Shown one piece after another: positions 1 to 64,000 of a stretch of 64,000 nucleotides of DNA. Location of the stretch: contig JACGCM010001793.1 in the NCBI GenBank assembly GCA_014058105.1, forward strand, positions 1,922,001 through 1,986,000, in the 5' to 3' direction. This stretch comes from Kingdonia uniflora. Its lineage: Eukaryota; Streptophyta; Magnoliopsida; Ranunculales; Circaeasteraceae. The notes under the pieces are model-generated. The model ran no database searches. It was not told the DNA's origin and was given only the letters and a program-made list of their open reading frames with translations. The stretch's first letter is position 1; each line of letters begins with the position of its first letter. The position numbers were made by a program, and so were the translations under genes.

Positions 1-46
1 CCCCATCAAAATATTCTAGCAAGATCGATTCATCTATACCCCTATC

Positions 47-328
47 TCATTTTTCCACTTCCAAATCAGCCAACAGGTTAAAATACTCTTCCCCCACCAC
101 TACCGTACATCCCTTAAGTTGCCTACCAAAAAATTCTACACAATTGCCATACTTCCCTCCTACAGCCACCTTGGCTTTACAAAAATCTCTAATGGCATCA
201 GAACCAGGAGGGTAAGATACCAATTGACCAGGGAAACCTAGGAATTGTTCCAATCCTACTTCCCCTTCATTATTAGACTTATTCGTCCGACCAGAGGTAG
301 ATACCGCATTAACAGACGAACTACCCAT
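47..328 (-). pseudogene. Antisense accessory ORF of Tat copy A, central exon (partial)
   Basis: A 93-residue minus-strand frame starts with MGSSSVNAVSTSG and runs towards the left window edge, where a stop is met at 47. Its middle part (FLGFPGQLVSYPPGSDAIRD) aligns with the copy D frame at 62944-63216 (YLKGSRVEYPTGSSRFREFC), and both continue with CKA. The ATG lies just after a region with intron character; in copy D the equivalent frame follows a good splice acceptor. The molecular function is unknown. No catalytic motif is visible and the protein has no recognised nucleic-acid-binding signature. Confidence 0.55.
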
Positions 329-530
329 CTTAAAAATAGTTTATACATGAACATTTTCGACCTACACAGATGCCTCTCACGCTCAACCTAGATACAGGTT
401 AAGGTATTTATTATTCTTCCATCTATGTATATATATAAATCCAACATGTATCTCAGATCAGTCATTTTTGTATAACAGATATCTTCAACATATATATACC
501 TCAACATATATCGCATACATCTCTATTAAC

Positions 531-959
531 CTTCAGTATTCGAATTAGAATCGGCAGTTACGTCAAGCTTTCCCCCCACAATGCTGCTATATAGCCACCT
601 ATGAGATCATGAATCTTTTGCCCTCTTCAGTCGTTTATTACCTACGGATAACTCTTTAACAAATCCCCTGATCTTTCGTCTCTCTCTTCCTGAGTGCACT
701 CTAATTTTTTTGAAGTTGTTAAGCGTTTGATTGGAGACGAAGAAGCATTATTTATCCATTCTCTCTCAAGCGGCTGGCATTTAATGTTCCTTGTACGAAC
801 CGTCCTCGATTCCAGAACTGAGGCATCCTTTCCACTCTCCATGTCAGACGCCTTGTACCTTTTCAATAAAGCCACCATTCCATCATTACAACTCCCCTCA
901 TTTTTTAACCTTTCTTTTCTCCTTATTTCCATAGCATTTCCTGACCATCCCACACTCAT
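531..959 (-). pseudogene. Antisense accessory ORF of Tat copy A, upstream exon
   Basis: A 105-residue basic, polar minus-strand frame (642-959) ends at a stop, but homology to copy D runs on to 531. Shared landmarks are NDG, then ASD or TSD, then ESRT, then a Ser/Pro-rich stretch. At 531 the minus-strand sequence reads AATACTGAAG then GTTAAT. This aligns with GGTACTGAAG then GTAAGT at 62667-62682 in copy D, so a former intron donor is degraded here. The in-frame stop before the donor shows this copy is decayed. Confidence 0.5.
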
Positions 960-2607
960 GATGACTCACTCAGTACGATGTCAGAGTCCTATTTCCTTTT
1001 GCATACAAAACAAAACCAGAAGCTTTGGTATTTTTCATATTTTTGTTTCTCTATCCTTGTTTATCATACTTATAGTAATTGACAACATTTTCTAAACTGT
1101 ACAAATGTTCAAAATTATTCAAAATATTTGCTAAAATAGTCTCAAAGAAGATTTGCCCCTATAAAGGATCCGATTGACTTATATTATTGTTGCTACATTC
1201 AAAACAATTATATTATTCATAAGAAGTACTTTACACAACATCCATCAAAGCCTTAGTAACCTAAATAAACATCATCCAATCACATTATTCGTCGGTCCTC
1301 AGATCATCAAATTTGATCTCAACTTCAGCAATCAAACCAGCCAACTTATCTCGATCTACCAAATCCCTTACCAATACACGAAAATACACCTCATAGAAAT
1401 AACGGAGATAACGGGCATACTCCAGCTCTCTACTCCTTATATCTAACCTTCGAGCTCATATTCCCACCCCAATAGCTCAACATCATAACCAAACAAACCA
1501 ATGATCCTCTCACGTACTACAGTAATCTTTATAGACAATCAACCTTCCACGGCAAGAAGAATCCTCTGAGATCGAGCCGTACCATCCTAATCTCTCCTCC
1601 ATTTTTCTTTTGTCCTACCCATATTTATACGTTTCTCACACACTTTCCCCTCAAATACGTGATTTTTACCTTGTATCTCGTAACAGAAAACCCAAAATCT
1701 TAGAATAAATTATTTGAACTTATCCCCACACCAGTACATACAGTAGTTACTATAATCGACCTTACGCTACCACAAGTCGTATCTCGTTTGACCTATAACG
1801 GCTCAAATTTTTACGATTAATATTTCCTATATTTTCTCTCCCTCACCTATTAAAAACATAAATAATTTATACATCAACACGACATTGTCAACACGTATTC
1901 ATTTCAGTTCGGCAACATTACAATATTACGTCATCACTTATAAGCAATTATTTACCCCAATAGCCAACACAATTCAGCTCGATTATGAAAGTTTGTCTAT
2001 ATACAGTTTATTGAATATCAACTTTTATTCATGATGAAAACAATACATACGATTTATAGATAGCAAGATTTTCACTACATCAATCGCTGGAATACAATAG
2101 AATGTTATCCAACCAACACCGAACTCCAGTTATTTTACAGATAACAAATTTTTCCTATTAGTTAAAAGTTACAGGTCATTCAGGCACGCTGTGGTATCAT
2201 GTCTTCCAGTTCTTCTTAATTCAGTGATTCTTCACCCTGATGCAAAGAAGACATTGGACACAATAAAAAGTTTCCCTTACATGAGTTTGGTCGAAGTCCA
2301 GCCGAACTTCAAATGGAAACTATGCAAGCAGTAGACTCAGTACTGGTCCCCACAAAACAAGATGAAGGTCTTCTGAGCGCAAAAATACGATGGAAATGCA
2401 TCAGCAGACTCCCACTTCTCATCCTCCTCATCTACTGCCATTACCGCCTCTCCTATAACTACCACCACCGAAGAGTTGGTAGAGATGAAAAGGGCCCAAC
2501 CTTAAAATCCATGGCGACACAAGAAATCAGCATATCTGCTCCGCTGATACACCTATCCCTACATATGAAGCCCTAACTCTATCATCCGTAAGAGTACGGA
2601 GACAGGC

Positions 2608-2829
2608 CTACCGTTCCTCACCTGTCAAGATGAAGACATAAAATCTCCACTTATAGTTGAATTCTTCCTCAGCTTCAACCACTTCCTCTCCGGACAAGCC
2701 ATGGTACGCCGGAGGAATAGGGGCGGGTATCGTCATTTCTAAGGAATGGTCACCAAAGTATTTCAAATTCAACCTCTGTATTTCAGACGCAATCCTCTCT
2801 TCAAGAACCATCCTCTGAGTTTTTACCAT
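2608..2829 (-). pseudogene. Small antisense ORF next to the 3' LTR (Tat copy A)
   Basis: A 73-residue minus-strand frame starts MVKTQRMVLEERIA about 300 bp from the LTR. Residues LKYFGDHSLEM and the end YKWRFYVFILTGEER resemble the frame at the same place in copy B (21028-21318: MKFFGQHDLN, then YLWK and HFMTAERR). A more diverged relative lies in copy D at 61640-62013. The protein is small, has no transmembrane segment and matches no domain I recognise. Conservation in three elements suggests it was once a real accessory protein or the first exon of the longer antisense gene. Confidence 0.45.
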
Positions 2830-3125
2830 CTTAGAGAAAGTTACACATGCAGGAATTGTTTCAAAGATTTGCTACAGGTACTTTTTATATAACCCTAAAT
2901 TTATTGTGTAGGTATATTTTCCCAAGAATCATCATTCATTACGGACGCGACTATTCAAACGCAGTCGTCACATATATCCGCATCACCATTTAATACCCAT
3001 TACTTCCCAATATCATGTAACTTCCACCCTGTCAAACACCATCATTACTCCGTTTTGAATTTCAAACTTTTTACACATTCTTTCTCAACCAAAGCCACTC
3101 GTGACTTCGGTTGCGAGGGGATGAT

Positions 3126-3696
3126 TGTAGGGACTTATTCCTCGATCTCACACAAAGTCGAGCTCATCCAGCTCAAATTACCTCCAACCTAGGTTCACAC
3201 ATTTTTAACACTCTAATCAACATTTCAACCAGTCTCACGAACTACTCAAGAACGTGGATCGAGCTAAATCTGGAAAACATTACCCAGTCAATGACACCTG
3301 TCTCCCGCGAACTTGCTAGTTATTCAGTCAATCGCCACTAGCCGTATTGTTTGGAAAATGTGCTCCAGCACGATGAAGAGCTGTGGGAAAGTCTATATAA
3401 AGGAAAAGTTCTAGAAGAGACAGGGACCAGAAAAATTGCACAAACTTCTTATTTACGAGATCAAAAACATTTTTATATTTTAGAGATCACTTGTGATAAA
3501 TATATCCACTCCAAGAAATAAAGAGACTTTTACAAATATCCTCTATACGAGGTCGTGGTTTTTTACCTATTTTGAGGTTTTTTGCGCTAAAAAAACATGT
3601 TTTCATTTCTTACTTTCTATTAGAGTATTGTTACAGGTTCATTGGTGTGATAGCCAATTCCTAATCATATCGAGCTTATGGAATTTGGCCATTACA
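3126..3696 (+). repeat. 3' LTR of Tat copy A
   Basis: A 571-bp LTR starts TGTAGGGACTTATTCC and ends GGCCATTACA (TGTA...TACA termini). It follows a polypurine tract. Internal segments match the LTRs at 30120-30639 and 59874-60462 (in inverse orientation), including the CTGTCTCCCGYGAACT block around 3300 and the terminal TGTAGGGAC. No 5' partner lies in the window. Confidence 0.8.
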
Positions 3697-4216
3697 TATC
3701 CCACTAGCTTCTCTCGGTGCTGGATAATGTGTTAGATACCAATTACTTTAGTAATCACACACACACACATATAGAGATCTAACAAATATGATATGTGATA
3801 GATGTAGGGGTTTATTGATATGACCAAATCCTCATAGGGTTAAAGTTACGTATGAGGCTCCCTAACAAGATCCAGCTTACGAATTATGTTAATAGTCGGT
3901 GGGGAACGTCCCAACCCAGTTTGGGTCCCAATCAAACTATTCTTAACAAATTATTAAATACCAACGTATCACAAATACATCTACCCTTTGTGTAAATTCT
4001 CTAGAATATATTCCTTGATTAAATGTTAAATCCGCTAATTATCCCAAAATTTATTAAAATTTGAATAAAAAAACTTCTATCAAGTCTCAACACACATTGT
4101 GCGAGAGCTATTCAATCTATTTTATGTCCTTAGTGCATTCCTGTCCATAAATAGTAAGTGATGTGGTTATAGAATGGTACGTCTATACGTCAGATACCCC
4201 TATATATACAGTCGTG
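3697..4216. other. Intergenic spacer, nothing recognised
   Basis: AT-rich sequence with no convincing exon or element end. It holds a short (AC)n run near 3758-3770. Sense and antisense frames are all short and show no domain signature. Confidence 0.6.
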
Positions 4217-4439
4217 GAGCAAATTTTCTCTTACCCCTATTATTAGCTGCATTTTCATATTTACCCCAGAGTTGGTCTAAGCCTATACCCATTTTCGCTT
4301 TGAATGTGCCTTGACCCTCTTTGACCAGTCCACATTTGTTGAAGAACCTAAAACACCCTCACATGATTTGCTTGTGAAAGTAGTAACCTATGTAACCCAT
4401 CTCCCACTATCCAAACAAAACTTTTTCTCAAAAACTAAA
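4217..4439. mobile_element. Partial outer Mutator-like element (left end)
   Basis: GAGCAAATTTTCTCTTACCCC starts a segment that is a diverged copy of the left terminal repeat of the element beginning at 4440. Matching blocks include TTGACCAGTCCACATTTGTT against TTGACCGGTCCACATTTGTT and the CCTCACRYG box. It is interrupted at its AAAACTAAA by the inner element. Only this end is visible; I could not find a right end after 5587. Confidence 0.6.
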
Positions 4440-5578
4440 GAGAAAATTTGCTCATGCCCCACCCATTATTTGAGGCAAATTCGCACTTTCCCCCCATAGT
4501 TGGCCTAAATGAGGCTATAGACCCCATTTTAGCTCTGTCCGCCCTTTGACCTGAATTGACCGGTCCACATTTGTTAAACAAACTAAAATACCCTCACGCG
4601 CAAATCACGTGAACTTGGTAACCCAGGCAACCGGTTATCCATTTTCTCTTTCCAAATCTAACTTTTCCTCGAAAAACTCAATCTAATCCAACGGCTATCC
4701 TCATCTCTCTTTTGATCAAACAATCAAATCTAACCGATAAGTTCGAGTCTCCCATACTTTGAAGTAGTTGGGAGCAAAAGAATCATCGAACTCTCTATTT
4801 CGGGAAAAACCAAACACCACTTGCCTTGCCATCAACCTATTCATGTAACTCTCTCTTTTTCTCTCTCTCTCTTTCTCTCTCTCATCTATAAATTGAAGTT
4901 CATCTTAGAATTGGTTTTACAGACCAAATAGGGACTAAACTAAATTTTCTTTTATTGCCTAATCATGATGTTTGCTGATTTTAATACCACGAATTCAAGA
5001 ATTTGGGGTTTGAATTTCTGGGGACAAATGGTGTTCTGATTTTAGAGAGTAAAGTTTGGTACTTGGATAAACCCATGTATGTGTATGATCATGGTTGACC
5101 TGTCAGCAACCAAGTGTTTCTACAATGGTAACAGTTACGAAACTAACTCTAGCAAGCGAATCCGGTAGTAGATTATATGGCATGGAAATCAAAGGAACAA
5201 GAGGAAATCAGTTGCTTAAATCAAGTATTAACCAAATTAGTATTTTACTGATGATGCGTTACCGACATTTTTTTCTTGTTCTTAAATGGTGGAGGAGAGA
5301 GTGCATCGATCATGGTCGTTGGTGATGACACGAAATGATATCATCTAGCAGTTTTGAACCGTTTTGCAAACTAAAAATATCTCAAGAGGTAACAGGTTGC
5401 CTTTTACTCACGTGATCAGCACACGGGGGTAGATGTAGTAGTTTAATCAAAAGAAGCAGGTCAACTCGGGTCAAAGGGCGGTCAAAGCCAAAATGAGGTC
5501 GATAGCTTTATTTATGACAACTTTGGGGGGCAAGTGCGAATTTACCTCAAATAATGGGTGGCAGGAGAAAATTTTCTC
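4440..5578. mobile_element. Non-autonomous Mutator-like element with 9-bp TSD
   Basis: The element is 1,139 bp. The left terminus GAGAAAATTTGCTCATGCC and the inverted right terminus GAGAAAATTTTCTCCTGCC begin terminal inverted repeats of roughly 150-190 bp that stay alignable through the CCGCCCTTTGACC box. It is flanked by a perfect 9-bp duplication, AAAACTAAA, at 4431-4439 and 5579-5587. Long terminal inverted repeats and a 9-bp TSD are the hallmarks of the Mutator (MULE) superfamily. The interior (about 4650-5390) encodes no transposase; it holds a CT-rich tract (4853-4887) and leader-like sequence, so transposition would need an enzyme in trans. The perfect TSD implies a fairly recent insertion. 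Confidence 0.88.
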
Positions 5579-5587
5579 AAAACTAAA

Positions 5588-5750
5588 TCTAAGGTGGTGT
5601 TTCTTTCACTGTTAATTTTTTTTTCAGCAGTTAAAAAATATTTAGACCAAAAAATTCAGCAAAAAAAAATTAGCATTTGTGAGAAGCTATTTTTTTTTTC
5701 AGCAGCTGATTGCCCTTCATATGACGAGATTGCCCTTCTTCCTTAACAGA
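5588..5750. mobile_element. Possible hAT-like terminal fragment
   Basis: GGTGGTGTTTCTTT followed by repeated CAGCAGTTAAAAA and AATTCAGCA motifs resembles, in inverse orientation, the end at 19620-19755 (GATGGTGTTTGTTTTTTAAG with many AGTGCTGAA subterminal repeats). Such short subterminal repeats are typical of hAT ends. No matching second end or 8-bp TSD was found, so this is tentative. Confidence 0.3.
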
Positions 5751-6280
5751 GTTTTCTTACTCTCTCTCTCACAACGCCTCACTGCTATTCTCCATTCTTG
5801 ATTCTCTCTCTCTACTCGACCTTCCTCCAAATTGCAAGAAGGGTTGTTCACGGTAGTCCATCTTCGACCATCTCTCTATCTCTCCTATCTACTTGATTTT
5901 ACTCAATTGACAAAGTTTAGGTGGATTAGATTTGTGTCTTGTAAGGTGTTTACTGTGTCAAGGTTTTTTTTTTTCTCTCTCTGCTTTCAAAACGGACTAA
6001 GGTACACATTTGCACCATCTCTACTACTCTTCTTTACTTGTATCATGATTCATCTCAAATTATGCTTGAATTGCTTTGTAATTTGTTTATCTTCATTCCC
6101 AGAGCTCAAATTTGATTTTTTGATTTTTTTGTTGAATTATGATATTATTTAGGACTAAACTAACTGTTTCTCCACTATCTTTGTGTTTGATTTGCTAATA
6201 AGGGTTTCGATTTCTGCACAAAAAAAAAAAAAAAAACATCCTTTATTTGCTCTATTTATGGTGTATCTGTTTGCCCACAC

Positions 6281-6499
6281 ATGATGATGAACACCATGAG
6301 GAGAGTTACATGTAATGTTGTATCACATTTTACCAAACAACAGATGGGGTTCAAACCCATTCATCCAATGAGGAGAGTTGCACAGCTCTCTTTGCACACA
6401 AATATCAATTTGGACCCAAAAGATGCTGAGGCACATTTGGATTTAGGGTTAACGTGTTCTCATTACTACGAGTACGAACAAGCTCTGCAAAATTATTGA
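6281..6499 (+). pseudogene. TPR-like gene fragment
   Basis: A 72-residue frame whose last 30 residues fit one tetratricopeptide repeat: DPKDAEAHLDLGLTC, then YEYEQALQNY, with the L-LG and EQAL consensus positions in register. A stop follows at once, and the Reina-A LTR begins 336 bp downstream. A CT-rich, leader-like stretch with possible introns precedes it (5750-6230). It may be the remains of a host gene or a captured exon. One repeat is not enough to name the parent gene. Confidence 0.35.
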
Positions 6500-6834
6500 T
6501 AGTAAATGAATTTAAGCTCTGTATGGTACATAATAATGGATTGAGAATTCTCTACTTTTGCAATCTACACTTAATTGATTTACTTATCTTTGAAATATAA
6601 GTATTTTATTTTCTTGGTGTAGTTTTGCTTTCAACTTTGTCCTCTTTAATTAGAGAACTATCATTAGTTTGCCTTCCTAACTAATGAGGGTCAAAAATGT
6701 TTGTGCTTGAATTGGTTTTTCAAGTACTTAGGGACCAATTTACGGGATCTAGAAGGAAAGAACTTTGGGTTGATTAGGATGTAAAATTAATACTACCCCA
6801 GTTTGAGGTGTCAGGTTGTATTGATTTTCGGACT

Positions 6835-7318
6835 TGATCCAGGAAGATCTAGTGTTCTTGAAGATTTGTCAAAGTCGTTCGAACGACATTGAAAGTCGTT
6901 CGAACGAGTTGACATGTCCTCTAGAATTTAGGCCCAGAGCCATATTTTCGTTCAAACGAGTTGGGTTTCGTTCGAACGACCAGACAACTTTTCTTGGGTT
7001 TAGACCAATTAGTCGTAAAGTTGTTCAAACGACTCCCTAGTTCGTTCGACGACTCTTGCGCAGGTTTTATTTTTGAGGCGTATTTTTGCCTCGAGATGCG
7101 TTCTTTTTGTAATTTTGAGTTCCCTAGTATATAAAGGGATCTTAGGCTATTTTCTTGGGAATGTTAGATCTGAAAGAGTTCTGAGAGAGGCCTAGGGTTT
7201 TGGAGTGATTCATTGTAATCTACTTCATTTTTTTTAAGCAATTGAAGCTTTATTTTCCCAATTGGTGTTCTTTGTGTTTCTCTACTAGCTAAAAGCTTCT
7301 CAATCGTATTGCGGATTA
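6835..7318 (+). repeat. 5' LTR of Reina-A
   Basis: 484 bp starting TGATCCAGGAAGATC and ending GCGGATTA, so the ends form a short inverted repeat (TGATCC/GGATTA). It matches 17504-17989 along its length. It carries a cluster of TTCGAACGA-type palindromic motifs (about 6870-7050) and, near 7130, TATATAAAGGG, a good TATA box for the element promoter. Confidence 0.9.
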
Positions 7319-7320
7319 AG

Positions 7321-7330
7321 TGGTATCAGT
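7321..7330 (+). promoter_or_regulatory. Primer binding site (tRNA-iMet type)
   Basis: TGGTATCAGT lies two bases after the 5' LTR. TGGTATCAG is complementary to the 3' end of plant initiator tRNA-Met, the usual primer of chromoviruses and Copia elements. Confidence 0.85.
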
Positions 7331-7357
7331 TTTCTAGTTACGATCTTTGGGGGCTGA

Positions 7358-7679
7358 TTGTGGTTTATGGTCCTTACACGTGACCATCTCAAGCAAACGA
7401 AGGAGAAGCTAGTGAGTCCATTGACGATTCATCGTAAACCTAATTCGAAGAAGAAGGCCGATTCGGTGATGGACGAGGCCAGTGATCGACTTACGCTTTT
7501 AGAAATGACAGTTTCTGACCTAACTTCTGCTATAGGGGAGTTGGTCAACCAATTACGTCTTACAAACTTTGCAAAGGCTTCCACTTCGGCGACACGGCAA
7601 GACCGCTCTCATCGGCAAGGTCACTCGATGAGAAAAGAGGTTTTAGAGGGGGATGAAGACATCGATAATACAGGGATAG
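7358..7679 (+). pseudogene. Reina-A gag, N-terminal part (split by CACTA element)
   Basis: The frame begins MWFMVLTRDHLKQTKEK and matches the gag N-terminus of Reina-B (36242 downward: MWFMVSTRDRLKQTKEK). It contains a predicted helical stretch (ALLEMTVSDL-like), then an acidic tail GDEDIDNTGI. At 7679 it is cut by the CACTA element. The frame resumes in register at 13247 with SDSSD, as in Reina-B. Gag would form the virus-like particle in the cytoplasm. Confidence 0.8.
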
Positions 7680-8129
7680 TACTAGGCCAAAAACTAAAAA
7701 TAATGACACTTTTAGAGGCAGATTTATGACTTGGTTGCTTAATTGTAACGATATGACTTCCATTAACAGTCGTTATTTTAGAACCACCGTCATTTTTTAT
7801 TTTTCCCTTCTTATTTTTCACTCAATAAAATTGACTCCTCCTATAGTTAAGAAAACAATTCAATTTCGACTTTAGATACTGTGATTTCTCATTTTATCCC
7901 TTTGATACATCATCTCTCCACAATCCTACTAATTCTACCAGCATCTATCCGCAATCTCAATTCCTCTCTTCTCTCCTTTGAGTGTCCATAGAACCCTTCA
8001 CTACAATAAAAATTACTTTTAATAACACAAATTTGACAGCATATATATATTGAATGCTATTAAAAATGAACACTTATAACATATTTTACATGAATGCTAT
8101 AGTAGCTTATGTTTTTCTCGCACTGGGCA

Positions 8130-8400
8130 ACCATTAACGAGTTCGGTACTGTTTTTGCACTATAATATTTTTTTCTCTGAGCTCTCACCCTTATCTTCCC
8201 CCTCTAAGCTCTCTCCCTCATCTCTCCTAAATCAAACTCGATCTCTATCTGCCATTGATTCAATCAATCATAACTTATTTACTGATTTGAAGGATAACTT
8301 CTTATTCTTCTCTCTCTCACAGTGGAAACGATCGTGAGAAATTGTAAGTTTCTAAGCCCTAATCTCTAATTTGCTCTTATTGTGATTGATTTCTTGTTCT
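8130..8400 (+). other. Leader-like segment inside the CACTA element
   Basis: A CT-rich stretch (8170-8320) ends with TCTCACAGTGGAAACG and then GTAAGTTTCTAAGCCCTAATC, typical of a plant 5' untranslated exon followed by its first intron. It lies upstream of, and in the same orientation as, the captured SEC16 and DRP2 exons. It may be captured promoter or leader sequence. No ATG-initiated frame of significance is joined to it. Confidence 0.35.
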
Positions 8401-8620
8401 CATTTTGACATTTTAGGGATCTTTAATCTCTCTGTTTCTGATTTGAGGGTTTTAATTTTAAGAAGAAGACTTACATAATTCTTGCTATATAATTAAAAAA
8501 AAAATCAGATCTCCTTTTTAACTATATTATCTGCAGCGTCCAATGTTCTTATATAGAATTGTTAACTTATTTATATTTTGATTTCTTATTCCTGAACTGA
8601 ACCGCAGTATATTTTGGCAG

Positions 8621-9175
8621 AGACCAGAGTTATATGAATACTCAATGGTGCTTAGAAATTCGCAGTCAGTGTTGCTACCATTTCAGCCATATATGCTTGA
8701 ATATGCATACATGCTAGCTGAAGTTGACAAAGTTTCAGATTCCATGAAGTAAGAATATACATTTTGAATCTTTATAGTTGTACACAGCCTATTTCAATCA
8801 ATCAGGGGATGTTTTCTTAAGAAAATTTATATCTTGGTGTTATATGGCAGATACTGTCAAGCAATATTAAAGTTTTTGAAGATTGGCCGAGCACCAGAAG
8901 TTGAGACATGGAGACAATTGGTGTCAACGCTTGATGATCGGTTAAGAATCAACCAGCAGGTAATCTTCAAGCACTGTAATTCTAAGTTGAAGTATTCCTT
9001 AATTAGGCTACTTTGTATTGATTCTTTATGAATGTGTTACATCCGGGGTGGATATGGCACCAATTTATCCCCAAAACTTGTGGGTAAATTACTTCCTTTT
9101 ATTGATAGATCAATTTACCGAATTATTGGAGCCTCGCCTCCGCCTGCCCCATTAACATCTCCTGACAGCGTTCAA
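8621..9175 (+). pseudogene. Captured SEC16 exons (COPII coat assembly protein), three-exon fragment
   Basis: Three exons read as a continuous SEC16 segment. Exon 1 (8621-8748) encodes LRNSQSVLLPFQPYM, then YAYMLAEVDKVSD. Exon 2 (8851-8959) encodes YCQAILKFLKIGRAPEVE, then WRQLVSTL. Exon 3 (about 9047-9175) encodes GGYGTNLSPKLVGKLLPF and ends with ASPPPAP. Exons 1 and 2 have good GTAAG/CAG boundaries, and the split K codon joins in frame. The acceptor of exon 3 has lost its AG (CATCCGGGG). SEC16 organises COPII budding at ER exit sites; these residues are from the conserved central domain of plant SEC16A/B. Most of the roughly 1,400-residue protein is absent, so no SEC16 activity is expected. 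Confidence 0.85.
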
Positions 9176-9279
9176 ACAAAATTTACTAGAGGTCTCCCGC
9201 AATCCCCCCTTGACCCTTTGTTAACATTCTATAGTAACTTTCTAGGATATTCGAGGAGTCGAACACCCTGATCTCCCCA

Positions 9280-10317
9280 TACACATATTTTACATAGTTA
9301 TAACCTACCATGTAGACAGACGCACATCTTCTACGTCTTGTAAACCACAGAGAAGTTCTAAGTTCTTAGCGATACTCACCATGTGGGACACTACACCAAA
9401 CTTTTAGAAGATATATAAAGATTAGGAAAACAAAAGAGAAACACTATATAGGTGTGCAGGCCTCATCTAATGAAAGTTAAGATTACATGATTCAAACATG
9501 AAAACAACATTAAAACATAAATAATCAACAACTGCAATAACAATAGTAGATGTTACTTTCTAGATAATTATCTAACGTTGTTGACCATCGAAGGTTGTAT
9601 CGTATTTTTGTCCAAGTTGATCCAACCAATCTCTTCTCTACTCATGTCTTGGATCAACTTATTATTATTAGATCAACACAGCTGTTTATCCTTGAGGTCT
9701 TCTAATTAGCGATCTTTTGTATTATTCCTCAACAAATAAATACAAAGTAACTTTAACCTAAAGCCAATGAGATTCAAGATAGTTAGAACACCTAAATGGA
9801 GATGTCAAAATAAAAGATCTTAACTAGGTTTAATTTACCTTTTGCTATCATGAAACTAGTGTTTGCACCATTAATTTGCTTTTAACAGTACCTGTAAGCT
9901 TGTATATAATTGGAACAATTACATAAATCATAGCACAAACCCATGAAAAAGAATTTAATGAATAAAACATCAAGAACATTAATGAAATAATGGATCACAA
10001 ATAAACACATAATTTATTTTCTAACTTGTTCTGGAAAATGTGAAACCATGTACACTTACTAGATTTAGACATTGATAACATACGAATACACACATTTCAC
10101 TTTCAATTTCTTATATGATGATCCTTCAAGATGAAAGAAACCACCAAGACCCTGTTAGTGTACACATTTATTTGATGTACTGAGCAGTTTAATTGGTCAT
10201 CCTGTTCTAGTAAGTTCAGCCATTGTTAACCCTCTTAGTGCACACATTTATTTGATGGGATACAACTAATGATTATATTATTTCTTACATTTTATTTCTG
10301 GATGTTTTGCTACTCAG
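9280..10317. other. Non-coding interior between the captured genes
   Basis: AT-rich sequence between the SEC16 and DRP2 exons. It contains a CACTACACCAAAC motif at about 9389 and a short repeat, GTACACATTTATTTGATG against GCACACATTTATTTGATG (about 10160 and 10240). It is probably captured intron sequence. No exon was recognised. Confidence 0.5.
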
Positions 10318-12645
10318 CTAACAGGTGAACAAGGTGCTACTCGTGCTCCCATCAGCATCGACTTACACAGGGATGAATCCCTCAATAATAAATCAATCGT
10401 CTTGCAAATCGAGAATAAATCTTAACAAGTTTCTACAAGTAAGTCATCGTACGAATATTTATTTTACCTGTATACCACTAATAGCTCCTAGCTATATTAT
10501 TTCCATGCTCACCATAGAGAGATACAAGTTACAGTCTCATCATATATTCTACATGCCATTATACTCATGAAATCTATGAATAGTGCGACTGGGTTAATTT
10601 GTTTAAATGATACTTTAAAAAACATTTCCTTACTTGTGATAGGTGTGCTTCGGCATTCCCTACAGGATAGGCTAAGCAAGAGTGGCTCTAGTAAGGGTTG
10701 TGCTGATGAAATATACCTCAAATTGCGAACTATTACAGGTTGGTATTTAATCTGTTGCATTTGTAATTGAATTACTCTTATGAGCGAATTATTGATAAAT
10801 TTGTAATATTCCTAATTCAACTAATTCGAATTATTGATGTGCCTGTACTTTATCTATACCAACTATTTGACCTTCTTACCTCTTGTATATCGAACTGTTT
10901 AGATTCAGAATATACCTGCAGAAGGGTTGTTTCTTATTCATGAATTTCCTAGAGAAGATAGTGACCATCGATAAGTTGTAAGCTCTTAAGACAATCATTA
11001 GTGTTAACAATCTTATTATATGTTAAAAAAATGGGGAGAATGTGCTCTATTTTTGTTACCTTACTCAAAATGTGCTCGATCTTTGCTACCATACTTACAG
11101 CTTGTTCTCGCACAAAAATGATTTACACTTTTTACTAATAGGCAAATAGATGCTCTCTATATCATGTGTATATTCAGTAAAAGATAGGTTGGTCTTGTTG
11201 GGAGTCAGCTTGATCTTCACAAACATTAGGAAATCTACATGCGAACTAAAATACTCGTGCATTTATATGTTGTAAAAGTATATATCTGCGGACCTTAGGT
11301 TATTCTAGAGATGATAGATCATACCACTTTTGAGAGAGGTAATTCCTTCTCAAATGCATATTTATATCATTTGGTTGGTTATCTATCATAGTACTATTCT
11401 CGGATTTCCTGCTAACACTATATTTTTCTCAGCTCCACCTTTGAAGCTGATTGATTTAACTGGATTGGATCAGAGGACAATGGATGATGCATTGGTAAGC
11501 AGCTGTTAATCTTCTTCTACCTTTCCAAGTTCTCAGGTTGGCGTCCTTGTTTTTGCGACTGATTTGCTAAAAAAGAGTAGCAAAATGGTATTTTAGTGCA
11601 CTATTTATGCTTCCAGAGCAGCTTTAAGAAAAGACCAAAATAACCTTTTTTATGATACAACTGAGAATATTGAAGTACGTTTTGCTAATCATCAAGGGAT
11701 ATATATATAGTGTTTTCTTAGAAGCTGCTCTGGAATTATAGCTTTTTCTATTTTTATTTTTGGGTGGGGGAGGGTTTGTGATATTAATTTTCTTATAAAC
11801 TACTCAAATCACTGTAATCCCAACATTTCAAATGATCTTGTTTCCAGATTAACGATTATGCTGAACACAGCGATACAATATTGTTAGTTATTATACCTGC
11901 TTTACGGGCACCAAAAATTTCATCTTCTCGAGCCTTGAAGCTGGCTAAGGAGTACGATGCGGAAGGTGGGTTCCCCCTGTCTACTATCTTTTTTCTTTAT
12001 ACTAGTAGAAGGTGATTAAGTTCTTAAAAGACACAATCTTCATCTAAGTGTTTCAATATATTTGCATTGGATGATATATCAAAAATTGGCTTATCGGTTC
12101 TTGAGAAATCGGAAAGTAGCAATATTAGAGTATACCATCCAGCTTACTTAATTGGTAATTTTCCTAGGAATTGTTACATATCTCATAAAAAGGGGCATTC
12201 CTAAATAATAAAAGAGTAGAAGAAAAGAAGTACAAATACAATGCAAATGAATATTTTATTTGTATACCATAGTTTTTTCTTCAAAACTACCAAATAAAAA
12301 TTATCAATATATCTTATTGATTTATTAGATACATGGACCACTAATTTGGTACATCCAATGATCTCTGTAGATGTTGTGATATATTTAAAGCGTATTGAAA
12401 AATTGCTGAGCCATTACATTTGTTGAATTTAATCAATTATTTTTGTTGCCTATCCATTTTTTAGTAAACAATTTATCTTCTATTTGGTGATTACAGGTAC
12501 CAGAACAATTGGTATGATTAGTAAAATAGACAAGGTAGCTTCAGACCAGAAGATCATTGCTGCAGTTCAGGCTCTATTGTTAAACCAAGGTTCACGCAAT
12601 GCATCAGTTATCCAATGGGTTGCTTTAATTGGTCAGTCTGCGTTT
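10318..12645 (+). pseudogene. Captured DRP2-type dynamin exons (GTPase domain fragment)
   Basis: Five exons match plant dynamin-related protein 2: 10318-10438 ([20 protein letters not shown]), 10643-10738 (VLRHSLQDRLSKSG, then EIYLKLRT), 11433-11494 (APPLKLIDLTGLDQRTMDD), 11848-11965 ([16 protein letters not shown], then [15 protein letters not shown]) and 12497 to about 12645 ([15 protein letters not shown], then VQALLLNQG and WVALIGQS). All have GT/AG boundaries and compatible phases. G3 (DLTG for DLPG) and the G4 region (KID) are present; the P-loop exon (G1) and everything after the G domain are missing. A TAA at 10423-10425 interrupts the first exon. Intact DRP2 severs clathrin-coated vesicles; this fragment could not. 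Confidence 0.87.
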
Positions 12646-12779
12646 ATTGCTTTACATTGTCATTTTATGCATCTTTATTGATAGAACTATAAGCTCTCAT
12701 GAACTTGAGACAATGATGGTTCAAATCCATCTAGTTCTAATTGCAAAAATATAGGTAAATTCTTTAAGTAAACTAATTT

Positions 12780-13240
12780 TATTTAATAAAATTTTGAAAT
12801 TTATAATTGCGAGAAGCGACTAAAATCATTGTCAATAATTGTGTCTAATGCGTCAACATTTTTACGTGACAGATAGCACGACTAGTTTGTATGTCGAAAT
12901 TTTTTAGAATTACGATAAATTAGGCGATTTTGGCATCGTAAAATTGTGACGCATCAGACAACAGATAAATAAATTGGAAAATGGAATAAATACGACAAAA
13001 ATAACGACTGATACTTGTGTTTTTTTTTGTGACTCATAAAATGACTCATAAATGTGTAGCAATTTTAACTAAAAACGATAGATATTACGACGTGGTTTAC
13101 AGTCATAATATTGCGGCGCATTTCAAGTCGAAAACATAAAACTATTGCAAAAAGAACAACGTTTTTTTTTACTCAAATAGAAGTCACTTTAGCAAAATAA
13201 TGACTGACAAGACCTATTATTTTTTACTAACTTTGGCCTA
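12780..13240. repeat. Subterminal repeat region of the CACTA element
   Basis: Many short, mostly CG-containing motifs occur in both orientations (GCGACT, CACGACT, ACGACG, TTACGAC, GACTCATAAAATGACTCATAA). This is typical of the region recognised by CACTA transposases. It explains the CG-rich dinucleotide pattern in otherwise AT-rich DNA. Confidence 0.6.
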
Positions 13241-13246
13241 GTGTAG

Positions 13247-14721
13247 CCAGTGATTCTAGTGATGTCAATTCCGTCAAGGAGCGCCCAGGTTTTCGTAAGT
13301 TAATGAATCCTATGCGTAATCTTCATATTGGTTTTAAGATTGAGATTCCAATTTTTGATGGTTCCGTCGATGCTGAGAAATTAGATAATTGGTTAGATAG
13401 GATGGAGAGCTATTTTTCCATTGATGAATATTCAAACGCTCAGATGATTTGCTTCTCTTCTTTAAAATTAATAAGTCACTCACTAACGTGGTGGAAATCC
13501 TATCAGAAACGACATAATGTCGGAAGTCTGAGTTGGAAGGAATTCAAGGTTTTGGTGAGGAAGCAATTATATCTAATTGGGTATGAACAGGAGTGATGGT
13601 ACAAATGGCACAACTTGCGCCAATGGTTTGGGAAATCCGTGTAATAATTTACTACGGAGTTTCATAACCAAGCATTAGTTTTGGATATTGACGTGGAAGA
13701 GTATGATGTATTCATGAAGTATACGGGGGGTTTATCGGAGTCCATTCAAAGAGAATTAAAGCTCTTCAATGTGGCAAATATCGAGGACGCTACCGTTAAA
13801 GCAATTGCCAATGAGGGCAAATACTTGAAGAGCGACAAGAAAGGCGACAAGAACAAGTCGGGGTACAAGGCTAATTGGAAGTTTGATCAGAAAGGGGAGT
13901 CCAATGGAGAGGGGTCGTTATTCAAGGGGGCTATCTGTATTTATTGCAAGGCTAATGAGCATAATTCCAATAGATGTTGGAAACTTTACCCAGAGCTTCG
14001 GCCGAAGGTGGAGAAGGGAAAGAAAGAAAAACGTGCACTAGCTATAATGATTGTGGATCTTTCAGATTTAGATAAGCCAAATCCTAAGCTTACTCTAATT
14101 TTCAAGCAACCTTTAGCGATTGACCAGGTGCATCGGGAAGAACATTTCTTTGTCAGCATCCAGGTGAAGCAGAGCTTAGTCGAGGCCATCATGGATCTGG
14201 GTAGTCAAAAGAATTTAATTTCTGAGGCAGTGGTGAAGAAGATGGGTTTGGCTACTGTGGCTCATCCGAAGCTGTATAGTTTGGGTTGGATTCAGAAAGA
14301 CGCAGAGTTGAAGGTCACTAATAACTGTACCTTCAAGTTTGCGATAACTAAAAAGTTTATTGACGAAGTCACATGTGAGGTAGTTCTGTTGGGCGTGTGT
14401 CAAGTCATCTTGGGTAACCCTTATCTTTGGGACCAAGATGCAATCATTTACCATCGCGCTCGCAAGTATTATTTGGTGAAGGATGGGACTGGGTTTCATA
14501 TTAATGTGTACGAGGAACATATGACTACCAATAAATTGGTAATGACGACTCAGGCAAAGAGGTTGGTTAATTCGAGCGAAAAATTTATTTTGTTGTTGGT
14601 ACGACTGGTTCAAGAGGATCCGTCGGATACGGTATTGTCTACTTTGGCAATGACTCTAACGCAACAAACCAATATGGCAGAGTTGCAAGAGGAGTATGAA
14701 GACTTTTTTCTGGCCACATAA
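13247..14721 (+). pseudogene. Reina-A gag C-terminal part, zinc knuckle and protease
   Basis: The gag frame resumes after the CACTA element: SDSSD, then FDGSVDAEKLDNWLDRMESY, a Retrotrans_gag-type capsid region. A TGA (13594) and two TAA (about 13642) occur where Reina-B has CGA, TAA and CAA. From 13681 a 346-residue open frame holds a CCHC knuckle (CIYCKANEHNSNRC), then the aspartic protease region VEAIMDLGSQKNLIS. The catalytic DTG triad has become DLG, so the protease would be inactive. The frame ends with a TAA at 14719 where Reina-B has GAA. Confidence 0.85.
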
Positions 14722-14724
14722 GGG

Positions 14725-16020
14725 ATGCCGCGCAAGAGGGATGTGGAGCACGATATCACCTTGGTGAATGGTGAGCTACTACCCAATATTGGGTTATATC
14801 GGACTTCTGTTACAGAGTCTGATGAGATCAAAAACCAGGTACATGAACCCCTGGAGGAAGGAGTTATTAATCCGAGTTGCTCACCTTGTGGTTCGTCGGT
14901 GTTACTGGTGCCTAAGAAGTATGGGTCTTGGAGGATGTGTATAGATTATCGGGTATTTAACAAGATCACGGCGAAGAATCGTTATCCGCTTCCACGCATT
15001 GACGAGCTTTTAGATGAGTTGTAGACAACTCGGTTTTCTACCAAATTGGATCTTATGTCAGGTTACCATCAAGTTCGAATCCGGGAGGAGGATACTTGGA
15101 AGATAGCGTTCAAAACCAAGTAGGGCTTATTTGAGTGGTTGGTGTTATCTTTTGGGTTATGTAATGCTCCGGCGACGTTTATGCGGCTAATGAATGAGGT
15201 ACTTTGTACGTTTATTGATGATTTTGTAATTGTATATTTGGATGATATCTGGATATATAGTCATACATGGGAGGAGCATCTTGGGCATTTACGCAAAGTG
15301 TTGGGCGCGTTACGATCACAACAGCTTTTTTTGACCGGGAAGAAGTGTACGATTGGGAAATAGGAGCTAGTCTATTTAGGTTTTATTGCTGGTGGCGGCG
15401 AGCTTAAGATCGATCCAGAGAAGGTCTTGGTCATTACTAATTGGCCTAGACCCCGCACAGTGACGAAAGTGAGGAATTTTATGGGTTCTTGTTAGTACTT
15501 ACGGGAATTTATTCAACATTTTTCCCAAATTGCCGCACCGTTGCATTCTTTGACAAAGACAGGGGTACAGTTTGTGTGGGAAAAACACCATGAGAAGACT
15601 TTTTTGTTACTGAAGCGAAAGATTACGAATGTACCAGTATTAGCATTGCCTAATTTGTAGCGGCTCTATGAGGTCGAGACAGATGTGTCAAACTATACAT
15701 TGGGGGTAATTTTTTTACAGGATGGGAAGCCGGCTGCTTTTTATTCTGAGATGTCTACAGGAGCAGTATGTAACTATCCTACCTACGATAAGGAGTTCTA
15801 CGCGCTATATCAATCAGTGAAGCATTGGCGGAGTTACTTATTGGGGAAGGAGGTATTCTTACATAACGATCACAAACCATTGCGGATCTTATCTAAGCAG
15901 TCCAAGTTTCAGCAAGCTCGTCATATAAAGTGGATGTCGTACCTTTAGCAGCTTACCTTATTGATCAAGTATAAGAAACGAGTGGACAACAAGATGGCTG
16001 ATATGTTATCTTAACCCCCA
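14725..16020 (+). pseudogene. Reina-A reverse transcriptase and RNase H
   Basis: The RT begins with the RKRDVEHDI linker. It shows [46 protein letters not shown], then FGLCNAPATF and the catalytic box VYLDDIWIYSH (YxDD kept). The thumb (FMGSC) and RNase H (YPTYDKEFYALYQSVKHWRS, HNDHKPL) follow. In-frame TAG stops fall at 15022, 15121, 15361, 15493, 15658 and 15946. At five of these Reina-B or the family expects Gln (CAG). The RNase H start reads TDVSNYTLG where TDAS is usual. The domain set is complete but not translatable. Confidence 0.88.
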
Positions 16021-17480
16021 TTACCAACTATTTCTACTTTGTTGGTAGCTATGCAGATCCAGCCGATTGTTCCTTCTGAGTACGTTTCAGGGTATGACGA
16101 CGACAAGGAGCTTAGTGTTATTCATGAGAAGTTGCTACAAGGCAAGACGTGCGAGTATGTTCTGAAGGATAGTTTGATTTACATGGGCAATCTACTATGT
16201 ATTCCTGAGAGTGGAGACCGTTTACAGTGGATTGGAAAAGCTTATTGTTCCCGGGTGGCAGGTCATTTCGAGGTTGAGAAGACTCTTTTGAATTTGCGAC
16301 GTTATGTCCATTGGCGGAAGATGCAGGTGGATGTTGCTCATGTGGTTCATGGTTGTGTGTTATGCAACACATCGAATTATTTTGATGGATTTTATGGGTG
16401 GTTTGTCTATGACCAGGTGTATGAATGACTATTTGTTTGTGGTGGTAGATCGATTTAACAAGATGACTGTTCTTATTCCATGCCAGAAGACGGTCACAGG
16501 GGAAAGAGCAGCACGGTTGTTTTTCAGAGATGTTTGGAGGAATTTCGGGCTGCCTTCTTATATTATTTATGATAGGAATAGCCGCTTTTGGGGGCATTTA
16601 TGGGGATCGTAATGGGGGGTGATGGAAACTAAGTTGAAGAGAAGTTCCACTTTTCTCCGCAGACAGACGGACAAATAGAGGTCGTTAACAGTACTTTGGT
16701 TTATTTATTACGGGGATTCTATTCTAAGAATCCTAAGACTTGGGATGAGAGTTTAGCGTATCTTCAGTTTGCATTCAGCCACGCGATTTATGGTTCAAGG
16801 CTGAGGCTTCCTTTTGAGGCTTGTTTGGGTTACTTGCCACAAAGCCCTTTTGATTTGGCGTGTAGTCTTGGTAACAAGACAGGGTTATGGAAGGAGGAAG
16901 AGTAATAGGTTAAAGCTCAGTGTTTCATTGAGAAGATCAGCAAGGTTCATAAGGTAGATAAAGCTCAGTTGAAGAAGACTCAAGCGAAGTATAAGGCTCG
17001 TCATGAAAAGCATAGGGATGAGTGTACTTTTCTTGAGGGCAACCTCGTTTGGTTCCATTTGGGTAAGGAACGGCTTAAGGGGGAAGGTAAAAAGCTCAAA
17101 CTTATTCGTTATAGTCCATTTATTATACTCAATAAGATTGGTAACAATGCATTCCATTTGGATTTTCTACCTTTCATGAAGATGTATTCGGTGATTAATG
17201 CTGAGCATTTAAAGCTGTTTGAGCCGTCTCTTTTGGATAAAGACTTTGCAATGTAATCAATACTCACCTATCGTCAGTTGATGACTTATGGATGGAATGA
17301 GTAGATCCGTTGCCAGAGGATGGTATTCTAGAGTGGAAGGCTCATACTATAAGACGGGGTGCTATTGATTCGTTCCGAGTTGGGAAGAAGGGTTAACTAC
17401 CAAGTAAGTCGAAGTGGTACATCAGGAAATTGGGCATCGCCGCGTTCCCACATCTCTAGTTCTAGCTTGAGCAGGAGCTC
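16021..17480 (+). pseudogene. Reina-A integrase with chromodomain-like tail
   Basis: An HHCC zinc-binding region (HFEVEKTLLNLRRYV, then VHGCVLC) is followed by a catalytic core that lost about 60 bp near 16375 (against Reina-B), which shifts the frame; it continues as DRFNKMTVLIPCQKT and DRNSRFWGHLW. Further on come SPFDLACSLG, KARHEKHRDECTF, the GPF-like YSPFIILNKIG, and YSVINAEHLKL. The C-terminal segment IRRGAIDSFRVGKKG resembles a chromodomain-like tail of chromovirus integrases. Stops occur at 16427, about 16612 and 17254. Confidence 0.82.
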
Positions 17481-17503
17481 AAGGCCCCTAAAGTGGGGAG
17501 CCA

Positions 17504-17989
17504 TGATCCAGGAAGATCTAGTATTTTTGAAGATTTGTCAAAGTCGTTCGAACGACATTGAGATTCGTTCGAACGAGTTGACATGCCCTCTGGAATTTTG
17601 GCCCAGAGCCATATTTTTGTTCGAACGAGTTGGATTTTATTTGAATGACCAAGCAACTTTTCTAGGGTTTAGACCAATAAGTCGTAAAGTCGTTCGAACG
17701 ACTCCCTAGTTCGTTCGAACGACTCTGGCGGTGGTTTTATTTATGAGGCATGATTTTTCTTTGAGATGCGTTCTTTTTATAATTTCAAGTTTCCTAGTAT
17801 ATAAAGGGAACTTAGGTTATTTTCTTGGGTATGTTAGATCTGAAAGAGTTCTGAGAGAAGCCTAAGGTTTTGGAGTGATTCATTGTAATCTACTTTGGTT
17901 TTTATTAAGCAATTAAACCTTTATTATCCCAATTGGTGTTCTTCGTGTTTTTTCTACTAACTAATACTTCTCAATAGTATTGTGGATTA
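17504..17989 (+). repeat. 3' LTR of Reina-A
   Basis: 486 bp, TGATCC to GGATTA, aligning with the 5' LTR. It is preceded by the polypurine tract CCTAAAGTGGGGAGCCA and followed by GGAGT (TSD). It carries the same cluster of CGTTCGAACGA motifs. Confidence 0.9.
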
Positions 17990-17999
17990 GGAGTGCTTG

Positions 18000-18796
18000 T
18001 TTTTTTATGAAAATTTGTAAAAGAGGAATATCATACTGCATATCTTCCGGGTCATGTTTCATCATCGAGAGAGAGGAACTATGCAGGCCCTGTATAAGTG
18101 AATGAAAGATAACAGAATGATGTGTAGAATCTTAATCATAAACAAAAAATACAAGAGAAGATTAAGGTTTGTTCAAGGTTGCCCCTATTTTAGAGAAAGT
18201 TGTGAGGAGTGAGGTTGTCCCTATCGTGTACTAACCCTTTTGGAGGGAATGATGTAGTTGGTCAATTACTCAGTTATGAAAAGTTTGCTTTACTGCCTTC
18301 TTTTGTATAAATGGGTTGAGTGAAATAACAGGATCTTTCAAGGGAAGTACATATATGTGCTTAATTCTGCGGTTCACATGCATATATGTAGATAACTCTG
18401 GATCTTCTGTTAAGGGCCATTATATGTATCTTCTGTCCCCTTTCTACCAAACTTATGTGGAAAGATCCCCATTTACAAGTAGATGTGCTGAAATGCCCCT
18501 ATGTTGGATATGCTAAAATGTATTCTTTGTTACATACATTGATGTAGAATTTCCTTTATGTTTAAGTATGGCTATGTTAAATATCAGGTCAAATATCTTT
18601 TGGGCTATGTATGAATTTGACATGTAAGACTATTTTATTATTGAAATATTGTGAATTTTCCACTTCAGATGCCTTTCAGTATAAACTATTCTCATTTTAT
18701 TTTTGATCCCTTCAAGGATTTGTGGTTCATGGATAAAGCTCAATATGAGATTGATACTTATGGTACTGAAAGATGTATTATTCTTAAACTAAGTAC
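18000..18796. other. Spacer, nothing firm recognised
   Basis: AT-rich sequence with only short frames. A leader or intron-like stretch precedes the Myb/SANT-like fragment that follows. Confidence 0.45.
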
Positions 18797-18989
18797 ATTG
18801 ATGAATATTATGGAGAAATGCATTCGGAATTCCAATGGGATGTCACCCATAAAGTTTTAAGAAATAGATGGGACTATCTGAAGAACAAGTATAAGATTTG
18901 GGAGACCCTAAAACAGCTGGCTGGGAAAGCTTATGATGAAGTAACTGGTACATTCAACCTTACTGAACATAGGTGGGTTGAACCTTAGA
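18797..18989 (+). pseudogene. Myb/SANT-like DNA-binding domain fragment
   Basis: The frame IDEYYGEMHSEFQWDV, then VLRNRWDYLKNKYKIW, then LKQLAGKAYDEVTGTF, then EHRWVEP fits the plant Myb/SANT-like domain found in L10-interacting MYB proteins and in PIF/Harbinger transposon ORFs. The W spacing and the KNKYKIW helix are the strongest signs. A TAG follows EP. There is no start codon and no adjoining transposase, so this is a single-exon remnant of a host gene or a DNA transposon. Confidence 0.55.
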
Positions 18990-19297
18990 AGTTTTACCAT
19001 AAATAAGGAGGTATAAGCATGATGTGTTGCCACATAGGGAGAAGATGACTGTTATTTGCCCAAATTTGATGTTTTATTGTTTTCCAGTTTGAACTCTCTC
19101 TATTTCTAGTTTGATGTAATAAATTTGATATGTAAGATTATTTTATTTATGAAATAGTGTTTGATTAAATTTGTTGTTGATAAACGTTTATTAGTTATTG
19201 AAGAATCTTTTGGACTATGTATGGATTTTGATAATTGTGTGCCTATGTTGCTCTACTCTATAGTGTTCTGATATTCTTTTCTATCTTGTGACTTTCA

Positions 19298-19495
19298 GAG
19301 ATCCATTTTGAACATCCATTTTGTGCAATAATGCTTTTTGTATGTCCATTTTGTAGATCCATTTGATCCATTTTGTGCAATGATACCTTTTGTGTGTCCA
19401 TTTTGAATATTCATTTTGTGCAATGATGCCTTTTGTATATCTATTTTGTATATCCATTTTGTGCAATAATGTCTTTCGTATGACCATTTTGTCAA
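19298..19495. repeat. Minisatellite, about 4-5 imperfect copies
   Basis: Direct repeats built on TCCATTTTGTGCAATRATG and CTTTTGTATRTCCATTTTG alternate with a period of roughly 60 bp and a shorter sub-period. Open frames on the minus strand here (KMDIQN, HCTKW type) are a by-product of the repeat. Confidence 0.75.
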
Positions 19496-19619
19496 TTTTC
19501 AAATTATAAATAAACTTTTATTGTGTCATAGTACTTTATAGTAGAGAGGAGCTGCCAATTTTTAGTTGATGCTCCAAGTTGTGTTATTTTATAATAATGG
19601 TATTTAAGACATTTACCAG

Positions 19620-19755
19620 TTTTCAGCACTTCTTAGAAGAAAAAAACACCATAACTTATTCAGCACTTCATTTTTTAGCATTTAGCACTTCAAAACATTC
19701 AGCATTCAGCACTTGAATTTTTTTTAGCATTCAGCACTTAAAAAACAAACACCAT
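19620..19755 (-). mobile_element. hAT-like element end with subterminal repeats
   Basis: Read on the minus strand it starts CTTAGATGGTGTTTG and then carries at least five AGTGCTGAA or AGTGCTAAA motifs in about 130 bp, typical of hAT subterminal regions. No second end was identified; the Myb-like fragment and the minisatellite on its left could be its interior. Confidence 0.4.
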
Positions 19756-20102
19756 CTAAGCCAACGGACTTCATCTCTCTTCCAACCACAAATAAATGCC
19801 CGCCATATTCATAATAATAATATAAAAAAAACAATCTATTAACTACAACCTTTAAAAAAATCCTTTTTAACAAATTACTTCAACCCCTGTGTTTCATGAA
19901 CATCAACTCCCCTAAGTTATTGTTCCTAAGATTTCAATTCAAACCCACAAAAATACATCAAACCCGTATAAACCCCATTCTTCACAAATAAACACAATCC
20001 TGTCACTTCTTGTCACCCATAATCAGTAATTTTATCAAACACTGCACCTTGATTTCAAACCTTCATATCAATAGAAACCTTTCAGCATTTGATCAAACAT
20101 AA
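19756..20102. other. Spacer left of Tat copy B
   Basis: AT-rich and rich in CAAAC and AACCC. No coding potential and no element end seen. It borders the truncated outer edge of the copy B LTR. Confidence 0.5.
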
Positions 20103-20774
20103 CATAGAATCAATCTTTAATCAAAGGACACAAGTAATTGGCCTAAAGTAAGAACAAACTATAGATAAATATTTGCGTAGAGGCCCGAATGTGACTCTCT
20201 ACGACCTCTGATGAGGATTTTTTAAGATAGATTGTATTACTGAAGAATAAATAACAGGGTTCGAGTACAAAGTATCTAGGTGGTCGAAGGAAAAATGTAA
20301 GGGGTTAGAGATGATTTTTCTAACCCCCTCTTGGTTTCCCCTCTCCTCTATTTATAGAGATACAGGGAGTTGAGTCACCAAGTGTGGGTCAGGATTACAT
20401 GATTACTGTCAGGAAATCCTGGCGAGTAATGGGCGTTGGTCATGTCGGTACTGTCACTGTAACATTTATTGGTAATGTTTCTGAACGGCGCAGTGGTTGA
20501 ACCTGTCACTGTAGCTCCACGGGCCAATCAATACGCCGCCTTATCTGATGAGGTGGTTGTCTGCCTTATCTTGCTTCAATCGTGCGTTAGTAAGGTCAAA
20601 GGATTTATGTTGTAGTATGTTAATCCATTCTCAAAGCTTTGTCTGATGGCGAAGCTTCATCTTTGGGGGATCTCTGGGGAGTCTGTTTTAAAGATTGAGT
20701 GGGCTTTGATATATTTGAGTAGGCTATAAAGTAGGCTTCGACTGACTGTCGAAGGCTACAAGTAGACTACTATA
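20103..20774 (-). repeat. 3' LTR of Tat copy B (outer edge truncated)
   Basis: 672 bp aligning at high identity with 28934-29603, from ATAGAATCAATC to CTACTATA. The outer 45 bp present in the other LTR (from TGTATGGACC) is replaced by unrelated DNA, so the element end was deleted after insertion. TATTTATAGAGATACAGG near 20350 may include the promoter TATA region of the element. Confidence 0.88.
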
Positions 20775-20791
20775 TTCGCCCCCTCTCAGCG
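20775..20791 (-). promoter_or_regulatory. Polypurine tract of Tat copy B
   Basis: On the minus strand CGCTGAGAGGGGGCGAA abuts the 3' LTR. The same GAGGGG(G)CGAT-type tract abuts the LTRs of copies A, C and D. It primes plus-strand DNA synthesis and fixes the element's direction as minus. Confidence 0.8.
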
Positions 20792-21027
20792 AAGGTCTCG
20801 AAGCCAGGTGGAGAGGTGTTCACTGAGAAAACTGTTTAGTCTTGGAAATTGAGCAGTTAGACTGTTGGTTTCCGAGTAGGTAATAAAAGAGGATTTTTAA
20901 GAGATGTAGATGGTTATAGGGTAATAAATTAATTGAAGGCTATAAGCATAGGTTATTGTGGAGGTATACTGTATCTTCTTCCATTTGCAATAGTCTTCTG
21001 CTCTTTCACGATATTCTAAACATTTGA

Positions 21028-21318
21028 ATGGATACCACGCCGAACACGCATTACCAGAAGAGAATGGGCATCACTCGCGACCGTCGAGTAGGGTGGAAGA
21101 TGGCGGAACTGCATATGAAGTTTTTTGGGCAGCACGATCTGAACTAGGACATGCCAGACCTTGTGGAGGTAGAACCTGAGAAATTCATCAATGGTGAACA
21201 TTATGCCTATCTGTGGAAATAGCTGAGGCTTCATTTTATGACTGCTGAGAGGCGTTATCTCTTTCTAATGGCTCTGGCCGAAAGTCTCGTTTGTCCCGAG
21301 GAGATCGCCGAGGAGTGA
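21028..21318 (+). pseudogene. Small antisense ORF beside the PPT (Tat copy B)
   Basis: A 97-codon frame starts MDTTPNTHYQKRM and ends PEEIAEE. It has two internal stops, after FFGQHDLN and after AYLWK. Homologous blocks are found in copy A (LKYFGDHSLEM; FILTGEER) and, for the second half (LRLHFMTAERRYLFLMALAE), in copy D (VKDRKKFVLMMAREEI). It is antisense to gag and 254 bp inside the LTR. No known domain is visible. A partial repeat of its middle (MPDLFEAEPE against MPDLVEVEPE) occurs again at 21851-22028. Confidence 0.5.
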
Positions 21319-21850
21319 GACGTGGCAAACGAGGCTGATCCTTCTAGTAGTAGGGTTTTAGGTTGATGTGGTGGATGTTTTATATTTTTGTAGGTTTTTG
21401 TATTTCTATGTAGGGTTTTTTTTATTTTTGGAGTGGTAGTAGAAATGTAAGTTGTTTGGTTGATCGGATGTTTGGAATGGACCAAATATTTTCTGCATAC
21501 TTGTATTGCTATGTCTGATAGATAATATAGACGAATACTCTTATAGGCGCGAGGTATAATGATATGCTTGAAGGTAATGATGATCGAATGCTCGACGCTG
21601 GATGAATGCTCGACTAGGAGTCCCCGAAAATGAGGTTTGAATGTAGGTACCGATGAATCAGTTACATCTGGGAAGTTGGAAAGTTTGTTTGTTGACTTTT
21701 TGAGGTTAGGAATTGAAGGTTGCCATTAATTCGGTTAGGGAAGAGGGAAAGTTGTGGCGGGTTTGTAGGTATAAAAGGGGATAGGTTGGAGGGAATTTCA
21801 TCATCTGTCCTGCAACTTTTTCTTCATCTACTGCTTTGTTTGCTGATCAA

Positions 21851-22028
21851 CATGGCTGAAAACGTACAAATTCAGGGAGATCAAGCGGCGGTGAGGGCCA
21901 GGAGGATCCAGGAGGCCTTGTTATGTCTTCAATAGAGGTTCGAAATAGAGGAGGATATTGATGCTGAAATGCCAGACCTTTTTGAAGCAGAACCTGAGGC
22001 ACCACTCTATGACATGCCCTTCGTGTAC
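21851..22028 (+). pseudogene. Second small antisense ORF, partial duplicate
   Basis: The frame starts MAENVQIQGDQAAVRARRIQ and, after a stop, continues FEIEEDIDAEMPDLFEAEPE. The MPDLxExEPE core repeats that of the ORF at 21028-21318, so the two are diverged tandem copies. It is antisense to the element's own genes. Function unknown. Confidence 0.4.
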
Positions 22029-22559
22029 TAGTGGGGAATAGTACAGATGATGGGGCCGTTACCCGGCCATCGGTTGCCCCTTCTCAAAGGCTTTGCGGAG
22101 GATATAGTGGACCAGAAGGATGAAGATACAGTGGCCATTGTTGAAGTGAAGCAACCCGCCAACAAATAGGGTTCTTTTTTGTATGCTTTCTTGTTGTTGC
22201 TTTCCTGTTATCTTCCCCCTTTTCTTTCCTTTTTTTTTGTATGAAGCCTGTAGTGTTGCCTGAGTTGTTGAATGAAAATGGTTTTTGTTGATAACTTGCT
22301 TTGCCGAACTGTGGGTAATAGTAATATAATCTGAATTGTAATTTGAGGTATTGAAGGGATAATACAGTTGTCGACATGTATTATATGTGTTGTTCAAAGA
22401 TAAAAATGAATTTATCGAAGTGAAAGGTAAACTGTGTCGAAGCTGAAAACTTTATCAGTAAGCATGAGATTTTTGAATGGTCGAAGTTTATGACTGTATT
22501 TGGTCGAAAAGTCGAAACTTTTGAGTGTTGTATATCAAATATCGATATATTAGATTAGT

Positions 22560-25500
22560 TTATTTGAGGCTATCTACTGCGGATTGTTCAAGATGTAAAA
22601 TGGTCAAGTACTCGAGTTCGGGGATTGTGTCGACGGTTATGCTGGATTTGACTAGCCGTTCTGACAGCCCTGACAGCTGGCTGTCAAACTGGTATGGGCG
22701 CCTAGGGCAGTATGCAAAAGTAATGATGATATTTTTCTTGTATGACAGAAAAGGTTATGATGTAACTATTTGGACTTGGTTTTTTAGCTTCTACTGGGGG
22801 AAAAGAAGGTTAGAGAAGCTTCGACTTTAGCAGGCAGTTAGAAGTGAGGGTGTTGTTCGCACGTGAGAGGTACATAGGGTATATTGGTCAAAACACATTT
22901 TAACCGAAAAGCCAGGTAGTGGGATCGTGGTAATGATAGTGGTTAGAAAATTGAGGCAGTTTTTGGTTTTTCGAAAGATATATAAGAAAGAGAAGAGTAA
23001 TTGTTGTACTGTTTTACTGTGAGAATCAAAAAGTGGAGAGAAGGGAACGCACGCCATTTCGAACTTGTGAGTTGTTGCTGCACTTGTTGGTTTGGTCTTG
23101 CTGATTCGAGGGTAGTGTTGCTAACCACTGGTAAGTCACTTGATCTCTACTGTTTGTACTTTGTTTTTGTTTTTTTTGTTTTTTAGAATATAGTTAAGGC
23201 AATCTGTGTTTGGGGTTTAGAGGTTATTTTTGAGGGTAAAGAGACTTGAGGGATCTGCGTTTTGACCCATTCTGGGCTTTGAGAAGTTTTAGAGGGGGTA
23301 TTGGGTCTGAGATTGAGGTTATGATAAATATATGGAGGGGATGGGCGGGATAGGAGTGACAAGCATGGGATTGTTAAATTTTCTACTCTAATTGTGTGCC
23401 TCTTCTTCTGTAGGCTAAAATACGTAACCGTTGGGCTTCAAAGCGGAGACTGGTAGATGAAGAGATTGAAGGATTTGAGGCGAGTATTTATGGTTGAGGC
23501 CCAATGGATGAGGGTAACAATTTAGAAGCGTTAGATGTGGTAACCGAGGCCCCATTGTCGATGGTTCTGCCAGCTGAATATGATCCGGTTGGGAGACGTC
23601 GGAGGACGATAGTAATTGAGGATAGTGATGAGGAACAGAAATTATGGGGGGAGAAGGGTAATGTAGGGCCTTCAGGTAGTGGGGAGAAAGATAATGTGCA
23701 GAGTGGTGATAGTGAGGATTCAACTGAGTCGGATGAGGTCGAAGGTGCCGTTTTGGCAAAAGATAGGATTAGGTTAAATCGGTTTTCTACCAAATTAGAA
23801 CTATCAAGGGTGGGTGTACATCTGAGTGTAGCGGGGGCAGGGTTGACCTTCAAATCGGATCCTGGATAAGGGATTATGGCTTATAGAGGCCAAATTTGAT
23901 TGGGAATGGGGCTTCCTCTTCGAAGACTGGCGAAAGAAGTGTTAAATTTCTGGGGTGTTGCTCCGGTACAAATGAACGGGAATTTTTATGAGATGATGAA
24001 GGTGATAGAGAGGATGAATGTAAAATTGGCTGGTGAGGGTCGAAGTTTGATTAAGTGGTTTGACATTATTACCTTTTACTGAAGGAAGGCTAGTCAGAAC
24101 CCGGGAACTTATCACATCCAATGTCACCCAGAGAAACCTTGGCTCTTTGATTTGTGCTCGACCGACCGGGGGTAGAATAAAGATTTACTGATAGTAGGGG
24201 GTAACTACGAGAATGCGGACAAGTATGACCCTTATAAGATGCACCATAGGGTATATAATGAAAGTAAGATTACTGTCGAAGGGTTGCTGTCGATGTGTAA
24301 CTGAAATAAGCGATAACTATTTTCTTGTTTTGTTCTGTAGGTCCAAAAAGTTTGTCTTGGGTTAATCCGGTAAATTATATTGATACTTTGCCCAAAGCTA
24401 GTGAAGATTGGATAAATTCGGTGTTTGACAGTCTCAAAATCAAAAGACAAAGGAGGAAGAAGGTAGATTCCTTGCTTCGAGACGTACCCGCTACGGCCGA
24501 AGCTACCAAAGAGAAAAAGAGGTGAAGGTGTTTTAAAGGGTCAAAAAGAAATGGGAGGGGAGGAGTTTCCTAGGAACTACCAGTTTGTGCCGAGATCGCG
24601 GAGGGGTTCGAAGCAAGCAGTGCCAGTGACCGAAGTGGCTGAAGATGCATCGAAGTTGAGGCCGAGGCCAGAAGCATCTGAAACTGAGATGGGGAAAGGC
24701 CGTGTAGTCCCCGATGCTTCAAAGGTGCAGCAATCGAAGGTTGGCCAACACAAGAGGCGAAAGGTGCTGGGGGAGGATGATGAAAAGATGATGGAGGTTG
24801 AATGACTGGAGCAGTCTGTGGCAAGCAGGCTTCGATGGTCAAGCTCTGGGAAGACGATTCAGACGAGGCTTCAAATGAAATAAAGAAGCTCATGTTTCAG
24901 GTAACTATATATGGCTTTCTGTTGTGGTACTTTGAGATTTTTTGAAAAAAATTTCGAGTTTCGAATTGCACTGATTTCTTGAAAATTTTAGCAGACGGAT
25001 GCCTGGGTGCAAACTTGTAGCAAGGCAATGAAGTCAGTAAAGGTGAAATTGAAACAAGCAAAGGACAATCTAAATCATTCTCATGGGAAAGAGGAACCAC
25101 TGGTGTCTGAAGTCAGGAAGTTCAAGCAAGATCTGGGGGTGCTTACCGACTCTTATAACGAGAGGCTCGACCAGCAGCGGTCGAGGTTGGAGTGAGAGTA
25201 GTCTGCAATGGTTGTGGCATTTTAGAGGAAGAAAGCGGAACAAAAGGTGAATTTCTAGCGGCAGTATGATGGCGAATGCAAGGCGAATGTTAAGTTGAAA
25301 ATTTTTATAGATGATAAGGGGTATGACCCCGAGACACTGGAACCTTATCTTGTGTCTTCAAAACTTGTTGAAGGGGATGATTTACAGATGAAGGGAGGGT
25401 AGGCGAACATTGTTGAAGAAGCAGTTGGAAGTACTGGGGGTGGTGTAGATACTTCCCCGGTTGGAGTGCCTATTGGTAGAACTGTTGATGGTTTGGTCGT

Positions 25501-25563
25501 CGAAGGTTCGAATGAAGCTGCTGGGGGATCTGTGGAGCAAGAAGGTATAACCGCGCCGATATG
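22560..25563 (+). pseudogene. Spliced-looking antisense gene of Tat copy B
   Basis: A plus-strand coding tract, antisense to gag-protease. The exon ending at 23130 is followed by GTAAGTC; the acceptor is at 23411-23413 (TTCTGTAG). An acidic Ser/Glu-rich segment comes next (23504-23866: VIEDSDEEQ, EDSTESDEVE), then the family core LPLRRLAKEVLNFWGVAPVQ (about 23907). A second acceptor is at 24340 and a third intron at 24901-24994. The last exon encodes a charged coiled-coil-like stretch (KLKQAKDNLNH, KFKQDLGVL), then a Gly/Val-rich tail ending at 25563. Several internal stops show decay. The core is shared with copy D (LSNLAKSVMNLIGACPA). The biochemical role is unknown. Confidence 0.6.
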
Positions 25564-26149
25564 AGGTATTTGGGATTGGGGTTTCATGTCTTCTTCTTCT
25601 TATTATAATGTTGAGTTTTAATATTTTGAACGATGTTCTTGTTTTCTGTTGGTCTCTAAACTCGATAGGTTGTTTGTGCTTTTGTTATCTGTTGAACTTC
25701 TGAAGTTAATGCTGAACATATTGATGCATTTTTTTTTAACATACTTATTCTGAGCTTCTGATTTGATAACTGATCTGCTGATGGATTGTGTAATCGTGCT
25801 CTTACTTTGAATTATTAGAATTTGAATGCACATTTTGTTGACTTTGCTTATTTTGGATTCTAGATGATTGGTCTTTGAATTATACTGCAACTATTTCTCT
25901 GATAGATAATATGCTGAATGTACTCTGCATTTGATAAAATTGCAGATAGTATTTTTGTATACGGTTTTTGTAGAAATTGGATCTGTTTGAGTAGAAATTT
26001 TATCTGTATAAAGTAAAAATTTGATCTATTTGAATGACTGTAGTGTGATCAAAACCTGAGTAGTATCGAAGATATATTAATCGAACTCTGAATGTTTTGC
26101 TGGACATCGAAGGCCGAAGCCACAATGATGTTGAAATTTTTTAAAATTT
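25564..26149. other. Non-coding tract of Tat copy B
   Basis: AT-rich sequence between the end of the antisense gene and the tandem repeat, at the place where the end of pol and the 3' untranslated region would lie. It has runs such as GAAATTGGATCTGTTTGAGTAG repeated loosely near 25970-26040. No domain seen. Confidence 0.5.
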
Positions 26150-26560
26150 CCAGGTTGCCTCCGAGTATCAGTCGGGCTGAGGGGACGTGATACCTAGAGG
26201 AAACCCAAAAATTTACTGGACTTAGAAGGCCTAAGCCACAGCAAAGCAATATTTGATCGCCTCCAACGCATTCCCGAAGGTTCGGTCTTTCGACCATCCT
26301 TGCCCCTAGAGTCTGCTCGAATGTTGGAAGCTTGAGCAATTCATGGTCGCCCCCAAGTACCAGTCAGGGCGAGGGTGGACATGTTACCCAGGGTAAACCA
26401 AGAAAAGGACTGGACTTCAACAGTTTTAGAGCCTGGATGAAGTTTATCTAATCGCCCCCGATGCATCCCCGAGGGTCCGGTCTTTCGACCATCCTTGTCC
26501 CCCGAGTTTGCTCGAAATTGAAGACTTGAGCAATTCAAGGTCGTCCCCAAGTATCAATCA
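26150..26560. repeat. 194-bp tandem repeat in place of pol
   Basis: Three starts of the same motif, GGTYGCCYCCRAGTAYCAGTC, occur at about 26153, 26345 and 26541, giving a period of 192-196 bp and just over two copies. Each unit contains GGTCTTTCGACCATCCTTG and a GCTCGAA box. Tandem repeats between pol and the 3' LTR are common in Tat, Ogre and Retand elements. Confidence 0.75.
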
Positions 26561-26599
26561 GTTTCAGGGTGCTCGCATGAGCGGTAAGGTGTTGAAAGC

Positions 26600-27482
26600 C
26601 TTTTAAATTCCAAGTACCCTCGTGATTGCTGAATCGAAGGGTCTGATGGTAGGTCGAAGGTATAGCTCGCATGGCGTGAAGACAATCTCATCCGAGTATA
26701 CCGAGGTATTCAGACTTCTTGTCAATGGAGATGAAGTTGGTTTGAAGGGTAATGGGGCCTGAAGTGACGGGTAGGCTGATACGACCAACAACAGCTTCTA
26801 TTGATCCATTGAAACCTTTTAGTTCGATGTTGGCAGCGGTTATGAGGTCTATTTTCTTCATGGTTTGGATTGTTTGAAGAAAGGGGACATCAGCTGCGCT
26901 CCCAGTATCTACGAGCATTGTTTGGAGGATGAGGTTCTTGATCTTAATCATGATGACTAATGAATTGGAATGGGAGAAGCGAACGTGTGATGTATCACAG
27001 TCGATAAAATAAATACCTTCGAGTCGAGGGTGACAGCTTGATTCTGGCAGAAGGGTAGGAAATTTCTCCTGATAGGTGAGCTTGTAGCATTCTTCGATGC
27101 TCTTTCGCTTGCTCTTAGAATGTCCACTGTCTATGTTGTTGACTTCGACAAACTTGACTTTATAGATGTGCACCTCGGCTGGGTCAGTAATAGGGGTGGA
27201 TAAAGATTTGAGGTTGGGCCCATCGAGGTAGCTTAGAATATCAACAATATACTGATTCAAATTTCCTACTCTGAAGATAAGATCAAGAGAGCATTGAAGG
27301 GCAAAACATTTATTGGCATGGTGACAGTTGCACTTATGGTTGGCACAGTAAGGTTCGCCTGGTCTGACTTCGATGGGGAAAGGGATGCGCCAAATGGGGT
27401 CTGCCTGTATGTTTTGGGGGGCAGTGAGTGTAGGTAGAAAAGGCCTTGGTCGCTTCTTGCGAGCTTCGGTGTTGTTATCCAT
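26600..27482 (-). pseudogene. Tat copy B: zinc-binding region, aspartic protease and linker
   Basis: The 264-residue frame 27482-26688 starts MDNNTEARKKRPR. It has a Cys/His cluster (CANHKCNCHHANKC, residues about 48-61) and the protease active site LVDTGSAADV (residues about 207-216), with the catalytic DTG kept. A frame change leads into HAMRAIPSTYHQTLRF (about 26666-26620), the conserved segment that joins protease to RT in Tat and Athila elements. The reading then meets the tandem repeat. The protease would mature Gag in the particle. Apart from the late frame break it is largely open. Confidence 0.85.
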
Positions 27483-27554
27483 GTTGGGGCGCTTGTGGCT
27501 CCCAGTCTCCTGTGAGACAGGAGCGATCAGGGGTGTGGGAGTAGAGTGGGGGTG

Positions 27555-28468
27555 TTATCTTGGTTTATGGAAGTTTGCTGTTTGTGAAGGTTGGCTCTGT
27601 TTGCAGGACTGTTGAAGGCGCTCGAGATCGATATAGCCATTGACCTTCGAGAGCATATCTTCGAGTATTTTTGGTATGTGGAGGACTAAGTGCTCTTCTA
27701 CTCGGCTGTGGTCGGGCAGGGCATTCGAATATGCCAAAATAGCATTCGAGCAGTCAAGATTTTCTATTTTCCTGGATTCGTCGAGGAATCTTCTAGTGAA
27801 GACTTCGAAGGTCTCACTGCCAGATTTTCTTAAATTAAAAAAAGTGTCAACTCTGACCTCTCTGTCTTTGCTGAAGGCAAACTGGGTGATGAAAAGTTGT
27901 AAAAGTTGCTCAAAGTTACGAATCGAGCCATTTGGGAGATTATGGTACCATCGAAGAGGATTATCGGTAAGGCTCGTTGGAAAAAGGCGATATAATAGGC
28001 AGTCAACTGTAGAGTAGAGACTCAGGGAGTTTTGAACTTTGAGGATGTGGGATTTGGGGTCTGTGTAACAGTATTTGCTGAGTTTGGGGGCACAAAAGTT
28101 GAAGGGTATTTCGATAGCCAAAAGTTTGGGGCAGATCGGGTTATTGAGGTGGCTCCAGGAGTTTGTGGCTGGGCTCGTGCTAACGCGAATGACGGGTTAT
28201 ATTTTGTGGTTGTTGCCCTGCTGTGTAAAATATGCAGGATGTGGGGGAGATTGTTGAATTTGAAGGTTGCGAGGTCGAGGGTGTGGTAGAAAATCAGCAC
28301 TGCGTTCGCCAAGCCGTTCCCGAGCAGGACGGCATCTGGGATGTCTGGAGAAGCAGAGGGTTGAGTCAAAAGAGTCTTATGTAGGGTGAATCCCGAGGTG
28401 AATGGAGCCAGTTGGGGGGATAATACGGGGAAAACCTTCGGCACCGGTGTGAACGGGTGGCATCTCAA
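27555..28468 (-). pseudogene. Tat copy B gag (capsid region)
   Basis: The 188-residue frame 28121-27555 matches the Retrotrans_gag family: SLSLYSTVDCLLYRLFPTSL, WYHNLPNGSI, FEQLLQLFITQF, then SETFEVFTRRF. This is the capsid-like helical domain. Upstream (28468-28022) a second, overlapping frame, rich in Pro, Thr and Leu, probably contains the Gag N-terminal part in a shifted frame. Orientation and order (PBS, gag, protease) fit a standard Ty3/gypsy element on the minus strand. Confidence 0.82.
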
Positions 28469-28673
28469 GATTTGGTGAAGGTCCTAGGCGGGCGCGAGCA
28501 GATACGCGCGATGGGCCTGGTACCTGGGATGGGCAAGCAAGTTCCAAGGGCCGTAATCTTTGTAGCTCTCAGACGGTGTTGCACAGTTCATCGATTGCTC
28601 TGTTCTATCTATTTTCATCATCCAAGCGGTGATTTTGTCTAGTTTCTAGTGCCAAGTGGTGGCTTTCACGCTC

Positions 28674-28886
28674 CTAGTTTAGTTTGTTCTGGTGGCGCTC
28701 TTCTGCCTGAGCGACTTGTTGGGATAACAAGATTATTTGGGCAGCTACTCTATCAATGGAGTGGCCTGCCTGGTTTGAGTTAGAACGGCGTGTGGGTGCT
28801 ATTGAGGGTAATCTTCTGAAGTGGAAAACAAAAGGAGGTGAAAAAGGAAGGGAGATTGGTATGGTGGGAAGTACAGACGGCGCCAA
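28674..28886 (-). pseudogene. Tat copy B gag N-terminus and leader
   Basis: The frame MAPSVLPTIPISLPFSPP, then AAQIILLSQQVAQAEERH: a Pro-rich start followed by a short heptad-like helix, the usual start of Gag in Tat elements. It begins within the PBS-proximal leader. A stop at 28674 separates it from the downstream gag frame. Confidence 0.55.
28871..28886 (-). promoter_or_regulatory. Primer binding site of Tat copy B
   Basis: On the minus strand TTGGCGCCGTCTGTAC starts one base inside the 5' LTR end (TACA). TGGCGCCGTC-type sites are the standard PBS of plant Tat and Athila elements. This also fixes the true LTR boundary at 28888. Confidence 0.8.
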
Positions 28887-28887
28887 T

Positions 28888-29603
28888 TGTATGGACCTAA
28901 CCTCATTTAGAGGCGAAGTTGGACCTCACAACGTAGAATCAATCTTTAATCAAAGGACACAAGCAATTGGCCTAAAGTAAGAACTAACTATAGACAAATA
29001 CTTGCGTAGAGGCCCGAATGTGACTCTCTATGACCTCTGATGAGGATTTTTTAAGACAAATTGTATTACTGAAGAGTAAATAACAGGGTTCGAGTACAAA
29101 GTGTCTAAGTGGTCGAAGGAAAAATGCAAGGGGTTGGAGATTATTTTTCTAACCCCCTCTTGGTTTCCCCTCTCCTCTATTTATAGAGATACAGGGAGCT
29201 GAGTCACCAAGTGTGGGTCAGGATTACATGATTACTGTCAGGAAATCCCGGTGAGTTATGGGCGCTGGTCATGTCGGTACTGTCACTGCAACATTTATTG
29301 GTGATATATCTGAACGGCGCGGTGGTTGGACCTGTCACTGTAGCTGCACGAGCCAATCAATGCGCCGCCTTATCTGATGAGGTGGTTGCCTATCTTATCT
29401 TGCTTCGATCGTGTGTTAGTAAGGTCGAAGGATTTTTGCTGTAGTATGTTAATCCGTTCTTGAAGCTTTGTCTGATGTCGAAGCTTCGTCTTTGGGGGAT
29501 CTCTGGGGAGTCAGTTTTAGAGATTGAGTGGGCGTCGATATATTCGAGTAGGCTGTAAATTAGGCTTCAACTGACTGTCGAAGGCTACGAGTAGGCTACT
29601 ACA
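28888..29603 (-). repeat. 5' LTR of Tat copy B
   Basis: 716 bp; in plus coordinates it starts TGTATGGACC and ends GGCTACTACA. It aligns with 20103-20774 over all but its first 45 bp. It contains TATTTATAGAGATACAGG (about 29178). Differences from the 3' LTR are scattered and mostly transitions, so the insertion is not very recent. Confidence 0.88.
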
Positions 29604-30639
29604 TTCCATATGACAATGATCATCATCCGCCTTCGCTGCCTCATGAATAGTCATACCTTCAAAAGAAGAACAGACTGGATAAGGAAGGGGGAGATCCAGA
29701 AGATGGTTCCCGCAGTAACGAAGTTAGTGTTCTAACACTTTGCAACTATCTTGTTATCCCATACTTGATTTCTGGTGGTCACCATTGTTTATTCACAGAG
29801 ATAGAACTACTTGAAGAATGACAACTGGCGAAACGGCGAGCAGAGTATTTATAGGAGAATAATATTCAATGCTGGGAAGAATTTTCAATAACAATCATTA
29901 AGCATTATGGTCTTGGGAACACAATATCCATACCAATCAATCAATTCAATCCCTTAACCATCACTCAGTCTTCCATAAATACAATTATTTCCTGGATAAA
30001 TCCACATCAGCAAAACACATCATTTAAAATTTTGAAATATCCTTCCATATTCCAATTTATGGACTCAATGGATACTTCTTAACTCAAGCTACTTGTGCCT
30101 TCAATTGCAAGGGGGCGATTGTAGGGACCTGTCCCTCGAGCTATGATAAACTCGAACTGATCCAATACAAAACTCACGTAATATATACGCGACACTATCA
30201 GCAAAGACATATGTACTTCGAGCAGATGAAGAACGTGGCTCGAGTACAACAGATGAAATAGAGCAAGTCAAAGATACCTGTCTCCCATGAACTAGCAGTT
30301 ATAAGTCCAACTTCAACTTGCCCCCACATTCAGGAGAACATGCGCATGTGCGGTAGTAAAAGGAGAGTGAGGTCTATAAAAAGGATGAGTTCCAGAGGAG
30401 AAATGAGAATTTTTCTAGCTCAAGATATCATAAAATTTTAATCAAGCATTAGCCTCAGGCAATAAAAGTTACAGTTACTAAATCCTTAAGCCGAGGCTAT
30501 GGCCTTTACCTATTCAAAGGTTTTTACGTTAATCGTCTGTCATTTTTAGATTGATTTATACTAACTCTTGTCACAGGTATATTTGGTGTAAGAGCTAATT
30601 TCAAACTATTTCAAGCTACTACGAAATTAGGCCATTACA
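29604..30639 (+). mobile_element. Tat-like copy C, 3' end only
   Basis: About 516 bp of internal sequence, a polypurine tract (GCAAGGGGGCGAT, 30107-30119) and a 520-bp LTR (30120-30639). It starts exactly where copy B's 5' LTR ends, so copy B inserted into it or a deletion joined them. No open frame of the antisense set was recognisable in the internal stub. Confidence 0.65.
30120..30639 (+). repeat. 3' LTR of Tat-like copy C
   Basis: Starts TGTAGGGACCTGTCCCTCGAG and ends TTAGGCCATTACA. It is colinear with the copy A LTR (CCTGTCTCCCATGAACTAGC matches CCTGTCTCCCGCGAACTTGC). TCTATAAAAAGGATGAG at about 30385 is a plausible promoter TATA box in the plus orientation. Confidence 0.8.
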
Positions 30640-31221
30640 ATTACTTGTTATTCCTATCAGAAACATTTTCTGAAAAAACTGTGACGCCCTGTTTGAAGGA
30701 AGCAAAAAAAACACAAAAAAAATAGTGAAAATCAGTGTTTCCGTCTTCTATTCTAGGCTTTTTTACAAATAAGCAGTAATAATACACTATACACTATGAA
30801 TGTAATACACTACCTGAAGAAATCATTATTTGCGTGGAAAGCAAAACTACCATTGAAAGGATCCACTGTGAAAACCAAAATAAACACGTTGATCTTAATT
30901 ATTTTTTTTAGACAAATCTAGTGAGTGCAAGAGAGTGATCGATACCTATAAATCTGTCATGGTATAGTCCTGGACCTGTAGATATCAAGATTACCGCCAC
31001 ATACCAATGCAAAATCTTATAATAAACTTGCTTGCAATTATATCAAAGCTAAATAAACATAGCTTCTAACTATGAGTTACCTAGAGAGAGAGAGAGAGAG
31101 AGAGGCCTAAATCTTAGAGGGGAATAAGGAATCACTTATTAGGGTTTCTAAGGGAAATAGAGAGAGATCTGTGTATGTTGTTTGTTATCAATTGTGGTTA
31201 AAATAACAAAAATACCCCTAC
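30640..31221. other. Spacer with GA microsatellite
   Basis: No exon recognised. A pure (GA)n run is at 31083-31103, near TTAGGGTTTCTAAGGG, a plant leader-like motif. The segment is bounded on the right by the truncated Reina-B LTR. Confidence 0.5.
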
Positions 31222-31660
31222 ATAGTAATTATAATGAAAAACTCTAAACCCCTAGGATCTTCCTCAGAACTCTTTCTAGATCTAACATAACCAAACAATG
31301 CCTAGCCTTACCCTTTTTATAAGGGTTACAAGTCTTAGTTCCAAAATATGACAAATATGCCCTTAAACGCCTAAAGAGAAAGGCTGAATTGGGTCTCTGT
31401 TCGAACAGAACAAGATTTTGTTTGAATAAAAAAAATGTATTTGAATACATTTAATTTGTATTCAAATAAAACTACCCAGGCTAAAATGCATTCGAACATA
31501 CATGATTCTATTCGAATAAAACAACTCAGGCTGAAATGTATACGAGTAGACATGATTCTATTCGAATAATACTACTCAGGCTGAAATGTATTCGAATTGA
31601 AAAAGATTCTATTCGAATACAAAAGGGTAAAAAGTCAAAAACACAGATTCTCCTGGATCA
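31222..31660 (-). repeat. 3' LTR of Reina-B (truncated)
   Basis: Aligns from AGTAATTATAATGAAAAACTC to CTCCTGGATCA with the 5' LTR. Contains three direct repeats of about 52 bp (31490-31615) built on CAGGCTGAAATGTATTCGAA. TTTTTATAAGGG (about 31312) mirrors a promoter region. Confidence 0.82.
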
Positions 31661-31663
31661 TGG

Positions 31664-32346
31664 CTCTCCCCTTTAGGAGCCTTAAGCTCTTGCTCAAGCA
31701 AGAACTAGAGATGTAGGATTGTGGATGTGCCCAATTCCTTACTGTACAACTTTGACTTACTAGGTAGCTGACCCTTCTTCCCAACTCGGAACGACCTAAT
31801 ACCACCCCGTCTTGTAGTATTAAATTTCCTCTCTAGAAAACCATTCTCCTGTAATGGATCTTCTCGTTCCATCCATAAGTCATCAACTGACGGTAAGCGA
31901 GTGTCAATTGCAGAGTCTATATCAAAAAGAGACAGCTCATACAACTTCAAATGTTCGACATTAATTACCGAATACATCTTCATAAATGGTGGAAAGTTCA
32001 AATGGAATGCATTGTCACCAATCTTCTTGAGTATCAAAAACGGACCATATCGGATGGGTTTGAGCTTCTTGCCTTCCCCCTTAAGCCGTTCCTTACCCAA
32101 ATGGAACCAAACTAGGCCGCCCTCCTGAAAAGTACACTCAACCAGATGCCTGTCGTCGCGAGCCTTATACTTCGCTTGAGTCTTCTTCAAATGTGATTCT
32201 ACTGCCTCATGAACCTTTCTTATCCTCTTAATAAAATGCTGAACTTTAACCTGCTCATCTTCCTCCTTCCCAGACATCGTCCTGTCGCCAAGACTAAACG
32301 CCAAATCAAAAGGACTTTTGTGGCAAGTACCCGAAACAAACTTCAA
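31664..32346 (-). pseudogene. Reina-B integrase C-terminal domain and chromodomain-like tail
   Basis: A 213-residue open frame: KSPFDLAFSLGDRTM, KKTQAKYKARDDRH, VWFHLGKERLKGEGKKLK, GPFLILKKIGDNAFHLNF, YSVINVEHLKLYE, then FNTTRRGGIRSFRVGKKG, like the diverged chromodomain at the end of chromovirus integrases. It is the longest intact stretch of the element and would direct integration-site choice in the nucleus. Confidence 0.82.
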
Positions 32347-32399
32347 AAGGAGACTTCAGCGTAAAACCATGAATTGCCCCGTTGAACGCAAACTAAAGA

Positions 32400-33130
32400 T
32401 ACTGTAAAATCTCATCCCAAGTCTTAGATTGCTTAAAATAGAATCCCCGTAATTAATGTACTAAAGTGCGATTAACTACCTCTGTTTACCTGTTAGTCTG
32501 CGGATGAAAAACGATACTTCTCTTCAACTTAGTGTCCATAATCTCCCATAACGATCACTAGAAATGACCCCAAAAAGTGGTTATCCCTATTAAAATTAAT
32601 AGAAGAAGGGAGCCCAAAATACCTCCAGACGTCTCTGAAATATAATCATACTGCTCCTTCCCCGGTGACCGTCTTCTGGCATGGAATAAAAATAATCATC
32701 TTGCTGAATCTATCCATCACCACAAACAAATTTTCATTCTTACACGTGGTCATGAGCAAACCACCCATAAAATCCATCAAAATGCTCATCCAAGGTCGAC
32801 TAGGAACTGACAATGGTATGTACAGTACTATCTTCCTATTGGAAGGCTTCGATGTGTTGCATAGCACGCAACCACAAACCACACGAGCAACATCCACTTG
32901 CATCTTCGGCCAATAGACATAATGCCAAAAATTTAGAAGAGTCTTCAAACCCCGAAATGACCTGCCACCCAGGAACAATGTGCCTCACAAATTCACTGGA
33001 AACGGTCTCCTCCCTCTGGAATATAAAGTAGATTGCCCCTATAAATCAAACCATCCTTCAAAACATACTCGCCTGTCTTGCCTTGCAGAAACTTCTCATG
33101 AATCACACTGACCTCCTTGTCATTGTCATA
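32400..33130 (-). pseudogene. Reina-B integrase, zinc-binding and core domains
   Basis: Frame 32978-32646 shows WHYVYWPKMQVDVARVVCGC, then VLCNTSK (HHCC half), followed by MDFMGGLL, then LFVVMDRFSKMIIFIPCQKT, where the first catalytic Asp of the DDE core sits. The rest of the core (32640-32350) is shifted and carries stops. It retains about 60 bp missing from Reina-A. Confidence 0.8.
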
Positions 33131-33199
33131 CCCTGAAACGTACTCAGAAGGAAACAATAGGCTCCATCTGCATAGCTACTAACAAAGTGTAAATAGCTA

Positions 33200-34720
33200 T
33201 TAATGGGGGTCGAGATAACATATCAGCCATCTTGTTGTCCACGTCTTTTCAATACTTGATCAATAAGGTAAACTACTAAAGGCACAACAACCACTTCATA
33301 TGGCGGGCTTGCTGAAGCTTGGACTGCGTAGATAAAAACTGCAATGGTTTATGATCGGAATGTACCATAACCTCCTTCTCCAATATGTAATTCCGCCAAT
33401 GTTTCATTGATTGATATAACGCGTAGAACTCCTTATCGTAGGTAGGATAGTTGCGTACTACTCCTGTAAAAGGATTGCTCCCAATGCATAGTCTGACGCA
33501 TCTGTCTCGACCTCAAAAGGCCACTGCAAATTAGGCAATGTTAACTTTGGTGCACCCATAATCTTCTGCTTCAATAAGATAAAAGTTTCCTCATGATGCT
33601 CCTCCCATACAAATTGTACTCCGGTCTTCGTCAAATAATGTAAAGGTGCCTCTATTTGTGAAAAATGCCAAATAAATTTTTGTAAGTATTGACAAGAACC
33701 CATAAAACTCCTCACTTCCGTCATTGTACGGGGTCTAGGCCAATTAATAATGACCAAGACCTTCTCTGGATCGACCTTAAGTTTGCCGCCACCCACAATG
33801 AATACCAAATAAACTAGTTCTATCTTCCCAAACTCGCACTTCTTCCCGTTCAGAAAAAGTTGTTGTGATCACAACACGCCCAATACTTTGTGTAAATGCC
33901 CAAGGTGCTCCTCCCATGCACGACTATATATTAAGATATCATCCAAATATGCAATCACAAAATCACCAATAAAAGTACGAAGTACCTCGTTCATTAATCA
34001 CATAAACTTCGTCGGAGCATTGTATAACCCAAAAGGCATCACCAACCACTCAAATAGTCCTTGTTTGGTCATGAATGCTGTCTTCCAAGTATCTTCCTCC
34101 CAGATTCTAACTTGATGGTAACCCGACTTAAGATCTAGTTTGGTAAAAAATTGAGTCGTCTGCAACTCATCGAAAAGCTCATCAATCCGTGGAAGCGGAT
34201 AACGATTCTTCACCGTGATCTTGTTAAACACCTGATAATCAACACACATCCTCCAAGACCTATCCTTCTTTGACACCAATAACGCCGGTGAACCACAAGG
34301 TGAGTAACTTGGATTAATAACTCCTTACTCCAGGAGTTCATGTACCTATTTCTTGATCTCATCAGACTCTGTAATAGAAGTCCGATATAACCTAATATTG
34401 GGCAGTGGTTCACCATTCACCAAGGTAATATCATGCTCCACATCCCTCTTGCGCGGTATCCCTTCTATGCGCAGAAACAAGTCTTCATACTCCTCTTGCA
34501 ACTTCCCCATATCAATTTGTTTCTTAGGAGGCATTGCCAACGTAGACAATACCGTAGCCGACAGACTTTCTTGAACCGGTCGTACCAACAATAATATAAA
34601 TTTGTAGCTCACATTAACTAACCTCTTCGCCTGAGTCGCCGTTACCAAATTACTGGTAGTGATATATTCCTTGCAAGTATTAATATGAAACTCCGTTCCA
34701 TCCTTCACCAGACGATATTT
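33200..34720 (-). pseudogene. Reina-B reverse transcriptase and RNase H
   Basis: Fragments in order: [18 protein letters not shown] (34708-34346), [19 protein letters not shown] and [13 protein letters not shown] (34279-33998), the palm around 33990-33900 (FVIAYLDDILIYS region), then WPRPRTMTEVRSFMGSCQY and LPNLQWPFEVETDASDYALG (33808-33458), which begins RNase H. Stops separate the blocks, including a CGG-to-TGA change after PTKFM and a GAA-to-TAA before GVINPSY. It served here as the reference for reading Reina-A's stops. Confidence 0.82.
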
Positions 34721-34753
34721 GCGAGCTCTACAGTAAAGGATTGCATCACAGTC

Positions 34754-36242
34754 TCAAAGATAAGGGCTACCCAAGATGACTTGACACACGTCCAACGGAA
34801 CCACCTTACATGTCACTTCGTCAATAAACTTCTCAGTAATAGTAAACTTGAATGTACACTGCTTAGTGATCTTCAACTCCGCGTCTTTCTGAATCCAACC
34901 CAAACCATATGGCTTAGGATGAGCCATAGTAGTCAAACCCATCTTCTTTACTACCGCCTTTAAAATTAAATTCTTCTGACTACCCGGATCAATGATGGCC
35001 TCGACTAAGCTCTGCTTTACCTGAATGCTGACATTAAAAAGTTCTTCCCGACTCGCCTCGTCGATAGTTATAGGTTGCTTGAACATTAGAGTAAGCTTAG
35101 GATTTGGCTTATCTAAATTCGGAAGATCCACAATCGCTGCGCCTAGTGCAACATTTCTCTTTCTTGCCCTTCTACTCCTTCGGTTGAAGCTCCGGGTGAA
35201 GTTTCCAATATCTATCTGAATTGTACCCATTAGCCTTACAATGACTACAGATAATCCCCTTGAATAAAGACCCCTCTCCTTTGGACTCCCCTTTCTGATC
35301 AAACTTCCAAGTAGACTTGTACCCCGACCTGCTCTTGTCATCTTTCTTATCACTCTTCAAGTACTTACCTTCAATGGCAATTGCTTTAACCGTAGCGTCT
35401 TTGATATTTTCCACCTTGAAGAGCTTTAATTTTCTTCTAATGGACTCTGACAAGCCCCCCATATACTTCATGAACACCTCGTACTCATCCACATCAATAT
35501 CCAAAACCAACGCTTGGTTATGAAACTTCGTAGTAAATTGTTATACGGATTGCCCAAACCTTTGGCGCAAATTGTGCCATTTGTACCATCGTTCATGTTC
35601 ATACCCAATTGGATAGAATTGCTTCTTCACCAAAACCTTGAATTCTTTCCTACTCAGACTTCCGATATTATGTCCTTTCCGATAGGATTTCTACCACGTT
35701 AGTGAGTGACTTGCAAATTTCAAAGTAGAGAAGCAAATTTTCTAAGTGTTGGAATATTCATAAACAGAAAAATAGGTCTCCAACCTATCTAGCCAATTAT
35801 CAAACTTTTCAGCATCGACGGAACCATCGAATACCAGAATCTCAATCTTAAAGTCAATACAAAGATTACGCATAAGATTCATTAATTTACCCAAACCTGG
35901 GCGCTCCTTGACAGAATCGGCATCACTAGAATCACTATCTATCTCTGTATTATCATCGTCTCCATCCCTTTCCAAAACATTCTTCTTCTTCGAGCGGTCT
36001 CGCCGTTTCGCCGAAGCGGAACCCTTCGCGAGGTTTGTAAGACGCAATTGTTCAACTAACTCCCCTACAGTAGAAGTTAGGTCGGAAACTGTCATTTCCA
36101 AAGTCGTGAGTAGATCGTTGGAATTTCCCATCTCCAAATTGTCATTCTTCTTTGAATTAAGTTTGCAATGGATCTTCAACGAACTCATTAGCTTCTCCTT
36201 CGTTTGCTTGAGACGGTCACGTGTAGAGACCATAAACCACAA
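34754..36242 (-). pseudogene. Reina-B gag, zinc knuckle and protease
   Basis: Gag starts at 36242 (MWFMVSTRDRLKQTKEK) and runs through DSDSSDADSVKERPG and FDGSVDAEKFDNWLDRLETY to 35742. The capsid region continues in 35510-35172 (FMKYMGGLSESIRRKLKLF), and the CCHC knuckle is CSHCKANGYNSDRYW, where the last Cys has changed to Tyr. The protease (34754-35100) has VEAIIDPGSQKNLI: DTG has become DPG, so it is inactive. The uninterrupted SDSSD junction shows the insertion site used by the CACTA element in Reina-A. Confidence 0.84.
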
Positions 36243-36292
36243 TCAGCCCCCCGAGAATCGCAATTGGAAAACTAATACCACTTAATCCACAA

Positions 36293-36763
36293 TACGATTG
36301 AGAAGCTCTAGTTAGCAGAAAAGTACAAAGAACACCAATTGATTTAGAAAAATAAGAGATTCGATTACTTAAAACGAAGTAATTACAATGAAAAACTCTA
36401 AAACCCTGGGTTCTTCCACATAATTTTTTCTAGATCTAACATAATCTAACAATGCCTAGCCTTGCCTATTTTATAAGGGTTATAAGTCCTAGTTACAAAA
36501 TAGGACAAATATGCCCTTAAACACCTAAAGAGAAATGCTCAATTGCGCCTCTGATCGAATATAACAAGTTTCTGTTCGAATAAAAAGATGTATTCAAATA
36601 CATTTAATTTCTATTCGAATAAAACTACTCAGGCTGAAATGTATTCGAATAGACATGAGTCTATTCGAATAAAACTACTCAGGCTTAAATGTATTCAAAT
36701 AGGAAACGATTCTATTAGAATACAAACGGGTAAAAAGTCAAAAACTCCGATCCTCCTGGATCA
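36293..36763 (-). repeat. 5' LTR of Reina-B
   Basis: 471 bp from TAATCCACAATACG to CTCCTGGATCA. Contains about 2.5 copies of the CAGGCTGAAATGTATTCGAATAG repeat (36630-36720), one unit fewer than the 3' LTR. Confidence 0.85.
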
Positions 36764-37334
36764 GCGACCACCCTAGAGGATCAAATCGGGAATTAACGGT
36801 CTGGCTAGTGGCCCGGATACCTCTAGTAAAAAAAAAGTAATTTATGTGGAAAGCCCTGTTGTTTTTTTGTCGAAACCCCTCCCTTCAAACCATAAAAGTA
36901 AATCCGGATAAATCTTGGCGAATTGCCCTAGCCGGTGGTGAATCGAATTCAGGCCCTCTGCTTCTTGAGGCATAGTCCCCGGGTTAATTAACTTGCTTAA
37001 ACTCTTTATTATTTTGGTTAGAGCATCTCTAGCAAAGCGTGAGTTCGTTTAGATTTTTGTGATCTGACACAAGCCCACACTCATTTCGGTTTGGTTGTTT
37101 AGATCTGACATAGTGTGAGTAATCTAGACGACTTTGAAGTATTAGGAAACACAGAGCCACGGGGTGAAAAAAAATTACGTTCGTAGATTATTTTTTCTAA
37201 GACTGTAGATTTCTCACTCAAAAGGTTTAAATGTCATCCGCATTTGTTAAAAAACAAATCTGAAGTAGTTCATCGAGATGATCGTAGAAAAGTCTATATA
37301 TTTTAGTATACTTTGTTACATTGATATATTTTTG
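36764..37334. other. Spacer 3' of the GH5 gene with a possible SINE or MITE remnant
   Basis: On the minus strand 36995-36880 reads GACTATGCCTCAAGAAGCAG, then GAATTCGATTCACCACCGG, which has a loose resemblance to a tRNA-derived SINE (B-box-like GTTCGANTC). At 37018 AGAGCATCTCTAGCAAAG resembles the terminal repeat of common plant MITEs and of the element at 49027. Neither could be closed. The GH5 transcript probably ends in this stretch. Confidence 0.35.
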
Positions 37335-39876
37335 TTACATAATCATGCTCTTTCTTTCGTTATGAAACTCTACATTCTCCGAAGGCAAATTTATCCTTCC
37401 ATCCGAACTCGTTGGAAGGGCAATATTATCGAGCCCCAACAAGTCTCTCGTACTATTTATAATTTTAAACCATTGACTCCCCGGGTCACACTTATTATCT
37501 TTTTCCAAACACTTACACAGGCTCGTAATGATCGTGTTGCTTGAGCTCACATCCATGCACATTGCTCCAAACTTCGACGACAGATGCATTCCGGACTCCG
37601 AAATTTTCTTCCACTGTGATTTGTTACCGTTGCAAAGAATTCCAAGTGTAACGGGCATGCCTATCTTACTGGCTTGAATGCAATAATATGTACCTTTTAA
37701 GAGAATCCTTTGGGGGGTTGTGTAAACCCATGCTTCTGATTTGGAGCATGAGCCTAGTTTAAGGGTTTGTAGCAAAACTTGAGATTGTCTTAAGACACAA
37801 AGTCCAGTTGATGGATGAAAGAGTACATTATATGTTCTCCTTCTCGAAAGACCTGGCCCTGGATACCACAACAAAATTATAAAACATATTAATTTTATTT
37901 TTAATTATTTAGAAAAATCAAAAATTGTTTTATTGTTGAAAAATCGCAAATGATAGTAGAAAAAATGTTGGCTTAAAAGTCACCATCACCAACACCGAGC
38001 TAAATTTAGTGATTTAAAGAGCTTTCTTCATATGGTATATTTCTCTCAAATTTTAGTAAATGACATCTCCATTTGGAGGCCGCGGTTTCAAAGTCTTTTA
38101 CGCCTTTGCATTTGTACAATTTATTTAAGCAAAATTCATTATATAATTTAAAGAAAATATGTGAAATATACCTTGGAAAGGAGCTTGGAGGGCCTTTATC
38201 CTTGAAGAAAAATTTGGACTCCTAGTATCACCCCAATCATTATTCAAAAGCCCATAAGTCTCATCTAAACCCCGAACCCCTTCTCTCAAATAATAACTAC
38301 CCACAAGAGTCCACAAAGCCCAATCCAAGTCCAACTCAGCTGCAACCCCAAACATGCAATTTAAATACCTATTATCATTCACATTTCCCCCTCTTTGATC
38401 AACCCCAAACTCACTTATAAACAATGGCCATCCCTTTTCCAACAAAAACCCTGCTTTCCTCATCATAGTATTTACCACTTTTCCACAAACTTCGTTCGAG
38501 TTCCCGGTCTCCCACGCTATCCCGTCTGAGAATCCGTACCAGTGTGCCTCGAATACAAGCTTTCCAGAAAACGTTAGGTTTAGCGGTCGTTTAGCTATGA
38601 AGCTAAAGTCTTTGTCGTATTCCAATCCCGAAAGTATAACAATGACGTTCGGATTTGCGGCATGCACCGCTTCCGCTCCCTCCTGCATGTACCTATTGTT
38701 AAGTAGATAATTAGTGAAGCAACATAAGTGACGGGATAATTAGTGAAGCAACATTACCTGTACCAAGTACTAATGTTTTGCTTAGGTCCTCTAAGCTCGT
38801 TTCGAAGGCTCATACCAACGACATGGCTTGTGTTCACGAACATGTTGGCCATTCGGGAAAGACCCTTGATCCATAAATCCGGGTTGAAATACTTGTCCCC
38901 AAAGAACCCGTTTCCATCAGAGCTACTACAACACCAACCCGGTTTGCTAATATGGTTGTCTAATATGACCATTATTTTGTGATTGGCAAGGCTCGATACA
39001 ACAACCTGAAATTAAAAATTAACAAGTTAAAAATAAAAAAGTTGGTCAATCCGAATCTCTCAGCATTTATGTTGTTTCATGTAATAATTAAATTAATCAA
39101 TCATGCTTTGTGTATGCTAATCTTCAAAACATAAACGTTTCTTGCACGTTTAGTTTTAAGGATAGACTTGCCCCATAAGAAATCTTAACTACACATTTTT
39201 TCAATATCAAATAAATATTATCGGTATATTTGACCATTAAAATAGACCTTATCTGTATATCCATTTGAAGGCAGAAAACGTTGTTTATAAAATATTCAAA
39301 TATAAAATCAAAAAATAAAGATGTTACGAGGTGCTTTTGCATTAAAATACGGCATAAGATAAACATAACAAAGATAATCATTGTTCATGGTGGTTACGAG
39401 ATTATTTTACTTTTGAATTAAGAATATAGTGTTACCTGAAATGCTTGGATGAGGGAGTAATCAAGAAAACAAGGGTTGTTGACTTCAATACCAGCAATCG
39501 ACTCATTGAGGCCTAAGCTCTCCAACGATTTCCTAACCGTAAGTGAGGACAAGGAGTTATTAGTGGCTAAAAACAACGGCCATGTGAAGCGTACACAATT
39601 ATACCCCATGATCCCAATTCTTTCCGATATTACATCCACGGGCTGCTTGCTTAACCCCTCAGCAACCATAGTTTCAAGATGTGATGCCCAATTCACGCAC
39701 GCTAGTTTCACCCGGGTACCGTTTTCATCAACGATCCATCTTGAACTTGTGTGTAGTGGTAAAGCCTTTACATGTTGATGCAGATAATTAGCATGGAGAG
39801 ATAAGAGAATGAGAGAAAGAAAGAGTTTGAAAGAAACATGTTTTCTCATACTTAGTTGTTTTTTGTTACTCCTCAA
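37335..39876 (-). CDS. Glycoside hydrolase family 5 (cellulase-type) protein with C-terminal lectin-like domain
   Basis: Four exons: 39876-39436, 39005-38758, 38692-38172 and 37858-37335. All introns are GT/AG, phases agree, and the sum is 1,734 nt (577 residues). The N-terminus has a signal peptide (FKLFLSLILLSLHANYL), probably cleaved near residue 38, so the protein is secreted. GH5 features: WASHLETMVAEGL, NCVRFTWPL, acid/base Glu217 in SLRNELRG, HWYGFSD, and nucleophile Glu324 in FISEFGVD. Residues from about 404 (exon 4) form a ricin-B or beta-trefoil-like region (NVLFHPSTGLCVL, WVYTTPQRI, GSQWFKI). Several such GH5 genes exist in land plants, presumed to act on cell-wall beta-glucans or mannans; the true substrate is not known. 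The first ATG is chosen because it follows a TATA box; a second Met at codon 10 is possible. No defect is seen. Confidence 0.93.
38693..38757 (-). other. 65-bp intron of the GH5 gene made of a tandem duplication
   Basis: Intron 2 contains two copies of GATAATTAGTGAAGCAACAT (in plus orientation at about 38706 and 38735) that fill most of its length. Donor AG|GTAATG and acceptor AATAG|GT are normal. The duplication probably arose by replication slippage and brings the intron to a spliceable length. Confidence 0.8.
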
Positions 39877-39908
39877 GGGTTTTGAGTCTTTAAGAATAAA
39901 TATTAAGG

Positions 39909-39926
39909 AGTCTTATTTATATGTGT
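39909..39926 (-). promoter_or_regulatory. TATA box of the GH5 gene
   Basis: On the minus strand CACATATAAATAAGAC lies about 40 nt before the first ATG. If it is used with the normal 30-nt spacing, the leader is very short, which would favour the second Met (codon 10) as the main start. No other promoter element is certain. Confidence 0.5.
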
Positions 39927-39937
39927 AGGAATAATTC

Positions 39938-40711
39938 CAAGAGCAAAGTTTAGTTTAGTTTCCTTCTCTTTCTTGTGTTTTAAGATTCCATGATTGTTAT
40001 CATTCTCCTTGGAGGGGAAGGGAATAATGACATGAAATTGGCATCATCATTTAAATGATGTAAGCGGTTGTAAAAACACTCGCGTGACACAATGTCAAAG
40101 CCCGGGGTCGCACATCCTTTGGCTTAATTACAAATTGACTTACGAGACAGGACACGCCTTATCTAACTCTTACTTTCATTTGAGGAAATCTTAATCTAAT
40201 CTAATCCCGACCGACGTTAGGAGGTCTGTTTAAACAATGATTTCAGTTAGATTTATTTTATTTTATTTTTTGATGAAGGATTTGGGGGTTTCCATATAGT
40301 TGGATCCATCAGTAAAAACTTGTACCTCTCAATTTGCAAGCCAATCCCATGAACTCATATTGTTTGCTAAAATATACCCAAGAGAAAGTAGAATGTGTTT
40401 GATAAATTGTTTGAAAGAAATTGATCGCTTTTTCTCGAGGTCCAATATTCGCTATGAAAGATCAGGCTTATGTGATGGGGCTTTACTTGATTTATCTCTA
40501 CGAGTTCCCCACGTTTTGCACTTGGATCTGATTGCGCTGTGAGTCATTGTTTAAGGTGTCGGCTTGGCCACTTATAATTTGAGACTGCATCAAACAATGG
40601 GAGTGTGGGTTTCTCTCCCTTGCTGAAATGAGAAGACTTGGTGTCTTGTGTATGTAGATAGATTATACCTTTGGTGTTTGGTGGGAGAACTAAGAATTAC
40701 ATGTTTGTTTT
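39938..40711. other. Spacer with one exon-like frame
   Basis: Upstream of the GH5 gene. The frame 40300-40542 (IYPRESRMCLINCLKEIDRF, then YERSGLCDGALLDLSL) has protein-like composition but matches no family I can name. It may be an exon remnant of a host gene disrupted by the LINE at 40724. The remainder is AT-rich with no feature. Confidence 0.3.
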
Positions 40712-40762
40712 TGAGCATGAAATCCTTTTTTTTTTTTTTTTACGCAAAAGAGAAGGATGAAA

Positions 40763-41522
40763 TTACTCGCCTGAGAGCGAGGGAGAGGGGGGGGAGAGAG
40801 AAAAATTACATAAGCGTTGGCCTACAAAATAACCAGAAATAGGGGGACCAACTCCCCTAGCTGCTAAAGAGTGAGCTGCAGTGTTCCAACTACGGTTAAC
40901 ATACTCGAATCTAAAATCTAAAAAAAAAAATCTGCCGCAGCTCTCGTATCCGGAGCAAGGGTAAGAGCTCCCCAACTAAGTTCCTCTAACCTCTCTCTGA
41001 AGGCTCGAGCGATCCTCTAGCAGTCAGACAAGGCAAAATCCTCTACAAACCTAAATGTCGAGCCGCCTCCAGTCCTCTAAGCGTTGCTAGCGCCTCAGCC
41101 TCTTCAGCGTCAGCTGCTCTGGCCCGTTCGTAACCTGCACAGATAAAAAAGTTTGAGTGATTTTTAATAGTGAAACCCAACCCCCCAGGCTTATCCTGGG
41201 CGTTCCAGGAGGCATCCACGTTGACAATATGCCATCCCTCATGGACTTGGTATTGGGTCAGAGTCTGCCTAATGGAGAGGTTTGGGCTCGAGGGAGTTTG
41301 GGGAATGGTGCAGAGCTTTTTTGCATGATGCGGAATATCCATCATTGTTTTAGCTTGTTGCTCGAATACGAGAGAGTTCCTGTTGTTCCAGATAACAAAA
41401 GATGTGGTGCTAAAAGAGCTGCAATAAGATGAAAAATTAGAAACATGCCCATGATTTTGAAAGCTTCTTAGGAGAGTGATAGGAACCGATTTTGTGTAGC
41501 TCCAGTTTCTAAAGTCGATCAA
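40763..41522 (-). pseudogene. LINE-1 RNase H domain
   Basis: Frames 41522-41043 and 40975-40763 encode the plant LINE RNase H: VNVDASWNAQDKPGGLGFTI, AAYERARAADAEEAEALATL-like helix, then FEYVNRSWNTAAHSLAARG. The DAS and E residues of the active site are present. A frameshift near 41040 divides it. An RNase H at the end of ORF2 is typical of plant L1 elements. Confidence 0.85.
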
Positions 41523-41529
41523 GAGGTCT

Positions 41530-43900
41530 GACTCGAGCTAGATATCGCGGATCTTGGGGAAGAAGAATAAAGCGTGGGTAGTAGTTTCCTCTTTCAAGCC
41601 GCATCGGGGGCAGTTAGTATCCCAATCAACGTGACCATGCCAAAAGTTGAATTTGGTAGGGATACTATTATGAACGATTTTCCAAAGAAAGAGTTGGATG
41701 TAGAAGGGGACTTGGAGTTTCTAAATTTTTTCTCAGGGTATAGAGGTTGGGGTTGTTTGAGGGAGGGCGAAGAAATCTCCAGGTGAAGTGTCGGTCAAAA
41801 AATTGTGAACAGACTGGACCGTAAGGATGCCGTTATTTTCCTTAGTCCATCTTAGGACATTTTTCGCAGGATGTTTGCTGGGAGGGATACGGATGATAAT
41901 GTCGGCAAGGTCAGGGTGAAAGGTGGATTGGATGAGGTGTGTTTTCCAGGTTTGATTATTGGTCCAAATGAGGTCTGCAACTTTGGTGACTTCTCTGACA
42001 GCGGGGATGGGGCCAGTTGGTCTCCCGAATCTAATACCCGTGATCCATGGTTCTAACCAGAGGTCGACGCTTTCTCCGTCTCATATATGTCAGCGGAGCT
42101 CAGACCATATGTTATTACGGGCTTTAAGGATACCTTTCTTGATCCAGGAGTCGCCAGGCTTGGGGAGGGCCTGCATAACGAAGTCTTTGGGGGTATAATT
42201 TGCTTCCAGGTTTTTAGCCCATACCTTATCTGGCCATAAGAGTTTGGTCATCAGGGCTTGATTATGGTTAAAAGTGGTGCGAATGTCAAGACCCCCAAAC
42301 TGAGTGGGTTTACAAAATTTTTTCCATTTGATAAGGTGGGCCTTGGGTCTGCCTTCGTGATTTGACCCCCAAAGAAAATACGCGTTTATAGAGTCAAGTT
42401 GTTTGTAAGTTTTACGGGGGAGGGGGAAAATGGACATGAGGATGGTTGGAATTGCTGAGTTAACAGCTTTAATAAGGGTGAGGCTGCCGGCTTGGGAAAG
42501 GAATTTTGCTTTCCAGCCCTCAATCCGCTTAGAAACCCTGGTGATAATATCCTGGAAGTTAAGGTTCTTGGCACGGTCAAAAGTAAGAGGAGCCCCAAGG
42601 TATTTGTCCCCAGATGAATCTCTCTTGATGTGTAAGATCCTCTGGATGATCTTATGATGGCGGTGATGCCCGTTCTTGCTGAAGATGATGTAGGATTTGT
42701 CAAAATTAATCTCCTGGCCTGACACTTTGGTGAAGGTGTCCAGGGGCTGCTTGAGGGTGTCAGCTTCGATAAGGGTAGCATTGCAGAAGATAAAGTTGTC
42801 ATTCGTAAAAAGGAGGTGAGAGACTGGGGTGCTGCCTCTAGCAGTCTTAATACCATGTAAAATACTTTTTTTTTCTTTTTGGAGTAGTATTCGGGATAAG
42901 ACTTCTGAGCAAATAAGGAATAGGGAAAGGGAGAGGGGGTCGCCTTTGCGAATGCTCCGCCTAGGTTTTAGGAAACCATAAGGAGAGCCGTCTAAGGTGA
43001 AAGAGAGTGCGGTGGTGGATATGCATTGGTGGACCCAGTTGCACCATTTATCACAGAAACCCATGGCACGCATCGTGTCCTCTAGGAAATCCAACTCCAC
43101 GCGATCGAAAGCTTTACTAAGGTTGAGCTTTATGGCCATGCAGTTACGCTTTCCTTTCTTCTTCTTCAAGGTCTTGAGAATCTCTTGGGCCATAATGATA
43201 TTGTCAAAAAAATTCCGGCCAGGAATGAAGGCATTCTGGGATGGGGAGATAATCTTGTTGAGGAGGGGCCGGAGCCGCGTGGGAAAAATCTTGGTGATGA
43301 TCTTAAGCTTGACGTTGTAGAGGTTGATGGGTCTGAAGTACTTTGGCTTCTCCGGTTGTTTGTGCTTGTGGGGTGTGACGGTGTGAAAAGTTCTCTGAAG
43401 TGTTAGATGTAGGTATCACCGATGTCTTTTCTCCCCTGCCCCCAAGAGCCGTCGGGGCGCCTGATCTTTCTGATGGTGTTAACACGTCAGCGCCCAAGGG
43501 TAGACAGGTGGAAGAATTTTGTATTCCGGTCGCCGTCCCGGAGCCACGTTTTGCGCGATTTCTCGCGCCATATGGATTCTTCTATGTCTAGAAGGTTATA
43601 GAGACGGCGTTGGAGGCTTTGTTCAATAGTGGTGTTGGCTTCGTTAGGTTGCTCTTTCTAGATGTTGGCAATCTGGTTACGGATGTTGAGAATAGAGATT
43701 GGGTTGGCATTGAATTCCTCTTTGTTCCTGGCGGAAAGCTCCTTTTTGGTATGTCTGAGCTTGTTACACAACCGAAGCGGTCGAGATTCCGGCTGGTCTT
43801 TTACTCAAGCTTGGTTGATGATCTCTTGTAGCGAGCGTGCTTGGTCCAGGCGGAAGAGGAAGTAGAATTTCTTGGGAAAATTGATTTTCTTCGGTTCAAT
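41530..43900 (-). pseudogene. LINE-1 reverse transcriptase
   Basis: The 367-residue open frame 43193-42090 covers most of the RT: KLNLSKAFDRVELDFLEDTM, SPYGFLKPRRSIRKGDPLS, GLDIRTTFNHNQALMTKLLW. The catalytic YADD box has become FTND (LLFTNDNFIF), so both the Tyr and one Asp are lost and polymerase activity is excluded. The N-terminal fingers (43900-43200) and the zf-RVT region (42080-41530) are in other frames with stops. Confidence 0.88.
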
Positions 43901-44617
43901 GTTAAAGACGATGGGTCTGTGGTTCGAACCGATGATAGAGAGGTTGTGCAGGGTGGCGTCTGGGAAGCAGGAGCTCCATTGTGCAGAGCTGAGGGCTCTA
44001 TCAAGCCGTTGTTTAATGTGTTATCTACCATTCCTCTTGTTCGACTAGGTAAACGGGACACCCGAGCAGCCGAGATCAATCAGTCCGGAGTCAAAAAGAA
44101 AGTTGTTAAAAGGATTGGGAGCCGTCGGGTCAAAAAGGATTTTGCCAAATTTCTCGTTCTGATTAGATATACTATTAAGGTCGTCCAAGAAAAGCCAAGG
44201 GACCTTGACATTGGGGGCCATGGAACTAATAGCGTTCCAGTAATTCAGTTTGTTCTGTTGCTCAGGGGGACCGTCGGCGAAGGAGCAAAGCCAGTGTGTA
44301 AAATCACTGTCAGGAGGTTTGTTGGGTGTGGTGGAGGAGATGAGGGCATCGATCCCCCTCGGGGATGAGGATAGAATGACGAGGTTGATGATGTCCTGCC
44401 AGGCTAACCAGAGGCCGCCTCCGTGGGTGAGGGTTGCATTAACCGAATGGGAGTGGGGGAAACCTAACCTGGCCAGGTTCCGGAGAGAGTCTGTGTTGGT
44501 GGCTTTGGTTTCTGAGAGGAAAATGATATCAGGGTAGAGCTTGTTATTGTACGTCCTGAGCTCTCTAGGGATGGACGGCTTACTTATCCCCTTACAATTC
44601 TAAGAGAGAATAATCAT
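43901..44617 (-). pseudogene. LINE-1 AP-type endonuclease
   Basis: ORF2 begins at 44617 with MIILS, a TAG in place of Trp, then NCKG. It continues with DIIFLSETKAT, the AP-endonuclease Glu motif, GGGLWLAWQD, PWLFLDDLNSI (GDFN diverged to DDLN), and SNHRPIVFNIE (SDH changed to SNH). The loss of two conserved catalytic residues shows it is inactive. The domain nicks target DNA to prime reverse transcription. Confidence 0.82.
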
Positions 44618-44639
44618 TGGTAACCGAGGGCCGGCGTCA

Positions 44640-47331
44640 GGCCCGCTTTCGATGAGATTCTGAGAGGGGGTGTAAGAGAAAGAGACTAGTTAATATGACT
44701 CTTGAGTTTGGGATGTCTGCTATGAGAGCGTGAGTGCCTCGGAGCGCCAATCGTAAAATAGGATGATCAGGTTTTTTGTGAAGTAGACTGCTTCTTTCTA
44801 GTTTTCTCAGGTTCAGGAGGGGCGATAAGCAGGTTACGGGCTTCAGCGATGATTTGTCTCTTCTTGATGTTGGGTAAGTGATCACCATTCCTACCTGTAT
44901 TCATTCATCGATTGTCGAGAGAGTATGCTTGTCTCAACCATCTCAAAAGTTCTTACTAAAAAGTGTTGGACTGAATGCCAGAGTATCTAGTGAGGGTAAG
45001 TGTGGTGTGGGGTTTCCAGAGTTGCGGGTGTGTGCGTGGTGTGTGAATTGCAAACCGGTGGGTACGAAAAGTGTAATTAATTGTGTTAGGCTGTTCATAA
45101 GTATGAGCATGCATTTGTGACTTTGGAAGTTTAGTGTAGTAATGTGCATACCTGTGCTCTGTGAATTATTTCATACGCCATCGCTCAAAAGAATATCCCA
45201 AGTGGAGATGAGAGAGAGATAGCTTTGCATACATATTCAAACCAAAAGAAATGTGCGTGTGTGCGGAAGGTGAGTAAACCCAAACCTTAGAGGGTCGGCT
45301 TGTATTGTCTGAATCTGCGTCCTCCGGTGAAGTCTGTCTTCTTTTCTTTCGAGTGTTATTTCCGATTCAGGTGATTCAGCTGAGCTTTCGATGAGCAGCG
45401 GTGAGCTTTTTATGGATTTCAGTCTTGGCGTGTGACTGCTACGGGTGGTCTTTAGACGGTTTTTGGAGTCGAACATGTCTCCACTTGTCGGTGTGATCCA
45501 ACTGGATCTGCCTTCGGAGGAGAACTAATTGTCGGAGATATGTCCTGAGGGTTGGGCGCCCGGTGAGAGCTAAGGTGAGTGCCTGAATCTTTATGAGTAT
45601 TCTAGGGCATGGGGTGGGTCAGGAAGAAGGCTTTGGTGGAGGACTTAATTGGTTTGGGTTTTAATATTTTGCCTGTGGGTTCCGGATATGGGCTTTCCTG
45701 CTGGCCCGAACAGATGGGCTGGTTACATTTGTTTATGATTCTGGGTTCAGTTTGGGCCGCAATTGTTTGGTGATGTGGGCCTTTTATGATAAGTGGGCTT
45801 GGGCCATGGTGGGTTATAGAATCAAAATCAATTTCCCGGGCTTGCAGGGGTGAGACCACCTACTGTCTATAATCTATAAAGGCCTTGTTAAAAAGATTTG
45901 TTAGAAGGGGCTTGCTTGGTCGGGTGGAGAGTTTAGGTCCCATTTGAAAAGATGGGTTGGACCCGAGAGGTATGGGTAATTTTGGGTAAGAGGAGCCAAC
46001 GGCTCACTGCCATGTTTGGAGACAAAGGAGATTGATTGAAAGGGTGATATCTGATTAGGTGGCTCATAAATGCCATAAGCATTTAATGACCCAATGTTAT
46101 TCCCCAAATTTTTCGTTCTGACTCCCTCGATTCCCGAGAGCTGCGTACGCTGCATGCAAACCCTAACTTCTAATGCTAGCTTAACTCCGACGTGTGAATC
46201 GTTGATGGGGGCGATGAAGTGTTTCTCCGGAGTGGGTTCATATCTGAGGTGCCGGGAGTCAAAGTTTGAGGCGGGCAGCAATCCGGTCGGGGGTGGAAGA
46301 CCGGGGTAAAGGTTGTGTTTTGCTTTTTGTTGATGAGACCATTTGGAGAGCTGTTGCATGGCTGTTTGTAGGAGGGAGCCAACCTTGTACTGACTGGCTT
46401 CTTCTCTCTGCAGCTGTCCACCGGTCTATTTAGATGTCGAGGAGCTCAAGGTTTCCAGCCGGGCCTGGTTGTTGAGTAGGCTCGGATGGACCTGTTGAGA
46501 TAATAGTTTCGCCAAGACCCTAGTAGGGTTTACTTGAATATTTTTATTGTAAGGAAAAACAATGGGTTCGTCGTTGCCCTATCGAGCACGGTCTTGCCTG
46601 AGTCGGATAACTTTTTCGCAGTTTGCGAGGGTATGAGAAATCGGTCCACAAAGGGAGCAGTATCTTTCAAGCCGCTCATATCTAATGGTTAGGGTTGCTG
46701 TGCCGCAGCTCCCAGGTCTTTGAACCGGGATAGAGGTGATCAAGGTCTTGTTCGTGAACAAGTTAACCAGAATTCTAGCAAAGCTGTTGCACAGCGGTTC
46801 CGTATCTCATTTCCGAAAGTCGTCTTTGATGTGCTCTCCAATTTTGTTCCCTATCATTTTAAGGTTATCAATATCGTGCATGCAGCAAGGTAAACTGGCC
46901 ACTTGCATCCAGCAGAGGTAGTGACTAAAGTTCATCTCCGAGGGGTGAAGAAGAGGATCATTGGGATGTTGTAGTGTTGAGAAACCAAACACGTTCGCCG
47001 GAGGCGAGGAGAGGATAGTTTGGTAATCAAGTCGGCTGCTAAAGTTTGCCGTGAAAATTTGGGATTCTTTTTCATATGAGATGGGAGGTATATTACGGAT
47101 CATCTTTGCCCATTCACGTTTGACTCCTTCGTATATAACGTTTTCTTTAAGGTTTGTCGAGAGTGATCGAAGGGCCATGGAAAATTGCCACCGTTTTTCG
47201 AGGTTAGCTCACCGAGTAGGATCGAGCTTGACGACCGGATTAGGGTCATGAGTAGTGTAAAGCTGCATTAGGTCGACCAGATCGCTGTCTCCTTGTTGGG
47301 TGGGGCTATGCCAGCTTGATGTATACGACAT
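44640..47331 (-). pseudogene. LINE-1 ORF1 (DUF4283 and CCHC zinc knuckle)
   Basis: Starts at ATG 47331 (MSYTSSWHSPTQQGDSDLVD). After a TGA near 47205 it continues WQFSMALRSLSTNL, then FGFSTLQHPNDPLLHPSEMN and IGEHIKDDF (DUF4283-like, 47178-46807). Next is a zinc knuckle, CSLCGPISHTLANC (46618-46659), and a long Pro/Ser-rich tail (46359-45901, LPPPTGLLPASNF and on). ORF1 protein binds the element RNA. Several frame breaks. Confidence 0.8.
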
Positions 47332-47613
47332 AACGAGGAGATAAGTGGTTAGAAACAGCAAGTTGATAAGGAGGGTATGGTGATTTTACGTAAGCTGCAT
47401 GGAGAGTATGAAGGTTGGGCAGGGTTTTGGGGGGTAGGTAAACCTGGGTGTGTGGAAAGAGGAGTGATGAGCAAGGAGGAGAGTAAGGGGTGGACCCGTG
47501 ATGGGGGAGAATGACGGCTAGAGGTGAGAGGGGAAGATGCAGGGGAGATGGATACAGGAGAGCTGGAAAGCTTTTTTTCTAATGCGGCTTACTTTTTCTA
47601 ATGAGCATGAAAT

Positions 47614-49026
47614 GCTAACTATTATAGAACCGTTTCATAGAGAATGCGGGAACTCAAATTTATTATAGTGCGGCTAAATGGGGATTGGGTAAACAAACTT
47701 GTACACTTTTCAGTTGGGACTCAAAGTTCATCCCAACCACAAGGGAATATGGTTTATGTGTGTACATTCCAAAGTAAATTGATTGAAGCTCTTAGGAGAG
47801 TAGGTGAACCTCACAGCGAAGTTCACCTACAAGTGATAGTAATCTAATTTTAATGTGCATCATTAATGATATAGCAAATATTCTTACAAACTAAATATTA
47901 TGGACTTGATCTAGCTTCAGTTTCTAAGAGAGTTTGAGCTAAAAGCAGTAGAGAATTGTTTTTCTAATTTCACACAAGATTTTTTTGGTAGCAAAAAAGG
48001 GATAGCACGCCGCGTCCGTCTCTTAACCGCATAGCGGTATACTAGTTGACTCCTACTCCTAGTTGCTTCAATAAAACAAACAAAAACAAATTCGAGTACA
48101 CGCCCTATCAAATGGTTTAAATTTGTCCACAAAGTAGTATCTTTTACTTACCCAAACCGCCAAAAAGAGAGGTTGCAACAGTGAGATTTCAAAAATCTAA
48201 ACTCGTACGCGAATTTTCTTTCATTTCTCAATGAACTGTTGCACCAAAAGATCGAAATCAATTTCTCTCTTAAAACCCTAATTGCGATCTCCAAGCAATC
48301 TCTCTCATCAACAGGTCTCGAATCCATCATAAGCGTTGCCTGAAGCTAACCAGGTACATTGGTTTCCCTAATTTGTACAGATTTTGAGGTCAATATTGGC
48401 TGATTGAGTAGGGATAGCTGAAATTGTGTGTTTAATTGAGTAGTTTTTGTTTAGTTAGAGCTCATCTTCATGTATGTATTATGAAATTAGAACCTAGACT
48501 TCAAATTTAGTGGTAGAGCAAGTTCTTAAAGTTGAGGATTTGGGCATTTAAGAATTGGGCTCCTCTAAGTGATTATAAATGTGATTAAGGTAATGAGGTT
48601 TATGGATTTAGTAGCAATAGTTAGATTATAGCCCCTTGTTGGCAGGGTTTGATTTCAGTAGACGATTTTGAGAGTTTTGGGCGAGTTTTAGGGACGTATT
48701 TAAGGGGCAATGCTGTCGAATTTCCCGTAGAATATGGCCTTATAGAAACATAGGTTTTGATGAAAGTTAGATTTACAAAATTTTTACTCAAATTATAATA
48801 TTATTTATGAACTAGCTACAATAATACCCTTGAGATGTTTCAAAAAATTTAATCGGGGCTCTATCCCGCGTATGTAGGATGGAGGTTGATGTCCTACTTC
48901 AAAAAGTGAGGACGTAGCTTTCAAAGTGTCTAACATATAAGGTGCCGTCTTTTGAAGTTCCTAAGTCCGAGACTATGGTTATCTGGGTGATGTTTAGAAC
49001 AATATTCCTTAAAATGTCGCTACATG
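47614..49026. other. Spacer with gene-leader-like sequence
   Basis: After the LINE duplication, the plus frame EMLTIIEPFHRECGNSN and the frame 47644-47847 (NMVYVCTFQSKLIEALRRVG) look protein-like but unassignable. At 48140-48350 a leader-like stretch (AAAACCCTAATTGCGATC) is followed by ACCAG|GTACAT, a possible first exon and donor on the plus strand. No gene could be built from them. Confidence 0.35.
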
Positions 49027-49529
49027 AGAGCATCCACAGCAGTTGGGTGGATGGATTTGCCCAAAAGCAGGGTGAATCCAATCCACTCCAATCCACCCCA
49101 CAACAGTTTTCAATCCACCCCAAGGTGAATTCACCCCACACACTTCTGAACCGCCCGCTTGAAATGTACGTCCCAGATATGTTCACGTGTCTCAATCTAA
49201 ACCATCAAAGTTCCAGCGTACTTCAGAACCACGCGTAACTAATAATATTAAAGTCTACGCGCAGTTCAGAACTGCGCGCAATGAGAGTCATTGGATGGGA
49301 GCCACGTGTTATAATCTTAAAGGTTATATATATACGTGCACTTCTGAACCGTGCGGCGCAAATCCACCCCAAATCCACCCACAGGGTGGAAATTCCACCC
49401 TTGGATGAATTTTCTTGGTGCCACGTCAGGTATTCACCTAGATGTTGGGAGACGCTTTAGGTGGAAAAAAGGGTGGATTTCAAAATCCACCCACCACGTC
49501 AGGGTGTACCTAGCTGCTGCATATGCTCT
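49027..49529. mobile_element. MITE with AGAGCATCCACAGCAG termini
   Basis: 503 bp with inverted ends AGAGCATCCACAGCAG and AGAGCATATGCAGCAG. The interior is filled with inverted and direct AATCCACCCCA / GGGTGGATT motifs and ACTTCTGAACCGYGCG repeats. It has no coding capacity. The superfamily is uncertain because no clear target duplication could be seen. Confidence 0.65.
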
Positions 49530-49756
49530 GATTGGGGGATTTGTACTCTCAGAATAAAGAAAATATCTGTTTACTTAAATGTATTTGTGGTACTGTCTTT
49601 TCAGTTTTAGATTGTAAAACCAGCCTTTGGAAGCCTTGTAACGTGGAGTGTATTATCTCAAAAAGAGAAACGAATTTATTTAAAGTATATATAGGTTCTT
49701 CTAAGATGAAAATTATATTTTTCCTTTCTATTTTAAAGATTGAAGATGTTAGATAA

Positions 49757-50208
49757 TTGTTAGAGTTGACTTTGTGTATTAAAATTCTAAGTTTGTATGT
49801 GTTTGTGTTGTTAATGGGGGCTTTGAAATTGGAAATCCGTTATCCCCAACATGTTGGTGGCTTAAATGTTGATCCAGACTCAAATAGGAGCTGTAATGCT
49901 CTCATCTCAGAGTTTACTTTGTTGGAGCTGAAACTCAAAGCCTCATGTGCAGTTTATACCAAAACACATACCCTGTATGAAACCCTCCTTTCATCTTCTT
50001 TTGTGTGTGGGTAAATTATAGTCCATTCATGTTCTTTCTTGTATTTTTCCCCAGAAAGTTTCCCAATGCAAAGAAAGTATGTAGTAGGATTTTAAAGTGT
50101 TTTATAATGCACATCTCTGATGATGAGATTAAGGACAGCAGAAGTGACGGTGAAGAGGCACATGGTCGGAGTTTGATCAAGGGAAAGCAGCTCTGTTTCC
50201 CTATTTGA
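49757..50208 (+). other. Two exon-like frames of an unidentified gene
   Basis: Frame 49757-50014 contains IRYPQHVGGLNVDPDSNRSC, then NALISEFTLLELKLKAS. Frame 50005-50208 ends SDDEIKDSRSDGEEAHGRSL, then IKGKQLCFPI. The acidic and helical compositions are protein-like, and TTTTTCCCCAG at about 50050 could be an acceptor. I do not recognise the protein. Confidence 0.3.
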
Positions 50209-51895
50209 GGTATACTCTAGTTATTCAATCAAACATAGAGTTATTTGTTAAATAACACATTACAGGATTTTCATTTATATATAAAACAACACAAAGGATA
50301 ATTACGTAAAGACGTCAAATGAACATTAATGTATTTTTTTACTTAGAGCACAATTCAACAATATATGCTTATTTCTTTAGAAATTTACGGGCACTGAAGC
50401 ACGCACTAACGTGCATACTAGACCGTTATGCTTAGAAAATATTTAGGCATTAAATGTGAATAGTATTTGTATTTATTGAAAAAATGAATTAAGTGGCATT
50501 TGTGGTTTTTGGAATTTTAATGTAGTAGTATAGTTTTTTTTTGAATTCATACAATAGTTGTAACACGGGGAAACTTAGAATGACCCAAATTGGGTGCATA
50601 TATTAATTGGATTCTTGTAGAGCACCCCTCATCATAAACATTGATTATTGGAGAACAACATTGTATGGGGTTCACATTTGAAGGGATTGACTACTATATA
50701 AGTTATTGTTATAATTAAAATATCATGTTGTGGTGACCATTTGAGAGAAAGTACCAAAATTATATCATTGTTAAGATGCACGCCAATAAATTGTAACTCA
50801 TGTGTTAAGGAAAATTATGACTTTTAATATATTTAGTTTTATCATATATATTCAAAATCTTAAAATTAAAATAATGAATACTATGCTACAGAGGTTTGAT
50901 ATTATAATTTGATAGACCAAATTTAATTTGTAAGGTATTGAGCAGAGAGCCAAATAATCTGTCGTATCTTATTTATTTAATAGAGCCATTAAAACCTACA
51001 TATTATTCGGCAAAATTGTGTCCAGTCTTTTAATCGAAGAAAATGGCTTCTGAAAAATCTTCTCGTTCGTTAATCACATATCAAAGGAGGAAGAAATAAA
51101 TCAAAAACCCAAATAATTTTATGCTTTACCTCTCTAATGGTTCATCAAATGATGAAGTTCCTGAAATTCAAATCTTCTTGTTTACTTATATGTGAGTGGT
51201 ACCTACATATGGAGAGATTTGGAGACTTCGAATGATCTTTCCCTTCATAATATAGATAGGTATATTGGTTAATCCCAATAGGTAGGTGAAGTAAGCTATT
51301 TGCTGGGAACAGTACAATATTCGTTATTAGGAATAATCATATCTTTTAACCTTATATATGAAGTAGTCAGTAGGGTACCTGCCCTGACTATGAAGCTTAA
51401 ATTTGTTGAAGGTATATTTGAAGTTGGTTTTGGTTATTAATTTTTTATCTAAACAAAATATAAGGAATTGTATAATACATAAAGTATATATAGAAACTTA
51501 GATGATCATTATGTGCGTAGTAACAAACTAGTGAATATATTATAAAATTAATCAATAGAGGGGAGTTCATTTAGGCTCCTTTAGTATCCCATTTATTGCT
51601 CCGCTAATAAAGGATTATCGTTTATTTTCTTTAATCCAATAGTTAACCCCGGTTAGATCAAGAAAAATAAACAGAATTCCTTAATATGTGGAGGTATAAA
51701 TAGCATACCAAGCAGAGCCTTAGTGAAGAAAGAATATTTTATACGAGAAACATTATTATCAAATAAGAATTGCTGAAATATAGAACATGAGAGAAATATA
51801 GTCAGCCTTTTGTTGCAAAAATATAGATTATCTAAAATAAATTGCTGAATTGACTTAACTTATTTCTAAATAATGGATAATAGTAAAAATAATAT
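50209..51895. other. AT-rich spacer
   Basis: No exon or element end recognised in about 1.7 kb. All frames are short. The base composition is markedly more AT-rich than the flanking elements. Confidence 0.55.
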
Positions 51896-52330
51896 TTAGT
51901 TTTTTTCCCCATCTTCGCTTATGTTTTCTTCCTTATCATCTTTTTCAAAATTATTGATGAATCCATCGCTTGTGGTATCATCATTGATATCTGCAACATC
52001 TTCCATGTTATCAAATGCAGTTGTATCAGACATTTTGGTAGCGTTAAAAAGTTCACAATTCACAAGCTTTTGTAAGATAAGAGTTTCATTTGTAGGTTTT
52101 ACCTCTGAAGCAACAGTGGTTGGGTTATTTTTAATCACTTCCTGTTCAAAATTTACATATATATATTGTAATTACTATTGTTCTAATTGTAAAAGTGTAA
52201 GCAACAAATTGTGTGATATTGTGTATTATTTATATTGTATACCTTATCAGGAATGTCTTCTAAAGTTGGCATGGTTGGGGATCTAGGACTATCAAGTTCA
52301 TCTTCTAAAGACTGTTCAAAACTAAAATAA
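51896..52330 (-). other. Exon pair encoding an acidic protein, unidentified
   Basis: On the minus strand, after TTATTTTAG at about 52322, the frame EQSLEDELDSPRSPTMPTLE, then DIPDK, ends at a possible donor, GTATAC (about 52242). The next exon (52138-51896) reads IKNNPTTVASEVKPTNETLI and ends with a very acidic tail (DINDDTTSDGFINN, EKDDKEENISEDGE), then a stop. Composition and splice signs suggest the last two exons of a nuclear-type protein. The family is unknown. Confidence 0.4.
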
Positions 52331-52397
52331 AAAATGTTTATGATATTTAATTATTTTCTTAATAATAAATCTAGATTATATTAATAGGTAAAATGCA

Positions 52398-52709
52398 ATG
52401 AACCTTATCTTCGAACGGTTGTTTGGTGAGTTATTTCCTTTAGTTTCAATACTTTTGAACTGGGTTACTTTGATTTGCAGTAATTTTGATATGGTTTACT
52501 CTGTTTTGACTTGGAGTACTGATATCAAAGTTGCAATCCAAAGACAAAATGATCAATTATGTTTAGAGTTGGGTTCTTGTGCTTCAGTCTCTAAAACCCC
52601 TAATCCAACCATGAAAACTGATAAAAAGCTATTTATTTCATCACCAATCAAAGAGAAACCCATAAATGATAAACCGATGATCGTTGACTTTATCTGTAGT
52701 ATGGGTTAA
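52398..52709 (+). other. Exon-like frame, unidentified
   Basis: A 103-residue frame. Its second half (VSKTPNPTMKTDKKLFISSP, then IKEKPINDKPMIVDF) is Lys/Pro-rich and protein-like, but the antisense strand is also largely open, so the coding strand is not settled. It may belong to the same locus as the acidic exons at 51896-52330. Confidence 0.2.
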
Positions 52710-53269
52710 TGGTTTCTAGTTGCCAGTTCTGTAGTCTGGTCAAATTTTGTTGTTGTTTTTTGTGTTTTTTTATTTTCTCCCTATATTTCCCTGTATATAG
52801 AACATGGCCTATGACTTAAGTATGATTTTTTAGTAAATAAGGTTCATTAATTAGACATACGAGGGTGCAGAAGAGTATATTAAAAAACCCCAAAAGGGTG
52901 TTAAACTTAAATGATCTGAAGATGGCTTAGTTGAGATAAGTAGACGTTTCGTTACGGGATAGAGAACGATAAAGAAGAAAATAAAGGAGGGGGTGATCAG
53001 ATGGAGAAGTAGAGGTCCGTCAAGAATATAATGGGAGACTGGCGGAGAAGACAAGAGGGGGTGGAAGAGAGAAGACAACATGAGGAGAGGGTAGACATGG
53101 AATGTTTTGTGACATAAAGTGCTTTTAACTAGATGAAGGGGATCCATATGGTTGTTTGAAAACGTTGAGGAAGTTATGGCTATCTACTCCTGGTGGGGGA
53201 GGACAACCCCATGAGACCAGTTCAAACATGACTTTCTTGGAAGATTATTAGTATAAATTGAATAAATGT

Positions 53270-54700
53270 TACCTATGGAACTTTGAATCGTCTTAGCCGC
53301 TCCTAAAGAAAGGTTCAAGCTCATCCCCATAATAGCTTTAGCAAGGTGATATCTGCCAGAGATAATGTCAACCTTCTAAGGATCTGAATCTATGGTGACT
53401 AGCCTTCAAGGATGGAGACATTTTCTTGTTTATCATATCCACAACAATCTTGGAGTTATAACATATATACAACCTTAGCTTTATATTTATAATTGTGAGT
53501 CTTAAACCATCAAGTAAAGCTTGCATTTCATTTATAATAATAGTATCTTTAATAACTCTTCTTGTCCAAGCAACAATAGGGGTCCCATTTGGTTATCTAG
53601 GAATAACACCAATGCTCCCATGTTCAGTAAGAGAACCATCACTGTTTAGATCATGATAGTCACTGGGAGGCTTCTCCCATCTGCAAGTTTTGTGAGGCTT
53701 GTTAAACCAATCGATATCCAGATTCTAATTTTTTGCTGCATGTATGTTAGCAACATTTGCTTCCAACCTCAGGTTACCAGCATAGAGCTTCATTTTGACA
53801 TCATTTATTATTTCCTTTATAACTTTGTCAACATTTCTTTCCCCATTCTTTAAAATTTAGCTATTTCTTTCAACCCAAATATGGTAGATAAAGGCATTTA
53901 GAGTAAGCTTTTTAGAGATGCAATCCAGATTTGTACCTTTAAACTGAAGCTTTAGCCACTGTACCTCTTCTTCACAGTTCCCAAGATTTCTTCTGTACCC
54001 CATTTGATTGTTTAGTTGTTTCCATATATTTTTTGAAAATTCATAATCTCTAAAGATGTGGTTCTCATTCTCATTTGATCTCTAACATAACACACAACAA
54101 GACTGCTCAACAATGCCCCATTGAAACATTTTATCTTGAGTTTTAAGCCTATTATTTATATCCAGCCACCCAATAAAACTATGCTTTGGTATGTTCCCAG
54201 TGTACCATATAATATGAGCCCAATCAACCCTTTCTTTGGTATGCCTCAAGTCGTTATAAGTTTCCGTCATTGTGTACTTCCCTTTGTCAGCAATGATCCA
54301 TACCACTTCATCCTGGGTATTCTGATTAGGCTTTATGGTTCCAAGGTTCTCCCAAATGAAACTAAGATCATGAACAAATTTTAAAGGAATGCACTATTCA
54401 TCTTCATTAATGACATCACTAACTTTTGCCCTCATGTTAAGCGCCGAGTGAAACCTGAAATGGATGGGAAATCTACTCTTAAGAATACCAGTAGGGTGCC
54501 ATAGGTCCTCCCAGAAGTTTGTATTCTCCCCATTTCCAATAACATGAGCCACCATACCCATAGATTTGTCTCTTGCCTTCAATAAATTGTTCCAGACCCA
54601 AGAGCAGTCCTTAGGTTGCTTTAAGCTCCAAAAGTTTCTTATCTTTATTAGGTTAGCTCTCACTCAGCTTACCCATATTGACCTCTTATTGGATACAATG
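53270..54700 (-). pseudogene. LINE-2 zf-RVT and RNase H
   Basis: 54663-54394 encodes the pre-zf-RVT region (NFWSLKQPKDCSWVWNNLLK, GNGENTNFWEDLWHP). 54306-54082 is zf-RVT (DWAHIIWYTGNIPKHSFIGW, QWGIVEQSCCVLC). 53640-53280 is RNase H (LNSDGSLTEHGSIGVI, then IINEMQALLDGLRLTI). In the RNase H the first Asp is present. Frames are split by stops. Confidence 0.78.
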
Positions 54701-54921
54701 TTCAATAGATGTCGTTGTATAGCTGCATGGTTTACTGTTGTGAAGCTTCTGATCCCTAATCCTCCTTCATTCTCTGGATGAAAACAAGTTTACTAGCTAA
54801 TCATATGAGCTTTGGTTCCAATATCCAGACCTGATCAAAGAAAGTTGCTGTAGGTGGAGAATGGATTGGGAAAGTATATAACAGGCACACCAGTACATTT
54901 ACATGCTACATAAAACAGCTT

Positions 54922-56463
54922 TCAAAAGAGCGACCCTCCCAGCATTGGATAAGTTCCTACTCTTCCAGGAATTAATTTTGACCAAAGATTTTCAATAAGG
55001 GGCATACAGTCCTGAGTTCTTAATCTGGTAAAGATTATGGGAAGACCAAGGTACTTTATTGGCAACTTTCCTTCAACAATGTTGAGAGTATTTGTAATGG
55101 AAGTCTTTTCAATATCTGTCATACAAGAACAAAATAGGTTACTCCTTTTGACATTTATCTTTAAGCCTGCAAAATTATTGAAGGCTTTTAGAGTTCTATC
55201 AAGAGTTTCAACAGACATGATATCCCCTTTCATTAAAGAAAAGATCATCAGCAAAGCCTATATGGGAGATGTTAGGGTTAGTACATCTGGGGTGCAGTAA
55301 ATATTTGCCTTCATAAACATTTGTATCCATCATTTTAGTCAAAATTTCCATTGGTAGGGGGATATTGGATCTCCTTACCTGAGGCCTCTACCACCTTTAA
55401 AATAACCATGAGGGGATCCATTTATATTAACAGAGAACTTAGTGGTAGAGATACAAGAGATAATCCAGTTAATTACTTTTTCAGGGAAATTCATAATAAT
55501 CAGACATTCTTCAATAGCACCCCATTTAACAAAATCATAGGCCTTGCACATATCGATCTCAATGGCACATCTCTTGGGATTCTTATCTCTATGATAATTC
55601 TTAATAATCTCATGACTTAATAAAATATTATTAGTGATAGCTTCATCATGAATAAAAGAAGATTGGTTAGGGACAATGAGCTGATCAATAACTCCTTTTA
55701 TCCTGCTAGTTATCACTTTAGAAATAGTTTTATATAGAACATTACAGTAGGAGATGAGCCTATAATCATTAAAGCTAGAGGGAGTACTAACCTCTGGTAT
55801 GAGAACAATGATAGTGGTATTTACCTGGCCAAGCATTCTGTAGGAGTTGAAAAAATTATGTACTACATTGATAAAATCACTTCTTAAAATTGACCAAGCT
55901 TTTTTGAAGAAGTGACTTGTGAAACCATCAAGCCTCGGGGACTTTTTATTCTCAATATCAATAAGAGCTTCAATGATTTCATTTATGGTGATGTCCCTGG
56001 CGAAATGGTTAGCCTGTTCATCATTTAAAGAGTTAACTTCATCTCTACTTAGAGGTATATTAGTAAAGGCCTCTTCATTTGTACCCAAAATGTCTTGAAA
56101 AAATTTGACACTGTGATTCCCAATCTCAGAGTCATCCTTTAAAATTTTACCCTCACTATCATTGATAGCATAAATTTTATTCCTCGACCTTCTTGTCATA
56201 AGGGACTTATGGAAGTAGCCAGTGTTACTGCCACCTAGTTTAAGCCATTGAACCCTTGATTTTTGTTTAAAAAAAGATTTATTTTTCCTAACTAGAGCGG
56301 CATAGTCTTTGATTACTTTGCTTTCTTCAATAGAAATTTCATGGTCCATGGGGTTGGCTTGAAGATCATGTTGCAAATGGTCCATTATCTCCTTGGCATC
56401 ATTTATCTTCCCCTCCAGATGAGTTAATTTACCATGCAGTTTTTGTTTAAACAGATTTTTCAC
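54922..56463 (-). pseudogene. LINE-2 reverse transcriptase
   Basis: A 362-residue frame (56463-55375) covers the linker and RT fingers/palm: KSRVQWLKLGGSNTGYFHKS, KKSPRLDGFTSHFFKKAW, FNDYRLISYCNVLYKTISKV, CAIEIDMCKAYDFVKW. It stops just after FKGGRGLR, where RQGDPISP-type sequence should follow. The catalytic FADD box is seen in another frame near 55244-55255. The thumb continues in 55254-54922 (FAGLKINVKRSN, IKYLGLPI). Confidence 0.85.
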
Positions 56464-56499
56464 AGCCTTAAGCTTTGTAGCAAAAACATATGTAGGGTT

Positions 56500-57197
56500 T
56501 CCTTCACAATCACTCTATCATCCTTCTTTCACAATTTCTAGAAACTCAGGATCATCTACCCAACAGTTGAAAAACTTAAAGGGTTTATGACCCAATTGTT
56601 TTTCAATTATTTGAGTAGTGATGCTAGGGGAGTGGTATGAGATACCATATTGTTGGAATTCAACTTCAAAGTCATTGTAAGTACTAATCCAGTCAGTGTC
56701 AATCAACACTGTTAATTTTGGTGGATACTCTATCACCTATGGTGTTCTTATTATTACATGTAATAAAGCATTCCTTGTATTTACAATCAAGCAGGCCAGT
56801 GTTCTAGACACAATTTATAAAATCAATAATCCTATAGGGTTTAACTTGTCTGCCTCCAACTTTCTCCTGGGAGTTAAGAATGGAGTTAAAATCTCCCATG
56901 ACAGCCCAGGGTCCACTAACTTCCCTAAACAGCTTATTAAGTTCTTCCCAGAGCTCCTTTCTTTTGTTTATATCATTACTCCCATACACAACTGTGATGG
57001 TGATAAGGATACCACAGCTGTCTATAGTGATAATGTTTTTTAGTGACCCTATTAAAATTGGCCTGTTTGACTTTAGTCTTAACTATACCACAAAAAGTTA
57101 GTTTGTTTTTCTCAATCCAATTCTTAACTTCTCCTTGCTTAATATGATCACTTAGGCCTCTAATGTTCCAGCATCCAGGTTTTATCATGATAAACAA
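56500..57197 (-). pseudogene. LINE-2 AP-type endonuclease
   Basis: ORF2 starts about 57197 with KPGCWNIRGLSDHIKQGEVK (WNIRG motif). It continues FCGIVKTKVK (Glu motif changed to Val), WAVMGDFNSIL (GDFN kept) and FKFFNCWVDDPEFLEIVKEG at the C-terminus. Frames change at about 56990 and 56740. Confidence 0.82.
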
Positions 57198-57320
57198 AAA
57201 TTGGATATTACCTATGGTGTGAGGAGCTTTTTACACTTAAATCTCCTTCTACTTGATATATACTGGAGTTTCAGGCAAGTTTTGCACATCCTTTAAATCT
57301 TTAGAAAACCAAAAAGGCAA

Positions 57321-57880
57321 TTATAAACTAATAGGAGTTTGATGATGGCTTGATTTTTTCCCCAAAGTTATCTCATCCACATACTTCCGTATGATTGGAA
57401 ATAGTCTTAGATCTTGGGAGTCTGTCTCAATCATAGATCTATAAAGCATAATGATGCATCTTATAGAAAGAAACCACTGGTCATATAGCCTCTTTTTAGT
57501 GCTTATGTTAGTAGATAGGAGTTTGACGATGGTTTGATTTTTTCTGAAAGTTACCTCATCCATATACTTCCCTATGATTGGAAATAGCCTTAGAACTTGA
57601 GAGTTTGCCTCAATCATAGTTCTGTAATATGGATTTATGTAACTTCTAGATGAAAAATCATAGCCATACACTCTCTTGCTAGTGCTTATGTATGTGATTT
57701 TAGATAAATATAATTCCTTTGTGTATTTTTCTAATCCTGGAAATAGTCTTAGGGCTAAGAAGCCTGCCCCAGGATTAAGAAAGCTACATATAACATCATA
57801 TTTATTTAGATCATTCCAGGAGTACTCTTCATTTTTTAGATTGATTTTGAATAAAGTTAATTCCATCTTGTATTTTCATA
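57321..57880 (-). repeat. 183-bp tandem repeat with open frame in LINE-2 (ORF1-ORF2 spacer)
   Basis: Nearly three copies of a unit of about 183 bp. Anchors are CATACTTCCSTATGATTGGAA at about 57379 and 57562, with a diverged third at about 57725. The minus-strand frame is open across all copies for 181 residues. Each unit of about 61 residues contains LRLFPIIGKYMDEV or a variant, and a KRLYDQW or KRVYGYD box. The unit length is divisible by three, so the frame survives copy-number change. Whether the repeat belonged to the LINE or was acquired by it is unknown. Confidence 0.7.
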
Positions 57881-58444
57881 ATCCTAAAAATAGTCTTGTT
57901 ATTTAGATCATTCCATGTAGACTTTCGCAACTCCTCAACCAAAGTAGTTGTCTTTTTTGAATTCTATTCCTTATACTCTACACTAGTCACACAATAATTT
58001 AGTTTAAAACTAGCACTCCCTTTAGTGAGTTAAAGATCCTTAGTAGATAAGTAGTTGGGTGACATCATAGTCAAACAAAATCCAGCCATACTATTAACCA
58101 GCTTTTCTCTGGAAAATTCTCTACCAAGCACTCTATCACTCTTATCCTAAGTTCTCATGTGTACACTTGCAAGAAACTGTCTCACAGGGAGGTTGTTATT
58201 TGATTCAAGGCCAGAGTAAAAGTACATGTACAAGTGGCATCTAAGTTAGAAAAGACTCCCTCTCTCACAATTAAAATTGACTCCATTTGATGGTGGGTTT
58301 AGACTGCCTTACTCACTCCCTCATAATTTGTGTCACTCATCAAAATCTCCTTGCTTTGGGGAGATTGTTGTCCCTGGTGGAAAGCTTTGGGATTTTTTGC
58401 CTTATCTTAGTAGTTGTGGCCTTCAATTTATCTGCAGTTAAAGT

Positions 58445-59873
58445 ATACATATATATTTAAGGATCCACTTTGAAGAATGCACTCCCCTTATTTTGGGCAT
58501 TCTTATCTTTTCCTTTGTTCCTGATTTGGTTATTCTCATTTGGCTCCCTTGCCTTTCCTTGTGGTTTCGCTCTTTTAGCCTTTTGTTGTGTCTCATGTGC
58601 CTTGTTTAGTTCATGGGCTATTTTGTATTGTACATTGAGTCCTTCTGTGCCAACATTCTCTTTTCCTCTCTGAATTTCTTTTATAATTTCCTCCATAATA
58701 TCAAGGCTTTGTCTTCCTTCAGATTTAGTATTTGCTTCTCCTATTTCTCCCTCCTCAGGGGTATCCATTAGATTTGCAAAACTATTTGCTTGGTTCACAT
58801 TGTTTTGTCCCCCCCCTTCCCTTTTGGCTTGCTCCACCCCTCAATATCTGTTTTATTGTTCTTGTTTTTCTCTTCTGCATTCTTGCCTTTAGTCAGCCCA
58901 TTGTTTGCGCTACTTTTTCCACCAACAACTAGTTTTTCCATAATACTTACTTACAAGAATCTTTGGTGTGGCCGAACAAGGAGCAATGTGGGCAACTAAT
59001 ATGAATCCATGCATATTCAGATGCTGTACTTGTTTCTTTCCTTTCATCTCCATATGGGATTGGAATACTTGAAGACCATTTACAATCAACTTTGATTTCC
59101 TTGCAAAAGAGGAAGTGTTGATATGGTAATCTATAAATTTATCAAAACTGATTGGTACTCCTAGAGTGCTAACTATTCTTTCCAATCCTTCTTGGGGCCA
59201 CATATGATGTGGGATGTTCTTTATCATAACCCAAATAGGATGTAAATGGTGTTGAGTAGGCTCAATCTCAATGAATTGTCTCCATTCCCTGATAAGAAAG
59301 ATTTTACTAGCAATATGGTATCGCCCTTCTTGTAAGATTTCTTCTCAATCTTCTGGATGTGAAAACTTGAAAAAAATACATATTTTCTCCATGTATGCTC
59401 ATCCCAAAGCTACCTTTGAGTTTCCACAGTTTTGTAAGGGTCTCTATAACATAAGGGTAAGCCAATCTTCTCCTAACAAAATAGCCTACATGGAATTCCT
59501 TACAGATTGTAATCCCTTCAATGAATTTATTATTCTTAATTTTAAGGCCACTTTACCTTCTACTATATTAGGTGCAATGTATTGGAGTTTAATCTTACCT
59601 CTCTTAGTAGAGGGTTTAGAAAGCAAAAAAGCCCAACTTTTCATTTCAACACTCTGATAGCTTTTTGGTTACCATTCCCACTAGAATTTTCACATTTAGA
59701 GCATTTGTAAGGTATACTAGATGCAAGTTAAGTCCCAAGTTTACACCCCTCTTCTCCTTCTATGATCTTTGTATCATTTATCTTTTGTTGTTGAGTATTT
59801 TCCTCCTGGGAGTTAGGTACTCCCCTGGTTGGTGGTTCAGTAGCCAAATTTGTCTCAAAAGGGATGTGGTAGC
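58445..59873 (-). pseudogene. LINE-2 ORF1 (partial, 5' side removed)
   Basis: From the window's right: ATEPPTRGVPNSQEENTQQQ (59850), IAPNIVEGKVALKIKNNKF and WKLKGSFGMSIHGENMYFF (59570-59360, DUF4283-like), then 59227-58910 (IKNIPHHMWPQEGLERIVST, GVPISFDKF), and a CCHC knuckle, CPHCSLFGHTKDSC (58952-58994, in a shifted frame). The C-terminal tail 58837-58457 is polar and charged (ANLMDTPEEGEIGE, IMEEIIKEIQRGKENVG). It binds element RNA in intact relatives. Confidence 0.75.
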
Positions 59874-60462
59874 TGTAGGGACCAGATTTCGTAAAGCTCG
59901 AACTGGCTTGAAATCGATCCTTACACCAAGAACTATTATGCCAATAATTAAATAAGAGATAACACTTGACACAAGGGATTTAGCGTGGAAAACCTGTGAA
60001 TAGGTAAAAACCACGACCTCGAGTGGAGGATTTTGTAAAAGTAGTATTATTGCTTGAGAAAGTGGGAGGATCAGATTGCAAGAGTTAATCTAAGATAAAA
60101 TAGCTAGATATCAGATAATTGTATGTGCAGAATTCTCTGTCGGCCACCTTGTTTCCCTAGGAGCTCTGCCCTTTTATAGACCATGCTCTCAGCTTGACAT
60201 CGTGCTCGAACACGTTCTCCTAAAAGTGGAAGTCATGGGCAGTTGAGTGTGTAACTGCTAGCTCATGGGAGACAGGTGTATGCTGACTTGTTCTGTTTAC
60301 ATCTATTATGGATGATCCACATTCTGCTCGAGTTCGTGGCCGATGTATAACTGTTAACGCGTTTGCGTAAGCATGAATCTGGTACTGGATAAGGTTGAGT
60401 CTTATAGTGCTCGAGGTATAGATGAGATCGAGTATCTTTAGCTCGAGGGATAAGTCCCTACA
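59874..60462 (-). repeat. 3' LTR of Tat copy D
   Basis: 589 bp, TGTAGGGACCAGATTTCG to GATAAGTCCCTACA. The outer TGTAGGGACC and the inner GTCCCTACA form a short perfect inverted repeat. It shares AGCTCATGGGAGACAGGTGT with copies A and C in inverse orientation. CCCTTTTATAGACC (about 60170) mirrors a promoter TATA box. Confidence 0.85.
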
Positions 60463-60696
60463 ATCGCCCCCTCGCAACTAAAGTCACGTGTGGCTTTAGT
60501 TGAGAAAAACCCTAAAACTCGAACCTTGTAATGACGCAAGCGACGTTTGAAAAATGGAGCGTCTGTATTGAAGAGTGTATTGCCATTATGACGCGTGAGT
60601 GCCATGGGCAGACTGTTAGTTTTCCTGAGCGGATGACTGTTTGAGGAAATAACGTGCATTAAATACGGTATTACTATAAATAGTGGTCATATTTGA

Positions 60697-61116
60697 TTGC
60701 CAAATAACCTGCAACACATCTTTGCTGCAGAGAAAAACAAACATGCGCAGTTTTCTTTTATCATGGAGGGATTCCGGATATGGTTTTGTGGTTATCAGAG
60801 TAGGGAAACTCCCTTTACTATTTTATTGAAGGAGTGTTCTTTAAAATATTTCTGGGCATTATGTAGCATCCGATTTAGTGGCCGGGGTGTATGCCATGCA
60901 AAATCCCTGGTCTCTACTGATGTGCCGATTTCTAAGGTAGGAGTCCTCCTCTGTTTCCACGAACTCCAGGTTATTGGCAATAAGGAGGAAGAGGCGGCGG
61001 TGGTGGAGGTGGAAGATGGATCGTTTCTTTCGGTGCCATCGCTTTCTTTTAATTCTTCCTGCAGGAAAATGAAGGAGAAAGAAGTTTTTGACCTGTTACA
61101 GTTTTGTACTTTTTGA
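60697..61116 (+). other. ORF between PPT and small antisense ORF (Tat copy D)
   Basis: A 139-residue frame with an internal ATG at 60763 (MEGFRIWFCGYQSRETPFT). Near the end it has an acidic run, NKEEEAAVVEVEDGSFLSVP, which loosely resembles the minus-strand frame at about 2520-2310 of copy A (VVVIGEAVMAVDEEDEKWES). The position suggests a leader exon of the antisense gene. Function unknown. Confidence 0.3.
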
Positions 61117-61639
61117 TCTATGGCTGAGGTTTCTCTAGAAGATCAGGATTATTTTGGCAACGAGAAAAGAACTAGAGACCTGTCCTCGTATCTGAGAAAG
61201 TATTTGTAATATCAAGCTTCGAAGAGCTTGATTATGTAATTATAAAGCAACACTGTAGGAGTAGTCCTGTAACCAACTTGTTAGATAAAAATCGAGCGTA
61301 ATAAAAAAATATTTTGTTTGTTTTTTTTACTAGCGAAAAAGCAGAAATAGTCGACATGTCATCGAGCTGTACATAATATGGGAGTGAATAGTTGGAGGGA
61401 TAACATACCTGATCCTACCTCGTAAATGAATCGAGTTTAATAGATGTAAACATAAAACTCAAAATTTCAATTTTAGGGAGCTCAATTAAGCACGAAAAGA
61501 TAATAGTAAGTAGCTCGAACCCGGGAAGAGTGGGTTATAGAAACTGAAATTCGTTGTGTATAGTCAATCAAAAAATTAGTCCTGTTAACTGAGCAGTATA
61601 AAAGTGCGACTTGTTCTTTAAGAAGGTTCTTCGTAAAAA

Positions 61640-62013
61640 ATGGTGAAGACTCGTTTTCAGAGGGTTGATGAAGCGCATGTGTTGAACGACTTGCATTTAG
61701 CATTCAAGATTGATGAAATAAAGGAAGCTATTTTCAGGCAGTAAGGTTATGATGCAGTTCTGCTCGAAACCTGAGTGAACTATAAGGGTAAGATTGATGT
61801 AGAAAGGGGCGAGGTAATAAACCGCGTGTACTGGTCTGAGTCCATGGTACCTGCTGGCGGTCTGTTAAAGATCGTAAAAAGTTTGTTCTGATGATGGCCA
61901 GGGAGGAGATCATTAATCAGAATATAGATATCGCCTCAGGGCTGCTGAAGGCTTGTGGTATTGTCGGGCACACCGGTTGCTTCAAATGCAAGTATCTTGG
62001 GGATTGGAGTGAA
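61640..62013 (+). pseudogene. Small antisense ORF of Tat copy D
   Basis: Starts MVKTRFQRVDEAHVLNDLHL. Two stops and a frameshift follow, then RSVKDRKKFVLMMAREEIIN, then SGLLKACGIV and a stop at 62011. The MVKT start is shared with copy A (2829). The KDRKKFVLMMAREE block aligns with TAERRYLFLMALAE of copy B. This links the three small ORFs as one family. Confidence 0.45.
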
Positions 62014-62222
62014 TGACTGTTATAATTTTTGAATGTTTGAAATGCAATTGCCCGAATTTACTTGAAGAAAAAATCTATTCACGAAAATAGGCTATGACTG
62101 GGATTCTTTGTTGAAACTGAATTTTTGAATTTGTGTTGCTAACTGAAATTGATGTTAAAGTCAAGGTGTATAAGTAAGGCAAACAAATGTACATGAAATT
62201 TTAAAGTATAAAATTCAGAATC

Positions 62223-62676
62223 ATGATTTTGGGGTATTGTGAAAAAAATGGGACCAAGAGGCTGAGAGATACACTAAATTATAATATTTGGTGCAATGAT
62301 GGGAATGTGTTTTCACCGAAGTGGTACGATACGTCTGACAGGTTCAGACGTACAGACGGCTCAGTTCAGGAATCGAGGACTGCTTACTGGAAAACTCCAA
62401 ACCGCCAGCGGTTTGGGGAAAGGTGCATAAGTACCCCCTCTCCTCCCTCTCGGTATACAGAAAACCAGAAAAAGAAGAGAAGGGTTAGAGAGAGAGAGAT
62501 CTCAACTGACAACTCTATTACTGCCGAAGGAGGAAAAGATAAGAGGAAAATAGTGACTAGGAGTCTCAATTACAAACTACGAGAAGAGGCTGAGATCGAG
62601 GAGGTTTTGAAGAGGTTACAAAAATTGAGCAAACTGGTGCGGACCAATGCTGCAGACTCTCGCTCGGGTACTGAAG
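62223..62676 (+). pseudogene. Antisense gene of Tat copy D, upstream exon
   Basis: The reading frame contains IWCNDGNVFSPKWYDTSDRF, TDGSVQESRTAYWKTPNRQR, a basic stretch (NQKKKRRVRERE) that could be a nuclear localisation signal, then LREEAEIEEVLKRLQKLSKL, a probable coiled coil, and ADSRSGTEG. At 62677 it meets GTAAGTCTG, a good splice donor. Matches the copy A exon at 531-959 and the end of the copy B exon (ADSR before 23131). Confidence 0.6.
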
Positions 62677-62893
62677 GTAAGTCTGTCTTCGAGTTTACAA
62701 GAGTTTTTGTATAAAAATCTTTATTATATCGGGATAAGAATGTAATCCCTACCAAACACAAAATTGAAATAAAAATAGTAATAGGAATAATGACTGTGGG
62801 GCGATAAAAATCGTTTTGTGACAGTTTGGGATCGTATAAGTGATCTAGTAGTGCGAGATAAAAATTGATATATATACCTCAATCTATCTATAG
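62677..62893 (+). other. Predicted intron in antisense gene (Tat copy D)
   Basis: 217 bp, AT-rich, with donor AAG|GTAAGTCTG and acceptor TCTATCTATAG|GTTTTG. The donor is at the same place as the copy B donor (ACTG|GTAAGTCAC, 23131) and a degraded one in copy A (531/530). Splicing has not been shown. Confidence 0.55.
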
Positions 62894-64000
62894 GTTTTGT
62901 TGGACCAACGATTTGTAAAGTAAACCCTTTACAGTAGATAAGTATGGATTCGATTTCTGGCTATGCCAAGGCTGATGAAGCAGACCTCGTAAGGCATTTA
63001 ACTCCCGTTATTGGAGTAGGTGATGAAGAGGATAATGTAGTCGAATTGATAGAATGTCCTTATTTGAAGGGTTCTCGTGTTGAGTACCCAACAGGTTCTA
63101 GTCGGTTTAGGGAGTTTTGTAAGGCTAGAAGTAGTATAGATGGGATTTGGGGGCACGCCTTTGCATATAGGGGTAATTTCTTTAGGACTTGCATTGTCAG
63201 TCAAGGAGGGGATTAATTGTATTTGTTGCCTAATTTGGCCAAAGAAAAAAAGTGTAGGCGTTTGGGGGACGAAGTATTCTTGGAGTACGTCCAAGGCATT
63301 GTGAAGGATAGTTGAACTGATGGGTTTTGTTGCTATTTATCCCAGTTTGATTATGGGTTGACTCTGCCTTTGAGCAATTTGGCTAAGAGTGTTATGAATT
63401 TGATTGGGGCTTGTCCGGCGTAATTGAATTGCAATTTTTGGGAAGTTATTCTTGTATGCGAAACCCTGAATGGGGGATGGGCTGCATCTGGTAGTGAGAA
63501 GAGAAATACTGCCAAGGATTTTCTGGAGCATTATGCTATGAAATATGTCACAGAAACTGATGGTGGATATCTCTCTTCTAGTTCTTCAAGACCATACTTC
63601 AACGACCTGTCTTCAGCAGGGCGAGTGTGGAACGACAAGCTTTTATGGGTCTCTGGTGAATGTCTTCAGCGGTCTGATGAGGAACCCCGGAAACTTAATA
63701 ATAGAGCTATAACAAAGGGTAAGTATACCATTGAAAATTGAACTATCATTTGTATGTTGAACTATACTTCTATAGTTGATCTGCATCTTACGTTGCCGAT
63801 ATTTATGCAGGAATTAATTGCAAAGTATCGAGGAAGGAATCTTTTATAGACGTTGCTGCCAGGAAAGGCACTGAGCTCGAAATTGTTCTCAAAGAGTTAG
63901 AGATAAGTAGGTTCAAAAGGGTAGCTAGTAAGGACGACAAGGTTAGGAGATCGCAAGCGAAGAGGAGGCTGGCTGGGAAAACTCCAGGCTTAATGGAAGA
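62894..64000 (+). pseudogene. Antisense gene of Tat copy D, core exons
   Basis: After the acceptor come GFVGPTICKVNPLQ and MDSISGYAKADEADLVRHL (62944), then YLKGSRVEYPTGSSRFREFC, and, after several stops, LSNLAKSVMNLIGACPA (about 63372), the family core also in copy B (about 23907). The frame 63424-63718 follows (NCNFWEVILVCETLNGGWAA, KDFLEHYAMKYVTETDGGYL). A second intron, 63719-63810 (AAG|GGTAAGT to TTATGCAG), leads to a charged last segment, KGTELEIVLKELEISRFKRV, running out of the window. No catalytic motif. Confidence 0.6.

Follow-up and report, generated by a model that had tools for sequence, protein, structure and literature searches.

Introduction

Kingdonia uniflora is an early-branching eudicot, and a 64-kb window of its DNA (the whole stretch analyzed here) raises the question of how exons of two membrane-traffic genes, SEC16 and DRP2, came to lie between the ends of a transposon, and whether they still encode anything there. 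We are confident that the locus is a Pack-CACTA element with captured SEC16 and DRP2 pieces, lying in an LTR retrotransposon into which it would have moved in trans (Table 1).

Table 1. Coordinates of the element, its captured pieces and its surroundings in the window
Feature	Position	Strand	Remarks
Left LTR, host retrotransposon A	6835..7318	+	limits from BLAST match
Target-site duplication TAG, left copy	7677..7679	.	empty site in sister retrotransposon
Non-autonomous CACTA element, 5,564 bp	7680..13243	+	11/12 match between 12-bp inverted ends; TAG on both sides; empty site in B
Left terminal inverted repeat TACTAGGCCAAA	7680..7691	+	
Left subterminal motif AAWTAAYGAC	7698..7778	.	at 7698 (+) and at 7769 (-)
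Additional, differing CACTA-type end (CACTACAATAAAA; two AATGCTAT repeats)	7999..8113	+	weak; right limit by eye
CT-rich leader-like segment	8170..8343	+	GTAAGT at 8344; left limit by eye
SEC16 exon 1 of fragment	8621..8748	+	GGCAG before, GTAAGA after
SEC16 exon 2 of fragment	8851..8959	+	GGCAG before, GTAATC after
SEC16 exon 3 of fragment	9047..9175	+	ATCCGG before; homology stops at about 9175
Filler, 29 bp, at DRP2 5' capture joint	10149..10177	+	matches 10229-10257 of DRP2 intron 1 at 27/29 positions
DRP2 exon 1 tail (VLSSLIGHPVL), 33 nt	10177..10209	+	without P-loop; donor GTAAGT
DRP2 exon 2	10318..10438	+	in-frame TAA at 10423-10425
DRP2 exon 3	10643..10738	+	
DRP2 exon 4	11433..11494	+	DLPG changed to DLTG; adjoining upstream intron end encodes TILGFPANTIFFS, as in Kingdonia P0123
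DRP2 exon 5	11848..11965	+	
DRP2 exon 6	12497..12651	+	truncated at about 12651
Right subterminal motif AAWTAAYGAC	12999..13204	.	at 12999 (+) and at 13195 (+)
Right terminal inverted repeat CACTAGGCCAAA	13232..13243	-	read as reverse complement
Target-site duplication TAG, right copy	13244..13246	.	empty site in sister retrotransposon
Resumed gag frame, host retrotransposon A	13247..13593	+	Pfam Ty3_capsid
Right LTR, host retrotransposon A	17504..17989	+	
Empty insertion site, sister retrotransposon B	35806..36040	-	alignment of joined flanks

Element ends and insertion site

The terminal repeats, TACTAGGCCAAA on the left and CACTAGGCCAAA on the right, are identical at 11 of 12 positions, with one mismatch, and their inverted match stops at 12 bp. 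The original prediction had spoken of precise CACTA ends; the limits are indeed exact, but only the right end is a perfect CACTA, the left reading TACTA with a single mismatch. The TAG that flanks both ends, already proposed as a 3-bp duplication, is confirmed by an empty site elsewhere in the window: the flanks, when joined with one TAG, match a sister retrotransposon copy, B, on the minus strand with no gap at the joint (E 8e-56; 197 of 253 positions identical; each of the 18 gap positions lies upstream of it). Since this sister keeps the uninterrupted site, the ends of the element are exact and chance framing of a host segment is excluded. When all 64 kb were searched for pairs of inverted 12-bp ends resembling CACTA (no more than one arm mismatch, spacing of 300-15,000 bp and a 3-bp duplication), two pairs were obtained, namely this element and 36068/46175, the latter with poorer CACTA ends.

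The TACTA left end, the shortness of the inverted repeat and the chance-level frequency of the 12-base end pattern by itself (four matches in the window with up to two mismatches versus 4.75 expected) could point to a different superfamily of transposons that also makes 3-bp duplications, or to a host segment lying between chance repeats; given the empty site, the exact CACTA of the right end and a subterminal motif common to both ends, we regard this as very improbable. This motif, AAWTAAYGAC, has four exact copies in the 64-kb window, two per element end, compared to 0.96 expected, and at least four copies arise in 1 of 100 shuffles, these figures being for a motif of few copies that was picked post hoc. 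A second CACTA-type end at 7999, CACTACAATAAAA, for which 0.88 matches are expected at one mismatch and no partner was found within the window, is possibly a remnant of another element. A sister copy of the element itself within the window is rejected, as merely short matches lie outside it (best E 0.025).

The element interrupts gag of retrotransposon A, a Ty3-type LTR retrotransposon that is older than the CACTA element and whose two LTRs differ by a K2P distance of 0.14. Next to the insertion, the Pfam domain Ty3_capsid is detected on 13231-13593 (29.5 bits; cut-off 29.1), and retrotransposon B has an SH3_Tf2-1 domain; no Pfam match above cut-off was obtained for the upstream gag frame (7358-7726), the counterpart of gag in B (35745-36242) or the long frame at 13648-14718.

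Captured exons and their decay

The element displays host coding DNA inside CACTA ends (TPR_Sec16 and Dynamin_N) and no transposase, as in a Pack-CACTA (Pack-TYPE) element. Across the 22 non-exon frames of at least 50 aa inside it, no Pfam match to a transposase or other domain was recovered, as expected because the copy is non-autonomous; this covers the leader and the approximately 1 kb separating the SEC16 from the DRP2 pieces. The 85-aa frame spanning the leader likewise has no Pfam match. The leader-like segment that had been noticed ahead of the captured exons is borne out, being devoid of ATG over 8190-8341, and is possibly a captured 5' untranslated exon.

All SEC16 and DRP2 exons lie on the plus strand with their introns kept, and the edges inspected are canonical GT/AG; the predicted arrangement on one strand with intron boundaries thus stands but for SEC16 exon 3, whose acceptor AG is lost (ATCCGG precedes it). 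The three SEC16 exons of the original prediction are confirmed by a TPR_Sec16 match above the cut-off (45.6 bits; cut-off 22), and we assign the fragment to SEC16 on the basis of this domain. Two relatives of the fragment were found; the better one, from Camellia, shares its Pfam domain (63% over 99%), and a PDB search with the piece gave two matches, the best at E 0.38. The remaining relatives are of the DRP2 type; with the combined query, the best 120 of 1,015 matches all fell on the DRP2 part and included no SEC16 relatives.

Where five DRP2 exons had been counted, we found six pieces (the tail of exon 1, exons 2-5 and a truncated exon 6, numbered from the first captured exon), which together match Pfam Dynamin_N with 72.5 bits (cut-off 27). 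As judged from its sequence, the DRP2 piece is a decayed fragment and no dynamin gene. Its homology begins past the P-loop, its exon 2 holds an in-frame TAA, and it reads DLTGL where all 120 long DRP2-type proteins compared (the best 120 of 1,015) have DLPGL. When compared to the Kingdonia protein P0123, 11 of its 24 changes, the stop included, fall in columns with a conservation of 97% or more (such columns number 118 of 196, with the best 120 of 1,015 proteins, several per species, as reference), which amounts to no avoidance of such columns (p=0.21). P0123 places 5 of its 27 differences from the consensus in these columns (p=1.3e-5), and the two proportions, 11/24 and 5/27, do not differ significantly when compared directly (Fisher p=0.068). 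A functional DRP2 dynamin gene is rejected for want of the P-loop, the DLPG motif and an open frame.

As a side observation, 14 of the 24 changes, counted without a control, could be C>T or G>A, which would fit decay of methylated DNA. CpG observed/expected is 0.55 in the captured exons, not clearly below the 0.63 of the window, and adds no support for decay of that kind.

Donor and origin of the captured pieces

Among the matches listed, the closest DRP2 is Kingdonia uniflora P0123, of locus GIB67_037121 (172 of 195 residues identical), followed by a runner-up with 152 of 195; the best relative of similar length reaches 73% over 99% of the query, and among the long proteins (best 120 of 1,015) that of Kingdonia reaches 82%. 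P0123 carries 13 residues, TILGFPANTIFFS, that correspond to intron sequence beside DRP2 exon 4 in the window, and their core, GFPANTIF, occurs in 1 of the 120 long DRP2-type proteins (best 120 of 1,015), P0123 alone. Because only P0123 in this set has the intron-matching residues, we predict that the DRP2 donor was very probably the element's own host, Kingdonia uniflora, or a close relative. A tblastn search of the whole window with five donor-type proteins (P0123, P0019, P0121, P0122 and P0124) gave matches solely at 8618-12651. SEC16 or DRP2 exons extending beyond the element are thus rejected; their continuation past 7680-13243 would have spoken against capture.

We posit that a non-autonomous CACTA element captured genomic pieces, introns included, from a SEC16-type gene and from a DRP2 gene of its host, along with the leader-like segment. 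RNA-mediated capture is rejected because the introns are retained. The 29-bp filler at the 5' joint, a copy from DRP2 intron 1, points to capture by template switching, which would have taken place during gap repair. As no transposase domain was found in the element, a transposase acting in trans would then have moved it into gag of the older LTR retrotransposon, duplicating TAG, and the captured pieces would by now be under neutral drift, transcribed incidentally if at all.

Prospects of expression

An expressed chimeric gene, in which the leader supplies promoter and 5' exon and SEC16 exons 1-2 are spliced to DRP2 exon 2 to yield a new small protein or a regulatory RNA, is unlikely. The ATG-free leader followed by GTAAGT, the canonical exon edges save for the one acceptor, an in-frame hypothetical joint of SEC16 exon 2 to DRP2 exon 2 that runs 106 aa to the TAA, and the chimeric spliced RNAs of soybean Tgm-Express1 (PMC1947982) would agree with it; however, the earliest ATG in such a transcript starts a 27-aa out-of-frame reading frame, the element sits within a retrotransposon, and the dynamin part has the defects described above. 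A full SEC16-dynamin protein is disfavored by the stop in DRP2 exon 2, the absence of the P-loop and the loss of the SEC16 exon 3 acceptor. Repression of the parental SEC16 and DRP2 genes by small RNAs from the element is less likely still: the likeness to the probable donor (172/195 residues) and a general plausibility for captured fragments would allow it, but the exons all lie on the same strand with no inverted arrangement. We would give a similarly low chance to a leader-driven transcript that either encodes the 106-aa SEC16-dynamin chimera or, as RNA, tunes the two genes, which act at opposite ends of the membrane-traffic pathway. Were this true, P0019, a second, independently decayed Kingdonia DRP2 piece at locus GIB67_025091, would point to repeated capture of DRP2.

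Relation to known captures

CACTA capture of several unrelated gene fragments is an already known process, and the general picture is unchanged by the Pack-CACTA element described here. Tgm-Express1 of soybean, which lies in intron 2 of F3H with pieces of five genes and for which chimeric RNAs were shown (Zabala and Vodkin 2007, PMC1947982), is likewise a CACTA element, of about 5.7 kb, with exons, introns and retained splice sites from several unrelated host genes; in contrast, the Kingdonia element has two identified genes and sits in a retrotransposon. In the Pack-CACTAs of Arabidopsis and maize, CACTA ends also enclose coding DNA and no transposase, and in maize that DNA frequently comes from two or more loci, whereas the Arabidopsis end is CACTACAA and that of the Kingdonia element CACTAGGCC (PMC8903248). 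Chenopodium CACTA elements captured host gene pieces as well, with a gap-repair model cited there, but the genes are others and the fragments lie upstream of element coding regions, of which none was found in the Kingdonia element (PMC8978399). With multi-gene CACTA capture published (PMC1947982, PMC8903248), a tandem of two genes is less remarkable than first proposed. Our literature search found no account tying CACTA transduplication to dynamin and SEC16 and, judged by title, no paper on Kingdonia uniflora transposable elements.

The locus probably adds an early-branching eudicot case to those of soybean, Arabidopsis, maize and Chenopodium. As a fossil of capture it is unusually clean, since an empty site elsewhere in the window proves its ends and the DRP2 donor can be named via shared intron sequence. 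The templated filler at its joint is relevant to the way in which CACTA elements acquire genes.

Limits of the element and its insertion site

The non-autonomous CACTA element has exact limits at 7680 and 13243, with the terminus TACTAGGCCAAA on the left and, inverted, CACTAGGCCAAA on the right, and TAG borders it on either side. The 12-base end pattern alone occurs at chance level in the whole window (4 matches with at most 2 mismatches versus 4.75 expected); these limits are proved by the insertion site. The element is inserted in an LTR retrotransposon (A), and the frame that picks up again to the right of the element scores 29.5 bits with Pfam Ty3_capsid (cut-off 29.1). A sister retrotransposon (B) in the window keeps the uninterrupted site, to which the element flanks with a single TAG are identical at 197 of 253 positions, gap-free at the joint and with all 18 gap positions upstream of it. 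This proof of the ends is independent of transposon libraries and bears out the original prediction of a CACTA element with a TAG duplication. A loose scan of the whole window for CACTA-like ends with a duplication gave one further pair, with poorer ends. The subterminal motif AAWTAAYGAC, picked after inspection, has four copies in the 64 kb, two per element end (0.96 expected; at least 4 copies in 1 of 100 shuffles).

Features of the window, grouped by the element, its host retrotransposon and other sequences
Feature	Position	Strand	Remarks
CACTA-type end, second type	7999
Leader-like segment	8190-8341		CT-rich, without ATG, then GTAAGT
SEC16-type exons 1-3	8621-8748, 8851-8959, 9047 to ~9175	+
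29-bp filler	10149-10177		matches 10229-10257 at 27/29
DRP2 exon pieces 1-6	10177-10209, 10318-10438, 10643-10738, 11433-11494, 11848-11965, 12497 to ~12651	+
TAA in DRP2 fragment	10423-10425
Hairpin-ended sequence, DRP2 intron 4	11606-11740		CTTCCAGAGCAGCTT ... AAGCTGCTCTGGAA; resembles small inverted-repeat element
tRNA-like sequence, just past DRP2 fragment	12683-12739		marginal (Rfam 30 bits, cut-off 29); D-arm and anticodon region shortened
Right end of element	12840-13243		CpG observed/expected 1.77 (window average 0.63)
Retrotransposon A, long repeats	6835-7318, 17504-17989
Retrotransposon B, long repeats	31224-31568, 36378-36722	opposite to A
Retrotransposon B, SH3_Tf2-1	31708-32355		Pfam
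Retrotransposon B, uninterrupted site	35806-36040
Direct repeat	20098-20777, 28927-29606		680 bp, 92% identical; perhaps a third LTR retrotransposon; frames between resemble gag by eye, that at 26691-27554 without Pfam match
Probable host gene, glycosyl hydrolase family 5	37335-39912	-	Pfam Cellulase, 38128-38739; start of frame 39418-39912 resembles signal peptide by eye
Reverse transcriptase remnants (2)	41046-43415, 55378-56514	-	Pfam RVT_1, RVT_3; LINE-like by eye
184-aa frame	57324-57875	-	internal repeat, 79% DNA identity; no Pfam match

The captured exons

The spliced SEC16-type exons, three as predicted, match Pfam TPR_Sec16 with 45.6 bits over profile positions 185-295 of 298, and the better of the only two relatives found by sequence, a Camellia protein (63% over 99%), has the same domain. 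The spliced DRP2 pieces form a G-domain fragment of a DRP2-type dynamin (Pfam Dynamin_N, 72.5 bits), matched by 40 dynamin-family sequences in PDB (best, Arabidopsis DRP1A); the predicted identity stands, with six pieces rather than five. As proposed, every SEC16 and DRP2 exon is on the + strand with introns kept, and the retained introns therefore indicate capture from genomic DNA. No such exon continues beyond the element, tblastn of five donor-type proteins over the window matching only 8618-12651. None of 22 frames of at least 50 aa within the element has a Pfam match outside the exon frames, and two more, crossing its edges, are part of the retrotransposon. ARAGORN found no tRNA anywhere in the window.

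Probable donor, decay and capture of the DRP2 piece

The fragment was compared with 120 long DRP2-type proteins of 611-1,047 aa, the top-ranking 120 of 1,015 hits, among which a species can occur several times. Of these, GIB67_037121 of Kingdonia uniflora is closest (172/195 residues), followed by Macleaya cordata P0124 (152/195). Immediately upstream of DRP2 exon 4, at a place that the comparison marks as intron, the element encodes 13 residues of GIB67_037121, TILGFPANTIFFS. The stretch of this protein with the core GFPANTIF, absent from the other 119 of these 120, could stem from a mistaken gene model in the annotation of Kingdonia, in which case the underlying DNA would be a shared intron. 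Given the closest identity and the 13-residue match, Kingdonia or a very close relative is the probable host, and GIB67_037121 the probable donor. A second decayed partial DRP2 of Kingdonia (GIB67_025091, 204 aa) covers nearly the same exons, exon 3 being absent. It differs from GIB67_037121 at 17 of 135 shared columns and the window fragment at 15, none in common, which makes repeated, independent copying of DRP2 pieces probable.

The fragment has no P-loop, contains a TAA and carries DLTGL in place of the DLPGL of all 120 comparison proteins (best 120 of 1,015); its exons show no frameshift. With column conservation taken from 119 relatives, columns conserved at 97% or more hold 11 of its 24 differences from GIB67_037121, stop included, and make up 118/196 columns overall (p=0.21). 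GIB67_037121 differs from the consensus at 27 positions, 5 in such columns (p=1.3e-5); compared directly, the two contrast less strongly (Fisher p=0.068). By a rough estimate, some 22-24 replacement changes in about 430 replacement sites amount to ~0.05 per site, less than the 0.07 per lineage of the retrotransposon A LTRs (K2P 0.14 apart), so that capture and insertion fit a time later than, or near, that retrotransposon's own insertion, as a rough ordering and no date.

The coding sequence is cut off at the 5′ edge of the DRP2 piece, and the 29 bp on its upstream side repeat, at 27 of 29 positions, a stretch of DRP2 intron 1 lying 80 bp downstream. Such a templated filler would be expected where gap repair is interrupted and switches template, a mechanism reportedly described by Rubin and Levy and cited in PMC8978399. 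PMC13317346 and PMC8903248 present an alternative, the fusion of neighbouring elements, and the CACTA end of a second type at 7999 might be left from such a neighbour. That end has no partner within the window.

Possible expression and known systems

A hypothetical transcript joining the leader-like segment, SEC16 exons 1-2 and DRP2 exon 2 keeps the SEC16-DRP2 joint in frame, giving a 106-aa frame that stops at the TAA and is preceded by a 27-aa out-of-frame one; before SEC16 exon 3 the acceptor AG is gone, reading GG. As read from the sequence, transcription is therefore possible; a full chimeric protein that includes the dynamin part would not be.

A tandem pair of genes in one orientation had been thought to stand out. 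However, soybean Tgm-Express1, a 5.7-kb CACTA, carries exon and intron sequence from five unrelated genes, with chimeric splicing demonstrated (PMC1947982), and by that comparison the pair is inside the known range. A small literature search, of little weight, gave no precedent for SEC16 with DRP2 in a CACTA. The captured-gene CACTA element is real, correctly named, well supported and of an ordinary sort; what makes it useful is that this capture fossil has clear bounds, a DRP2 donor that can be named and a joint that can be read.
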